From Isoetes taiwanensis (Eukaryota > Streptophyta > Lycopodiopsida > Isoetales > Isoetaceae): 64,000 nucleotides of DNA. This document shows, piece by piece, positions 1 to 64,000 of the stretch. The notes under the pieces were generated by a model that did not search any database, was not told the DNA's origin, and saw nothing but the letters and a program-made list of their open reading frames with translations. Each line of letters opens with the position of its first letter. Positions within the stretch are counted from its first letter, which is position 1. The translations under genes were made by a program, and so were the position numbers. The stretch is taken from contig JAJEKV010000058.1 of NCBI GenBank assembly GCA_021234155.1, forward strand, positions 8,182,992 to 8,246,991. Direction: 5' to 3'.

Positions 1-2228
1 GACCGGAAGGCTACCACTGCTACCACGCCAAACAGATGAGGACCCACACTTTAATGCCGTGATTCACACACTACAGACAGATTCAACGTCGGTCCATTCA
101 ACAGCCGGATAAGGAGGGTAAAATTGTTTGTTTAAAGCCAAGACTAATGATTAATTTGAGTTCTAACTTTGTAGTACAGCTAAAGCATCATTTTGTTCAT
201 CAAACATGTGTGAAACATTAAAATACCTCACTGCTGATTTTGACAAGGAGGGATGGAAGCTAAAGCCCAAGTAAAAATGAATGTGGCAGCATCCTACACA
301 GTCCATACAATGCCTCAATGTCGATTTTGACACAAGGGATGGAAGCTAAGCGGGGAGCTTTATGTACAATACTTGAAAATTATGTGTTGCAAAGAATGCT
401 TGAATATGAAGCAGCTAGCAGAGGAGAAACTGCCAATGGCGAACCCTTTTTTACTGCTCTAGTCCGTTCCTTTTCGAGAATAAAGGCCTAATATTAGCAA
501 CATTGGAAAATTTTCAGTTCAAAAGATGGCATTGTTTATTTCATAAAAAGCCGTTTTTTTAGTGCTTTTTAAAGAGAAGAAGCAAATGGAATGTGCAAAA
601 CACAACAAATGTGCTTGTTTTATTCTACAATTTCCTTGATTTGCATTTGCTGGTTCAACATGCAGGTTTTGTTAATTTACGAGGTTATTCGTGATATTTC
701 TCTCCTTGTTATTTGGTCCATGGCATGTGAGGCTCTTTGCTTGGAGTCGTGGATATCATAAACTTGAGTTTTTATGCTGCTCTGGTCTCCATTCAGAGCA
801 TCATTATTACAAGCATCATTGTTTTTATATGGCATCATTACAGGCATCATTGTTTTCATTGTTTTTGAGTTTTTCCTTGATTCATTATTTTCATGTGGCT
901 ATTTTGGGGCGTTAGCATGGACTACTATGGTGAGACTAAGAAACAATTTGCTATGGCCAATTCTGCTATGGAGCCACAATCAGGCCAGTGCTCTGAAGAA
1001 GATGAATATCTTGCGAGAAATGTTTATGTGATGTCTTTCAAATAAAGTTTTGGTGCAGAAAGATGCGAACCCATTAAGTTGTGTCTTCGTAAAGGTGCTT
1101 TGGCCAGACTTAGAGATTAAAAGTAACAATTCCATGGCAAATGAGTTTGCAAAACTTAAAACTCAATGTACAACCTTGGAGGGAATGCAACTTTGACAAA
1201 ATATCAGTATGTTTTGATTTGCTTTTTCTCCTTTCCTTCTTTTTACAGTTTACATCTTAATACAAGGTACAGATCTGCCACATGTCTTTATTGAATATTG
1301 CATATACCACATTTTCTTCATAATGTATATCACCATTGGCATACAGTTCTACATCCATGTCCCTTTTTGCACAAAGAGCAGGAAATAACATCAACAATGA
1401 CTTAGACTTTTGAATACCTCAGGTTCACATTAAGTCCATCCATTCTTCAGTTCACATAAGTCTCCATCCATTCTTCAAAGATTTCAGAATGCATGATGAC
1501 AATTTTAACAGGTATGGGATGCAGGTGATTCGAAAATATGGCTTTTGATTTGTATTCCCGATTAGGGTAAGAAATGTCCATGGAATTGCACAAGTAAGCC
1601 AACTCTAAACCTTAACACATACCTTAACACATACGGAACAAGTTATTTTGGAATATACGTTTGATTTCTTATCAAGCATAAATGTATTCCAGAATACACA
1701 TTTGCTTTCTCAGGAAAGCAAAAGTGTATTCCAGAATACACTATTGCTTTCTCTGAAAATCCAAAGTATATTCTAGAATACACGTTTGTTTTTTAAAAAG
1801 CAAAAGTATTATTTTACATTTTTTGTTTTATGTGTCCTAGTGTTCATTTATTTACTTTATTATTTTTTTGTTTTTTAAATGTGGAAACTTAGGACAGATA
1901 CCCAGTCGCAACATCTGACAAGCGTGTTGTTCAATACGCACCAAATTTAGAGGGTGCCAAATTGATCTACTGAAAAAATTTAAAGAAATAATTATTATTT
2001 TTTTCTTCTATTTTGATGTTTTTGATATCTCACTTTCGGAGATTATGTATTCATGTACACATTTTGCCATTTTCAAGAGTGTTTCTTTGCACAAAGCAAA
2101 CTTGTCACTTAATGAGGAGCCAAAATGAGGGAAAAAAAAAAACTGAACCTTTTGAAATTCTCAAGTTTATTTACAAAAGGCCAATTACGGGAGTGCTGCA
2201 ACACTCCCGTTTAATTTGCAACCTTGTT
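1..2228. other. Non-coding stretch, no gene recognised
   Basis: AT-rich sequence in which no open frame longer than about 85 codons looks protein-like in either strand. Apart from the minisatellite at 1650-1815, I see no recognisable domain, RNA gene or promoter pair. The short frames at 677-1031 are low-complexity Phe/Leu/His-rich translations of T-rich DNA and are not annotated. Confidence 0.6.
1650..1815. repeat. Minisatellite with GTATTCCAGAATAC palindrome
   Basis: Four imperfect units of roughly 40 bases. Each centres on a self-complementary core (GTATTCCAGAATAC and variants such as GTATATTCTAGAATAC) and is flanked by AAGCAAA or its complement TTTGCTT. Each unit can form a small hairpin. 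No coding sequence is associated with it. Confidence 0.7.
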
Positions 2229-2560
2229 TACCTTGGAGGGTTATGTATACCTCAATACTTATAGTATGGTTATGTGTATTACAAAAGGTTATGTATACAT
2301 TGCATACTATGGTTATGTGTATTACAAAAGGTTATGTATACCTGATAACAATAAGATTACAATAAGATAACAATAAGAGTACAACCAGATTACAATAAGA
2401 TAACAAGTACTATTATTTTACTATTACTTATATTACGGTTATGTGTATTACAAAAGGTTATGTGTACCGTTGTATACTAACACAACCCTGATTACAATAA
2501 GATAACAAGTAATATTATTCTTCTACTATTACTCAATGATCGAACTAGCGTATATGCCCG
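2229..2560. repeat. GGTTATGTGTATTACAAAAGG tandem motif array
   Basis: Short units reading GGTTATGT(A/G)TA(C/T), TTACAAAAGG and ATAACAATAAGA recur irregularly over about 330 bases. The same array lies in the same position of the second element copy (11781-12090). It probably forms a subterminal region of the element, where transposase binding motifs usually repeat; that role is inference. Confidence 0.6.
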
Positions 2561-2892
2561 TGAGATCCTTTCGATCATGAACATTTGACACTCCCTATTC
2601 CACAGAGATGGATGACAACATCGACGGGATCGATAATAATGGCGAGGATTGAGAGCAACAAAGTGGTGAGCCGGTCTTCAAGCGGTATATCTCGCCAAGC
2701 GGCACCGCTTTGAAGTCCTCATGATTCATCTTGCAAGTGATAGAATCACGCTCAAGACCGTATCGTCATAGCTAGATCGGAGGCCAATGTTGCCTTTTCG
2801 GCAATTTGATGTATATTTATACCCACCAAAATTATTGATGGTATATACCCAAGAAAATTATTGATGGTATATACTCGTATAAAGGCAATGAA

Positions 2893-2942
2893 CACCAATA
2901 ATTCACATCAATAATTTTACTTCACTATAAAAGCAGCTCCAT
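2893..2942 (+). promoter_or_regulatory. Core promoter of mini-ORF unit 1, element copy A
   Basis: A 50-base block ends in TTCACTATAAAAGCAGCTCC, with a TATA box at 2926-2932, followed about 40 bases later by CATCTCCCATGG with an ATG. The same block is repeated about 640 bases downstream (3532-3580) and at both equivalent sites in the second element copy. Four matching TATA-to-ATG arrangements support a functional core promoter. Confidence 0.6.
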
Positions 2943-3531
2943 CGGTGGTAGAGCTCATTCATCTCCCATGGCTTCCTTGCCCGATCGTCCCGAGAACATC
3001 CAATCCTTCGGTGCTACTTTAGCTATAATGATGCATTGGTGAATGCTACGTAAATGGTATCAAACTTGATCCATGGTCTGCAGTCCAAAGCAGATGGTCC
3101 CAAGCGAGTGCTTGCAAGAAGCTCACTCGTGTTAAGGTCCACCTTTATTGGCTTCCCCGATCGGAGATCTTTGAGCTGAATAGCATCAATGTGCTTTGAT
3201 GTTGATGATGAGTGAATCAGATACGCTAAGGATATAATAATGACATGAGTACCTATGAACTATGCAAGTCGCCTTTAATTTCAATCACACCTATATTAGT
3301 CAAGCAGCAATGACGAGTGAATCATCGATGATATGTATACCTATAATAATATAAGCACTTATGATTTGTGTATCTGTTAAGGATATATATAATATAAGCA
3401 TAGTGAATATTAGTTGATGTATAGAATTTGAGTATATGATAGAATCGTACCTGTACGAGTACATGATACTTGTATACGCCCGTACGAGTACATGATACTT
3501 GTATACGCTCAATGATGGCGCTACAGTCCAC

Positions 3532-3580
3532 CCCAATAATTCACATCAATAATTTTACTTCACTATAAAAACAGCTCCAT
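3532..3580 (+). promoter_or_regulatory. Core promoter of mini-ORF unit 2, element copy A
   Basis: Duplicate of the promoter block at 2893-2942. The TATA box is at 3564-3570 and an ATG in the context TCTCCCATGG lies 37 bases downstream. Sequence identity between the two blocks runs from CAATAATTCACATC through the TATA box to the start codon, so the unit was duplicated together with its promoter. Confidence 0.6.
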
Positions 3581-3606
3581 TCGGGGCTAGAGGTCATTCA
3601 TCTCCC

Positions 3607-3850
3607 ATGGATTATTTGCCTTCTCTCGTTTCACCACATCGAGGCGATCAAGTGCTCAATGAGCCACTCTGATCTTGTTGGTTGCCTAGACAGGCATCTT
3701 CTTCTTGATCCCTACCTGCGAAGAAAAGCTTTGGGCGCTGAGATTCATTGCCCTGCGTCAATTCGTGTTATGATCCATCTGATTTGGCTCCCTGAGCGCA
3801 TGAGCTATGAGATATCAGGGATCACTACTACAGATCCTGAAGATGAATGA
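3607..3850 (+). pseudogene. Mini-ORF unit 2 of element copy A, frameshifted
   Basis: The ATG at 3607 opens a frame that begins MDYLPSLVSPHRGDQ and stops after 19 codons because of a two-base difference from copy B near 3663. The next frame (3659-3850) carries the rest of the coding-like sequence, with LLLDPYLRRKALGAEIHC and then IRVMIHLIWLP. The equivalent in copy B (13165-13497) is open over 110 codons. The R-V-x-V/I-H-L-x-W-L-P core is also found in the neighbouring unit 1, so the units are tandem paralogues. No known domain was recognised. It is likely an accessory product of the element or a relic; function unknown. Confidence 0.45.
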
Positions 3851-4016
3851 ATCACCTGTTCAATATATAAGCACTTCTGACCATCTTATCTATGAATCAT
3901 GTATGCATTTATATATTAAAGATGTAAGCATTTATATATGATCACAAATATAGTAATGTACAAGATCTTATGTATTAAGATGAAAGATATGTATTACAAG
4001 TACAAGATCTCATGTA

Positions 4017-5294
4017 TTAAGATGAACAATGTGCTATGTCTTTCCACATGTCTATAATATATTTCGGAATTTGGACTGTTTTCGGCCTCTTGCCATTGGC
4101 ATCCCAGGCATAATGAATAGCATCTAAATTTTCATACCTTGAAGGATCGGAAGGATTAGGCCGCCAACGCTTAGTCAAGCAGTCTTTGTAGTCCCCTCCA
4201 GTAGGCTTCCACCACGATATAAAAATATGGCCAAAATATATAGATTCTGGATCAAGAACAGCATTCTCCTCTGCATATCCTAACCAAGTGGCAGTGTTAT
4301 CATCTCCAGGTCTGACTAGAACAAACATACCCTTTGTCACATGTACGTGAGGATCAAACTCTTCAAGAGGCAACACTGGACGGCCATCTGACGGGCCACT
4401 ATAAGATGGTAAAGGTCGTGTGACCAAGGCAGATACGTCGACCTCTGGAACAAATGTTGTTTGTTCTAGAGGAGCTTGTCTTGTTTGTGGCCAAAATGCA
4501 TCATTTTGAGGACGTCCTGGAGCAACATCCTCCAAAGAGATAAGAAGCTGGCTCCAATACTCAACACTTGCCGTGTATTGCCTTGCAAACAAGCTAGTTT
4601 CTTGATTCTTACATATGTCCTTCCATAGGGAGATGTATTTGTTGATGCTATCCTTCAACCCTGGAAGATCTTTCAATGTTGGTCTAGGAGGAATATTTTG
4701 TGGCACACCACTTGGTATCATTGGCTGACCATGTGCATCCTCTTTCCACATTCTAATTCCTGGAGAATCTGCTGGAAGCCACTCTTTATGTGTAGGACGC
4801 ATTTTGTATTGCATAACAGGCCAATCTCCTGCCATCTTAAATTTGAAGAGCAATGGTTCAAGATGCCCAACCAGGCGTTGGCCCTTATCGAGGATGATCC
4901 CTTCACAAAATCCTTCCAATTTGGAACTTCATCAATAAAGTATGGAATTGGGGATTTTGCATTGCATTTGCTAAACAAGTAAAGTAGCTCGTAGTGTCAA
5001 AGCATCCTACTAACTCATCAAGGTTGAAAATTTTCCAAATAAAGCATCAATATCATCATGGGTGTGGCCGACCATCATAAAGCCCACTTGGATCTCATCA
5101 AAGACCTTAAGCCAAGTCAAATAAGATAAGTATGAAAAGACATACCTATTTTTGTTTTGCCCTGCTGCATTATCAAGTGGCAAATAGAGATTTCGGGGAA
5201 GAGGGTTGAACACCCCAGGATTCGTTGTAGCCGGGGGGACCCTCCCTGGCGCCCTTGATATTGAATGTAACCCCTCCTGCGGCTCCTCCTGCAC
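4017..5294 (-). pseudogene. DUF7869-type transposase-like gene, copy A, 5'-truncated
   Basis: The minus-strand frames 5010-5294, 4718-4978 and 4017-4919 together encode the C-terminal half of a DUF7869-type protein, a family found in plant and other eukaryotic DNA elements. In order they show LPLDNAAGQNKNRYVF, VGHTHDDIDALFGKFS, the IDEVPNWKDFV segment, and a C-terminal W-rich module (about the last 100 residues) with LVRPGDDNTATWLGY, ISWWKPTGGDYKDCL and an LDAIHYAW stretch. The Asp of LDN and the HTHDDID cluster resemble the acidic residues of an RNase H-like nuclease, but that assignment is inference. The frame is interrupted near 4980-5010, and the 5' part (Cys cluster and helix-turn-helix seen in copy B) is replaced by unrelated DNA from 5231. 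The apparent start at 5294 lies in that foreign sequence. Confidence 0.75.
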
Positions 5295-5830
5295 TCGTGC
5301 CCAAAAGTGCTATAGCCTCCATGGCTGCCTGGATCCGCGCATTTGTTGATACTTTACAAGAGCTCTATTGGAGTGTATCCTGTTATCTATACTACTACCG
5401 ACTGGTATACCACGTGTGTTGGCACATATGGCGACTTCGGTGCTACGTGCCCCCTCTGGATTACTGCATACCGTTCCAATGTTGGTACCGGACCAGATTT
5501 TGCCCACAACAGATCGATGAGAAAGCTCTGCAGATCGATGATCGCAGAGGGTAAATGAGCTACCTCTGCTGCCCCTCATGCTTTGCAGAGCTGCTATTGC
5601 CGACACCATGGCACATTTCTCTTCCAAAAATGGATTGAATCCAGCTCCACCATATTGAGGAGGCAAATTTTGATTCATAGGGAAGCTGCTTTTCATATCC
5701 CATGGATGAAAAAATACCCTCGCTCTCATCCCCTGCTTGATCGAACATTATAAACCTCATTTGGGTAAATGGCCCCAAAGATTTATCATCCGGGGCGAGA
5801 TTTTCAAGCATTAATTTTGGTATTTAATAT
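5231..5830. other. Unrelated block joined to truncated element A
   Basis: From CCGGGGGGACCC at 5231 the sequence departs from copy B and becomes GC-richer. Minus-strand frames at 5310-5811 give a Met/Ser/Gly/Pro-rich translation (for example PPQYGGAGFNPFLEEKCAM) that may be a fragment of an element coat-like protein, but I recognise no domain. It marks an insertion or recombination breakpoint inside the transposase-like gene. Confidence 0.4.
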
Positions 5831-8800
5831 AATGTACTATCTTCAATTCAATTCTTTTGCGCTTAAGTTGTTTGGGAATAATAAGGATTTTTTTAGTTTC
5901 GCTTCGTTTCCATTTGGTTTTATCTCCTCAAGTCCTATGACATCATATAGCCAACATAATGTGTATATGGTACACAGTTTGGTGGTATCTATGGAGAAAA
6001 ATTGGGATCCTCGATTAACCTAATTATTATACAGGCATTTCCACCCTATTACACATTAATCAATCCTACGGAAAAATAGCAAATCATCTCAATAGATGAT
6101 GCAGTACACTTGACCTCTAAAGCCCCACTCTAAACAAGTAATAAAGCTGTAGAAAACCCTTCATTAATATTCCTGATTAGTCTGCGCTATTCATTGAGAA
6201 TGCATCCATGTCTTACAAGCGTAAGTTCTTAAACATTTAAAAGTTGTCTCCTTTGTTGAAAATGTTGGTCATTTGGAGAGGAGACACTAGAAGTATACAG
6301 AAAGAGAAGAACGACTCCAGCTTCTTAGAATTCTGAATTTGAAATACTTTTCTTTCAACATTTCCATTTTGTATCATGCGCTAGATCAGTTTGCTCTTGC
6401 AAAAGACCGATCGATTTTTCTATTTTTTTCCCCTCCTCATGCAAACCTAAATTGTAGAAACAATAGGGGCTTAGAATTTCTGTAGTGATGATGATCGCCT
6501 ATGCAGAGTAAGGCATTTGCATGATTTACCACCGCATCGTAGAGAAAAATGCACGATTCTCGCAAATATAAACTCGTAAATACGAATTGAACTGAGAAAT
6601 GCAAAACCAAATCCATTAAAATGATGTCCGATCACGGAAAAAAAAAACTACAAATATCAAGATCTATGGCGGACTTTGTCGAAAATCCAAAAGGACTTCT
6701 CGACATTTGGGTGCGAGATCCCAAGCTTCCCCGTGGGTCGGATCATAGTAATATAATCGACTCAATAATCTAGTTACAGAGGAGATGCAGAATAGATCGT
6801 ATGCATTTTTGAAAAATCCCATTCCGGCAATCATTATGGCATTGAAATGGTATAGCTGCGTGTTCGCCCTGTTCCAATGCTTTAAGAACCTGACACCTTG
6901 ATCCGCGATTCCCTTTGTAGCTTACATAAATTGTTTCCATCGATCGATTTTGCCCACTAGCTCGTCTCTTCTTTACTTAAACCCAATGGCTACTGCCTCC
7001 AAGACATATAATTTGTCTTTCTTTATTACATACACAGTAAGTATATAGATGATCTGTGTCTTTTCAGTTAAAGATGTAAAATAAAATGGTAGGAAAAAAG
7101 CATTTATACAGAATAGATGCCATTTTTTATTTCAAGATTATCACTAGATGCAAAAGTTTTCCTTTTAAACTTACCAGATGCTGTCTATCTGTGCAGGGTA
7201 TCTAATTTCCAAAGGATCATACATTGAGCAGAGCCAATAATCGTGCTGGACAATATTGCATGATGCATATCATAAATTTGTTCTTACCATATGGAAAGAT
7301 ATTGGGTTATTAATGGGTCATGTTTTATTCATATGCATTTTGAATAACCATTTTGCATAGATAGACAGTCTGAGCCACTCTCCTTCAAACTATCTTGCTC
7401 GAATATTGCGAAGGGAAATGGCCATGATTGTCTGCAGGCCTCTGGATCTAACCATAGGGGAATTAATTTGAACAACCTCGACATGTTTTCTCGTGCATTC
7501 TCGACTCGCAAGTCGAGAATCCCCTAGCCAGCCAATTCTCCTGTGTCTGGTCGCAGGTGCCTCGACCCACACAAGGCCCCCAAAATTGAACCAATATGAT
7601 TTTTTTCTTATGGTTTATTGGTGAAAACTAAATCCATAAATCAGTACATGTTAGTGGGTTCAAAAGTTTACAAACCATATCTAGTTATCTAATATGGTTC
7701 ATCAATATATCTTTCTAAGGTGATAAGCCAACATTGTTTTGTGATATGGTATTGAAACATGGCAATTTTAATTGGTCTCTATAACAACTTAAACTATATG
7801 ATATATATTATCGTTTAGCATATCACGTTTAGTAGACTGGTATTTGATCACATCTATCTTCTTCAGTATATTGACATGGTAATTTTAAGTGTATAATTAT
7901 CATGATGCTTTATAGTGGTTACTTATCATGATGCTTTACATTGATTAATCACCAATACATAACGCGGTGAATATATTTGGTTTAAATATACTAATATGAC
8001 TTTTTTTACCCTATCTTTCTCCATGGTACTAAAATGTAATCATTTCAGGTAGTTTTTCTAGCAACTTAAAATGTATGATACGAACTAATACTTAATATAT
8101 CAAGTTTAATGGAATGGTACTTGATCTCATCTATCTTCCGTGGTCTATTGACTTGGTAAATTATTCGAATATTTTGTAGTAATTAATGGTCAACAAATAA
8201 CGTGGCAAATTGACATAGTTTAGTATGCTTTTTTTTTAATGATTTCAAATAGTTAATCAATATGATTTTGAAACGATATATGCATAACTAGTTTTTTAAC
8301 GTATATGATATTTAATAGTGCTTCATATGCAAAATTTATTTATACAATATTGGAGCATGGTTAAATATCACAATAAACTTAAATGCTTTGAAACATGCTT
8401 GATTGCAAAATATGCAGTTGTATGTAATGATTATTCGTTAAAAAGTTTCACTACATAGGACAATCTTACTTCTAAGCATTGACTCATTGTTTTTATTAGG
8501 AAGAGTGAGACAGAATTTGAAGCACAATGTTCAAATTGATCTTTTTTTTAATTTTAAAATATGGTCTTATATATAACAGCAAATGCAAAACGGCAATAGT
8601 CTCATCTTCCAATACCTCCTTGGAGAGTTTGAAGATTAGCATGAGGATGCTAGTTGCCATTACTAGCATCTGAGTTTAACTGAAACTTTAGGTGATCATA
8701 GAATCCAAAGACATTGCCCAGAATCACGGGTGCAATGTAGGGCTCCTCCACTGGCCTGCAGAAAAAATTCAAACTTGATCTTCATTATTTAAATGGCATG

Positions 8801-10511
8801 ATAGGATACACAACATAGTAAATGCAGCAAGCAGCATAGTCTTACCTGTAGTAGATATGGCACCAATATGTAGAATGAAAATTGTGCAAACGCAAATCAT
8901 GCGCTCCAAAAATTCCTTAAGCAATGCAAAGATCCGGTTTTGCATGCTAGTCGGGCTTAGCAATTCCGCTTAAACCCGAGGGCAAATGCCCGAGCCCTTC
9001 CGGCCACGCGATTAAGTTTCGCAATCATTTGTAGTCGTTTCTCTCGTCAATTTGAAACTCAAATCAGCTCCCCGCTTTCTCAAATCATCCACTTTACTTA
9101 CTAGTTCTTTTAATATCATGTTTTGCTCTTCCATTCCAGCTCTTTGCCAAATCCTGCATCTAATTTTTGTTCTATCTTGTCAACAATTGATGAACCCATT
9201 TTCCTACATTTACACCTTGCAATGCTTCCATGAATCTATCTCTGATACTTTTTCTTTGACAAGTACATGAGCACTCTCCATGGCCATGTCGTTAAGCCTA
9301 AAATTTTCAAGGTCAAATTCTTTCATGAGCTCTAACTTTGACTTCCAAAAATGCACCCTAACTTCCAAGGAGAAAGAAAATCTTTAACCTTGACACGCTC
9401 CCATTATTCCATCGATGCACATGATTGAGACCATGTTCTTTTTGATTCTCGCTGGGTGATCAAAAGTTCCAAACTTTGTTGCATCATTATCAATAACCTT
9501 TTTATGCAGTTTAACACTTTCGGACAAATGCGCCAGTCATGTATTTGGTTAAAAAATCGTGCAAGGATAACATCTTGTTGGGTCGTCATCTTTGAAGTTG
9601 ACAATTCTTCTCTACTCTTAAAGGAAGTACTTACGGCTTTTAATAAATCCAATGAATATGTCGCTTCATGCCAAAGAAGAGAGTAACAATGTCTATGCAG
9701 ATACAAATCCTAATTATATCCAAAGCATGGTTGAAGTTTGCAACACGTACATTAAGTCAAATGATTTCTATATTTCTTGCAACAAAGGCTTTGCAATAGC
9801 TAAAAGCTCCTTTGTATAATATCTATCAGCTGTTCTACAAAATCTGGCCCCTATATACCATAGAATCCCACGTGACTAAATGGTATTATTCATTGCATAA
9901 AATAAGAGTTCACATGTTAAAACACTGAGGAGTTTTAGGATAGCTTACTGAAGTAGCATGAATTCCTGTCATGCCTAAATTGTTGTAGATACTATGGAAT
10001 GCTGTGCATGATTCAACTCCACTGAACTTATCAAGCTAACGTCTATCTGCAAATAGATACATAAACATAATACACAAAAGGCAGGAAGATTGGAGGCAGA
10101 GTGTCCTATATGCATGCCATTCTTAGGACAGTAATATAGAATGCACATAATGCTCAACTTAAGCCAACCAACTCAAAAACATTGGAAAGACATCAAGAAT
10201 GTTGCTTACCAGTCGTGGTCTGTTATTTAAATACGAAACCTTAAGAGCAGCGGCCATGCTTCAAAGAAACTCCCCTGTTGCAACGAACCCACTGAAGACT
10301 ACAACCAGAATACATTCTGAAAATGCAGTCATGGCTTTGGGGACATTGGCAGCAATATTTTGCTGCTCTTCAAGCATCGAAGCTCGGTCGAAGCTCCGCT
10401 CAATCCGCGATGGCCACCCGCTGCCCTCGCCGCCCTAAAAGAAAACCTTAATCTTAGAAATTCACTTCAAAGGCAAATCGAAATATTTCCTGTTGTTGAG
10501 CTCCTTTCTGG
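5831..10511. other. Long AT-rich interval without a recognisable gene
   Basis: About 4.7 kb between the two element copies. Frames are short and Phe/Ile/Leu-rich. Minus-strand frames around 8769-8963 and 9404-9706 (100 codons, with LWHEATYSLDLLKAV and QQSLELLITQRESKRTW) are the most protein-like, but no family was recognised and both are frame-broken. No repeats longer than a few tens of bases, RNA genes or paired promoter signals were seen. Confidence 0.5.
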
Positions 10512-10607
10512 CTTGCCCCTAGGGGTCATGCGGCTTTGTGGTATATTCCAGGTGTATGGTGGTATATGCTTGGAATATGTCGGAAACTGCTCCAAACTTG
10601 CTATTCC
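10512..10607 (+). repeat. Hairpin-bearing repeat, copy 1
   Basis: The block begins TTGCCCCTAGGGG and continues into a hairpin (arms ATATTCCAGGTGTAT and ATATGCTTGGAATAT), then ends AAACTTGCTAT. The same order of motifs occurs at 18658-18760. Both copies stand a few hundred bases or less upstream of a plus-strand host gene fragment: here the PPR piece, there the ECD piece. Confidence 0.6.
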
Positions 10608-10928
10608 TGTTAATCCTGCCGATGACCCCTATTGTTGCGCGAGGCCCATCGACTGCTCTTCATGCCAGGCAAGGTAATTGGATGCTCAGTTTGTTCTACT
10701 ACTATGAGCGAATAACGTCCTTACGTCGTTGGTGTTCCACTCCATCCAAAATACCTACACTTTTTATGTCTTATCCCATTCTATAGTCGTCCTTACGGCC
10801 TGGCATTTTTTCTTCATTCTCAACAGAGGTCTCCATGGTATCTTTCTAGAGTCCATTTCAAAAGATAAGTTGATCAATCATAAAATCATTCGAAATGGTC
10901 TAGGGGGCTGAGAGGTTTTTAATTAATC

Positions 10929-11123
10929 ATGTCATCCATATGTATGGGATGTGGAGTCGTGGTAGAAGCAAGGGCAGTGTTTGACAATATGGTTGGCCGT
11001 AATTCTTTCTCATGGAATATCATGATGGAGGTTTATATCCGGAAATGTCTGTTGCATGTAGCTCGAGAAATTTTAAAAGGATGCCATATTGCGACTTTTT
11101 ATGCTCAAAGATGCACAACTTGA
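10929..11123 (+). pseudogene. Pentatricopeptide repeat (PPR) protein fragment
   Basis: The translation reads MGCGVVVEARAVFDNMVGRN, then SFSWNIMMEVYIRKCLLHVA and REILKG. This fits the PLS-type PPR consensus CG-x(3)-A-R-x-V-F-D-x-M-x-x-R-N-x-x-S-W-N-x-M. PPR proteins bind RNA in plastids or mitochondria and usually have ten or more repeats; here only about two remain. A frame change near 11075 moves the natural continuation (KRMPYCDF) into the next frame. No start region, transit peptide or C-terminal domain is present, so this is a dead fragment. It follows the hairpin repeat at 10512-10607, which hints at capture by a mobile element. Confidence 0.75.
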
Positions 11124-11639
11124 GGTGGCACTTGAGCTAGACTTAGTAGAAGCAAAATGATTCCAAGGATGGCAAAAGCCACAATGCTTAACGCATATTG
11201 TAACATGTTGAAGTGAAAAGTGCAAGCCTTTGAATTCCAGGTTTATCATATCTGATGCACAATGACGTGAAAAAAGTTTCTTCATGAGCTTGCTAGAGGT
11301 ACTTGATTGTTTGTACTTTGCATATATGTAATGTGTGAAGTCATGATTCCATGATGGCAAATATATGCACTTGATTAGCAACTTGATTTTTGACATGCCC
11401 ATTGCTATTTTCATTGCTCTTTTACTTATTCCAAATGACTTGGCTTAAGATTTCTTTCCAGATGAAATCTGTTGTAAATGAAAGATTGGGTCTTTTTTAT
11501 TCGACATAGCTGACGATCTGCAGCAAGTTCATGTATGGGATCATTCCTTCCAGTATAGTCGATGGTTCTTCTCTGTTCATAATAGACAGAATAGTCTACA
11601 TTCCAAGGCGTCCAAGATATCTCATTCGTGGTATATTTC

Positions 11640-11746
11640 CCCCTTTCCCGACATAGGGACATGACGGGGAAATGATGTGTTCCCCTAGTGCCTATGGAGG
11701 GTTTTTTTGTTCCCCCTCTTAAGCAGAGTTTCATTAAAGTTGGAAT
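11640..11746 (-). repeat. Solo fragment of the 31-33 kb repeat family
   Basis: Contains GGGGAAATGATGTG followed by CCCC and, at its right edge, AAGCAGAGTTTCATTAAAG, whose reverse complement sits at the left edge of the 675-bp tandem array (about 30979-31003). The fragment lies immediately before element copy B. It shows that the 31-33 kb repeat family has a defined end and is dispersed. Confidence 0.55.
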
Positions 11747-12442
11747 TCTGAAGACAAGTTGGAATAATTTTTATATAGTATACCTTGGAGGGTTATGTAT
11801 ACCTCAATACTTATAGTATGGTTATGTGTATTACAAAAGGTTATGTATACCTGTTGCATACTATGGTTATGTGTATTACAAAAGGTTATGTATACCTGAT
11901 AACAATAAGATTACAATAAGATAACAATAAGAGTACAACCAGATTACAATAAGATAACAAGTACTATTATTTTACTATTACTTATATTACGGTTATGTGT
12001 ATTACAAAAGGTTATGTGTACCTGTTGTATACTAACACAACCAGATTACAATAAGATAACAAGTAATATTATTCTTCTACTATTACTCTGAATGATCAGA
12101 ACTAGCAGAAGGCGCTCCAGAGATCCTTTCGATCATGAACATTTGATACTCCCTATTCCACAGGAGATGGATGATAACATCGACGGGATCAGGATAATGG
12201 CGAGGATTGAGAGCAAATGGTGAGCCACCTTCAAGCGGTATATCTCGCCATGGCACCGCTGAAGTCCTCATGATTCATCTTGCAAGTGATAGAATCACGT
12301 TCAAGACCAGAATACGTCATAGCTAGACGGAGGCCAATGTTGCTGCACTCGGCAATTTGATGTATATTTATACCCACCAAAATTATTGATGGTATATACC
12401 CAGCAAAATTATTGATGGTATATACTCGTATAAAGGCAATGA

Positions 12443-12493
12443 ACACCAATAATTCACATCAATAATTTTACTTCACTATAAAAGCAGCTCCAT
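12443..12493 (+). promoter_or_regulatory. Core promoter of mini-ORF unit 1, element copy B
   Basis: TTCACTATAAAAGCAGCTCC with a TATA box at 12477-12483. An ATG in CATCTCCCATGG follows at 12520. Identical in layout to the promoter at 2893-2942. Confidence 0.6.
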
Positions 12494-12519
12494 CGGGTGG
12501 TAGAGCTCATTCATCTCCC

Positions 12520-12594
12520 ATGGCTTCCTTGCCTGATCGTCCAGAGAACATCCAATCCTTCAGGTGCTACTTTAGCTATAATGATCTGCGGTGA
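12520..12594 (+). CDS. Mini-ORF unit 1 of element copy B
   Basis: A 24-codon frame starting MASLPDRPENIQSF directly downstream of the TATA promoter and ending in TGA. A second frame covering 12497-12724 carries the coding-like end FRVKVHLYWLPDRDL, which matches IRVMIHLIWLP in unit 2. So a single frameshift probably separates the two parts of an ancestral product of roughly 70 residues. No known domain is visible. It is kept as a feature because promoter, start context and C-terminal motif are all duplicated in unit 2 and in copy A. Confidence 0.35.
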   Translation: MASLPDRPENIQSFRCYFSYNDLR

Positions 12595-13087
12595 ATGCTA
12601 CGAAATGGTATCAAACTTGATCCATGGTCTGCAGTCCAAAGCAGATGGTCCCGCGAAAAGCTTGCAAGAAGCTCACTTTCGTGTTAAGGTCCACCTTTAT
12701 TGGCTTCCCGATCGAGATCTTTGAGCTGAATAGCATCCGCGTGCTTTGATGTTGATGATGAGTGAATCAGATCGCTAAGGATATAATAATGACATGAGTA
12801 CCTATGAACTATGCAAGCTGTCTTTAATTTCAATCACACCTATATTAGTCAAGCAGCAATGACGAGTGAATCATCGATGATATGTATACCTGTTAAGGAT
12901 ATAATAATATAAGCACTTATGATTTGTGTATCTGTTAAGGATATATATAATATAAGCATAGTGAATATTAGTTGATGTATAGAATTTGAGTATATGATAG
13001 AATCGTACCTGTACGAGTACATGATACTTGTATACGCCCGTACGAGTACATGATACTTGTATACGCTCAATGATGGCGCTACAGTCC

Positions 13088-13138
13088 ACCCCAATAATTC
13101 ACATCAATAATTTTACTTCACTATAAAAACAGCTCCAT
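13088..13138 (+). promoter_or_regulatory. Core promoter of mini-ORF unit 2, element copy B
   Basis: CAATAATTCACATC block ending with a TATA box at 13122-13128, followed by CATCTCCCATGG with the ATG at 13165. Fourth occurrence of this promoter in the window. Confidence 0.6.
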
Positions 13139-13164
13139 TCGGGGCTAGAGGTCATTCATCTCCC

Positions 13165-13497
13165 ATGGATTATTTGCCTTTCTTACGTTCACCACATCGA
13201 GGCGATCAAGTGCTCAATGAGCCACTCGATCTTGTTGGTTGCCTAGACGGGCATCTTCTTCTTGATCCCTACCGCCGAAGAAAAGCTTTGGGCGCCGAGA
13301 TTCATTGCCTCCGCGTCAATTCGTGTTATGATCCATCTGATTTGGCTCCCCGGCGCGCAGCTATGAGATATCGGGGATCACTACTACGAATCCCGAAGAT
13401 GAATGAATCACCTGTTCAACATATAAGCACTTCTGACCATCTTATCTATGAATCATGTATGCATTTATATATTAAAGATGTAAGCAGTTATATATGA
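13165..13497 (+). CDS. Mini-ORF unit 2 of element copy B, unknown protein
   Basis: Open frame of 110 codons whose ATG follows the TATA box by about 37 bases. It begins MDYLPFLRSPHRGDQVL and includes DLVGCLDGHLLLDPYRRRKA. The first 60 residues look protein-like; the tail from about residue 85 reads into AT-rich sequence shared with the transposase 3' flank, and in copy A the C-terminal part is in another frame, so the true end is uncertain. No domain was recognised. Because promoter and start codon are duplicated upstream in the same element, this could be a small element-encoded protein; a non-coding relic cannot be excluded. Confidence 0.4.
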   Translation: MDYLPFLRSPHRGDQVLNEPLDLVGCLDGHLLLDPYRRRKALGAEIHCLRVNSCYDPSDLAPRRAAMRYRGSLLRIPKMNESPVQHISTSDHLIYESCMHLYIKDVSSYI

Positions 13498-13549
13498 TCA
13501 CAAATATAGTAATGTACAAGATCTTATGTATTAAGATGAAAGATATGTA

Positions 13550-16104
13550 TTACAAGTACAAGATCTCATGTATTAAGATGAACAATGTGCTATGTCTTTC
13601 CACATGTCTATAATATATTTGAATTTGGATTTTTTTGACCCTCTTGCCATTGGCATCCCAGGCATAATGAATAGCATCTAAATTTTCATACCTTGAAGGA
13701 TCGGAAGGATTAGGCCGCCAACGCTTAGTCAAGCAGTCTTTGTAGTCCCCTCCAGTAGGCTTCCACCACGATATAAAAATATGGCCAAAATATATAGATT
13801 CTGGATCAAGAACAACATTCTCCTCTGCATATCCTAACCAAGTGGCGTGTTATCATCTCCGTGTCCTGACTAGAACAAACATACCCTTTGTCACATGTAC
13901 GTGAGGATCAAACTCTTCAAGAGGCAACACTGGACGGCCATCTGACGGACCACTATAAGATGGTAAAGGTCGTGTGACCAAGGCAGATACGTCGACCTCT
14001 GGAACAAATGTTGTTTGTTCTAGAGGAGCTTGTCTTGTTTGTGGCCAAAATGCATCATTTTGAGGACGTCCTGGAGCAACATCCTCCAAAGAGATAAGAA
14101 GCTGGCTCCAATACTCAACACTTGCCGTGTATTGCCTTGCAAACAAGCTAGTTTCTTGATTCTTACATATGTCCTTCCATAGGGAGATGTATTTGTTGAT
14201 GCTATCCTTCAACCCTGGAAGATCTTTCAATGTTGGTCTAGGAGGAATATTTTGTGGCACACCACTTGGTATCATTGGCTGACCATGTTCATCCTCTTTC
14301 CACATTCTAACTCCTGGAGAATCTGGCTGGAAGCCACTCTTTATGTGTAGGGCGATTTTGTATTGCATAACAGGCCAATCTCCCCGCCATCTTAAATTTG
14401 AAGAGCAATGGTTCAAGATGCCCAACCAGGCGTTGGCCCTTATCGAGGATGAATCCTTCACAAAATCCTTCCAATTTGGAACTTCATCAATAAAGTATGG
14501 AATTGGGGATTTTGCATTGCATTTGCTAAACAAGTAAAGTAGCTCGTAGTGTCAAAGCATCCAAGCGAACTCATCAAGGTTGAAAATTTTCCAAATAAAG
14601 CATCAATATCATCATGGGTGTGGCCGACCATCATAAAGCCCACTTGGATCTCATCAAAGACCTTAAGCCAAGTCAAATAAGATAAGTATGAAAAGACATA
14701 CCTATTTTTGTTTTGCCCTGCTGCATTATCAAGTGGCAAATAGAGATTTCGGGGAAGAGGGTTGAACACCCCAGGATTCGTTGTAGTTGAAGTATTTGGC
14801 AATACTTCTCCCATAGAAGCAAGTTTGTTCTTCAAAGGATTGATGTCCTTGACTGCTTGCATCCATTGGCAATCTGCAGGCTTACTTCCACATAAGTCAC
14901 CTATCTTGTCCTCTTGCACCAATTCCAAGTTATGCAATATTCTAGAAAGTGAACCAATGTGGAAGTTTGAATCATCTTTCCATAAATCAAGTGAAAAATG
15001 ACCATAGGCACGACCACCATGCCCATGAGTCAAAGCTCCTGTCAAACTGCTCTTCAAGCGATCACCTCTCCATACATATTTTGCTAGATGATGACTTCTA
15101 GGCACTAAAGTCTTAACCTGATCCATCTTATCATGTATTATACATAGATGATTTTCAGGAGACCGCTGTGACAATGCTCTCCAATGCCAATATTGACTTC
15201 TGCAAGAGCGTTGCTCTAGCATATGAGACCGACGTTGAATTGCAAGATTTCGTCTCTCTCTCTTGTATCTTTTGTTTTTTCCAGCTTCTGCTTAATTACG
15301 ACCTTGAGATGTTGCATTTAGAGAAGGTCAGTATTTTTGCAATGCTAACATCCGGAAATTCTCTTTTCCATATACTATAGAAAGAGTTCAAGGCTACAGT
15401 TGTTCCTGTAAGCTCTTCAACGACTGCACCAACTTCTTTATGTATAAGCTTCTTATTAAGAATGGAAGGAAGCTTCCGTACATTTTCTCTTACATCATCT
15501 CTACCTCTTTTGCTCCTATGGGGAATACTTTCAGCATTCTCCTGAATGAATCTGTCTAGCACACATTCGGTGGCCAGTGTAGAAGATCTAGGCTTCTTAG
15601 AGCCAGTATTACCATGTTCAGCTACCTTTGCACCTGCTTCAAATCTGTTTCTCCAATTGTAAAATGTTGACTGACTGATACCTAAAGCCATCGCCCACCC
15701 AGCCAAGACAATTCCATCCCCTTGAGCACTATCCTGTCCTCTCCTTCTCCTGTGTAAGTCACACTCAGCACGTCAAAAAAATACGTAACCCTTGCATTGT
15801 ATGGTTGAGATAAAAATTCTTTTCTTAATTCACATACTTGATGCTTGGTAAGTTTCTTGTTGCAAGTATTTTTGCAGCAGCTTGACTTCATGAACTTATT
15901 GATTGAAGTTGTGGAGCATAGCCTTTCCTCTTTGCTCTTTCCCTTGGGCTGTCTTGGAATCCTATGTGTGTAAGTATACTTCCTTTTTCGTTTGAATTGA
16001 GCCTGAATGTTGTCCTCAAATGATTCTATTTCCATATCCTCATTTTCTTTAGCTTCTCGAGCTTGCAGATGTTGTGAGACAGTCCTTCCATCCTGCAGCA
16101 TCAC
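13550..16104 (-). pseudogene. DUF7869-type transposase-like gene, copy B
   Basis: Minus-strand frames in order: 15682-16104 (basic, then a Cys cluster SSCCKNTCNKKLT and the conserved FLSQPYNARVTYFFDVLSV), 15296-15706 (helix-turn-helix-like MALGISQSTFYNWRNRFEAG, later AVVEELTGTTVALNSFYSIW), 14458-15222 (LCIIHDKMDQ, GHFSLDLWKD, LDNAAGQNKNRY, GHTHDDIDALFGKF), 13853-14533 and 13550-13732 (C-terminal W-rich module). This is the full domain order of DUF7869-type element proteins: N-terminal zinc-type cluster, HTH, probable catalytic core, C-terminal module. The role as transposase is inferred from family context. At least four frame changes break the gene, some of which may be sequence errors because copy A has the 300-codon C-terminal part open. 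Confidence 0.75.
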
Positions 16105-16466
16105 ATCGCTATTTTCCCATTGTACAAGTGCATTTTCTCACTGGCTTTTTTTACGCACAAGCATGACATTTGAGATCCTCTCGTAATTAGTGCAGAAGGA
16201 TCTTTCCCACACGAGCCCCACCTTTGAGTCTCCTAAAATTCATCACAACAAAGATCCCGGGATCATCAAGACAATTATGGCCTCTGCATATTTACTTCGG
16301 TCACATGCATGAAGAATGTGGCAATGCTTATCCAAGAGATCGGTTCTTGAGAAACTAAGTGGTGGTTCATCATCATCTGATGCTATCCTGCGAGAGGAAA
16401 ACGTGTAATGAGATCTCTTTGTAGGATCAATTTCTTCATCTGCATCTGACACTGCCTCTACAGATT
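16105..16466. other. Spacer with a weak minus-strand frame
   Basis: The minus-strand frame 16243-16452 (69 codons, starting MSDADEEIDPTKRSHYTFSS) is acidic then basic and could be an extra N-terminal piece of either neighbouring element gene. No domain was recognised, and no promoter or splice evidence connects it. Confidence 0.3.
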
Positions 16467-16712
16467 CTACGGAGTAGCTAAATCAATGGCATGATATCTT
16501 ATATCCTGCCGAGGCCATTCGATAAACGTGCCCACAGCCTCTTCAATGTTGTCAGCGCCATCACATGGAATCGGAAGGATGTGGGTAGGCACTACAGCCT
16601 CGGTAACTTGCCGCCACGCGTTGAGTGCGTCAACATTCTTCCCATGGATGCAAGTTCTATTCACGCAGACACCCTTACCAACCACAGTATTATTACTGAC
16701 AAGGTTCACCAT
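16467..16712 (-). pseudogene. DUF8039-like domain fragment, copy 1
   Basis: The minus-strand translation contains VVGKGVCVNRTCIHGKNVDA, then VTEAVVPTHILPIPCDGADN and IEEAVGTFIEWPR. The ending L-P-x-P-x(n)-E-A-V-G-T-F-I-x-W-P-R resembles the DUF8039 domain carried by plant CACTA (En/Spm) element proteins. Only one domain, about 80 residues, is left, with no start or surrounding gene. The neighbouring fragment at 16728-17123 is a second copy in the same strand, giving a tandem pair. The family call is from memory of the motif and is moderate. Confidence 0.5.
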
Positions 16713-16727
16713 ATTCTCTCGTCTTTG

Positions 16728-17123
16728 CTATTGTTTGTAGGGCGGAGCGATCGACACCGAAGTCCGATGATGTTGTGGAGGGACTACTAGGCAAGTTGGG
16801 GTATCGATGTCGAGGCGTTCCCGATGACATAGTTGGGGCTCCTTCCACGATGGATTCACTTGATTTCGAGGCCATTCGATGAATGTCCCCACGGCGGCAA
16901 TGTTATATGCTCCCTCACACGGAATGGGAAGCACATGGGTGGGCACTATGGCTTCAGTGACCTCCACGACCACATTGCACCATGGAATGTTCCTGCCATG
17001 CAGATGGCCTCTATGCAATTCATGTCCCCTGGCAACTACCACATCCCCATCGACAAGGTTACGCAGGGGCCTTTTCCTATGAGAATCAATACACATATAT
17101 ATATACTTGTTAAGGACATGCAA
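16728..17123 (-). pseudogene. DUF8039-like domain fragment, copy 2
   Basis: The translation shows NLVDGDVVVARGHELHRGHL, then HGRNIPWCNVVVEVTEAIVP and LPIPCEGAYNIAAVGTFIEW, with WPRNQV closing the domain. It matches copy 1 residue by residue over about 65 positions (VTEA-I/V-VPTH-x-LPIPC and VGTFIEWPR), so the two are tandem duplicates separated by about 150 bases. Upstream on the minus strand the frame opens into an AT-rich leader (MHVLNKYIYMCIDSHRKRPL) that may follow a splice acceptor. Nothing else of a CACTA gene is visible. Confidence 0.5.
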
Positions 17124-17199
17124 CCCTCGATGACATATATACTTAGTAAAAATAGCGCGAAAATGTGAAAGAAATTATACGACATGAGACAAATGGCGC

Positions 17200-17475
17200 A
17201 GCTGCTCCATTTACGAAATGGCGCAGTCGCGCCCTTTACATTTAAATGGCGCAGCTGCGCCATTTGCCTATCAATGTGCCATTTTCCTTGAAATGGAGCA
17301 GCTGCGCCATTTTCCTTGAAATGGAGCAGCTGCGCCATTTCCCTTTTAAATGGCGCACCTGCGCCATTTAAAGGGAAATGGCGCTAATGGCTCCCATTTC
17401 AAGGAAAATGGCGCAGCTGCTCCATTTCAAGGAAAATGGCGCAGCTGCTCCATTTCAAGGAAAATGGCACATTGA
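17200..17475. repeat. Palindrome array AAATGGCGCAG/CTGCGCCATTT
   Basis: About ten tandem or near-tandem units built on ATGGCGCA, often joined head-to-head with its complement. Exact 22-base palindromes occur at 17244-17265 (centre GCAGCTGC) and 17348-17369 (centre CACCTG variant). The array is far more GC-rich than its surroundings. The same palindrome recurs at 26742-27035, 28684-28833 and, degenerate, at 30490-30910. Confidence 0.8.
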
Positions 17476-17800
17476 TAGGCAAATGGCATCTTCAATCTAA
17501 ATGCTATATCTAATAGCTAGAGTTATGGATTCCTATTACTACAAGATTCAGCAAGACATCAATTGTTGAGAACTTATCTACTGAACAAGATAGAGAAGAT
17601 CTACCCTTAAATATATTAAAACATTTAACATCCTACATCCTACATTAAACATACTAAAACATTTAACATACTAGAACTGAATAGCCTCTAACCTGGAGGT
17701 GATTGACGATTCCGGATCTGCCATATCAGAGAATGCGCCTGAAGAATTTGGACAAGCGCCTGAATAATCTGGACAAGTCTGGACAAGCGCCTGGAGAATC
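17476..17800. other. Spacer ending in a GCGCCTG minisatellite
   Basis: AT-rich DNA with repeated ACATTTAACATCCTACAT-like words, then at 17735-17800 three units of GGACAAGCGCCTGAA(G/T)AAT. The same GCGCCTGAAGAAT units resume at 25763, directly outside the right end of the long inverted-repeat element, which suggests the element sits in or beside this minisatellite. Confidence 0.45.
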
Positions 17801-18075
17801 CATTAGAGGTAATTTGAGATCTCCTTTTGTCCCCATAAGAATCCTCCAATAGAATGAGTACTCTATATCAAACTGCAATTAATGCAGCATTAACAACTTC
17901 ATTGCATCGTTTTTTCCCTATAACTTTTGATCTACTCATGAAAATGTTGCGACGTTTGTTGCATTAGATGCAGAATGAAAAGATCTTTCAAGTGATATAT
18001 GGTTATGGGGATTTTTATTTGGAGGGTTTTTTTGAAGATGGCTGAGAGGGTTTCTTAGAAGAATCTTCTTAAGAA
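17801..18075 (+). repeat. Left long terminal inverted repeat
   Basis: Begins CATTAGAGGTAATTTGAGAT. Shared subterminal words continue to TTTGGAGGGTTTTTTTGA near 18020-18040 and AGAGGGTTTCTTA at about 18045-18060. It pairs with 25350-25762 in inverted orientation; identity is high in the outer 36 bases and patchy inside. Confidence 0.55.
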
Positions 18076-18657
18076 TATTCTGATATGGCGGGATGAAATC
18101 TTTTCCAATCTTGAAAACTGACAACATGTCACTCTCTAGTACAAAATTGGAAGCTATTTCCTAGTCATTTAACATCCACCTTTCAAAGAACGAGCAAAAT
18201 TCACCATTGAAGCAAGAAGCAAGAATCTCACAATCACAATTATTTGCATCCATTAGAAATTAAAGTTTCTTTCACAAACCAAGTTTGATGGTGTCTCGCC
18301 AGAAAGAGAAAGGATTCAAATTGTGGATAAGAAGTGTCAATAGTGAATTTCCCCGTATAAACACGGAAAGGATTCATACAGAATATAAACCAAGTGAGTG
18401 TCTGGAAGGGGTTTTTTTATCGATGTTTTCATATGTATACTAGAGGTTTCAATTCCCCTCTTACTGACATTCTAATATAATCTCTCGATGGAAGGGATAT
18501 GGAAAAGGTGAATCTTCCAAGCGAATTTATGAAGTTCTAAAAATCCATCGAGGCATTGATTGAGGCCCACAAATACTTTTGAATATCAAGGCATTTGTGA
18601 TTAAACATGGCACCCCTTAAGATTTCGTAAGTAACACTCATTTTATTCGTTTTTGGG
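18076..18657. other. Interior of the long-TIR element, no gene seen
   Basis: AT-rich, without an open frame of interest. Contains nothing recognisable until the hairpin repeat at 18658. Confidence 0.45.
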
Positions 18658-18760
18658 TTGCCCCTAGGGGGGCAAGCCCTTGTTTATGTGGGTGTATGGC
18701 ATATTCCAAGTATATGCTAGTATATACTAGGAATATGCTAATGACTGCTAAAAACTTGCT
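18658..18760 (+). repeat. Hairpin-bearing repeat, copy 2
   Basis: Starts TTGCCCCTAGGGG(GG)CAAG, itself a small stem, then a longer hairpin whose arms are ATATTCCAAGTATAT and ATATACTAGGAATAT, then AAACTTGCTAT. It matches 10512-10607 in order and spacing. It lies about 70 bases upstream of the ECD fragment, so it could be the edge of the captured segment. Confidence 0.6.
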
Positions 18761-18830
18761 ATGGAGGGTAAACTGGCGGTGGTCGCCGTTGTTGGGCAGC
18801 GACTTTGAAACTGGCTAACCGGTTTAACAG

Positions 18831-20058
18831 ATGGAGTCTTCCACGGCAATGGACGCTGTTCTATACGCTCTGTGCCCTGATTTTGTAGTAAGTAACAGCG
18901 TCCCAGAAATTGACGTCCTTTCTCGACTCTCAGACCTTCGGCAGGTATGCCTTGAAGCAGTTTCGAGTATCGCATCTTCTTACATTTGGCAGCATCAGGC
19001 TTTTGATTTGGAAATAGCTATTAAAACCCCTTCATCACATTTTGAACTATCTATTAAAGATTGGAAACACGAAGATGATCGTAAGTAGGAGGCTGGGTCT
19101 TGGATAAGTTGTCCTTGCTGTATGGCAAGGTGAAATATGGATATAACATAGAGGATGAATGGTTTGTGGCCCATTTGTTGTATGAAATTTCTAGAAGGGT
19201 TGCAAGTATATCAATTCAGGTGTGGGATTCAGATGGGCATTTTTTGTTGATTGAAGTGCATATAGTATACCTAGGTGGCTAAAACCCGAGAACATCACAA
19301 ATCGTATATTTATTAGAAGAGGCTGCCTTCTCATCTTGCCGTTACCAAAATCACCAGCATAGATCTTTAAGCTGCATGTGAAACCTTCTCTCAGAGGTGC
19401 TCTGCAGGTTCTAGTTGAAGGGGAAATTGCTACTAAAGGCGCAGATGGTGTCCAGGAGGCTATAAACAGAAGACTGAAAGGATATCCTGGAAAAGCAAGG
19501 CTTAATATGCATCACATGAGATGCTAGGGTTCCACTACCAGTTGCACAATTATTGAAACACGAGCCTCAATTAGTTGCATTGGCTGTGGATGCCTTCGAT
19601 AACAGGGATATTGATGCCATGAAAGCAGCTTCTTGCATGAAGAAGTTTTTGACATTTGGCCCCAGAAAGTGAACCAGAAATGGTCACTCTGCTGGTATAC
19701 ATGTCTAGAGTGTACAACTTATGCAAAGAATTGTTGCAAGTTCAAAATGCTATCCAATACCACCATTCTCTTTTGAATATCGTGAAGCCGGAGGCATATC
19801 GCGAAATGTTCTTGAATCTTGATTTTGCAGTACCGCCATGCATGCACCAGTGAGATGTATTGGTGATATACTTGCTCTGCCATATTCCGTCAACGACTTT
19901 GCTGGATTAGGCAATTCAAATAGTAATGATGATTCGTGGATGCATAATGAGGAGCAGAACTTCACCAAGCCATGGACGAAAGGCAAAGGGAGATTGATGC
20001 TTATGAGGCAAAGAAAGTAGGCTTAAAAGAAGAATCTCACATCCGAAGAGTGCGGGTA
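18831..20058 (+). pseudogene. ECD/SGT1-type (ecdysoneless) gene fragment
   Basis: Frames 18831-19088 and 19100-19282, plus further pieces in changing frames, follow the ECD family in order: AMDAVLYALCPDF, SSYIWQHQAFDL, VKYGYNIEDEWFVAHLLYEI, SDGHFLLIE, then KPENITNRIFIRRGCLLILP (about 19283-19345), EAINRRLKGYPGKARLNMH (about 19455-19513) and LKHEPQLVALAVDAFDNRDI (about 19550-19610). ECD proteins act in mRNA splicing and cell-cycle control in animals and fungi; plant members are less studied. Stop codons and frame changes near 19090, 19282, 19370 and 19670 make it non-functional. A further acidic stretch (19838-20058, with LPYSVNDFAGLGNSNSNDD and then ERQREIDAYEAKK in another frame) may be its C-terminal tail. 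It is the first of three captured genes, all in the same orientation. Confidence 0.8.
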
Positions 20059-20361
20059 ATATTTGATTTAGCATTGTCTTTACCTTCGGACTTAAAGAAG
20101 CTGCTTTGCTCAATTTCGAGATGACATTGCGCTTATTCCAAATGATACCGAGGAAGTATGTGAGGCTGGCACGCAAAGGAAGAATGCTGCAAAACTTAGG
20201 ATATGCATATGAAGGCTTTAGATTTCGTGGTAGGTCTAATAGAAGCCACAGACTTAGATTGTTTTGAGGTTGGAAAAAGCTTGACAATAGAGTATCAAAA
20301 CTATGTCTTGCAGTTTTAAAAGCGCAACAAGAATTTTAAACTTGACTGATCACTTCTGTTC
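20059..20361 (+). other. Unidentified coding-like link between ECD and NAC pieces
   Basis: Several short frames look exon-like (for example ICMKALDFVVGLIEATDLDCF near 20200-20262) but do not match ECD, NAC or ATPase sequences that I recognise. It may be the 3' part of the ECD gene or a piece of a fourth gene. Confidence 0.3.
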
Positions 20362-21072
20362 ACAGATAGCGGAAGACTAGCCTAGCATTCCCGTCGGTGT
20401 AAAGTTTCCAAGTGACAAGGAACTACTTGAACATCTTACAGCAAAAGTAGGAAGCGGTACCCTAAAACCTCATCCATTTATTGATGAATTCATTCCTACT
20501 TTAAGCTTTGAAGATGGGATCTGCTATACTCACCCCGAGAAGTTGCCAGGTAATTAACTCTCCTTTTTCATGTCAGCAGACTCAAAGAACTATCATTCAT
20601 ATAATTACTTCGTGTTGTGCAACATATTGGCTTAAGGTGTAGTAAATTATGAATCTAAAGCTGGTGGCTTTACAGAGCTGTGTGCATATCTGCTATTGCA
20701 AGCTTATGGTCATTGTCAATTTGTATATGAGGCTATCTGAACTATGACTTTGTTAGTATACGTTGTGATGGAATTTTCATCGTCCTGCTAATGCATACAC
20801 AACTGGTACATGTAAACACCGAAAAATACAAAAGGATAGTGAAAATACATCCAAACACTGGCCGGCACAAAACTGGAAAAACTAGAGCTGTTGTGGAAAA
20901 TGGGATACAGTACGGGTACAAGAATATCATGGTGCTTTATACAGGTTTTGCAAAAAACATGAAGCCTAAGAAAACTTGTTGGGTGATGCATCAATATCAC
21001 ATTGATAAACATGAAGAGGAAGGAGAGGGGGAACTGGTTGGATCAAAGATATTTTACCAGACTCAACCCAAA
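20362..21072 (+). pseudogene. SOG1-like NAC domain fragment (two exons)
   Basis: Exon-like 20362-20551 encodes [20 protein letters not shown], then [16 protein letters not shown] and [11 protein letters not shown], ending at a splice-donor-like G|GTAATT. After an intron-like gap, about 20768-21072 encodes [18 protein letters not shown] (one frame), then [33 protein letters not shown] and SKIFYQTQP. This is the NAC DNA-binding domain of the SOG1/ANAC008 branch, which controls the plant DNA-damage response. The N-terminal leader has a stop (just before SIPVG), one frame change lies near 20850, and the C-terminal activation region is missing because the sequence joins proton ATPase code at about 21070. 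The loss of both outer parts fits gene capture, not local decay. Confidence 0.85.
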
Positions 21073-21471
21073 CGTCATGATACTGCCGACACAGTGAGAC
21101 GTGCTTTGGAATTGGGAGTGAACGTGAAAATTATAACTGGAGACCAGCTTGCTATTGCTAAGGAAACAGGTCGTCATCTTGGAATGGGTACCAATATGTA
21201 TCCAAAGACGACACTTTTTTCAAATCAACATGATGCCAATCTTGTAGGAATGGATGAGGGTGAACCGCTTGAGCAAAGCGCGGATGGGTTTGCGTCTTTT
21301 TTCCCCGAGCACAAGTACAATATTGTAAAACGTTTGCAAGAACGTAAAACATATCCGTGGCATGACAGAGATGGAGTAAACGATGCACCAAAGATTAAAG
21401 AAAGCGGAACATTGGAATTGCCGTTGCGGATGCAAATGAATCTGCGACCAAATGCGGTGACATTGTGTTGA
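20791..21471 (+). CDS. Chimeric NAC-proton ATPase open frame, 226 codons
   Basis: One uninterrupted frame starts with ATG at 20791 inside the captured NAC exon, runs through the C-terminal half of the NAC domain (to SKIFYQTQP, about residue 93) and continues without a stop into the P-domain of a plasma-membrane H+-ATPase ([20 protein letters not shown], then [20 protein letters not shown]). It ends at 21471 after the hinge region. The first 25 or so codons and the last 15 are out of the ancestral frames. The catalytic-loop motif TGDGVND reads DRDGVNDAP because two compensating indels flank it. If transcribed it would give a protein without a complete DNA-binding domain or transport core, so a normal function of either parent is not expected. 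Expression is unknown; I list it because the frame survives across the fusion point. Confidence 0.5.
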
Positions 21472-22431
21472 CACAACCAAGATTGAGTGTTATAATTCAT
21501 GTTATCCTTACAAGTCGATGTATATTCCAAATAATGAAGAACTATACAATTTATCTTTGGTCTATAACGGTTTGTATTGTACTAGGATTCTTTTTCTTTG
21601 GCACTAATATGGAAATTGAGTTTTCTCCTTTTATGGTTCTCATCATTGCCATGCTTAATGATGGCACCATCATGACTATTTCAAAAGACGAGGGTAAAAG
21701 CCTTTTAAAATGCCTGGACGGTTGAAAACTACGTGCTATTTGTAATATCTTGCCTTAATGACCATAATATTTTCTTGGGTCAGTCATGATACACATTTTT
21801 TTGAACATCATTTCAAAGTGCACCGAATTGCTCATGATAAGAGGCAAGAGACAAATTCATATACCCGCAAGTGAGCATTGTGAGCCGTGCACTTATATTT
21901 GTTACAAGGTCACAAGGATGGTCTTTTATTGGGAGACCGGGAACTATGCTTGTAGTCGCTTTTGCGATAGCACGCTTACTCTTATTGCGGTTTATGCCCA
22001 CCGGCCGTTTTGCGAAAAATACGCTGGTTGTGGTTGGGGTCAAGCATGCATTGTATGGTTGTATAACATAGTGTGGTATTTACCATTGGATATCATAAAG
22101 TTCACTATAAGATACATATTGAGTGGATCAGCTTGGGATCTTGTGATAGAAAGGAAGATTGCTTTTACTACGCAAGAAAACTATGGGCGTGAAGCACGCC
22201 GGGCCCAGTGGGGCGCCCATTGCCGGGATGCCAAATCTTTGAAGCACCAACCGTTCCCGGCACACCATTTCACTTCTCTGCGTGGCTGATCGTGATCTCG
22301 CCGAAAAAGCAAAATGGCGGGCAGAGATGGCAAGGTTAAAAGACATTCACGTACTTAAAGCACATGTTGATGTGGTCGCAAAGTTGAAAGGTTTGGATGA
22401 CATAGCTATTCAACAATCTTACACCATATGA
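21070..22431 (+). pseudogene. Plasma-membrane P-type H+-ATPase, captured 3' part
   Basis: Starts in the P-domain ([59 protein letters not shown]), goes through the frame-shifted hinge ([20 protein letters not shown]), transmembrane segments (21465-21725: [32 protein letters not shown]), then 21871-22190 ([68 protein letters not shown]) and the regulatory C-terminus ending QQSYTI-stop at 22429-22431. Family members are about 950 residues; the N-terminal two thirds, with the phosphorylated DKTGT aspartate, are missing. At least five frame changes are visible (near 21415, 21685, 21900, 22200 and 22290). The end keeps a Thr in the penultimate position, the 14-3-3 binding Thr of the family, in a variant of the usual ending. 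Confidence 0.88.
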
Positions 22432-25349
22432 CGAAATTGTGGATAAACCACAAAACGAAGCATTTGTTTCACCACTTTGTCCATTATTTGATTTTGAATT
22501 GATAAGCATTGTGCTGGGTTTATGACTGTCAATCAAAGGACACTCTCCATGTAAGAGGTCGTTGTACAACTAGTCATTAGCCTACAAACCCTTGCCATGA
22601 GTGATTTGATGTAAAAGAAACTTTATCTATATAGCTTAAGTTTTGAAAATTTATTTGATGCCCTTGGTCAAAGTCCATGTCCAGGACAAGTGTACTTGCG
22701 TCAAATACTCTTTAGTATTTCATAATCCACGAAATGCCCTCAGACTACCATATTTTAGCACAACAAAGAGTGTTGTACAAGAAGACCTTTTGTTGTCTAA
22801 GAACCAAAAAAATTCACATCGGAATCATTATCACTAGATGCAAGGGCACTAGGGCCCTAGGTGAAATAAGAAACTTATGGGGGGATTTGTAAAAGCGAAT
22901 AATTAGAAGATGCTTTATGTTTTGCACTATTTCACCAAGGACATTAAATTTGTAAAATCCCGAAGGGATCATTTCTACAACATTAAACTACTCAGTTGCA
23001 TACACAACTCAATCGAGGGGCACTTGTGGACGGGCTTGTACATGAATGTAGGGGACCCACAAACTGATTGTAAGAACATGGTAGGGGTCTACTTTAATTT
23101 AAATATAGATTATGAAAACATGACTTCATGGTTTGAGTTTGATTCAGGCCACTTCACCCTCAAGAAACTGGAGGGCAACCCTCCGTGCGCAGCACCTTGT
23201 TCATTTTGGACCTTGGAATTCAAAATCATGACCCCCTTCCTTTGCCAAAATACAAAGACGCTACTCCAATGCGTAACCAACTTCAATGGCTTTTACATAA
23301 ACTTGTGGGCCATTCGATAACAAAATTGCCACCCAATGGTTCAATGAGATCTTGCCAACGTACACGACACAAGCAAATGGAGTGCTAATCCTTTGTATTA
23401 AAGTACCAACATGGTCCTCTTCCCACTAGATTATGCTCCTTATGAGCTTCGCACTTTGTATTTATAGTGTTGTATCAAATTTTCAACTTCATCTTTTTGT
23501 TGGCCTTCATGTCTAGATTATTATTTATCATTGGTGTATCATATATTAGCATGAGCAGATGACATGGTACATCCAAAATATAAGTATCGTGGTTATATTT
23601 CACTTTTTTATCCCATTACAAAAATATTGAAGGTGCAAAATCATAGCTCTTCAATTTACCAAGACACTCAAATATGGATATTGCCTGTTTGGATTCAAGA
23701 TAACATTGTTCACTCATGGTATTTTTATAGGCACCATGAATTTTTATAGGCACTTTGTAGGAAGATATTATTATCCTATGTGATCCTTATAGAATTATAG
23801 AAGCATGTATCAATTAAATAGAGGCATTGATGTTGTAACCATTTTAAACCACACATACTTTATTAGTGTTAAGCCGAAAGGAATAAATAAGGTAAATGCT
23901 TTGGAGAAAGAAAGGAGGACGTTGACGGTAGTAGGTAAATGCTTTGGAGAAAGGAAGACGTTGAGAATGACAAGAGAGTTTTATTTGAAAATAGTGTGCC
24001 CCTTCTTTTTACTTGAATGCATGTTTTTTTTGGCAGAAGAGCATGTTTGCCACAATCTTTCCAGACCCAGTGCGCCGGCGCGCATGCTCTAAACAGGTAC
24101 TAAATATTTTTCAAGTTTGTAACTTTCTCTGATTTCTCTGATCTTTCCGGCGCTCATGCTCTGTCTCAACGCTCATGCTCATGATTTCTCAACGGATTTT
24201 TTTCTATGCTCATGCTCTGTCTCAACGCTCATGCTCATGATTTCCGGCACTCATGCTCATGATTTCTCAACGGATTTTTTTCTATGTCTCAACGGATTTT
24301 TTCTATGTTTGTAACTATGTCTCAACGGATTTTTTTCTGGACAGACTTTGAACTAGGTCTTTCCAGACCTAGTGCGCCGCCGCACATGCTCTGCAGCTGT
24401 GAAATATTTTTCAATCTTTGTCCTTTGTCTCAGCGGAATTTGTTCTTGACAAAAGAAGAGCGCAAGCTACAATATTTCTAGATGTAGTGCACCGGTGCAC
24501 ATACTCTGATAACAGTAAATGTTCATACTGATTTTATCTAGTTCTTGGCTGAATGTTATCGGGTTGCTAAATCGTGTTTTTTGAAGTAATAACATTCCTT
24601 GCATCCCAGACATTTGATTGTTTTGTTTCATGTTTTATTTTGCATCATGAGAAGCTCCTTCTGCAGCAACTGAATGTCCTGGTCCTCACACTATTGAAAA
24701 AGACATAAAGTTGCTCGTACATCTAATGTTCTAAAGAGCAGTGATGAAGTGGAAGAATTGCTACAGGTCGCTAAGGCGGCACAAAAGAACGTAATGCCTC
24801 ATGTATCTTTGACATTAAGCCAAGTAATGTATCTGAGTTCATCTTCCAAGTAATGTATCTGAGTTCATCTTGCAATGGTGGCCTTGTTTTGTTATATTGT
24901 GGCCCTCACCATATGCTTTGTCGTTTTTCTTTTATGCTTTTCTTTTATTTGCACATTTCAGGTTCTAATGTTGAATAGCTCTTGTTTCCGGTGTCAAAAC
25001 TTCATTTGAAATGCAACAAATTAATTTCTAGCCTTTGTTGCAAACAACATGATCTTAGTTTTTGTTTTTCTATTCTAGGATCTGCTTGAACTTCCAAAGC
25101 AACATAACTATATAAAACTTATCGCCCACTCAGAAAATAATCAATTTTTAAAGAACTGTTGGCAACTTCTTGCAAATATAAAGTCTAAATGTTGCGAACT
25201 TCTTGTTGAATGTCCAAATATTTGTTGAAAAAGGCATTGATTTTGAACTTCAATACTTTGTACAACAAATGCTCTGATAGACATTGGAGAGTCAACTCCA
25301 AACAAGTGAACCAACGAAAATCTAGAACATTTTGTCTATAAATCATTTG
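22432..25349. other. Right interior of the long-TIR element
   Basis: No full gene recognised. Items seen: a 136-codon frame at 22910-23320 with protein-like stretches (MNVGDPQTDCKNMVGVYFNL) but no known domain; an approximate 46-base tandem duplication at 23895-23972 (AAATGCTTTGGAGAAAG repeated); a direct repeat cluster at 24140-24340 built from GCTCATGCTCATGATTTC and CAACGGATTTTTT; two copies of CCAGACC(C/T)AGTGCGCCG near 24060 and 24367; and an exon-like piece near 24716-24800 (SSDEVEELLQVAKAAQKN). These may be further captured or element-specific sequence. Confidence 0.4.
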
Positions 25350-25762
25350 TATATAAGCAAGCCCTCTAAACCCTTCTCAAAAAAACCCTCCAAAAATTTG
25401 CACTCTATGGTTATGATGTATTTCAATACAAGCCATATGTGTTAACCCTAAAAAATATGGTTTTTTGCTCTTTTCTTATATATTTACATCCCAAAAGATA
25501 TAACAATGGGTTGTCATTAGAAAGATCTTGAGGAGACGAATCCATTGCCACAAATAGTGTTCGAATCGGAGTTTTTGATCAAAAGTTATAGTAGAAAAAT
25601 GACACTGCAAAAGTTAGTTAGAACTGCATTAATTACTGCTGCCACATAATACTGGAATAAAATACACTGGAGCTCTTCTCTTATTGGACAGTTTAAAAAG
25701 CTGATGTGGCTTTTTAAGCATCCCTTAATGGGACAAAATGAGATCTCAAATTACCTCTAATG
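25350..25762 (-). repeat. Right long terminal inverted repeat
   Basis: Ends TCTCAAATTACCTCTAATG at 25762, the inverse of the left end. Inside are the inverse forms of the shared words (AAAAAAACCCTCCAAAAA near 25380-25397, GATCAAAAGTTATAG at 25576-25590 and CTGCATTAATTACTGC at about 25625). Diverged but collinear with 17801-18075. Confidence 0.55.
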
Positions 25763-25900
25763 TGGACAAGCGCCTGAAAAATGAAGACGAGCGCCACTAG
25801 AATGAAGCCAAGCGCCTGAAGAATGAAGCCGAGTGCCTAAGAACGAAGCCGCGCGCCTGAAGAATGAAGACAAGGGCTAAGCGGCTGCAAAAGAAAGACA
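25763..25900. repeat. GCGCCTGAAGAATGAAG minisatellite
   Basis: Four to five units of about 22 bases (AAGCGCCTGAAGAATGAAGC with variants). Related units flank the left end of the long-TIR element at 17735-17800. Confidence 0.65.
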
Positions 25901-26651
25901 AGCGGCCAAGCTGACAACTGCTGCTATCGACAAAGGAACCAACGTTTAAGACGGAATAGATGTCGGAGAAGCGCCCTGCTTTGTCGACCAAGTGATCTCA
26001 GGCGCAAATACCTACGAATATTGAAACGAGGACAAGGTGCATAAAATCGCAACCGTCGGAGTCGAGTATAGCGCCTTCTAATGACCATGTCTGCCTCCTG
26101 ACAGCAGACAGCGAAAGGGGCCCATTATGAAGTGCACGGGCGGGCAAATTCAAAGTTCAAAATATGGGCGGGCAAATTCAAATTTCAAATTTGAGCGGGC
26201 CGGCGGCGGGACACGGGCGTGCGGGCGGAATGACTCAAACTACTTAAAATTTATACTGGCGAACGGGGGGGAGAAACGGATGGGCGGGAAAATTCAAAAT
26301 TTTTAAAATTTATAGAGACGGACTGGCGGGCAAGAAAAATCGAAATTTTCAAAATTTCGAGAGACGGACGGGCGCGCAAATTTGAAGAGACGGGCGGGCG
26401 GGTAAAATTGGTTTTCTTTTCTTTCCCCCGACTTTTCTTTTCTTTTCTTTCCGTCCAATTTTCATTTTCAATTTCATTGTTCTTTTCTCCCGCCTTCCGC
26501 CTTCCGCTAGCGCCAGCGCCAGCGCCTAGCGCCTTGCACACTCTCTCTCCTATTCAACCATCTTCTCTCTCTAGCGCCTGTTGATCCGGGAGCGCTCGGA
26601 AAAAAAGTGGAGTAGGATTTATACGGTCCTGTACTTTTATACTTTTATACA
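25901..26651. repeat. GGGCGGGCAAATTCAAA repeat region upstream of ParB-like gene 1
   Basis: From about 26140 to 26410 the words GGGCGGGCAAATTCAAA, AATTTATAGAGACGG and AAAATTTCGAGAGACGGAC alternate in an irregular array that switches between GC-rich and AT-rich blocks. A pyrimidine-rich stretch (26405-26475) and CGCCAGCGCCAGCGCC follow. The end of the region would be the promoter of the gene starting at 26652; TTTATAC words at 26617-26651 are the only TATA-like signals. Confidence 0.5.
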
Positions 26652-28651
26652 ATGACGCAATCTTCGATCAAAATCCAAGAGCCAGGCTCAGGTTAGTATC
26701 TGTTGTTTCTATTCTTATCGATTTGTAGTGTCTTAGGTAACTAAAATGGCGCGGACGCGCCATTTCATTAGGAGAGGGTGGGCTTTTAGCAGCCTTTCCT
26801 CCTATAGTTTTGAAATGGCGCAGGTGCGCCATTTCCATAATGTCTGTTCATATTCTTATAGAAGCGGACCCATAGAAGAGCAAATGGCGCAGGTGCGCCA
26901 TTTAGTCTAAATGGCGAATCTGTGCCATTTGCTTTTCGAAGGGACCCATAATAGAGCAAATGGCGCACCTGCGCCATTTGCTCTATTATATAAAAGCTAA
27001 ATGGCGCAGGTGCGCCATTTAGTCTAAATGCTGTTTGCTGTTTTAACTTTCTAGCACATGCCATTTCTCTCACCATGCTTACCTCGCAGCGGCTAGTGCG
27101 CCGAAGAAATGGAACGTGGTGACATCGAGGAGCATAGTCCTCACTGGAAGGTCTTGGTGTATGGAGATCGTTAGAGCCATACCCTTGACTGAAGGCGTAG
27201 ACCCAACCGAGGGAGACAAGAGGCGAGAACTTTGCCTCCTTGTCAAATCAGGTACAGGTGAAGAAGGAGCCTCAGCCGTGGCCCAGATGGGCATCATTGT
27301 CAACATGAGGGAAGTCAAGAAACAAGGAAGACTTGACTTTCTTGGTTGCACAGTGGAAGATCCGGTCACTGGCAGCATTGATCTCTATTGCATGGATTGG
27401 CAGTGCTACGAGCCTGCAATGATGGAGTCCAGCATGAAGGACCAAGCACTGTCGGCCAAGAAAAAAGGTTGGCCGCTGCCATCTTATGAGTCCAGACAGC
27501 AAGCAGATATCAAAGGCACGGTAGAGATCCTGAAAGGATTCGGTATTCTGCGAGCGGCAATGGACATGTCCAAAAACTCCGTGTCCTACATTGTAAGAGC
27601 GAAGATCTCAGGCAACATGCCAGCAGTAATGGATAGCAGATGGCTGCTGGGAGAGATGCAGAGAAAAGGTGGAAAAGGTAAACCAGCCACCAGAGTTGCC
27701 AAAGTAGCAAAAACAGGCGGAGGTGATGAATTACAAAGGGATACAGAACAAGAAGGAGGACGAGACGATGAGAAGAGAGATGAGGATGATGTGCATCAGG
27801 ATGAGAAGAGGAATGATGTTGATGCTCATAAACATGATTCTCCTGTGAAGTCCACTAAGAAGCCTGCTGATGAGAGGTCTGCTGATAGTGACTGCACTAT
27901 TAGTGACAATAAGGAGGCTACAAAGCACATAAGAAATGTAGCATCCACAGCAGATAGCACTCCAGCAAAGAGAAAGCAAGAAATCAAAGCACAAATAAGG
28001 GCCAGGAAATTACAAAAGATTGCAGATCTTCAAGTGCCCGAGGAACTAAAGATGGACCGTGACGAAGAAGAAGAAATGGCAGAGGAAACACTAAAGAAAA
28101 TACAAAAGCACGGCCACATGTTCCCCCTTGGAGTCACATACACCAGAAGAATATCTATCTGGGATCTAGAAGAGGCCCCACCTAATATGACCGCCAGGGT
28201 TATTAACCCCGAGCATGTTAGGAGGCTCTGCAAATCATTTGCTGAGGATCCACACCCGGTATTCACTCCAGCAGATGTAGTGCCCTTTGATCCGGATACA
28301 AAGGAGTTGCTGAGCTGGTCACAGGAATCTGACCTGATTCGGAAAAGATTTTATATTATCAATGGTAATCATTCGGTCGCTGCTGCTCAGCTCGTGTGCA
28401 GTAAGTTCGGGACAGAGGATGCTAGAGCTGAGCTCAGCAAGATCTATGTCTATAGAATATGCAGAGTTCTTTCTGGAGAGATCAGTGACCTGGACCTTCT
28501 TCAGCTCAATGTGGATGTGAATGATATAGTAGCAAAGAATGTCTTCAAGGAACCATATGTGGATCAGATCCACCATCTTCGCAAGCAGTACCAGGAATGC
28601 GGAAGACCAGCCCCTGCTAGTAAAGGACAGTCAAGAAGCGACGAGTACAAG
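26652..28651 (+). CDS. ParB/sulfiredoxin-like protein gene 1, exons 1-2
   Basis: Model: ATG at 26652, exon 1 of 40 bases (MTQSSIKIQEPGS) ending TCAG|GTTAGT; intron 26692-27089 closing TCGCAG; exon 2 27090-28651 ending AAG|GTACGT. Both exons join in frame, giving 534 codons without a stop. Residues 20-210 are a globular region with no family recognised (GRSWCMEIVRAIPL, MGIIVNMREVKKQGRLDFLG); 215-330 are highly charged; about 365-445 form a ParB/Srx-like domain (ARVINPEHVRRLCKSF, FTPADVVPFDPD, then YIINGNHSVAAAQLV). INGNHSVAAA takes the place of the G-x-H/R-R nucleotide-binding loop of ParB and sulfiredoxin folds. No ParB-type HTH or sulfiredoxin Cys was seen. Downstream exon and methyltransferase-like code belong to the same gene. 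The short exon 1 and the intron positions are predictions, supported by the same phase in gene 2. Confidence 0.6.
26742..27035. repeat. Palindrome array in intron 1 of ParB-like gene 1
   Basis: Exact 22-base palindromes of the type AAATGGCGCAG/CTGCGCCATTT (centre CAGGTG or CACCTG) lie at 26813-26834, 26882-26903, 26958-26979 and 26999-27020, with partial units at 26744-26766 and 26910-26932. Spacers hold GGGACCCATA-type words. The array lies wholly inside the predicted first intron. Confidence 0.85.
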
Positions 28652-28865
28652 GTACGTTTACGTCTCCTTACCCATACATTTATCGAAATGGCGCAGCTGC
28701 GCTATTTGAGTTGAAATGGCGCAGCTGCGCCATTTGAGTTGAAATTGCGCAGCTGCGCCATTTGATGTAAATAGCGCAGCTGTGCCATTAGATGTAAATG
28801 GCGCAGTGCGCCATTAGATGTAAATAGCAACATTTGAAATTCTAAAATCGCCAGTTCTCTTGCAG
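28652..28865 (+). repeat. Intron 2 of ParB-like gene 1 with palindrome array
   Basis: Intron from GTACGT to CTCTTGCAG. Bases 28684-28833 hold five tandem units of (A)AATGGCGCAGCTGCGCCATTTGA(G/T)T, including an exact palindrome at 28714-28735; unit period is about 30 bases. The array fills about two thirds of the intron. Confidence 0.8.
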
Positions 28866-29576
28866 CACTACCATGAAATGGCAGACAAGATTCTGAGGGG
28901 CAAACACACGAAGGATGTCAATCGGTTTGTCTTCATGCCAGATGATGTCTATGCACTCTTCCGCCAGATGTGGAACAAATGGAGGAAGGGAGAACTTAAG
29001 GACAATAGGGGTCAAGCTATAGTAATCAATTTTGCTAAAGACAAAGACTACTTCAGTGACAACTACCTTAGATGCATGAGGGGCTTGGACTATGATGATT
29101 GTAGAAAGGTCCTCGAAGAAGCTTTAAGCGGGGATATATACGTCAAAGTCACCTCAGATTACAAAGGCGATAATTTCTTCAAGACGAGGGCACAGAACTT
29201 AAGAGTACTTGCTTACATGAAGAAGGAGATACTGCACTTCATTGCAGATCAAATTGGCACTAAGTACAAGAAATTCGAGGACCTACGGAAAGCCACAGAC
29301 CACTTCTCAGATAAAGCACTTCTGGCTTGGGGGGTATGCCACCATAAGTGGGTACAGGAAGGAATACTCAAAGAGGGAGTTCATGGTAACATGCCATTCT
29401 CCTTGGCCAGGTCCATTCGAAAAATCCTTCAAGGACCTGCCAAGATGGTTTGTGGAGCATGTCACTGCCGGGAGGATTCCAAACGAACATGCGATTCTAC
29501 CGCCAAAGATGATATGTTTAGATGCAAGGCGACTTACTCCGGTTTGGAATAGTGAGATCAGAACGTTTCTTCGATA
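28866..29576 (+). CDS. ParB-like gene 1, exon 3
   Basis: Follows the splice acceptor at 28865 in phase 0 with exon 2. It encodes HYHEMADKILRGKHTK, FVFMPDDVYALFRQMWNKW, GLDYDDCRKVLEEAL and RAQNLRVLAYMKKEILHFIA. The order of these blocks is mirrored in gene 2 (GLQDDEIIWLLNQCINKEV, THIKNMRVMKVAVGEELQKL), so this is a conserved middle domain of a ParB-like family, with no name known to me. Near 29400-29420 the protein-like sequence passes into the next frame (SFKDLPRWFVEHVTAGRIPN, HAILPPKMICLDARRL) and stops at 29574-29576, which points to a one-base indel. Codon 29552 is the stop of the original frame. Confidence 0.55.
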
Positions 29577-29685
29577 ACGCCTCACGAGATGACGATGTAG
29601 AGACATCTTGGATTCTATGTTTACGCCAGTAGGAGCATAACTTACTATTTGCCAGTGCGTTTGAAAGACTAGAATCCGGTCAAGA

Positions 29686-30332
29686 GTGTTTGTAGGAATC
29701 TATGAAGAGGAGACTGGAGCTACGGTGGTTCAGAATCAAAGAGCCACAAGCTCTTCTATTTGCCTTTCACGAGGATTTCGGCACGCAGGCGGGAGAGCCC
29801 GACGAAGACACGAACCTCGGAGCTATCACGGCGACCATCCTAGAAAGCTCCATAAAATTCCTCCTATTCCTAAGGAAGCCATCGGAAGTGAGGGTGATGT
29901 TATGGCTAAAAACTCATGCAAGGCAGGGTTTAAGTGGAGTTGGCGGGGTATGGAGGGAGAATATCCGGGTGCATAAACAGATTGGTCCCGCAGAATCTGC
30001 GTTCTACCTTGTTGATAAGCTCGCCCTCAAGGTAACATCGTCTTGGATTTCTTCTCCGGTGGAGCCTTCTCTAGGGCATCCCTTCATGTAGGAAGAATCG
30101 GTGTGACATACGAGCATGAGTTAGGAAAGATGAAATGCGTAGCGGGCATTCTGGATAGGGTCGAGAACGTCATGTACCCATGGCTTGGCTTGACCCAAAG
30201 GCCATTGACCAACGCCAACGGGAAGTCTTGACTTTGCACGATGGTGAATCTCAGAAGGGGGCAGACGAAGAAGCTACTCATCTGAGAAAGGTGAGACGTC
30301 GGGCAAAGCCGGAGCGAAAGGGATCAAATTGA
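29686..30332 (+). pseudogene. ParB-like gene 1, methyltransferase-like 3' part
   Basis: The frame 29702-30091 carries FAFHEDFGTQAGEPDEDTNL, KFLLFLRKPSEVRVMLWL and AFYLVDKLALK. After a frame change near 30035 the frame 30043-30231 reads NIVLDFFSGGAFSRASLHVG and RIGVTYEHE. This fits motif I and the following acidic strand of beta-class DNA N4/N6 methyltransferases, where VLDPFxGSGTT sits near the C-terminus and is followed by a GR-x-x-x-G-I-E strand. A third frame then gives WLDPKAIDQRQREVLTLHDG and a basic tail KVRRRAKPERKGSN before TGA at 30330-30332. No clear catalytic DPPY-type motif was found here. The region between 29577 and 29700 has stops in all frames. Likely inactive in this copy, or damaged by sequence errors. 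Confidence 0.5.
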
Positions 30333-30489
30333 CCGCGATAAAATTAACACGGATGATTATGACAAAGTCTCGATGAACACTTCCCGGCAATGACTATTAA
30401 AAAAATTCTGTGTTTTGAAAAATTGTATCTTATATAATATTTCTATTAATATATATCTACATGGTCTTCTGAAAATATGTGTTATCTAT

Positions 30490-30910
30490 AGCAAAATGGC
30501 ACGAGAGCACTATTTGCTTAGTCTTCACGTTCACGCAAATAGCGCGCCTGCACTATTTGCTCGCTCTACACCTTGAAGTAAATAGCGCGCCTGCACTATT
30601 TGCTTGCTTTCACGTTCAAGCAAATAGCGGCGCACCATTTGCTTCCTTTCACGTTAAAAATAAATAAGCGTTTGCGCTATTTGCTTTGTGGTTATTTCTA
30701 AACTAAAGGAGCGGCCGCGCCATTTTGTTTGCTTGCTGGGCCCTTTTTGGCAATTTAATATCTGCTTTTGTGGTTCTCGGGCCGCTTTTCCTCATACTTT
30801 CCAAGTAAATGGCGCCATACTTCTCTTCCTGACAACTAAAACCGCGCTGTTTTATATTAAATGTAGCGGTTTTTGCATGATAACTGGTTTCTTTTTAAGC
30901 AAATAGTGCC
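30490..30910. repeat. Degenerate AAATAGCGC palindrome repeats
   Basis: Units such as GCAAATAGCGCGCCTGCAC followed by TATTTGC recur at 30534-30562 and 30572-30605, and weaker forms continue to about 30905. They are decayed relatives of the AAATGGCGCAG palindrome found in the introns of the gene just upstream. Confidence 0.6.
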
Positions 30911-30977
30911 ATATCTAGCCATAAATGTGTGATAAAACAGGGAAGAAACTGATTTCATGAGAAATTGGAATCACGAA

Positions 30978-33060
30978 ATTTCCAACTTTAATGAAACTCT
31001 GCTTTCTTGGGGTTTCTCTTCAAAACCTCGAAAAAACTCTGCATGCAAGCTCTAGTTCGGCGATCCTTGCTAGCTCAAAATGTGATTTTGACTTTGGGCA
31101 TGAGTCCAGAGCATCTAGTTTACTGTAGGGACCAGTGATTATGACCAACAGAGCCAAACTCGATTTGCTACAAGCAACTAGTCTATCTTTCATTCGATGC
31201 ACTCTAGCCTAGTGCTATAATGTAAAGCTAGCACGTACTTGGCAGTCCGGGCGTTTGACCGATTCCCTACTCCTCAGACATGTGTCCTAGGGTAACTCTG
31301 GCCTTTTGGATGCAACCGCACAGTCGAAAATTTCGTTGCATGCCAACTGGCATGCTCCGGTCGCACAATGTCCAAAGCTCGCGCGCCATCACAATGGAGC
31401 AAGTTTGGAACTGGCACTTGGGGAGGTTTTTTTGTTCTTTTTCTTAAGGTCTCTCTTCGAACCCTCGAAGGAACCCTGCACGCAAGCTCTTAACCCCTTC
31501 AGAGGCAAGGAAGGCTGCCAAAACCTAAACCCTACAGATTTACTAGGGTTTAGGTATCGGGGGAATAAAACAGCTCCATTTATTAATCCCACCGTTCAAA
31601 TAGTAGTTCATGTTATGTGAAACATTCTCAAAAAGAAAAATTGGACATCCACCGCACGGATGTCCCAACCCTCAAATGTTCCCCTTTACGGACATAAGAC
31701 AAGAGGGGGAAATGATGTGCCCCTCCAGTTCGGCCATTCTTGCTAGCTCAAAATGTGATTTTCACTTTGGGCATGAGTCCAGAGCATCTAGTTTACTGTA
31801 GGGACCAGCGATTATGACCAACAGAGCCAAACGCGATTTGCTACAAGCAACTAGTCTATCTTTCACTCGATGCACTCTAGCCTAGTGTTATAATGTAAAG
31901 CTAGCACGTACTTGGCAGTCCGGGCATTTGACCGATTCTCTACTCCTCAGACATGTGTCCTATGGTAACTCTGGCCTTTTGGATGCAACCGCACAGTCAA
32001 AATGTCATTGCATGCCAACCGGCATGCTCGGTCACCTACAATGTCCGAGTTCAGGCCATCACAAGCGAACAACGAGCAAGTTTGGGCCGGCATTTGGGGA
32101 GGGTGTTTTGTTCTCCTTCTTAAGGTCTCTCTTCGAACCCTCGAAGGAACCCTGCACGCAAGCTCTTGACCCCTTTAGAGGCAGGGAAGGCTGCCAAAAC
32201 CTAAACCCTACAGATTTACTCGGGTTTAGGTATCGGGGGAATAAAACAGCTCCATTTGTTAATCCCACCGCTCAAATAGTAGTTCATGTTATAGGAAACG
32301 TTCTCAAAAAGAAAAATTAGACATCCACCGCACAGATGTCCCAACCCCAAATGTTCCCCTTTATGGACATAAGACAAGAGGGGGAAATGATGTGCCCCTC
32401 CAGTTCGGCCATTCTTGCTAGCTCAAAATGTGATTTTGACTTTGGGCATGAGTCCAGAGCATCTAGTTTACTGTAGGGACCAGCGATTATGACCAACAGA
32501 GCCAAACTCGATTTGCTACAAGCAACTAGTCTATCTTTCACTCGATGCACTTTAGCCTAGTGCTACAATGTAAAGCTAGCACGTACTTGGCAGTCCGGGC
32601 GTTTGACCGATTCCCTACTCCTCAGACATGCCCTAGGGTAACTCTGGCCTTTTGGATGCAACCGCACAGTCAAAAATGTCGTTGCATGTCAACCGGCATG
32701 CTCCGGTCGCACAGCGCGCCATCACAACGGAGCAAGTTTGGAACTGGCACTTGGGGAGGGTTTTTTGTTCTCCTTCTTAAGGTCTCTCTTCAAACCCTTG
32801 AAGGAACCCTGCACGCAAGCTCTTGACCCCTTTAGAGGCAGGGAAGGCTGCCAAAACCCTAAACCCTACAGATTTACTAGGGTTTAGGTATCGGGGGAAT
32901 AAAACAACTCCATTTGTTAATCCCACCGTTCAAATAGTAGTTCATGTTATAGGAAACAATCTCAAAAAGAAAAATTGGACATCCACCGCACGGATGTCCC
33001 AACCCCCAAATGTTCCCCTTTACGGACATAAGACAAGAGGGGGAAATGATGTGCCCCTCC
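30978..33060 (+). repeat. Three tandem copies of a 675-bp repeat
   Basis: TTCGGC(G/C)ATCCTTGCTAGC and following sequence recur at about 31053, 31728 and 32402, a 675-base period. Each unit holds AAGGTCTCTCTTCGAACCCT, CTAAACCCTA and, 15 bases later, TAGGGTTTAG (an inverted pair of plant telomere-like boxes), and ends GGGGGAAATGATGTGCCCC. The array starts after TCCAACTTTAATGAAACTCT (30979-30998), which in inverse form ends the fragment at 11640-11746, and stops abruptly at CCCCTCC (33060). Translations in it (for example 31306-31620) are repeat shadows, conserved only because the DNA is. Confidence 0.85.
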
Positions 33061-33630
33061 ATTACATCCTAGAATTAGGACATTTAGAACATTTAAAGCA
33101 CGTTGCAAGCCACTTTGCCTTTGCGCAACAGTCAGGAATTGGACCACCAGATGCAACCTAAGGCACCGTAGCAAACCCAATGCTGCAGGTTTGACATCAG
33201 TCTCAAATCTGGCTCACTTGAAATGCTAAGGAAATTTGCTGCTACAGTAGAGGAGAGCTTTTAAATACTGTTGATAATGTGCATGTGCAACTATACTCTT
33301 GATAATGTGCATCATCTTCCTGCAACTATACTATTGACAATGTGCATGTGCATGCAGACGGCAACTCCTGGGCACAAAGGTTTTTCCATTGACTGGGAAT
33401 AAAGGCATCTCAAAATGTTGTTGTGCTTGAACCTGGTGCAATTTACAAATTCTTGTAAGACAGGGTAGAAGCATGAAAGGGTGGGCAAAAAAAGTGCCCG
33501 TATTTTACATTTACATATTCAAAATGTAAGGAAATCCCTCCCCCCAGAAATTATTATTCTTGGAATGAATCATTAATAGGGCAAATAATTTTGAACTCTC
33601 CTCCCGCGCTCTGTTCAACCTTCCTCCCGC
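33061..33630. other. Spacer without gene
   Basis: Contains only GATAATGTGCAT repeats (33273-33350) and short frames. Nothing recognised. Confidence 0.5.
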
Positions 33631-33770
33631 TCGAACCTCCATAGCCGAAAGCTTGACATCCATATTCGAACCTCCATAGCCGAAAGCTTGACATCCATAT
33701 TCGAACCTCCATAGCCGAAAGCTTGACATCCATCCATAGCCAAGATCAGGACCTCCATAGCCAAAAGCTT
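33631..33770 (+). repeat. 35-bp tandem repeat
   Basis: Three full units of TCGAACCTCCATAGCCGAAA-GCTTGACATCCATAT at 33631, 33666 and 33701, then a broken fourth. The minus-strand translation is a Gly/Tyr-rich repeat that I regard as a shadow. Confidence 0.85.
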
Positions 33771-34179
33771 GCATTTTCAGAGAGCTGAAGCACCAGGGAA
33801 GAGATCATGACGAAACAGCTTGGAACAAAGACATCTCCAAGGAAATCTCCTTGCAACAAACCTGTAAAGCCCATGCCAAGGTCTCCCACTAGAACTGTCG
33901 CCCGAAAACTCAAGAGTGGGTCTTCTTCAGATCGGAGGTCTTGCTGCCCGAGTTTGACAAGGTAAGCATCAGGCAGCTTAGGAGCAACAATTTTGATAGC
34001 ATGTTTCTAGGGCTAGTGCAAACACACTCACCCCGGTTTTTGGTCCACTGTTGAAAACATCAGTTTTGGTAGGTCTACATGTCCTGTTTTCAAAGAATCC
34101 TACATGTGGATTTGTGAAGGTATGGTTTTGTTCGATAATGGTGTTCTTTTTTCAGTGGACTAAAACATCCACTGTTGTT
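33771..34179. other. Spacer without recognised gene
   Basis: The stretch 33809-33961 reads ATGACGAAACAGCTTGGAAC and on, giving a basic Ser/Lys/Pro-rich frame (MTKQLGTKTSPRKSPCNKPV) that stops at 33961 after 51 codons. It is followed by T-rich DNA with a donor-like AAG|GTAAGC at 33960-33968. It could be a first exon, but no continuation was found. Confidence 0.3.
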
Positions 34180-34745
34180 TTGTAGTTTCTTCTATTGTGA
34201 CATGTCATTTTATAATACAATCCACTGTAGGAAAGAGTACTTGAATTTCTACATGTCTAATAATTCTATTGTCACATGTCTTTATAGATGTACGAAAGAA
34301 TATTTGATTCTCTACATGTCCTATACTTCCATTCACATGTCTTTATAGTAGTAGGACAGAGTACTTTATTTGCTAAGGCATTGTAGGAAAGAATACATGA
34401 ATTACGACATGTGTAATACTTCTATTGTCACATGTCTTTATAGAAGTCGGAAAGAATACTTGATTCTCTACATGTCATATGCTTCCATGTCACATGTCTT
34501 TATAGTAGTAGGACGAGTACTTTATTTGCTAAGGCATTGTAGGAAAGAATACATGAATTACGACATGTGTAATACTTCTATTCTCACATGTCTTTATAGA
34601 AGTAGGAAAAGAGTACTTGATCCTCTACATGTCCTATCCTTCCATATCACGGGTCTTTATAGTGGTAGGACCAAGTACTTGATTTGCTACATGTGATGCC
34701 GTGCACGATCACATGTTCTTATACTAGTATTCCATGTAACACAAG
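34180..34745 (+). repeat. ACATGTC-type tandem repeats with 156-bp higher order
   Basis: Words CACATGTCTTTATAGTAGTA, TTCTACATGTC and GGAAAGAGTACTTGA alternate. GTACTTTATTTGCTAAGGCA starts at 34361 and again at 34517, a 156-base higher-order period. The 108-codon frame 34370-34696 only reflects this repeat. Confidence 0.75.
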
Positions 34746-34789
34746 TTACTTCAACTACTTCAATTACTTAACACCTATTTTTTGCATAA

Positions 34790-36400
34790 CGTGGCACCAA
34801 CATGCCAAGGTGGCTCTAACATGCCACCTAGGCTCAAAACATGCCAAGGTGGCTCCAACATGCCACCTAGGCTCCAACATGACAAAATGGCTTAAACATG
34901 TCACCTAGGCTCCAACGCGTGCTCAAACATGCCACGCAGAGGCTCAACATGCCACCTATGCTCCAACTTGCCAAGGTGGCTCAAATATGCCACGTGGGCT
35001 CCAACATGCCACCTAGGCTCCAACATTCCTAGGTGGCTCAAACATGCCACATAGGCTCAAACATGCCATGCAGGGCTCACTTAGGCTCCAACATGCCAAG
35101 GTGGCTCCAACATGCCACCTAGGCTCAAACATGCCAAGGTGGCTCAAACATGCCACCTAGGCTCCCAACATGCCACCTAGGCTCAAACATGCCAGGTGGC
35201 TCAAACATGCCAAGATGGGCTCAAACATGCCACCTAGGCTCCAACATGCCACCTAGGCTCAAACATGCCAAGGTGACTCAAACATGCCACGTGGGCTCCA
35301 CCATGCCACCTAGCCTCCAACATGCCAAGGTGGCTCACAACATGCCACCTAGGCTTAAATATGCCAAGTTGGCTCAAACATGCCACCTAGGCTCCAACAT
35401 GCCACCGGTGGCTCTAACCCGCCACCTAGGCTCAAACATGCCACGTGGGCTCCAACATGCCACGTGCCAAGGTGGCTCCAACATGCCACCTAGGCTCCAA
35501 CATGCTCAAACATGCCAAGCTGGCTCAAACATGCCACCTATGCTCCAACTTGCCAAGGTGGCTCAAATATGCCACGTGGGCTCAAACATGCCAAGGTGGC
35601 TCAAGCATGCCACACAGGGCTCCAACATGCCACCTAGGCTCTAACATGGCAAGGTGGCTCAAACATGCCACGTGGTCTCCAACATGCCACCTAGGCTCCA
35701 ACATGCCAAGGTGGCTCCAACATGCCAAGGTGGCTCAAACATGCCACCTAGGCTCCAACGTGCTCAAACATGCCAAGGTGGCTCAAACATGCCACGTGGG
35801 CTCCAACATGCCAAGGTGGCTCAAACATGCCACCTAGGCTCAAACATGCCAAGGTGGTTCCCACATGCCAAGGTGGCTCCAACATGCCACCTAGGCTCAA
35901 ACATGCCAAGGTGGCTCAAACATGCCACCTAGGTCGCAACATGACAAAATGGCTCAAACATGCCACCTAGGCTCCAACGTGCTCAAACATGCCACGCGGG
36001 CTCCAACATACCACCTATGCTCCAACTTGCCAAGGTGGCTCAAATATGCCACGTGGGCTCCAACATGCCACCTAGGCTCCAACATTCCTAGGTGGCTCAA
36101 ACATGCCATCTAGGCTCCAACATGCCACCCAAAGCTCAAACATGCCGTGGCTCAAAAATGCCAAGGTGGGCTCAAACATGCCACCTAGGCTCCAACATGC
36201 CAAGGTGGCTCAAACATGCCACGTGGTCTCCATAATGCCACGTGGGCTCCAACATGCCAAGGTGGCTCAAACATGCCACCTAGGCTCAAACATGCCAAGG
36301 TGGCTCCAACATGCCATCTGGGGCTCCAACATGCCAAGGTGGCTCGGGCATGCCACCTAGTCTCAAGCATGCCACCTAGGCACCCCAAGTGGTGACATGG
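34790..36400 (+). repeat. Satellite array, left arm
   Basis: About 80 short units of the form CAAACATGCCACCTAGGCT and CCAACATGCCAAGGTGGCT, 19-20 bases each, in mixed order. Many units contain CCTAGG or CCAAGGTGGC. Open frames here translate to TCHLGSNMPRWL-type repeats and are not genes. The same satellite lies in the opposite orientation at 39375-40225. Confidence 0.9.
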
Positions 36401-36560
36401 CATGCCAAGTAAGCAAGGTCAAGTTTTGACTAGGCCAAAACCAAAGATGTCCATCTTTGGTCTTTTCGATGGGTGATGTTGGCAAATTTTAGGTGACATG
36501 GCTAGATGATGGTGACATGGACCTTGGATGTCTTTGCAAACAGGGCGGAGCACCTCGACG
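36401..36560 (-). repeat. Satellite-flanking repeat, inverse copy
   Basis: In reverse complement this reads ATGTCACCATCATCTAGCC, AAAATTTGCCAACATCA and TTTTGGCCTAGTCAAAAC, then TTGCTTACTTGGCATGCCA. It matches 40527-40660 and, less well, 40797-40975 on the plus strand. So the unit flanks the satellite arms in inverted orientation. Confidence 0.7.
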
Positions 36561-37105
36561 GGCCCCTTTCTTGTGAAGGGGAGTCTCAGAAAGGTATATA
36601 TCTTTGGTGCATTTTCTCGTGGGCGTAAAGACCACCCCTCTCCAAGAAACGCCAAAGTAGGTCGTTTACTACACACTTGTAGTCAATTGGCATGGAGGTG
36701 GATCTTTGAATACCTCCTAGTGAGGGTAAGTGATTGATCCCCAGGGGAAACTTCGGGCCGTGGAACTTGTCCCCTAGGGTAATTTTGCCGTTCGGACGCC
36801 CTTGTATAGAGGTCGGGATCGCCAATCCGGGGCCTCCTCCATGCCCCAAAATCGAAAACGTGGTCTAAACCTTGTCGGGGCCAGCGGCCATCCCAATAAA
36901 AAATCGAGGGTCTAAAACTCATCCCAGGAAATACCGGGATTTTCCTATACTCTCGGGGCCATTTGGCAAGCCAGCTGGCTGAAAACCAGGATTTTTCCCC
37001 GCCCCATGCATTAATTATGAATTTCCGACATAAACACAAAGAAAAGCACGCATAAAAATCCGGGTCTCGAAAAAGGTGAAATCTTGGCGGGATGTGCGGC
37101 ATGAC
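36561..37105 (-). repeat. 824-bp repeat, inverted partial copy
   Basis: The reverse complement matches about 37430-37940 of the direct copies (for example GCCAGCTGGCTTGCCAAGTG, TTAGACCCTCGATTTTTG and CAATTGACTACAAGTGTGTA). It switches orientation near 37105, where direct sequence begins. With the first direct unit it forms a large imperfect palindrome with arms over 500 bases and a loop of about 330. Confidence 0.8.
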
Positions 37106-37117
37106 GGCGCATATAAA

Positions 37118-39345
37118 ACTTGGTCCCCTAGGTAATGGGGATGTTCCGGGTCCATTGGCCACCGGTTCGGTTTCGGTGGGGGTCGGCCGATCCCTCGGCC
37201 CCGGCTTGGACTAGCCCTCATGAGAACAAGATACTTGGGGTTCACCCCGAGGCCACCGTAGAAGATTGAAGTGAGAATAGCAGCACTAGGACTGCTAGGG
37301 TGGTATACATGTGACCACGGAGAAGCAAAGCTAGCTCCACTACCTAGTAGGGCGTTCTGGGCCGGTGGTCTCCGGAAGGGGTTGGCTCGGGCTTCGTCTC
37401 ATGCCTCTGCTTGTGCTTCTATTGCGGTGCATTTTTCTCTTGCGTGTGCAGCGTCATGCTGCACATCCTGCCAAGATTTCACCTTTTTTCGAGACCCGAA
37501 TTTTTATCTGTGCTTTTCTTTGTGTTTATGCTCCGGAAATTCATAATTAATGCATGGGGCAGGGAAAAATCCTGGTTTTCAGCCAGCTGGCTTGCCAAGT
37601 GGCCCCGAGAGTATAGGAAAATCCTTGGTATTTCTGGAGGAGTTTTAGACCCTCGATTTTTGATTGGGATGGCCACCGTTGGCCTTGACAGGGTTTAGAC
37701 CACGTTTTCGATTTTGGGGCATGGAGGAGGCCCCGGATTGGCGATCCGACCTCGCCGCGTCGTCCGGAACGGCGAAATTACCCTAGGGGACAAGTTCCAC
37801 GGCGAGTTTTCCCAGGGGATCAATCACTTACCCCTCACTAGGAGGTATTCAGCATCCACCTCCATGCCAATTGACTACAAGTGTGTAGTAAACGACCTAC
37901 TTTGGCGTTTCTTGGAGAGGGGGTGGTCTTCTGCCCACGAAACTTGGTCCCCTAGGTAATGGGGATGTTCCGGGTCCATTGGCGGAGCCAGTTCTCGATT
38001 CGGTGGGGGTCCAACCGAGTCCCTCGGCCCCGGCTTGGATTAGCTGCAAGAACAAGATACTTGGGGTTCACCACGAGGCCCACGGTAGAAGATTGAAGTG
38101 ACAATAGGAGCACTAGGACTGCTAGGTGGTATACATGTGACCACGGAGAAGCAAAGCTAGCTCCACTTTGCTTTCGTGGCGTTCTGGGCCCAAAGATCCT
38201 CCAGAAAGTCGGGCTTCGTCTCATGCCCTCTGCTTGTGCTTCTATTGTCGGTGCATTTTCTCTTGCGTGTGCAGCGTCATGTTGCATATCCTGCCAAGAT
38301 TTCACCTTTTTTCGAGACCCAGATTTTTATCTGTGTTTTTTTTTGTGTTTATGCTCCGAAAATTCATAATTAATGCATGGGGCGGGGAAAAATCCTGATT
38401 TTCAGCCAGCTGGCTTGCCAAGTGGCCATGAGCATCTGAGGAAAATCCTCGGTATTTTGGGAGAGCTTTAGACCCTCGATTTTTGATTGGGATGGCCACC
38501 GCTTGGCCGACGAGGTTTAGACCCGTTTTTGATTTTGGGGCATGGAGGAGGCCCCTCGTTGGCGATCCGACCTGTGGCCGCGTCGTCCGGAATGGCGAAA
38601 TTACCCTAGGGGACAAGTTCCACGGCGAGTTTTCCCAGGGGATCAATCACTTACCCCCCCACTAGGAGGTATTCAGCATCCACCTCCATGCCAATTGACT
38701 ACAAGTGTGTAGTAAGCGACCTACTTTGGCGTTTCTTGGAGAGGGGGTGGTCTTACGCCCACGAAACTTGGTCTCCTAGGTAATGGGGATGTTCCGGTCC
38801 ATTGGCGAGCCGGTTCGATTCCGGAGTGGGGGTCCAGCCAGTCCCTCGACCCCGGCTTGGACTAGCACTGCGAGAACAAGATACTTGGGGTCACCACGAG
38901 GCCACGGTAGAAGATCGAAGTGAGAATAGCAGCACTAGGGCTGCTAGGTGGTATATACATGTGACCACGGAGAAGCAAAGCTAGCTCCACCACCCGATGG
39001 GGCGTTCTGGGCACCCGGTGGCCTCCCAAGGGGTTGGCTCGGGCTTCGTCTCATGCCTCTGCTTGTGCTTCTATTGCCAGTGCATTTTCTCTTGCGTGTG
39101 CAGCGTCATGCTGCACATCCTGCCAAGATTTCACCTTTTTTCGAGACCCGGATTTTTATCTGTGCTTTTCTTTGTGTTTATGATCCGGAAATTCATGATT
39201 AATGCATGGGGCGGGAAAAAATCATGGTTTTCAGCCAGCTGGCTTGCCAAGTGGCCCCGAAAAGCGTCTGAGGAAAATCCCGGTATTTTCTGGGTGAGCT
39301 TTAGACCCTCGATTTTTGATTGGGATGGCCACCGTTGGCCCTGAG
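37118..39345 (+). repeat. 824-bp tandem repeat, two full units and a partial third
   Basis: ACTTGGTC(C/T)CCTAGGTAATG occurs at 37118, 37942 and 38766, exactly 824 bases apart both times; the third unit is cut at about 39345, where the satellite in minus orientation begins after 50 bases. Units are GC-rich with CCTAGGGGACAAGTTCCACG-type sequence. They share no recognised coding domain, so translations such as 37411-37698 and 38997-39344 are repeat shadows. The unit could be an LTR or intergenic remnant of an older element, but neither ends nor coding support this. Confidence 0.85.
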
Positions 39346-39374
39346 ATCATATTTCTTGCATGAAGTCCTAGTCA

Positions 39375-40225
39375 TCATGCCCACATGGCATGTTTGAGCC
39401 ACCTTGGCATGTTGGAGCCTAGGTGGCATGTTGGAGCCACCTTGGCATGTTTGAGCCTAGGCGGAATGTTCGTGCCTAGGTGGCATCACCTTGGCATGTT
39501 GGAGCCACCTTGGTGGCATGTTTGAGCCACCTTGGCATGTTTGAGCCGAGTGGCATGTTTGAGCCACCTTGGCATATTGGAGCCTAGGTGGCATGTTGGG
39601 AGCCCATGTGGCATGTTTGAGCCACCTTGGCATGTTGGAGCTTAAGTAGCATGTTGGAGCCCACATGGCATGTTTGAGCCTCATGTTGGAGTCTAGGTGG
39701 CACGATGGAGCCCACATGGCATGTTTGAGCCACCTTGGCATGTTGGATCCTAGGTGGCATGTTTGAGCCTCATGCATGGCATGATTGAGCCACCTTGGCA
39801 TGTTGGAGCCTAGGTGGCATGTTGGAAACCCACATGGCATGTTTGAGCCACCTTGGCATGGTGGAGCCCACGTGGCATGTTTGAGCCACCTTGGCATGGT
39901 GGAGCCTAGGTGGCTTGTTTGAGCCACCTTGGCACGTTGGAGCCTAGGTGGCATGTTTGAGCCACCTTGGCACGTTGGAGCCCACATGGCATGGTTGAGC
40001 CACCTTGGCATGTTGGAGCCTAGGTGGCATGTTTGAGCCACCTTGGCATGTTAAAGCCTAGGTGGCATGTTTGAGCACCCTTGGAATGATGGAGCCTAGG
40101 TGGCATGTTTGAGACACCTTGGCACGTTGGAGCCCATGGCATGGTTGAGCCACCTTGTCATGTTGAAGCCTAGGTGGCATGTTGGAGCTTAGGTGGCGTG
40201 TTTTGAGCCATATTGGCATGTTGAG
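39375..40225 (-). repeat. Satellite array, right arm (inverted)
   Basis: Units GGCATGTTTGAGCCACCTT and GGCATGTTGGAGCCTAGGT are the reverse complement of the left arm satellite. The 194-codon minus-strand frame 39457-40041 repeats TCHLGSNMPRWL and is the same shadow translation as in the left arm. Confidence 0.9.
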
Positions 40226-40514
40226 CATTATGGGTTTGTAGACTTGACTTTGTAAAGAATGTTTCAATGGTTATCTAGAGAATATTTCTAGAAGTACAAA
40301 GGACCAAGGATTGATCATATATCATGGTCCACAAGTTTGCCTTGTGTAGGCGCCCGTATTATTGGACATGTACATAACCTTGTGATATTCATTTCCTTTC
40401 CTTCTAGTCTGTTTGAAATGTTGCGGAATTAGAAGCCCTCAATCTGGACTCACGAGATTCAACAACCCACTGTTCACGAGTCGTCCATGTAACCACAACA
40501 GGGAAAATGGAATT

Positions 40515-40975
40515 TCATTCTATTAAATGTCCACGTCACCACCATCTTGCCATGTCACCCAAAATTTGCCAACATCATCAAATGAAAAGTTCGATATCTT
40601 TTCATTTTTGGCCTAGTCAAAAACTTGAAATTGCTTACTTGGCATGCCATATCACACTTAGAGTGCCACATCATCTTTTCCATGCTATTTGTTCATGCGC
40701 TGTAAAATCCTAACCACTTGTGGCAAGGGAAGCATCCCATAATGTGAACCCTACATTTTTTGCATCGAGACGGAGACAAACATGCCCAAAAGCTTGCATA
40801 GTCATCATCATGTCCACATCACCCATATCTTGCCATAAAATTTGCCACATCACCCCATGGGAAACCAAAGTTGCACATTTTTATATTTTTGGCCTAGTCG
40901 AAAGTTTATCTTGCTTGCTTGGTATGACATATCACCAATGGCATGCCACATCATCATCATGTGCATGTCAACTTT
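40515..40975 (+). repeat. Satellite-flanking repeat, two direct copies
   Basis: First copy 40527-40680, second 40797-40975. Shared order: ATGTCCACRTCACC, CTTGCCAT, AAAATTTGCCA, TTTTTGGCCTAGTC, TTGCTT(A/G)CTTGG and GCATGCCACATCA. The inverse copy is at 36401-36560. The 207-codon frame 40720-41343 crosses this repeat and is not supported as a gene. Confidence 0.7.
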
Positions 40976-43644
40976 TCGCCAAATTTCAATTTTCTCCACT
41001 CATTTCATGGAGATTGCAAGAAATACCCTTCAGCGACGGACGCCGTTTAAACCCTAGCTCGGCTATGGTGGGCCGGACTTTATTCAAAATAGAGCTCAAG
41101 CGGGCGACAAACGCGCTGTTTGGCTTTGCCTTTCTATATGTCGCCAAGCTATGGCAACATCGAAGGGGGTGTATAGGCGGCACGGCAGGAGCTATGAAGG
41201 TGGAAGCTATGGTGGTGGATGCTATGTTGAAGGAAGACCCCCCCAAGTGGAAAATGTCCCCAACTAATATTCATTGGGGGTCATTATACCTAACTACAAC
41301 GTCGAAAATAAATTGTAGTATAGGTTTTTTTTTGCCGAGATGAACGGACGAGATTTGGCGCCGATGAACGGTTTGGATTGTGATCCTCGTAGTATCATCC
41401 TATTGGTTGTCAGCCTTCCCGCCTTGGGTCGTGCCTGCACCTTTCCTTCCGGCCTTATCCTTCCTTCCGGCTATGGCGACCTCTTTCCTTCCGGCTATGG
41501 CGACCTTCTTTTCCTTAGTGATGGCGATGGCGATGGCGAGGGCAAGGGCAAGGGCTGGCCTTAGTGGCCTTGCTTGTTCTTGGATATGGCAAATCCAGCG
41601 TCCTCATTACAAATCCAGGATCACAAAGAGATCTGGCATGTGCTAACATCGCTCCTTCCGGCTATGGAAACCTCTTTTCCTTCAAGCCTTCTTTTCCTTC
41701 AGGCTATTTTCCTTCTTTTCCTTCTTGGATATGGCAAATCCGGTGTTCCCATTACAAATCTTGGGATCAGAAAGAGAGCTGGCGTCATCATCGGCATGAC
41801 AAGCGGTCAGAGGATCCTTAAGTAGTCGATTCTTTGCTAGCGAGGTTACACTTTTTTTCTGTTTTTGTTTTGTTGCTTTCGATTTTAAAATTTGGCGGGG
41901 GCTGGCGGTTTGCAAAGGGCAAGGCTAGCCGGATTTGCAAGAGGCGGGGGCTAGGTTTTACTTCTAACTCTTTACTTTTCTTCTTGTTCTTCTTGTTTTC
42001 TTTTTATAACCCGGTGGACAAATTATCTTTGTCGGATATAAAAGCGTGGCGATTTAGCATTGAAGAAGAACGGATGATCATCACGGTGCATCGCGGTTCT
42101 TGTTGCGAAGGAATCACATCCTCGATCACAACAATAGCCCAATCTGTTGTGTTCTTCCACGAAATCTTGAGAGATGGAAATCGAATGAAGTCACCCGACC
42201 GTAGGTTTTTCGGACCGAGCATCTTGTTTTAGGGCATGCTAAAGCATTTTGCATCTTGTGATGAGGAGGGGGAGGTTGCCATGGCGGGGTTAATTCCGTG
42301 CAGAGGCAGATCCGGTGGTGGCAAAAAAACAAGCGAGTGCAATAGGCGACTTTGCAAAGTTTGAGAACAATTTGAAAGGCCTAAAGGCCGTTTGCCGAAG
42401 TTTGTCGATTGATTACGAATCATGTAGATTTTTGCGAGAACCTTGGCAAGAAGGGGTTATCGATCATCGCAAACCAAACTATGGCAAAGCGGGAGATTCC
42501 TCACTACATGACCGGGTGAAATTATGCATTCTCAAATTCAAATTTTGTATGTTGATATAAGAGTGGAGTATGTGGAAGAGGTAGTTCCAAATTGATTCAT
42601 TTGAATCTAATATCGACTAGTTGCGATGCATTGTATTAGGCAAATACTTGCCTTTACGAAAAAAATATATCCAACTTCATGGTTTTAGTCTACAATTTTT
42701 TATCAGTATTTTTCTTTTCCAATTCTCGATTTTGCTGTAAATTATGAACATCTTTTCCCTCCAATGGTTTTAATGGCATGTATTTATTTGCATATAATGA
42801 TTTATCAAAGAAGCAGTTAAACTTAATGATCCACTAGATTCCCACAAGCTTTCTTATTTTAAATACAATCATATTGATTTTTAAATTGTAGTATATATTA
42901 TTATTTTAATCTATGCCATGTGGCAATATTTGATTGGTTAGAAGATATGTTAGAAACATCAATGGTTTTTCTATATGTCATAATAGTAATTCTTTATTTA
43001 AAAATATATGCCACGTGTTGATATTCGATTAGTTAAAATAACTTTTTTTTATTTAAAAAGTATACTACATGTCAGTATTTCATTAGCTAAAAGGCAATTA
43101 GAAACAACACCTTGTTTTTTCTATATGTTATTATAATGCTCTTTTACATGTCCTTATTTTACAAAAACAATAGATAGATTTCAATAACACGTGTCGTTCT
43201 TTTGTAAATAACATGTGGTTTTTAATAGCACTAAAAACAATAGATAGATTTCAATAACACGTGTCGTTCTTTTGTAAATAACATGTGGTTTTTTTAAAAA
43301 CCATTGTTGTAAGTTAGTCTTTCACGTATAGCAATATTTAAATCTACGTGTCTTATTTTAAGGAAGAACAACACGTGGCTCCTAAAAAAAACAACAGTCA
43401 AGAAAAAAATCACACGTCGAAAAAGTTCGGTAAAAACAACACTGAAAAAAAGGACACGTTGACAAAAAAACAAAAAAGTGCTAGAAAAACCACCGTGGAA
43501 TTTTTTGCCAAAAAACCACTGTCTCTTTGTGCAAATCCGGATAAACGGGCCACGTGGACTTTTGGGGCCATTTTGGTGTTGTTTTTGGCATAAAACAACA
43601 CTTCCGTTAGGGGTTATCAAGAGTGCAGGATTAAGCCTGGTTGG
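40976..43644. other. Interval without a confident gene; short repeats
   Basis: Contains CCTTCCGGCTATGGCGACC repeats with a GATGGCGATGGCGAGGGCAA run (about 41450-41560), a second set at 41650-41720, and a 70-base tandem duplication at 43163-43302 (AAAAACAATAGATAGATTTC to AACATGTGGTTTTT). Frames at 41984-42232 (SLSDIKAWRFSIEEERMIIT) and 42315-42560 (FAKFENNLKGLKAVCRSLSI) look weakly protein-like and may be relics of one gene; no domain was recognised. 42560-43640 is AT-rich with several CACGTG or ACGTGT words. Confidence 0.4.
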
Positions 43645-44603
43645 ATGGCAGATTTTTTTTCTGTGTATCACGTTTTTTGTAGGAGGGACATTGCAAATCA
43701 TCACATTCCATTGTATTTTGCCCGAGCATATGCACTTCATTACAAAGGAGTACGCATTGATTGGGATGAGGTGAAAGCAAGTGCAAGTCTTCATTCAAAA
43801 GGCTCTCAAAAAGAATCTGACCTGACAGAATTAGCTACAGTAAAGTCTTCCAATGTTAAAGCTATTAAATGTATGCCTCAGGTAGAATTGGGGCAGCAGT
43901 TGGAAATGATGAAAAGGTGGAGGGAAACAAGAGCATTAGATTACGCCTCCATGCTTGATGAAATCTGAGACTTTAAAAGAGAAAAGGAAAACAATGGAAA
44001 TTGAACTGTTGAAGCATGAGAGTGATAAGAGCTTCTTGACAAGACTTGTGCGAGTAAAGATGCAAAAATATGTGAGCATTCAACATTATGGCGGGTTTAA
44101 AAGCAAGCGGGAAGCCAAGCCCGATGTGCAAATGGCTTTGGCATCCCATTTAGAGGAGGAGAAATCAAGTTATATTGCTGACTTAGATGCTCTAATGATT
44201 CCCATTGATTGTTTAAAGGCTGATTTGCAAGAATTAGAAGCTGCCATTGAAAAAATCAGCAAGGATTTGGAAGTTAATTCCAAGCTGTGAGAATAGAATA
44301 AAGGAGATGACTAAGCATTTGGAAAGGTCGGACCCGATAGGCCTGCAGCCCGCTCCCATACTCGGCAAAGGCGGGCGCTTCATTCTCACATATAAGCAAT
44401 ACTTGCTTGCAGCAGCTACAATGATTGCCTTGACTTCGACCATGGTAATATCTCCACTTTGTGGTCATACATATTGTCTATTTTGTCTTATATTCAGGGT
44501 TTCAACAACGAATACATGTGTACATGATTGTTCATGGTCCGAGGACTGCGACAACTTAGGAATCCCTTCTGAAGGTACATCTATTTCTATTTTGATTACA
44601 TAA
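43645..44603 (+). pseudogene. 5' part of Ulp1-like element gene: coiled coil and RING-like cluster
   Basis: The frame 43645-43968 reads MADFFSVYHVFCRRDIANHH, then FARAYALHYKGVRIDWDEVK. The next frame (43955-44290) continues a coiled-coil stretch (LKEKRKTMEIELLKHESDKS, LADLQELEAAIEKISKDLEV-like heptads), and a third frame (44247-44603) gives HLERSDPIGLQPAPI and a Cys/His cluster CGHTYCLFCL followed by TNTCVHDCSWSEDCD. The spacing C-x-H-x-x-C-x-x-C then C-x(3)-C resembles part of a RING-type zinc site, but the first Cys pair is not clear. Two frameshifts separate the parts. Exons further on (to 47263) encode a Ulp1-like peptidase region, so I treat all as one broken transposon-type gene. Plant Mutator- and CACTA-like elements often carry Ulp1-type genes. 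Confidence 0.45.
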
Positions 44604-45156
44604 TTAGTTTGAGTGTACTTAGATGTAGTTAGTTTCCATCATGTACATAATCAGATTAACATTTGATTTGGCGTGGTTTTGTCTTTCTTGTAAAGAGGAA
44701 ATGTATTTGCTTCAGATTTTACATTTACATGTGCCATGAAGTGCTTTTAAGAATTCCTTTACTGGGGTGTATTAATAGGGTGTATTGCATTGGTACTTTG
44801 CATTTACATGTGATCGAAATGCATATGAATTTGGTATTTGACTTTCCTTTACATTCAATCTTTGAATGATGTATTTGATAGGGTGTATTGATAAAATATT
44901 TTGTTAAAATACATTTGAATTTAGTATTTGGTTTTCCTTTACATTGTGATGCTATGTACACTAATGTACTTCTATTTTGTCGTTACATTATCGCCAGAAA
45001 GTTTGCTGTAGTAAAAACCTACTTGCATGTAATTAACATTTGTTACTGTTTTTGATTTGCATCTGATTGTTTTTTTCTTGATTTTGCTTCTATCTACTAC
45101 TCGCATCTTCCCTTGATTCTGAATCAAGTGTTTACATTTCTTATTGACACCCAATT
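44604..45156. other. AT-rich gap, probable intron
   Basis: Only words such as TTTACATGTG and GGTGTATT(A/G)ATA recur. No gene was recognised. The stretch may be an intron between the RING-like part and the downstream exons. Confidence 0.35.
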
Positions 45157-47263
45157 GTGTCAATGCGGACATGGGTAGTATCAAGAAAGGAAGAAGTAAA
45201 ACCTGCAGGTAAACTAAATAATTCATGTTTAGGTGCACTATGCTTAAGTTCGAATATAGCAAAATTTCATGTTGTAGGTGAAAAGAAGAATGTTATTGAG
45301 ATGGGGTTGCATTTACCATTCTCGGACATCCCAATTCTTGAACTCGGCACAAAAGATCTTTGCTTCTATCGATGTTGGAAGTCCATCCACATCTACATCA
45401 CCTTTGAGAATTGCAACAACTCATAAGCAATCGGTCGCGATTTGGAGACAGAGGGGTATGTGGAAGGTAGGGTGATGACATTCTGATTACATTAAGATTG
45501 CATCTGTTGTAGTTAGAGTTCACTAATGTTCAATATTTTGCAGCAGAGGTTGTTTTCCAAAAAGAGATCCCACCAAGTGAAGCGGGAGTCGCTATTATTG
45601 AGCAACTAGTCGAAAGCCCGTAAAATAATTCTCTCTCCTTTTCAGGGTTTCTAATTTTTTTTTTTTGTATTTTGAAACTTACGTTGACGTGTTTACAGAT
45701 AAAATTACTGAAGATGTTGGTGACGACATTGAAAATAGTCCTGAAGCTGCTGTTTTTCAAGTTGAGGAAAAGGCTTGTTCTTTGGCAGGTACGTGTTTCT
45801 TTTTTTGTCTTGCTTTCAAAACATTAGAATGAAGCACTTTCTTGTCTTCAGAGACTTGCGACGATTCAAAGGAGCTAGATGATGTTGAAGAAGCCTTGGA
45901 GATTGCAGCCAAGGCAACGACTAAATTTATGGTCAAAGCTGATGCCAAAATAGCTGGAAAAAAGAGAGTGCAAACCAGAGCAGGGACATCCGCTGCAAAA
46001 CGGTAATTGCTAGCTTACATTGACTTACTTATACTTTAATAGCTTATTATATTTTACTCGTTTTGTAGGTCTAAACCACTGGAAACAGAGATTGGAAGGT
46101 ATCAATTTATGCTTTATTGTCATGGATCAATTGTTAATATGACACTAACATTGACTTACTTATGCTTCAGTAGCTTATTATATTCTACTCGTTTTGCAGG
46201 TCTAAACCACTGGAAACAGAGATTGGAAGGTATCAATTTATGCTTTATTGTCATGGATCAATTGTTAATATGACACTAACATCTTGGATCTGACAACAGA
46301 AATGATGACAAGGATAAACTTATGGAATTCGCGCCATTCACGCCATTCAAGAACTGTCCGCCGGCTGAAATGAAAGTGGTTGCATCTGACATAGCAATTT
46401 TATGTGCAACTAACTCTAAAATGAGTAGCCGCTTAGTGGATCTTTATGGCAGGTAATAACCAGTTTATGTAACCGAAATTGTATTTGTTGCTATTCCTTG
46501 TCCGTAATGTTAATCTTAATCTAATCCAGTGCTTGTATGAGACATTGCCTTTCGGTGGAAGAGCAAAATCTTTTTTATCCGCTTACAACTATATAAGGTT
46601 TAAAAGAAGCTACCAAAGAAAGAAAAAGAAAGGGTGAATCAGGTGAAGGATCAACGAATGTCATTGAAATAGTGAAATCGGGGATGAAAAGGATTGTGGT
46701 AGCTAAATGCCATCATATCCTTGCACCTATCCTTGAGAATGACCATTTTGTCTTTGGCTGTTTTTTTTACCTTTCGCACCATCGATTCAAGATCCTACCT
46801 GCACCAGGAATTCACGTCTTGAATCCTCTTACAGGTTATGCGACGAACGAGAAAGCAATCAAAGGGTATGTAATACTTTAAGTTGTTGCTTTGCTTTTCT
46901 TCGCTAATTGATCTGCTAAAATTTAAGTGATATGTAGGCTGCACACACAAATGTTAACCACATCGATCGGTCAAGTATCTAGAGTCGATTTCATGAAGAG
47001 AACTAATGTTAATCGGATTCGAAGAAGTAGAGGTGCCACAAAGCAGCCCGATTTAACATCATGTGGGTTGTATGTGATGGGATTTATGCACAAATATGTT
47101 GAAGCTCTTGTCTCTGGTAGAGATATGGAAGTAAGTTGTATGCCTTCCCTTGTATGTACTGCATCTCATGTTCCTTTAAATATTTCTAACCTTATTTATG
47201 GATGTCACAGATTACATCTAAATGGTTCTCTCATGAATACATACATCCGTGACAATTTCTAAT
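45157..47263 (+). pseudogene. Ulp1-like cysteine peptidase gene, 3' exons
   Basis: Exon-like pieces with GT-AG borders: 45698-45786 (ITEDVGDDIENSPEAAVFQV), 45851-46001 (DDSKELDDVEEALEIAAKAT, TRAGTSAAKR), two 30-base exons at 46069-46098 and 46200-46229 (SKPLETEIGR), 46300-46453 (NDDKDKLMEFAPFTPFKNCP), 46530-46867 (HHILAPILENDHFVFGCFFY, LNPLTGYATNEKAIKG) and 46937-47130 (RSRGATKQPDLTSCGLYVMG). The last also has FMHKYVEALVSG, and 47212-47263 ends SHEYIHP-stop. TSCGLYVMGFM matches the catalytic Cys region of Ulp1/SENP (C48) peptidases, DHFVFGCF the His region, and HVLNPLTGY the Asp region with Asn in place of Asp. An in-frame TAA after YPLTTI (near 46595) breaks the frame unless it is spliced out. 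These enzymes cleave SUMO-like proteins; in elements their role is unknown. Confidence 0.55.
46021..46282 (+). repeat. 131-bp tandem duplication that contains a 30-nt exon
   Basis: TGACTTACTTAT(A/G)CTT and the following 131 bases, including a 3' splice site, the 30-base exon and the next donor, occur at 46021 and again at 46152 with few differences. The exon has 30 bases, a multiple of three, so adding it keeps the reading frame. Confidence 0.9.
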
Positions 47264-47619
47264 AGATGCTTTGGTCATGCATTGTGATGCCAATCAAAAG
47301 AACGTATCGGCCAATGAGTCCTCGATTTACGAAATGATCATGAGTCTGAGTATCTGATTTTGCAAGATGAACTATGTAACAGGCTTATATATATCTTTTG
47401 TTCACATTTGTGTTCACATTTCCTATCATAAGGAATGTGTAAATGACACTATCTTTGAATAGTATACTCTTGATAGTATACTTTATGACTATGTAAGTTT
47501 TTTTTTTTGAAGAAAAAAGATTTCTGATTTAAAGAACCCTTGTACCCTTTTTGGTCAATCAAAACAGTTACTTGATTGTTTCGACTGTTACAACATTACT
47601 TGATTGTTTTGATTGTTTC
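47264..47619. other. 3' flank of the Ulp1-like gene
   Basis: AT-rich with TACTTGATTGTTTCGACTG and TACTTGATTGTTTTGATTG as a 30-base direct repeat (47570-47625). No gene. Confidence 0.45.
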
Positions 47620-48190
47620 AACACCACACTACCACACCCCACCACACTCCACCACACCACATCATACCACCACACACCACTACACACACCACCACCACCA
47701 CCCCCACCACCACACCCCACACACCACCACACCATTCACCACACACCACATCCGTTCTGGTGAATATGATAGTTGGTGTATGGTCTATGGTGTATGGTGT
47801 GTGGTGAATGGTGTGGTGTGTAGTGGAGTGTGTGGTGGGGTATGTGGTGAATGGTGTGGTGTGTGGTGGGTATGTGCTCGTTCTGGTGAATATGATAGTT
47901 GGTGTATGGTCTATGGTGTATGGTGTGTGGTGAATGGTGTGGTGTGTGGTGGGGTGAGTGGTGGGGTGAGTGGTGGGGTGTGTGGTGAATGGTGTGGTGT
48001 GTGGGTGGGATGTGCTGGTTACGGTGAATATGATAGTTGGTGTATGGTCTATGGTGTATGGTGTGTGGTGAATGGTGTGGTGTGTGGTGTGGTGTGTGGT
48101 GAATGGTGTGGTGTGTGGTGGGATGTGCTCGTTCTGGTGAATATGATAGTGTGGGGCATGGTATGGTGCATGGTTTGGTGTGGTATACAC
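47620..48190. repeat. CCACACC / GGTGTGG inverted low-complexity repeat
   Basis: About 140 bases of CACCACACC-type sequence (47620-47758) are followed by about 430 bases of the complementary GGTGTGGTG type. The second part holds four copies of TGGTGAATATGATAGT followed by TGGTGTATGGTCTATGGTGT at about 47758, 47885, 48021 and 48136, at intervals of 115-136 bases. The two parts can pair into long hairpins. Thr/His- and Val/Cys/Gly-rich frames here (47576-48205 and others) are low-complexity translations. Confidence 0.85.
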
Positions 48191-48775
48191 ACCCTAACAG
48201 TTTAGTGTTCATTTCATGCAGATGGTATTGTTCAAGAGGTTTCTGGACCAACATCCAGAAATTTTTGGCAGATGCTTCAAGATGCATTTAAAGAAAAATA
48301 CTCTGAACATATTTTCCTATTGGCTGCTGGTTACCATATTTTGTTAGTGTGCAGATCATAAATTCTGCACCTTGAAATTCCTTGTTGGCTTTAATGTTTG
48401 TTTTGGTATACTATTTCAGTAATTGTACTTTGCATTTTATAATTAATGACAAAAACTGTCATTAACTTGAGTTGCACCAAAAACTTGAGTTGCAAACTAA
48501 GTACCAAACATGTTTCTTATATCTATACAGAAAGGATAGAAATAGTTCAGTTAACTAAAAGAACAGTGGAAACTCAAAGAATAGTTAAAGCAAAAAAAAT
48601 AGTCACAACAGCTGTAGAGAAGAGGAGTTCTGTCATTAATGAAAAAGCTTTACAAAAAATGGAGTCACAAGGACTATTGCTTCTGTGTTTAATTAAAAAG
48701 CTTTACAAAGAATAGTCACAAGGACTATTACCAAAAAAATTGAAACCAGGGATTACAAAAAACAAGGCTTGATCT
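48191..48775. other. Possible exon relics, no gene assigned
   Basis: A piece after an acceptor-like GCAG at 48221 reads DGIVQEVSGPTSRNFWQMLQ and DAFKEKYSEHIF and looks exon-like. The frame 48446-48715 (ERIEIVQLTKRTVETQRIVK) is Lys/Val-rich, with AGTCACAAGGACTATT and AAAAGCTTTACAAA each repeated twice. The link to the Ulp1-like gene is unproven. Confidence 0.35.
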
Positions 48776-49102
48776 TCAGGCCATCTTCAGCTCTATATGA
48801 AGGTCGTCCTCCATGGTATACATCTTCATTTCGAGGAGTCGCTCCTCGTCGAGGTAAGCCTCATGCACCCACTCGATCACCCGCAACGAAGCGACAGCCT
48901 GATGATCCATGATGAGCTTCTCCACCTCTGGTGGAGTGAACTTCGCCCTGACTGTAACCGGGTGGCCTCCGGAGGAAGACACGGATTCTCCGGAGGAAGA
49001 CACGGATCCTCCGGAGGAAGAGGAGGACCGTCTTTGGCGGGGGAGGAGCAGCACAATGGCGGGATAGTGTTCCCTGCGGAGTGTGGTCTTGAACTTGGCC
49101 AT
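48776..49102 (-). CDS. Small uncharacterised protein, 108 residues
   Basis: The minus-strand ATG at 49100-49102 sits in CTTCCGCCATGGCC, an excellent plant/animal start context. The frame is open to a stop at 48776 and is much more GC-rich than its surroundings. The product starts MAKFKTTLRREHYPAIVLLL, has a Ser/Gly linker made of three copies of SSSGG/ES(V/I) from an 18-base repeat (around residues 29-47), then a compact helical part AKFTPPEVEKLIMDHQAVAS, LRVIEWVHEAYLDEERLLEM and DLHIELKMA. No domain was recognised. It has no link to the neighbouring element genes and may be a young or lineage-specific host gene; alternatively it is a fragment of a larger plant gene. Confidence 0.5.
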   Translation of the reverse strand: MAKFKTTLRREHYPAIVLLLPRQRRSSSSSGGSVSSSGESVSSSGGHPVTVRAKFTPPEVEKLIMDHQAVASLRVIEWVHEAYLDEERLLEMKMYTMEDDLHIELKMA

Positions 49103-49655
49103 GGCGGAAGTGAAGGAGATGGGCCGGAATGGGGAAGGAGTGAAGGAGATGGCGGAATAGACGATGGGGCCGGAATGAAGCTACTGAGGCAAATTTTTGG
49201 GAATAAAAAGGGATGTTTGCATGCATACGATTTTGTTTTGGGAATTAGGCGAAAGAGGAAAGGGATGTATCCATGCATACGATTTCACACCCTAGCACAA
49301 CCCTAACACAAAGTTAGCAATATCCCACATGCATGTATCACAAAAAACGTGCACATATATAAATAGGGTTTTGCTTATTATTGATAAGTGTGGATAGAGA
49401 TTTAGATGTTGAAAAGTTATGGCTCGCTGGCTTGTAATCTTGATTCTGAGCCGCCGTGTCATAACTGTCCAAGATGTAATCCTAGTCCACCCTTTTTTTA
49501 GTAATGGGCTCAAATATCCCACATGCATTCAATGTTCCTCAACAATTGCCAAATCAACAAATTGCCAAATCAACAAATGCCAAATGAATGGATTATGTTA
49601 AGGCATATTGTGTGCCTATGCATATTGTGTTTGGTAAAGCGTGAGTCAACAATAT
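49103..49655. other. Upstream region of the small minus-strand gene and spacer
   Basis: GAAGGAGTGAAGGAGATGG repeats (49110-49155) and a duplicated word GGGATGT(T/A)T(G/C)CATGCATACGATTT (about 49210 and 49262). No TATA box is clearly placed. The rest is AT-rich spacer. Confidence 0.4.
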
Positions 49656-49915
49656 AGAGATAACAAGGAATATTCCTTATTACCTTGAAAGGAATATTCC
49701 TTATTGCATTGAAAGGAATATTCCTTAGCGCCTAGTTATCAGGAATATTCCTTATTACCTTCAAAGGAATATTCTTTAGTTTGTTTAAGTGCACCCATAG
49801 TTACAAGGAATATTCCTATTACCTTGAAAGGAATATTCCTTTTTGCATTGAAAGGAATATTCCTTAGTGCCTAGTTAGCAAGAATATTCCTTATTACATT
49901 GAAAGGAATATTCCA
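49656..49915. repeat. AAGGAATATTCCTT palindromic minisatellite
   Basis: About nine or ten copies of the 14-base perfect palindrome AAGGAATATTCCTT or one-base variants, spaced by ATTACCTTGA, ATTGCATTGA or AGTGCCTAGTTA. The spacers repeat in the same order twice (49656-49745 and 49815-49880), so the array has a higher-order duplication. Confidence 0.85.
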
Positions 49916-52634
49916 CATTGAGTATAGCTCTTTCCTTTTTATCAATAAAAATTCTTTTTCAACTAGAACTTTGGTTTCAATCTGTAATGAATTTCCTTTG
50001 TTTGAGTTGTATTGTTCTTGTTCTCGACTCGCTATCCGAGAAATCTGGGAGAAAGCTCGAACCCACACTAAGAGACAAATATTCGAATTATGGGCAGTTT
50101 TCGAGTCAGAGTTCTTTTTTTTGTGTAAAATAACAGGGTTCCAAAAAAAAGTGGGAATGGAATGAGACCCGACTTGTAAGAATTCATAGTATGTTTTATT
50201 CATTTTTCATCCGATGAATTAAATTCTACTAATGATTTGGTTTAAACTCCTATGATATGCTTTCAAAAAAAAAACTTTGTGAAAGTTACTGGAATTTATT
50301 TGGTATGCTCTGTTCATCTGTTACAGAAGCAAGCTGTTGCCATTTAATTGAACTAAAGATCTTTCCAGGTATTCAAATGATCATGTTGAACACATTTCCA
50401 AGATCAAACTGATGGTTTAGAAACTTATATCCATTTAGTCATCCTAGTGTAGAGAATGATTGCAATGCATAATGCCACGGTTCTATTGCGATAGCAATAA
50501 AACCGACATTCCTTGGATGGGGACGCCCCTTGTTGCACTCCCTATTTATTCAGCCTCTTTCATTGTTTCGTCATCGGCGTTCTCTTGAGCTAGGTTTTTT
50601 CATCTTCTCTATCCTACCAATTTGTCCTACCTCCTTCATTCTTCTTGCTCTTTCTTGCTGTTTCCCACTGCTTACCGGATTGGATTGCGCTTCAGTTAAA
50701 CCGTAGCTCTTTTATTATTTGAGATCTCTGGCGGTTTTCGTTTTCTTCCCTTTGTTAGTTCTCTTCTCTGTGGATGGAGTTTGGGCTTTATCAAGCTCGA
50801 GTCTGTTTCGAGCGGCCTAACCTCATCGGTGAGGTATGCACATTTGATTGGGTTCGGTTCTAACAGTGGTTATTTGATAGCCAGGATTTGGTTTCTGCAT
50901 ACTCGGAGTATGGTACTTTCTAGCCTGGATTCAGTACCTTGAAGCGGCAGCCGGGGTTTCATCAGAGAGGGGTTTTTCTGCTAGCCTGGGTCAACTTGCT
51001 GGAGCCGAGATGGTCCCACTAAGAATATGACCAGACTAGACTCAGTTTGGTATTTCTGTTCCCTGTGCACTTTATATCGATGAGCAAGGCTTTCTTGTCT
51101 ATATAATCATATCATTCCATGTGCGCATATGTTAAGTTCGTTTATCATGCCTTAGAGGTGTGTATTTTTATGTTTGGGCATACCTGTCCATAATCTGTCC
51201 CATGTGGTTGTAGTTTGTTTTTCTTTGTCTACTCGAATGTTCTTTGCTTTGCAGTTGACTTGACATATTGTTTTCTTAATTAAAAATCTGTTCTGATCTT
51301 TTCCATACTGTGAACATTCACATTAATCTTAGTGCACTAATCCTCTTATTCATTATCCCGTAGAAGTTTAGCATGCATATATTTTATGGCTTTTGGTGCT
51401 TGCTCTTGTTTTGCTCCATGGGTTACTTTAGACTTATATCCTCTTTTAGGACTCAGTCCATTCCTTTTGCAACTGCACATAGCTTATATTTGTACGTCTT
51501 GGTATTCCCTCACAAAGTTTCTTATGGTGCTCGATTTACTTAATTTCGTTTTGTTTCATTTGGTCGGTTGTTGGTTTCGCTGTTTGTTGCCTTAGTTATT
51601 TAAATAATAATACTTTGGCCATGACCTGTCTTACTAAGTTCCTTTTTTGTGGTGTATCAACTTGGTGCATTCTTCGGCGTTGCATACATTTGGTACTTTA
51701 ACCTACACTAATCCATATATTCGTTGTTGGATCTTGTTGCTCAGGTCAATTTACAGTTTTGGCAAGGCCATTTATATTACTTCATTTTAAATAAATTTTA
51801 GCTTGGCATGTTCATTCACATTACTTTATCATTTGTTACTTAGATCTAGTTTGTTTCTGTGCTACATACAGATGTTGGATCGTTTCCTTTGATTTTTGGT
51901 TTTTTTTGTTGCTATTTTACATGTTTCTTACATAGTTCTTTGCATTTTTTCCTTTGGATGCCCTCTTGTCTTGTTTCTGGAAGATCGAGAATTCGAATGT
52001 GATCCCTTTGGGTTAATCTTTGCTATGGTTGACTTAGCCTTTCTTTTTGCTCTTGTTTCTTTGGTTCTATTGTTTCATTTATTCTATATATGGCATCAAT
52101 CTGATGTTTCTAGTTGCTCCTGTTGCTGCTTTAGCCATAGTCTCCTTTTACTCCATCCCTTTGCTTTATTGTTATTGGTGGTCGTAATTCCTTTGCTCGC
52201 CTTCATCCCTCTAGAAAGTGCAGGACTAGTTTTCATATTTGGCTTCGTGTAATAGTTGAGGGATAGTTGTTGTTTCACGAACTGAGGTATGTTGGTTGAA
52301 GTCCAGTTCTTTGCTTTTCCTGAGGAGTAATTGCACCTCAGTTGTGATGTGATTATGGTACATTTAGAGTCGGTATTTTATTTGTTTTAACTCCTCTTGG
52401 TGAGCTTCTCAGGGGGTATTTGCATCAATAACATGCCTGGGCAAGACCAAGTGATCAATCTTGGTCGATCAGGAGCCCACGAATCTTCGTAGATTTGGTT
52501 CCGTCTCCATTCATCAGTGGATATCGACATTGTTATGGCCGTTGCTTTATCGGTAGAGATGGATGGTTGCATACATCTTGATTAAGGTTCGACCCCCAGT
52601 TTTTGCATTTGAAATGCCCTTTAATTTTCTCTAA
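49916..52634. other. Long interval without a recognised gene
   Basis: T-rich on the plus strand. 49940-50160 resembles an old element end (AATAAAAATTC, GAACCCACACTAAGAGAC) but gives no terminal repeats. 50490-51000 is GC-neutral and leader-like (TTCGGCGTT, TTTCTTGCTC), and 51386-52252 has hydrophobic frames only because of T-richness. No domain or splice chain was found. Confidence 0.45.
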
Positions 52635-53593
52635 TCTCAAACCTTGCATTCAATGGTTTTTGCATTCAAAAGGCCCCGTATATATTTTCTCTAACCTCAT
52701 GTGTTGCATTTGATGCCCTTATATGGTTTTTTGCATTTTGAAATGGCCCCTGGATTTTCTCTAATCTCGAACGTTGCATTTGATGGTGTTTGTATCGTAA
52801 GTTGATGTAATTTCACTTCGTTGGAATGCGGTTGCTTGTTTAAGCAAACATCTGGGGGGTGAATGGAAGGTTAGAAGGATTTTATTGGTCTTCTTTTGCA
52901 AGTTATGTGATTCACAGTTTTATTGCTTGTTGGTATTATATCGTTACGTGATTTGGTAGTTTGATGTATTTTTCATGAAAAATGGTCCACTCTCTCCATT
53001 CTGACGTGCTTGTATTTTTCATTTGGTACTATTTTCATTTGCCTCGTCACTTCCATTTCTTTTGTATATCGCTATTATTTCTCATTTCTTATTCCTATTT
53101 ACTCCATGGCTCCATGACACTTTTTCCAGGCTTCTGGTGCCATTGCTCACTTACTCATTTGTTATCTTTGTACACGTTGTGTCCACTTTGGCTGTGTTCG
53201 CTTCTACTTCGCATGGATATCTGATCCCTTGGTGCTATTTGCCCGTTGTTGGTCCCTTTAGCTCTCAAACCTTGCATTCGATGGTTTTTGCATTCAAAAG
53301 GCCCCGTATATATTTTCTCTAACCTCATATGTTGCATTTGATGCCCTTATATGGTTTTTTGCATTTTGAAATGGCCTCTGGATTTTCTCTAATCTCGGAC
53401 GTTGCATTTGATTGTGTTTGTGTCGTAAGTTTATGTAATTTCACTTCGTTGGAATGCGGTTGCATTTGGAATGCTTGTTTAAGCAAACATCTGGGGGGTG
53501 AATGGAAGGTTAGAAGGATTTTATTGGTCTTCTTTCGCAAGTTATGTGATTCACAGTTTTATCGCTTGTTGGTATTATATCGTTACGTGATTT
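52635..53593 (+). repeat. 320-bp direct duplication with 628-bp offset
   Basis: Copy 1 52635-52954 and copy 2 53263-53593 share TCTCAAACCTTGCATTC, CTTATATGGTTTTTTGCAT and GGATTTTCTCTAATCTCG, and CATCTGGGGGGTGAATGGAA. Copy 2 has an 11-base insertion (CATTTGGAATG region). About 300 bases between them (52955-53262) are single copy. No coding potential was recognised. Confidence 0.85.
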
Positions 53594-53773
53594 AACCATC
53601 ATTCATTTAAATTGGATTTATGTCAGGATTTTGGACCATTTTGGCACTGCAACTTTTTCCCGGGTTAGTAAATTTGCATCGAGAATGTGACTTTTTTTTT
53701 TATAACAGCACAACATGATTGCATTAAAAATTAAAAATATTTCACATATGCATGTCGAGTTACATATTGCCAA

Positions 53774-56592
53774 TTACTTCTCGGAATTGACCCCTAGAGA
53801 TATCATAGCTTTCTTCCTCACTTCCACAGGTATTGTAACCCTAGCAGTCTTGCTTGGGATGACCTTTGGGGTCCATGAAAACAAAATAGTATCTAACTCA
53901 ACCCAATCATCACCTTCAATAGGCTTTCTCTTCCATTTCTTTGTCCAACAGTCTCTATACCTTTCTTCCTCTGCCACTGCATTTAACTGGTGCACTGGAC
54001 ACCACCACTCCACACGAACTTTGTTCACATTGCGGTCACCTACTTCTTTGCAAACCTCTGAGATGGTGTAACCCATCCACACAGGGTATATCTCTTTGCG
54101 CTCTGGTACTATAAGTGCAAATTGATGGCAAAGCAAGTCATCTTTCGGATCATAATCCTTTCCTAGGACCAACATAGTGTTTTTCAGCAGCTGGAGGAGC
54201 CATGGACTTGCGAATACTACTAACCACATCATCAGCTTCCTCGGGTAATATCAAGTCTCTCCACCTAGTCTTAGGTAGCCATCCATCTTTGAGTTCATCA
54301 GAGGATGTGTCTACTTGTCCCAATAATCCATGTACCTGTGTCCAATAATCTATCAATGCAAGGTTGGTATCATCGGGGTTATTTTTCCAATACTTGATGT
54401 ATTCAGAAATGCCGTCCAATGTGCTTTGCAATGAATCCACCTCTGGAAAAGGCTTAAGAGCTTTTGGTTGACCCCTTGGAATCTTAGGTTTACCATTTTC
54501 ATCTTCGTGCCATATAGGTACTCCCTCATCTGGCCTCCATTTATCATCTGAAGGTCTCATCTTCCATTGCATGATTGGCTTATTTCCCATGACCCAGAAA
54601 GTGTACTGAAGAGGTCTAGATTGACCTTCCATATCAAGAGCATAACCTTCGATAAAATTCTTCCAATCAGGCACCTCTTGTATGATCAACCCTATAGGAG
54701 AAGGTGAAATGCATTCACTAAGAACTTCCATTAGTCTAGGAAGATTGGTCACAGTTTGAGATTTCAACTGCGCACTATACTTCCCAAACAATGCATCCAC
54801 ATCCTCATGAGTATGTCCAGGCATTAAGAACCCTAAATTCACTCTTTCAAAGACACCCACGGCTGTTAAATAAGATAGGAATGAGAACATATACCTGTTT
54901 TTATTCTGTCCAGCACAATTGTCAAGTTGGAGGAGGAACCTTGGTGGTAGATCTCGAGGTTGGGGACGTGAACTTGAGGCTCCAACATGTTCAGAAGCAC
55001 CTGACTTCCTAAACCTTGCCTTAGTAAACTTCTCTAAATTATTAGGCTTTCTATCCAACAATGCACTGAAGAGTGGTTGGCTACCACCTCCAGGGTTGTG
55101 GAGGTCACCGGAATAACCACTCTCATAGTTCCTCAAGCACCTCATCACACTTCCAATATGAAAATCAGGACCATCACTCCACAATTGCAAACTAAAATGG
55201 CCATAATAAATTGGCACCCTGCCATGCACTATTGCACTGTCGTCGGAGAGACTTGCAAAGGATAAGCTCTATTGATTTGCTTGGGTATGTAACTATCTTG
55301 GGCAAACAAGTCTTCGATTGATCCATCTTGTCATGTATAATACAAACATAGTTATTGGGTTCCAAACATGATAATGTTCTCCACATCCAATAAGTGGATC
55401 TACATGATGGTCTATCATGTGATCTTTCATTTGCTCCCTTATCTTAGCCCTTTGGCTTGGTTGCTTGGTCTTATCAAGAATCTCTTTCAACTTAGCACAC
55501 AAGTTGCACTTTGCAAAGTTGTTCGGTGTCTATAGTGACATGCTTGAAGTGCTTGCTCCATAGTCTCATGGGAAATTTGGGTTGAGATATTGCAGGTACC
55601 TGTAGTTCTCGAAGCAAAGCATTGACTTCCTCCAATATGCTCTTCTGGGTACAATGGGATGGCAATCTCTTCTCGACAACTATTTTTCCCTGTTGATCTT
55701 TCCTACTTTTATGTGGCATATTCTCAGCATTGAATTCAACATATTTTTCAAAAACCTCCCTAGCAGCCAGGATCCTAGAAGTTGGCCTCAACATGCCATT
55801 ATTTCCATGTAATACAATTTTACTCCCCTTTGCATGACTTGCTTGCCAATTTTGCCAAGTTGAAATTGGAATGCCATGAATATGTATCCATGCAACTTTA
55901 CATATCCATATCCCTAGCAGTGGGTATTTTTTTTTCTTTGGAAATTGTTCATCTTGAAGTGCAAGCTCATGAATGGAGTACATGTAAGTCCTCCTCTCAT
56001 CACAAGTATACTCTTGGAAGGTGGCTCTTGCTTCCACCAATTCATCAATTTCAAACTTCTGAATACAATTAGCCCAACAACATTCCATTCCCCTTACCTT
56101 AGTCAGAGCTTCACGTGAACAATCACTACTTGACTTGGACCTCTTGCTAGGATAATGTTTCACCAATGAGTGTGCCCTCTTCTCTGAAAATGTGGTCCTG
56201 GCAGCTATTGGAGGTGCATTAAGAAAATCAGTGTCATCCACAACCTCTGGCTCTGGTAAAAGGAATTCTCCTATAAACTCAATGCAGGCTATAGGCCATG
56301 GCATGACGCATGGAACCTCCAATTGTTTAATACAAGCAGTGCAATCCTGGTGATTTGATCCATTTTCCTTCCATTTTTCCTCTAAACTTGTTATGGCCAC
56401 ACCCACTTTATCCTCTCCTAACCTTTCATCATTGACAGCCTGGATAGGATCAGCTAGTATGATAGTTCCTTCACCTACTAGCTCCTTATTGCATTGGTGC
56501 TTCACTTTCACCTTCTTATTCTTCCAATCCAACCTACTGTAGAGGACAATTTGCTTAGTAGTCTCAGCCTCAACACCCTTTGGGAGGTCCAC
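53774..56592 (-). pseudogene. DUF7869-type transposase-like gene, copy C (diverged)
   Basis: Minus-strand frames in order: 55492-56592 (366 codons; MDLPKGVEAETTKQIVLYSR start, Cys-type MECCWANCIQKFEIDELVEA, HTH-like HIHGIPISTWQNWQASHAKG), 55192-55502 in two frames (KEILDKTKQPSQRAKIREQM, CIIHDKMDQSKTCLPKIV), 54150-55229 (359 codons; GHFSLQLWSDGPDFHIGS, QLDNCAGQNKNRYMFSFL, PGHTHEDVDALFGKYS, IQEVPDWKNFIEGY) and 53774-54232 (VRVEWWCPVHQL, YRDCWTKKWKRKP). Same domain order as copy B but from another subfamily: pairwise similarity is clear only at motifs. LDNCAGQNKN, HTHEDVDALFG and DKMDQ are conserved, so the core may once have been active. Three or four frame changes interrupt it. No mini-ORF promoter units lie downstream as in copies A and B. 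Confidence 0.8.
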
Positions 56593-57170
56593 AGCATTGA
56601 CCTACAAGAACAATGTTTACAATGGGGTAACAATGTGATAAGAACATGTGGTAACAATCTTGAAACATGTTGGGGGGATAGGCATTACATTTTTACCCTT
56701 TTTAGGATCCACACGCTTTACCTATATAAAGTGAAATGTCTTAATATTAGTCAGAAAAAAGGACAAAGTAATTTTGAGAACCGATTAAAGGGAACTTTAA
56801 GAAATACCAAGAAAACCATTAAATGGACAAATATATGTTGTAACTGCAGCCAAAAATAGGTTGTAAGTATAGCTCAGGCCTAGGTAATTATTGCAAAATT
56901 AATGGTAACATAGGGTGTATGCTAGTAGTACTAATGAGGTAAGTATAGGTCGTGAATCTAGATGGGCCAAAGTTGGTTGTAAGTATAGCTGGGGTCTAGG
57001 TAATTATACAAAATTAATGAAAACATAGGTTTTAAGTATAGCTGACATGTGGGTAATTCTATAGAGAATTATGATAACCTAAGGCGTAATTAATTCAATA
57101 GAAGTAATGATAGGTAATTCGTATATGATATAAATCTTGTATGATGTGATGGAATCATAATTACAACCGC
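56593..57170. other. Spacer with GGTTGTAAGTATAGCT repeats
   Basis: GTTGTAAGTATAGCT followed by a GGxCTAGGTAATTAT word occurs at about 56855 and 56968, and once more degenerate near 57030 (TTTTAAGTATAGCT). The span 56593-56850 is non-coding leader of copy C or spacer. Confidence 0.5.
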
Positions 57171-57173
57171 GCC

Positions 57174-57179
57174 TATAAG
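57174..57179 (+). promoter_or_regulatory. TATA box of the 57.3-kb small gene
   Basis: CGCCTATAAGAAACC lies about 76 bases upstream of an ATG in the context CTTCTACCATGGTG. The distance allows a start site near 57205 and a leader of about 50 bases. Confidence 0.5.
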
Positions 57180-57254
57180 AAACCCTCCATTCTTTCAACC
57201 GCCAATCCTTTCTTCCTTCTAGCGCCAATCCTTTCTTCCTTTCTTCCTTCTACC

Positions 57255-57736
57255 ATGGTGAGCCATGCTGCCCGGCCTCGTCCCGCTCCATCCCACCGGC
57301 CTCGTCCCGCTCCATCCCGCCGGACTCGCCTCCGAGAGGCAAAGAGGCAGGTAAAAAAATTGATAAAGAAATCCATTCCCCCCTCCCGCAGATGCCGTTG
57401 TGGCTGCTCTCCGCACCACAGTCCGGATAATTGCGAGGAGTTATTTCTTCAGGGCAAGCTTCGCCCGGGAAAACCAGCACCAGCAGCCCCGAGTCCCCCC
57501 ATACTCCCCTTGATTCAGGTGAGGAGATGGAGAACGAGATTGAGAAAGAAGAAGAAATGGAGGAAGCAGATGAAGAATGGCGGGAAGAATTAGAGGAAGA
57601 AAAAAAGCAACTGATTATGGACGCCCTCTCCTCCTCCGATGATGAAGATGTTGCTGAAGACATCCTGACGAGGATGGCAGATGAAAGCTCAGAGGAAGAA
57701 GAGGAGGAGGAAGAAGAGGAGGCGGTAGAGGGCTGA
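57255..57736 (+). CDS. Small gene: basic Pro/Arg-rich N-terminus, acidic C-terminus
   Basis: The ATG at 57255 opens 112 codons (MVSHAARPRPAPSHRPRPAP, then KRQVKKLIKKSIPPSRRCRC and a C-x-C-x-C stretch) ending at 57593. A second frame, open from about 57431 to the stop at 57736, has no ATG of its own but reads TSTSSPESPHTPLDSGEEME, then EADEEWREELEEEKKQLIMD and a Glu run. Ser/Pro followed by acidic repeats is more protein-like than the Arg/Lys tail of the first frame, so one gene with a one-base indel between 57431 and 57530 is likely (product about 160 residues). A donor-like CAG|GTGAGG at about 57519 is an alternative. No family was recognised; the layout resembles the N-terminal region of plant DNA element proteins. 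Confidence 0.45.
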
Positions 57737-57781
57737 TTTTTTTTTTTTGTTTTTGTTATTTAGTTTTTGGATCAGAAGAGC

Positions 57782-58160
57782 GAGCTAGGCATCTCCTTAA
57801 ACTGCCTAGAACTTCTGTAATTTTGTAACACAGAGCTGGGCATCTCCTTAAACTGCCTAGAACTTCTGTAATTTTGTAACACAGAGCTGGGCAACTCTAA
57901 TAAAAGGCCTTATGTAAACTTTTTCAATGGCAATACAAGGATTTACTGACTGCAATATGTTTCTTTAGTTTCTACTCTAACTTGAAAGCAGAACTGTAAT
58001 TTCTGCAGAAGCTGTTTTGAATTCTGGCAACTCAAATAAAAGGCCTTATGTAAAAATGTTCAATGGCAATACAAGGATTAATGACTGCAATATATTTCTT
58101 TAGTGTCAACTCTAACTTGAAGGCATAACTGTAATTTCTTCAGAAACTGTTTTGAATTCT
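57782..58160 (+). repeat. Duplicated 3' region with two AATAAAA signals
   Basis: GAGCT(A/G)GGCATCTCC and on (51-base period) starts at 57782, 57833 and, partial, 57884. A 136-base unit starting GCAACTC(T/A)AATAAAAGG occurs at 57891 and 58027. Each 136-base unit brings its own AATAAAA polyadenylation signal. This lies just after the stop codon of the 57.3-kb gene, so it is probably its 3' UTR. Confidence 0.75.
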
Positions 58161-58183
58161 GGCTCTTTAATTCTTAATTTTGA

Positions 58184-58383
58184 GAGAGCTGAAGTGAGAT
58201 CACGCCAGGCGCGAAATATGTTTATGTACAAAATGTTTAAATTGTCAAGCGGTCAATACACGCGCTGGCGTGAATTACACCACGATAATTAGCTTTATGC
58301 GGTTCACGCCCGGTGTATTGGATCTGCACAATGTAAACATTTTGCACACAAACATATTTCGGCCGCGGCGTGATTTCACTTCT
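58184..58383. mobile_element. MITE-like inverted repeat 1
   Basis: Left arm GAGAGCTGAAGTGAGATCAC and GCC, then GCGAAATATGTTTATGTACA; right arm is the inverse (TGTAAACATTTTG, ACAAACATATTTCG, GGCGTGATTTCACTTC). About 200 bases, no coding capacity. The outer six bases of the right arm are lost. Confidence 0.7.
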
Positions 58384-58465
58384 ATGAAACGATTAGACCT
58401 GAATTAGTAAACGGCACCATGCTCTGCTTGATCTATCTAATTCGATCTTTCATTCTTAATTTTGA

Positions 58466-58588
58466 GAGAGCTGAAGTGAGATCACGCAGCTTTATGCATT
58501 TCACGACAGGCGTGTATTGGACCTGCACAATGTAAACATTTTGCACACAAACATATTTCGCCGCTGGCGTGATTTCACTTCAGCTCTC
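58466..58588. mobile_element. MITE-like inverted repeat 2
   Basis: 123 bases bounded by GAGAGCTGAAGTGAGATCAC and GTGATTTCACTTCAGCTCTC, a 22-base terminal inverted repeat with one mismatch. The right half matches MITE 1 (TGCACAATGTAAACATTTTG) but most of the left arm is deleted. Both copies are preceded by ATTCTTAATTTTGA, which may be part of the element or of the target. Confidence 0.75.
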
Positions 58589-58591
58589 GAA

Positions 58592-59685
58592 TTTAAAATG
58601 ACGGTCTGACTTTCAAGAAATTACAGATCTTGCTTTAAAAGTACGATACAGGATACGCGCATGGCATTTAAGTTACAACTGAATGGTATTAGCTCATGGC
58701 GCTTGGTATTAGCTCATGGCCGTGCTATGGAGGGGCTTGAATTGGAAAATGCTAAGCTGATAATTAGAGTTCGCACCACCACGGTCGCACTATTTTATTT
58801 GCCGAATCTTGAGGAACAACACACGCATTAATAACACCTAGATAAATAACACCTGATATGTAATTAAAACAATGTAAAGAATGCCATCCATGTAAAGAAT
58901 ATCCCATCCATGTAAAGAAAATGTTTTTTTTGAATTCACAGATGCTCAGTGCAGGGCCTTATATTTTTGCAATATTGAAAGAATGGTGCGGCATGCAAGC
59001 CTTTTAATTTCATACATATGGCGAGAATCGGTTTGTGCATTTTAGTATGAGCACTCAATCTTCCTCTATGTCTTCCAAGAAAATGAAACTCACCTTCTTT
59101 AAGCGAATTCATGGCCATGCAACAAAGGTTCGATGCTTTCACCCATTGTGTCTCCATCGGGGATGCCTTACGGGTAATGCTTCGTCATTGAAATGGCAAC
59201 TGGTTACTAGAATCTTCACATGATCATTTCCAAGAGGAACTCCATGGCAGATTGCTTCCGGATCGATTGATTCTATCTTGCAATTTCCCACCCTCCTCTT
59301 CAAATTCGTCGTCAGCATGTAGCATTCTTCCCCAACGCTGTTCAATGTCGCAAGATTGTGGGATTAATTTGGAGCTTGGGTTCCGGAAGAGTAGATGAAC
59401 TTACATGAAGGCGCTCGACATCGCTCAGGCGCCGGCTTCTTCCCAGTTCTTCTGAGTTCTTTCGAGTTCTTCTTGTTCTTCCAAGTTCTTTCGAGTTCGA
59501 ATGACAAGAAAGGCTGGCGGCAAGATTAGGTGGTAGTTTCAAATTATCCGTTAATTGTATGCTTTGCTTTTCTAGCCAAAAGTGAAATCTAATTATGGGA
59601 TTTGACAATACGGTGATTAGTGGGAGCCATTTATCGCTTTCGTCGCGATGGAGTGTCCCGGCCCATTAGACCCAATCGTAAGATT
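58592..59685. other. Spacer without a recognised gene
   Basis: Contains GGTATTAGCTCATGGC repeated at 58685 and 58706, CCATCCATGTAAAGAA repeated near 58886 and 58907, and a run of GAGTTCTT words (59450-59500). Short frames at 58936-59345 have no domain. Confidence 0.45.
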
Positions 59686-59689
59686 GCTA

Positions 59690-59850
59690 ACCGTCGATGA
59701 AAAGTCGATCCGCGAAATTTAAATATCCGCTCCCTTCTATCGGACCGTCGATTAGAAGTCGATCCGTGATATTTTAATAACCGCTCGCTTTTATCGGACC
59801 GTCGATGAAAAGTCGATCCGAATGAAACCCGTCGATCTAAAGCCGACCTA
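59690..59850 (+). repeat. 54-bp tandem repeat upstream of ParB-like gene 2
   Basis: ACCGTCGAT(G/T)A(A/G)AAGTCG begins at 59690, 59744 and 59798, with a fourth, partial unit near 59825. Units contain TCGATCCG and TAAATATCCGCTC. The array ends 18 bases before the TATA box of the next gene, so it forms its proximal promoter region. Confidence 0.8.
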
Positions 59851-59867
59851 ATCGCCTTATGCAAATC

Positions 59868-59875
59868 TATATAAG
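59868..59875 (+). promoter_or_regulatory. TATA box of ParB-like gene 2
   Basis: TATATAAG in CAAATCTATATAAGTTTTTG, 79 bases upstream of the predicted ATG at 59947. Confidence 0.6.
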
Positions 59876-59946
59876 TTTTTGAATTCCATTTCTTGCTTTT
59901 TGATTGTCGACTTGCTCCGAGACGCTCAAGAACTCCTATCGCGAAG

Positions 59947-61623
59947 ATGCCGTCCAAAGGTCGTGCTGCTCCAAACTCAGGCCGGGCCGCGAGAGAAGAT
60001 GCTCAAGGTCAGTATTGTCATCGATACATTATTGTTATTCATTCATTGTTCATTGCTCTGTATTTCTTGTATTTGCTCAGTATCTTACGCCTATGCTCAG
60101 ATTTGAAGTGACTTAAATTTCTATAGGCTGGCGACACTCCACCTATCATTTCTTTAGCTGCTCATTTCTCTGGCGTGACTTGTATTTGCATCTCGCATAA
60201 TAAATGTCCTTCACGTGTTAAATTGTCCTACTCGTGATTAACCTGTTACGTCTATAATTTGTAAAGTAGTATGACCGTGTTTAATTGGCTGCCTTCGATT
60301 GTGTGGTTGGCATCTTTGTAATTGGCACGCCTTTATGAGTGCATGTCGTAGAATCGGGATCAGTATGCCATTCGGTGCTTTAGCCTGGCCGGAATTGATG
60401 ACCACCCGAAATCGCGCTAAGCGTGTATTGCACCGTCGTTTGCAGGGAAGAAGAGACAAAACCGAATGACTGTTCCTACACCTCCTCCTAAGAAAGCAAG
60501 AGGCTCGGAAGATACTCCAATGAGCTCCGACTCCACGTAAGAAGGGAAAGCCCAATGAGGACGCAGTATCCTATGCATTGTCGATGGATGATAGCGGATC
60601 CATTATTAGAGCAGACACAGATCCTCCATGCCTCGAGGAGAAGATGGATGACAGTGCCGAGTGGTATGTTGATGTAGGCAAAACAAATGGTAAGGTGGAT
60701 CTTGTGTTACACTCCAGAAAGAAAGAGACCGATCTTATGAAGAAACAAGGTATTCTTATCACTTGTGAGGAGCAGGATGACATCTGTTGTCAACTCCTAG
60801 TGGAGGTTGTGAAGAACCACAAGAAAGATCTCGTCAGATTTACACATGCCAGGGCAACTTCTTTCAAAGATGGTCTGATGAAGAAGGACGTGAGTGCTGA
60901 GTCATGTTTCAAGTACGGATGGCCTCAAAATACTGCCATCAATCCAGTTTCTATTAGTGAAGGGGTGTCTGCAGTGAGGAGAGCTTTGCGAGGACCTTCT
61001 CCAAGTTACTACCTGGAGGAGATGAAGCATCAAAATGATATCAGGGATGTACGAAGATTGCTGGACTTAGGAAAGGACATCCCCGCTTTTTAGATTGATG
61101 GCATTTTGGCGAAAAATGACTCCGAAAAGAAATTGCAGCTGGAGGCAATGAGTAGGCTAGTCAAGTATGCAGACAACTACCCACTTGGCCAATCTTTTAC
61201 ACATCCCATCCATGTTGACCGTCTGGTGAGATCACATAAGTCAAGTCTTGTTAGCAGGATGTATGACCCTGAGCACGCAAGAGAAATATTGAGGGCGATG
61301 GTGAGGAATCGAGCCAAGTTCACGCCGCCAGACGTGCTTCCTTGGGATAAGAAAAAGGATGCTCCACTCCGATTGGACAACACTAGAAGAGCTAACCGTG
61401 GAGAACCCTAATGTATGCTTCCTTATTATTGACTGACAAAGATTCTATTGAGGCACAACGATCCCTATCCAACCGGGCTAAGCAAACCCGGGACAAACAA
61501 TGTATCTGCTGCATTACAACCACGGGGAGGTGTCGGTTTCTAAGCCCCCATACCCTAGAGAGGGACACGCGGGAGATTAGTGCAACATTGAACGAAATGG
61601 GCGAAGTCTTTCTTTATAAAAGG
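59947..61623 (+). pseudogene. ParB-like gene 2, exons 1-2
   Basis: Exon 1 (59947-60007) encodes MPSKGRAAPNSGRAAREDAQ and ends G|GTCAGT one base into a codon, exactly the phase of gene 1 exon 1. Exon 2 starts after TTTGCAG at 60446 (KKRQNRMTVPTPPPKKARGS), shifts frame near 60535 and continues in 60578-61093 (VGKTNGKVDLVLHSRKKETD, VRRALRGPSPSYYLEEMKHQ), then in 61106-61411 (LEAMSRLVKYADNYPLGQSF, SRMYDPEHAREILRAMVRNR, AKFTPPDVLPWD). The ParB-like nucleotide loop appears in another frame as GTNNVSAALQ at 61490-61519, matching GNHSVAAAQL of gene 1 but with Asn for His. Four frame changes suggest decay. The exon probably ends at AAAAG|GTTAGT near 61623. Confidence 0.55.
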
Positions 61624-62173
61624 TTAGTATATTTGGTGGAATAGAGTCAGATATATCAAGTAGCAATAACAGTAGTATAGTAGGTCCAGCGTTTGTCAAG
61701 GCGTCCCAATTCGCACTTGGCGTGAATTCCGCTTGCCAATTGGCGCTGGGGGTGTATTAGATCCGTAATTGTCACCATGAATACACGTCGGTAGTGCCAA
61801 TGAATCATTTTCATCAGTGGACGAATACACGCCCGGCTTGAATCTGATGGCTTGCCAATTCGCGCTGGCGTGTATTCATCTTTGCCTATTAAAGGACGAA
61901 TACACCAGTATAAATTCGGCGCTGGCGTGTATTCATGCTGCCTATTCGCGGACGAATACACCCGGCCCGAATTCGCGCCTGGCGTGTATTCATGCTGCCA
62001 ATTCGCGCCTGGCGTGTATTCGTCCGCGAAATGTCAGGATGAATACACGCCCGGTAGCGGATTGGCAACGCATCGCCTTTGACGTTTCTGATTATCCCGT
62101 TTGCTTGATCTAAAAGCGGTTAACTTTTGTATGCCCCGCTCATATTGGTGACATGCTTTCCTTACACGTGCAG
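61624..62173 (+). repeat. Intron 2 of ParB-like gene 2 with GGCGTGTATTC inverted repeats
   Basis: Between GTTAGT and ACGTGCAG. Bases 61668-62062 hold at least four copies of GCGC(C)TGGCGTGTATTC and several copies of the inverse GAATACACGCCCGG or GGACGAATACAC, with spacer ATGCTGCC(A/T)ATTCGCG. Direct and inverse units alternate, so the array can fold into many hairpins. The MITEs at 58184-58588 contain related words (GCGCTGGCGTGAATTAC, CACGCCCGGTGTATT). Confidence 0.75.
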
Positions 62174-64000
62174 CCCTTTACGTGGAACAACTCCGTCATG
62201 CCCGCCAAAGAATGGATAGAATATGGAAGACCCCGCAAAACAAAACAGGAGGAACGAAGTCCGAGGAGTTTAAGGCATTGGAAAAGACCTTGGCTCGGAC
62301 TATCATCCAAGATAGGAAACCAAGAGCAAAAAAACAAAAAAAGCGGGAGGAAGCGGAGAGACGTGCAAGGCGGCTTCTAGAGGTCCCTGAGATGCCTACA
62401 AGATCGTCTTCGCTAAGGACAAAGTCCGGGCGAAGTGGAACGAAGTTCACAGGATGCTTATGCTTCGAGAAATGCCTACCCGGACCCAATGGGACGAAGT
62501 GCCTCCTCAAGATACTTCAATATTTGATCTCAAGACTACCAAATGAGGAAAGTACAGGGCCTCCAAGATGATGAAATCATTTGGTTGTTAAATCAATGCA
62601 TAAACAAAGAAGTTCTGTACAAGAAGGCTTCTTCAGTTAAGGACAAAATGTCCTTCATTGATTGTTGCACTCATATAAAGAACATGCGAGTTATGAAGGT
62701 AGCAGTTGGTGAAGAACTTCAGAAGCTATCTGGTGATGTAACATTGTCTGAAGTCGGCCTGCTAGACAAGTATGGCGTGTCTGCTGATGACATCAAGAAA
62801 TACGTCTTTTGGTCGAAGGAATTTCTGCAAAACAGGAAATCAAAGAACCAACAGCACACCTCAAAGCTATCAGATAAGGTGATGGCTGAGCTCAGAAGAA
62901 AGGTTACCGTCCTAAAAGATATTGGTGGTGACTTACCTGCAGTCCAATACCTGGTCTCTACTGGCTATAAAGGTCTCCTACCCGATACAACAATAGGCCC
63001 TCGTAATATTTCTCTGTTTGTATTGGATAGCAGGACTGCAAAAGGAGAGAAGGGGATGACTCAACAGGAGTACAGCAGTTTTTTTAGTAGCTGCATAGGC
63101 TTAACAACTCAGAAACTCTTTACTATTGTCATCATATGCCCCCCCCAGGAGAGCCTCATATGCATGCTTTGATGGCTTCATACGACTTGGAATGCCTAAA
63201 GGTCGTTAGGGAAGGCTCTCTTCTCTTTGAGACAAAGGATACTGATTTGAGGATGCAGTATAAAAGCGCTTGTATAATCTTCATAATGATATCCCTTGTG
63301 CCAGATGACGACTATGAGGTAGCTAAGAGCAAAGGGGCATCGGATAAAGGTGCATGGCAGTGTTTTCTTCTGGATGAACCCAACTTGAAAAATGTCTTCT
63401 ATAAAGCAGATGATGAGGATGAAGAAAATGAATGCGAGGAATTTGATGTTCCTAACCTCTACCGCAAAGACATCACTCTGGAATTGCTGACAAAAGAAAA
63501 GGGACCCTTGAATAAACATGGGTTTGCAATCAATCTGGCAAGCTATCTTGTTGAGGCATTTGCACCACTTGATACCACTTGCTGTGAATTGCATGTTGGA
63601 GGGTATATTGGTAGAGAGGCCCTGAAGACATCAAGAAGATGTTTAAGTTTCGTCAACGATGACCAGCCCAGGGATTTCCTTGAAGTGTTTTTCGAAAAGG
63701 TACTAGCCACGGCTGATTGGGGTCCTGTGAAAGATAAAAAAGTGTTGGCTTTGGTACCTTACGAAGGGCAGAAGCAGAATACTAGTTCACAAAAGCCTCC
63801 GAGTGCAACTCCAGAATGTTCAAAAAGCAATGCAACCCCCGAGGAGAAGGCCGAAATGCTAGAGCGGGAACGTGAGAGCATGGAGAAAAATTTGGCGTCC
63901 ATGCTTGATAACATTCCAGGTCGTAATGTCCAGGTTGGGGGTACGAGTGCGGCAGTTCCTGATACCAGCCAGGAAGATCATGCAAGCTCAGATGCAACCA
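62174..64000 (+). pseudogene. ParB-like gene 2, 3' part, cut by the window end
   Basis: The frame 62176-62571 gives LYVEQLRHARQRMDRIW, a basic stretch (KKQKKREEAERRARRLLEVP), then shifts; a second frame holds FAKDKVRAKWNEVHRMLMLR. The frame 62543-63172 (209 codons) carries GLQDDEIIWLLNQCINKEVL, DKMSFIDCCTHIKNMRVMKV, VMAELRRKVTVLKDIGGDLP and FTIVIICPP. In a C-run at 63140-63147 the frame shifts again and then stays open to the window end: PHMHALMASYDLECLKVV, NECEEFDVPNLYRKDITLEL, FAINLASYLVEAFAPLDT, CCELHVGGYIGREALKTS and an Asp/Glu/Ser-rich tail. FTIVIICPPP is placed like methyltransferase motif IV, and CCELHVGGYIGREAL like motif I (VLDFFSGGAFSRASL in gene 1), but key acidic residues are lost, so a catalytic role is doubtful. 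Confidence 0.5.

Follow-up and report, generated by a model that had tools for sequence, protein, structure and literature searches.

The gene studied here is a decayed copy of an accessory gene carried by a DNA transposon of about 11 kb (nested insert excluded), which is present in many copies in the Isoetes taiwanensis genome and is bounded by terminal inverted repeats (TIRs) of about 25 bp and 4-bp target site duplications (TSDs). All coordinates refer to the window, the 64,000-nucleotide stretch of DNA that was analysed. The gene has at least three predicted exons, and its product probably begins with an N-terminal domain, continues with a ParB/Srx-like domain, for which support is moderate, and ends with a methyltransferase-like domain of the beta (N6/N4) class. 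We give about even chances to the whole explanation developed below, namely a decayed transposon accessory gene whose product is a predicted self-recognition factor binding palindromes.

An earlier note on this DNA had described a plant (host) gene. It belongs instead, as an accessory gene, to a TIR transposon of high copy number, as the note's passing guess of a “selfish system” had anticipated, and the window copy is a decayed pseudogene inside that multi-copy element, which the note had missed.

The transposon and its copies

The TIR transposon proper occupies positions 11721-31004 of the window, with a nested insertion inside it (Table 1). TIRs and exact 4-bp TSDs were found in all seven elements with both ends located (7/7; 12 examined), the TSDs being TCTT, CACT, AGTT, TGTA, CATA, TAAT, and ATGT; in the other five (E907, E1031, E812, E977, and E1066), one or both ends were missing or lay beyond the fetched stretch. 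TSDs were read by eye, with AA/TT counted as the outer TIR bases (TA/TT in the C1010 element).

On the other strand lies a decayed DUF7869 transposase gene, whose helix-turn-helix part gave sub-threshold matches to HTH_29/HTH_Tnp_1; in a related element, the transposase is a single 858-aa frame (DUF7869 E 4.4e-42). A literature search on DUF7869 found no paper. Another element, diverged but built alike (family B), lies towards the end of the window and keeps the gene order and orientation of family A. The nested insert holds a putative P-type-ATPase-like frame, judged by reading its translation.

Copies are dispersed through the Isoetes taiwanensis genome, where the ParB exon has at least 78 scored places, each downstream part at least about 150, and a second accessory-gene list at least 104.

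Table 1. Features of the window (family A element, its accessory gene, and family B)
Feature	Coordinates	Strand	Basis or remark
Entire element including 4-bp TSDs (TCTT 11717-11720, 31005-31008)	11717..31008	.	TIRs and TSD read directly
Left TIR, AAGCAGAGTTTCATTAAAGTTGGAA	11721..11745	+	identical or similar end in six other elements
DUF7869 transposase gene, decayed; HTH part 15299-15772, DUF7869 14461-15291	13856..16137	-	PF25273 E 2.5e-31
Palindrome AAATGGCGCNNNNGCGCCATTT array, transposase 5' side; 8 matches, <=3 mismatches	17191..17455	.	
Nested insertion with its own 22-bp TIR (ATTAGAGGTAATTTGAGATCTC)	17802..25761	.	not in relative L002
Exon 1, accessory gene, predicted	26652..26691	+	start codon and splice signal
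Palindrome array, intron 1; 6 matches	26744..27020	.	
Exon 2: N-terminal domain, low-complexity linker, ParB/Srx-like domain (about 28110-28480, loop INGNHS)	27090..28651	+	
Palindrome array, intron 2; 4 matches	28686..28790	.	
Exon 3, in-frame portion: helical domain preceding methyltransferase-like domain	28866..29549	+	
Methyltransferase-like domain, frameshifted remains; VLDFFSGGAF at 30043-30072	29430..30231	+	
Degenerate palindromes by right end; 4 matches, 3 mismatches each	30494..30725	.	
Right TIR	30980..31004	-	
Family B, second diverged element, same plan	53777..64000	.	coordinates not set from element ends
Family B DUF7869 gene	54153-55268	-	
Family B accessory-gene remains	60524-63999	+	

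Exon structure of the accessory gene

The window copy starts with the ATG at 26652 (MTQSSIKIQEPGS). Intron 1 runs from a GT donor at 26692 to a CGCAG acceptor with its last base at 27089, and intron 2 from a GT donor at 28652 to the acceptor TTGCAG/CAC, where exon 3 starts at 28866. Exons 1 and 2 together give the spliced 534-codon frame that had been proposed (13+1+520 = 534), and the splice signals have been conserved from copy to copy. Of the copies in which the coding anchor closing exon 2 could be placed, the window's own (L001) among them, 21/21 have GT as the intron-2 donor; other fuzzy-anchor matches, mostly C812-type and family-B loci, were dropped, and C812-type copies lie outside this count. 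The joining of exons is predicted from these conserved signals.

Beyond about 29.43 kb, the exon 3 frame of the window copy is broken, with a stop codon at 29550-29552, and VLDFFSGGAF stands in a different frame from the exon 3 start. The earlier note had joined the ParB part to VLDFFSGGAF across these breaks, and relatives that carry both in one open frame bear it out (exon 3 and VLDFFSGGAF lie within a single frame of ~520-545 aa).

The ParB/Srx-like domain

The proposed loop, INGNHS, is present in exon 2. In hhalign, the ParB-like domain aligned with 73 viral DGNHR domains at a probability of 91%, over a helix, a strand, and a G-x-H/N-x loop. From 120 viral stretches found, 80 were used, yielding 76 frames with the motif, of which 74 had at least 60 preceding residues and 73 were taken; because this reference set was selected by the loop motif, the profile test is partly circular. 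Among controls shuffled outside the loop, 1/200 matched the real score, and these loop-keeping controls reached a median probability of 60% and a maximum of 91.7; with the loop masked, the score was 15.7 vs a shuffle mean of 10.3 and maximum of 21.3. The ParB/Srx assignment thus has moderate support from profiles, leaning much on the loop. The AlphaFold2 prediction for the ParB exon was of unusable quality (mean pLDDT 39.9), and no match came from a fold search with it; the domain put forward in the earlier note has profile support and no structural support.

At E 10, 24 members yielded matches that included no Pfam ParB family, PF02195 had no genome match at E 1 (2 candidates scored), and single-exon Pfam and PHROGs scans gave no ParB match. 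In HMM searches of solved structures, the ParB exon had no match at E 1, and the ParB domain matched two unrelated chains at E 1-2. Neither tblastn against phages and plasmids nor motif scans of viral and genome contigs, which address close relatives and not remote homology, found a close relative of either half; one of these searches gave three phage places at E 4-7.

Palindrome arrays

Family A carries a 22-bp palindrome, written AAATGGCGC-N4-GCGCCATTT, whose matches in the window all fall within the element (22/22), as against 0-1 matches in ten shuffled windows. Across the whole genome, there are 2385 exact places, vs 0 for the reversed control. Positions 11721-17190 and 30726-31004 hold no match at up to three mismatches. 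In family B, the corresponding intron holds an array of a different motif, GAATACACGCC, in mixed orientation, and a perfect palindrome of that motif occurs 0 times genome-wide. The palindrome arrays occupy introns and intergenic DNA, and slippage or hairpins could have produced them as a by-product.

The methyltransferase-like C-terminal domain

The C-terminal model resembles CcrM (Foldseek E 4.7e-07; VIA Z 18.6 over 208 residues at 3.9 A) and M.RsrI (Z 16.8), with a mean pLDDT of 50.9 that rises to about 64-84 in two core stretches. The predicted domain has a Rossmann fold that is circularly permuted and carries motif I at its C-terminal end, the hallmark of the beta class. PF01555 matches 6/19 members (best E 0.0017), and an HMM search of solved structures with the C-terminal half returned M.RsrI at E 0.28 (motif X-I region) and an odorant-binding protein at E 0.23. 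The sets compared, A1 (19 rows) and A2 (24 rows), were chosen by length among the fetched frames and are non-random.

Catalytic motif IV, sought as [DNS]PP[YFWH] (DPPY), occurs in 0/19 of the copies compared, and L-[DH]-[ATS]-R (LDxR) occurs in 19/19. LDxR appears to occupy the DPPY position, judging from the strand order of the model, the aligned ranges, and the motif order that we take CcrM to have; the profile alignment of the domain spans the motif X-I region, with the LDxR site outside it. The motif I region is partly preserved (VLDFFSxGAF, plus the E of YEHD) and is degraded further in family B. The beta-class methyltransferase that the earlier note placed at the C-terminus is upheld as a fold in the expected place; since DPPY is absent from all 19 copies compared, “methyltransferase” here names a fold, not a shown activity.

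Beta-class methyltransferases usually target palindromic sites, as the sites of this element are. The protein might be an active DNA methyltransferase despite the missing DPPY, methylating adenine (N6) or cytosine (N4) in the palindromes of its element in the self-marking proposed for algae. The predicted fold and the partly retained motif I fit such an activity, as does the Ectocarpus relative, for which production of N4-methylcytosine or N6-methyladenine is predicted (PMC12477816). We nevertheless regard it as unlikely in view of the missing motif IV, its apparent replacement in every copy compared, and the more degraded motif I of family B.

Linkage to the transposase and selection on the accessory protein

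Accessory gene and DUF7869 transposase are arranged head to head. Among the matches listed, a transposase was found within 20 kb of at least 26/78 and at least 18/104 accessory-gene places, compared with means of 0.30 (maximum 3) and 0.54 (maximum 4), respectively, when places were shifted at random by 0.1-1 Mb (1000 runs each), a control whose count is lowered on short contigs because contig ends were ignored. Independently of this control, the linked pairs are divergent in 44/44 cases among the 182 places listed, a figure that sums the lists of 78 and 104, which may overlap. For 138 of these 182 places, no transposase was nearby among the matches listed.

Gene order and orientation are unchanged even in a subfamily of 39-45% protein identity. 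dN/dS was 0.04-0.13 in all five between-subfamily pairs whose dS could be estimated (1.5-3.2, close to saturation), within a set of 18 chosen pairs of which four had saturated dS and yield no ratio. These ratios indicate that the accessory protein is under strong purifying selection.

Such selection and the uniformly divergent arrangement would also be expected of a transposition cofactor, a ParB/methyltransferase-like partner of the transposase that bridges or pairs the element ends without any part in silencing; palindromes lie near both genes and, in degenerate form, by the right end. The arrays of the window, however, lie for the most part within introns or along the 5' side of the transposase, away from the termini, and the palindrome-free stretches given above include both ends, which makes a cofactor role improbable.

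Plant TIR elements often contain captured fragments, and the ATPase-like frame of the nested insert could be set beside them, but a captured host gene fragment that spread passively, as in Pack-type elements, and is functionless for the element is very hard to reconcile with the low between-subfamily dN/dS, the conserved splice sites, and the gene order and orientation kept in the diverged subfamily and in family B. Despite its spliced frame and conserved splice signals, a domesticated single-copy plant gene has next to no probability given the number of scored places, the TIRs, and the TSDs, and is refuted for the decayed window copy. On the grounds of copy number, TIR/TSD structure, transposase linkage, and dN/dS, we rejected both the single plant gene and the passive passenger.

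Proposed role

In the explanation we prefer, the accessory protein would be a sequence-specific DNA-binding factor by which the element recognizes itself, binding the palindromes arrayed within the introns and close to the 5' side of the transposase. Once bound, it may either mark the DNA of its element or counter silencing by the host, blocking or removing it, with continued production of the transposase as the outcome. Methylation by the methyltransferase-like domain seems less likely to us than binding or complex formation, because motif IV is missing and yet the protein is kept under purifying selection.

A broader proposal, which we put forward tentatively and consider possible rather than probable, is that a ParB-methyltransferase of prokaryotic type became, in land-plant transposons, a sequence-specific reader that has lost catalysis. 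Family-specific arrays, palindromic in family A and of the other motif in family B, lying in introns and, for family A, also next to the transposase gene, would guide the protein to the element's own copies, which it would protect from silencing, in a VANC-like manner that evolved independently and with unrelated proteins.

The palindromes provide concrete candidate binding sites, and with them a direct test of self-recognition and silencing escape by large DNA transposons. The family also indicates that a methyltransferase half can lose its catalytic motif and yet stay under strong selection. Frames of this kind, misread as plant genes, are an annotation risk for lycophyte genomes, and that reading is corrected here.

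Comparison with known systems

The Sola superfamily is characterized by 4-bp TSDs and TIRs of 11-1124 bp (PMC10741241); the Isoetes element has both features (TSDs in 7/7, TIRs of about 25 bp) and resembles Sola in them. A further mark of the superfamily is a DDD transposase homologous to Sola transposases; the Isoetes element carries the DUF7869 gene with its weak HTH match. ParB-methyltransferase genes of transposons are known in algae, in Sola1-1_Ec32 of Ectocarpus and in similar green and red algal genes (PMC12477816), and the Isoetes gene is probably a land-plant variant, which would widen their range from algae to a vascular plant with high copy number. A literature search found no other land-plant ParB-methyltransferase transposon, subscription papers lying mostly outside its reach. 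As described for Sola1-1_Ec32, the transposon is large, the accessory gene lies on the strand opposite the transposase, and the protein, here a predicted one, has roughly 1000-1100 aa with a ParB-like domain (putative in Isoetes) and an N4/N6 methyltransferase(-like) domain (PMC12477816). Unlike it, the Isoetes gene resides in a land plant at the many scored places counted above, Sola-1 in Ectocarpus being one family in Table 1 of that account (PMC12477816); the Isoetes family has further lost DPPY in 19/19 copies, and element-borne palindrome arrays are described for it.

Compared with the beta-class N6-adenine methyltransferases CcrM and M.RsrI, the Isoetes protein shares the fold and the order of its elements, and differs in lacking DPPY, in its N-terminal ParB-like and helical domains, and in the introns of a eukaryotic gene. 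Fungal DNA transposons that carry TET/JBP genes likewise bear a gene with a DNA-modification fold, theirs a dioxygenase and the one here a ParB plus methyltransferase fold (PMC12730594).

The anti-silencing VANDAL/VANC transposons of Arabidopsis also combine a transposase with an accessory protein, and their short motif arrays lie in introns and upstream regions, with motifs that differ by family (PMC5735166). VANDALs belong to a different superfamily, being of MuDR type (PMC12730594), and the family A motif, unlike theirs, is palindromic; the Isoetes proteins and motifs are known from sequence and are likened to VANDAL/VANC by description.

Results

A repeated gene within a terminal-inverted-repeat transposon

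The gene combining a ParB/sulfiredoxin (Srx)-like part with a methyltransferase-like part is a repeat in the Isoetes taiwanensis genome (1,658,258,908 bases in 1110 contigs searched), its ParB exon having at least 78 scored places in a first list and at least 104 in a second, queried with a diverged subfamily member, and two downstream parts having at least 151 and 150 matches; all of these counts are lower bounds in which only the best candidates were scored. Both ends were located in 7 of 12 elements examined; in all seven, inverted repeats are flanked by a perfect 4-bp target duplication, different in each (TCTT, CACT, AGTT, TGTA, CATA, TAAT, ATGT). The CACT element, a member of the diverged subfamily, has repeats 5 edits from the query, and the AGTT element has its left outer AA replaced by TA.

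On its minus strand, the left half of the window element encodes DUF7869 (PF25273, E 2.5e-31) together with a transposase-type HTH scoring below threshold; in a relative this gene is a single 858-aa frame (DUF7869 E 4.4e-42). A listed transposase lies within 20 kb of at least 44 of the 182 accessory-gene places (26 of 78 plus 18 of 104), a minimum drawn from the matches listed for both genes, with randomly shifted places giving means of 0.30 (vs 26) and 0.54 (vs 18); every one of the 44 pairs is head-to-head. An earlier note had called it a plant gene, whether a transferred, domesticated or selfish system; its copies, the terminal inverted repeats (TIRs), the target duplications and the head-to-head transposase place it in a multi-copy TIR transposon, and we have little doubt that it is a transposon accessory gene.

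Features of the window element and of the family B arrays
Feature	Position	Strand	Basis or remark
TIRs, AAGCAGAGTTTCATTAAAGTTGGAA and its inverse	element ends at 11721 and 31004		read in sequence
Nested insert	17802-25761		22-bp inverted repeats at its ends; lacking in L002, another copy
Accessory gene, exon 1	26652-26691	+	frame and splice signals
Accessory gene, exon 2	27090-28651	+	frame and splice signals
Accessory gene, exon 3	opens 28866; broken after ~29.43 kb	+	frame reading
VLDFFSGGAF	30043-30072	+	frame differs from that of exon 3
Palindromes	transposase 5' side		8 matches, ≤3 mismatches
Palindromes	intron 1		6 matches, ≤3 mismatches
Palindromes	intron 2		4 matches, ≤3 mismatches
Palindromes	near right end		4 degenerate matches, ≤3 mismatches
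GAATACACGCC array, family B copies window/L019, L020/L042, L021, L023	upstream of exon 3

The 5' flanks of relatives match the window at 14.2-17.8 kb and then skip to 25.76 kb. Within the nested insert, the frame 20731-21468 resembles a piece of a putative plasma-membrane P-type ATPase (compare Pack-type elements). Positions 2226-5230 and 11778-14786 form a 3-kb direct repeat, 95.7% identical, the upstream member repeating part of the element's left end once more. At another locus (L004:279-301) the left TIR of another copy directly adjoins the methyltransferase part, at the point equivalent to window 29960; thus, elements insert into each other. In the complete element of C1045, a 196-aa open frame lies just within the left end (L018:3670-4257, minus strand); Pfam yielded nothing for it up to E 1, and it is possibly a third gene of the element. 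A 669-aa frame beside a further element (L010:7509-9515, reversed stretch) reads as a putative Ty3/gypsy-type polyprotein.

Decay and constraint

The frames, splice signals and motifs reported earlier are all present in the window, exons 1 and 2 together making up the 534 codons. Because exon 3 is broken and the motif-I-like stretch VLDFFSGGAF lies in a different frame, the C-terminal half of the window copy is pseudogenic. Less decayed copies hold both in one open frame of ~520-545 aa, bearing out the proposed joining of the gene parts. dN/dS is 0.04-0.13 in both halves for five between-subfamily pairs with estimable dS, rough values given a near-saturated dS of 1.5-3.2, and 0.07-0.45 in nine closer-copy pairs; four pairs were saturated in dS and gave no dN/dS. 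Constraint has kept the accessory gene across many copying rounds.

The two halves of the protein

The AlphaFold2 model of the methyltransferase-like half (19 aligned frames) has a low overall mean pLDDT of 50.9, with a better core. Its residues 204-451 superpose on CcrM (Z 18.6, 208 residues, 3.9 Å), with DNA methyltransferases as all of the first 20 listed entries, and Foldseek matches the model to CcrM at E 4.7e-07. Six of the 19 members matched Pfam N6_N4_Mtase, the best at E 0.0017, and profile comparison with five phage methyltransferases aligned the motif X-I region at a probability of 68%. The C-terminal methyltransferase-like domain suspected earlier is thereby upheld by its CcrM-like predicted structure, and the fold is virtually certain. 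The catalytic pattern [DNS]PP[YFWH] occurs in none of the 19 frames and L-[DH]-[ATS]-R in all of them; we read the catalytic motif as lost, with L-[DH]-[ATS]-R its putative counterpart. Methylation activity has probably gone as well.

For the ParB domain named in the earlier note, profile comparison with 73 DGNHR domains of viral contigs gave a probability of 91%, a score reached by 1 of 200 controls in which all columns outside the loop were shuffled, the control median probability already being 60%. However, structure modeling failed to give a usable fold, Pfam ParB families were absent from the matches of 24 members, PF02195 had no match in the genome among the best candidates scored, and with the loop masked the score of 15.7 (control mean 10.3) fell below the control maximum of 21.3. 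A ParB/Srx-like domain is likely present, less firmly than the methyltransferase half.

Palindrome arrays

The palindrome AAATGGCGC-N4-GCGCCATTT has 22 matches in the window (≤3 mismatches), all within the element and outside assigned exons, vs a total of 1 in ten shuffled windows. Genome-wide, 2385 exact places, in elements or elsewhere, compare with 0 for the reversed pattern, and the same arms with other cores recur in elements whose ParB exon/domain is 40-57% identical to that of L009, a family A locus.

The window also holds, at 53777-64000, a second element, diverged but with the same layout (family B), which has a DUF7869 gene and remains of an accessory gene of its own. Of five distinct family B loci examined, four have eight copies of the family B motif GAATACACGCC (≤1 mismatch) upstream of exon 3; L022, also of family B, has a single match at another position, and four family A loci of three elements (L009, L014, L018, L011) have none. 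The family B relative L023 has an additional downstream frame (L023:2543-3247) encoding a phosphatase domain of the NLI-interacting-factor (FCP1-like) type (PF03031, E 2.5e-16).

Discussion

The accessory protein may recognize its own element through the palindromes, and such recognition would lead to anti-silencing or marking of the element, a role to which we give about even chances. Published features of Sola transposons are target duplications of 4 bp, TIRs of 11-1124 bp and a transposase of the DDD type (PMC10741241); judged by its duplication and TIRs, the element is probably a Sola member.

A Sola1 family of 21.5 kb reported from the brown alga Ectocarpus carries, as here, an accessory gene on the other strand from its transposase, the product pairing a ParB-like domain with an N4/N6 methyltransferase-like one (PMC12477816); a transposon accessory gene of this kind is therefore already known. 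Relative to the literature searched, the novelty lies in a land plant as host, the number of copies, the absence of DPPY and the arrays of palindromes. VANDAL transposons, with their VANC anti-silencing proteins, carry motif arrays that differ between families and lie in introns and upstream DNA (PMC5735166), and the Isoetes families show this arrangement too.
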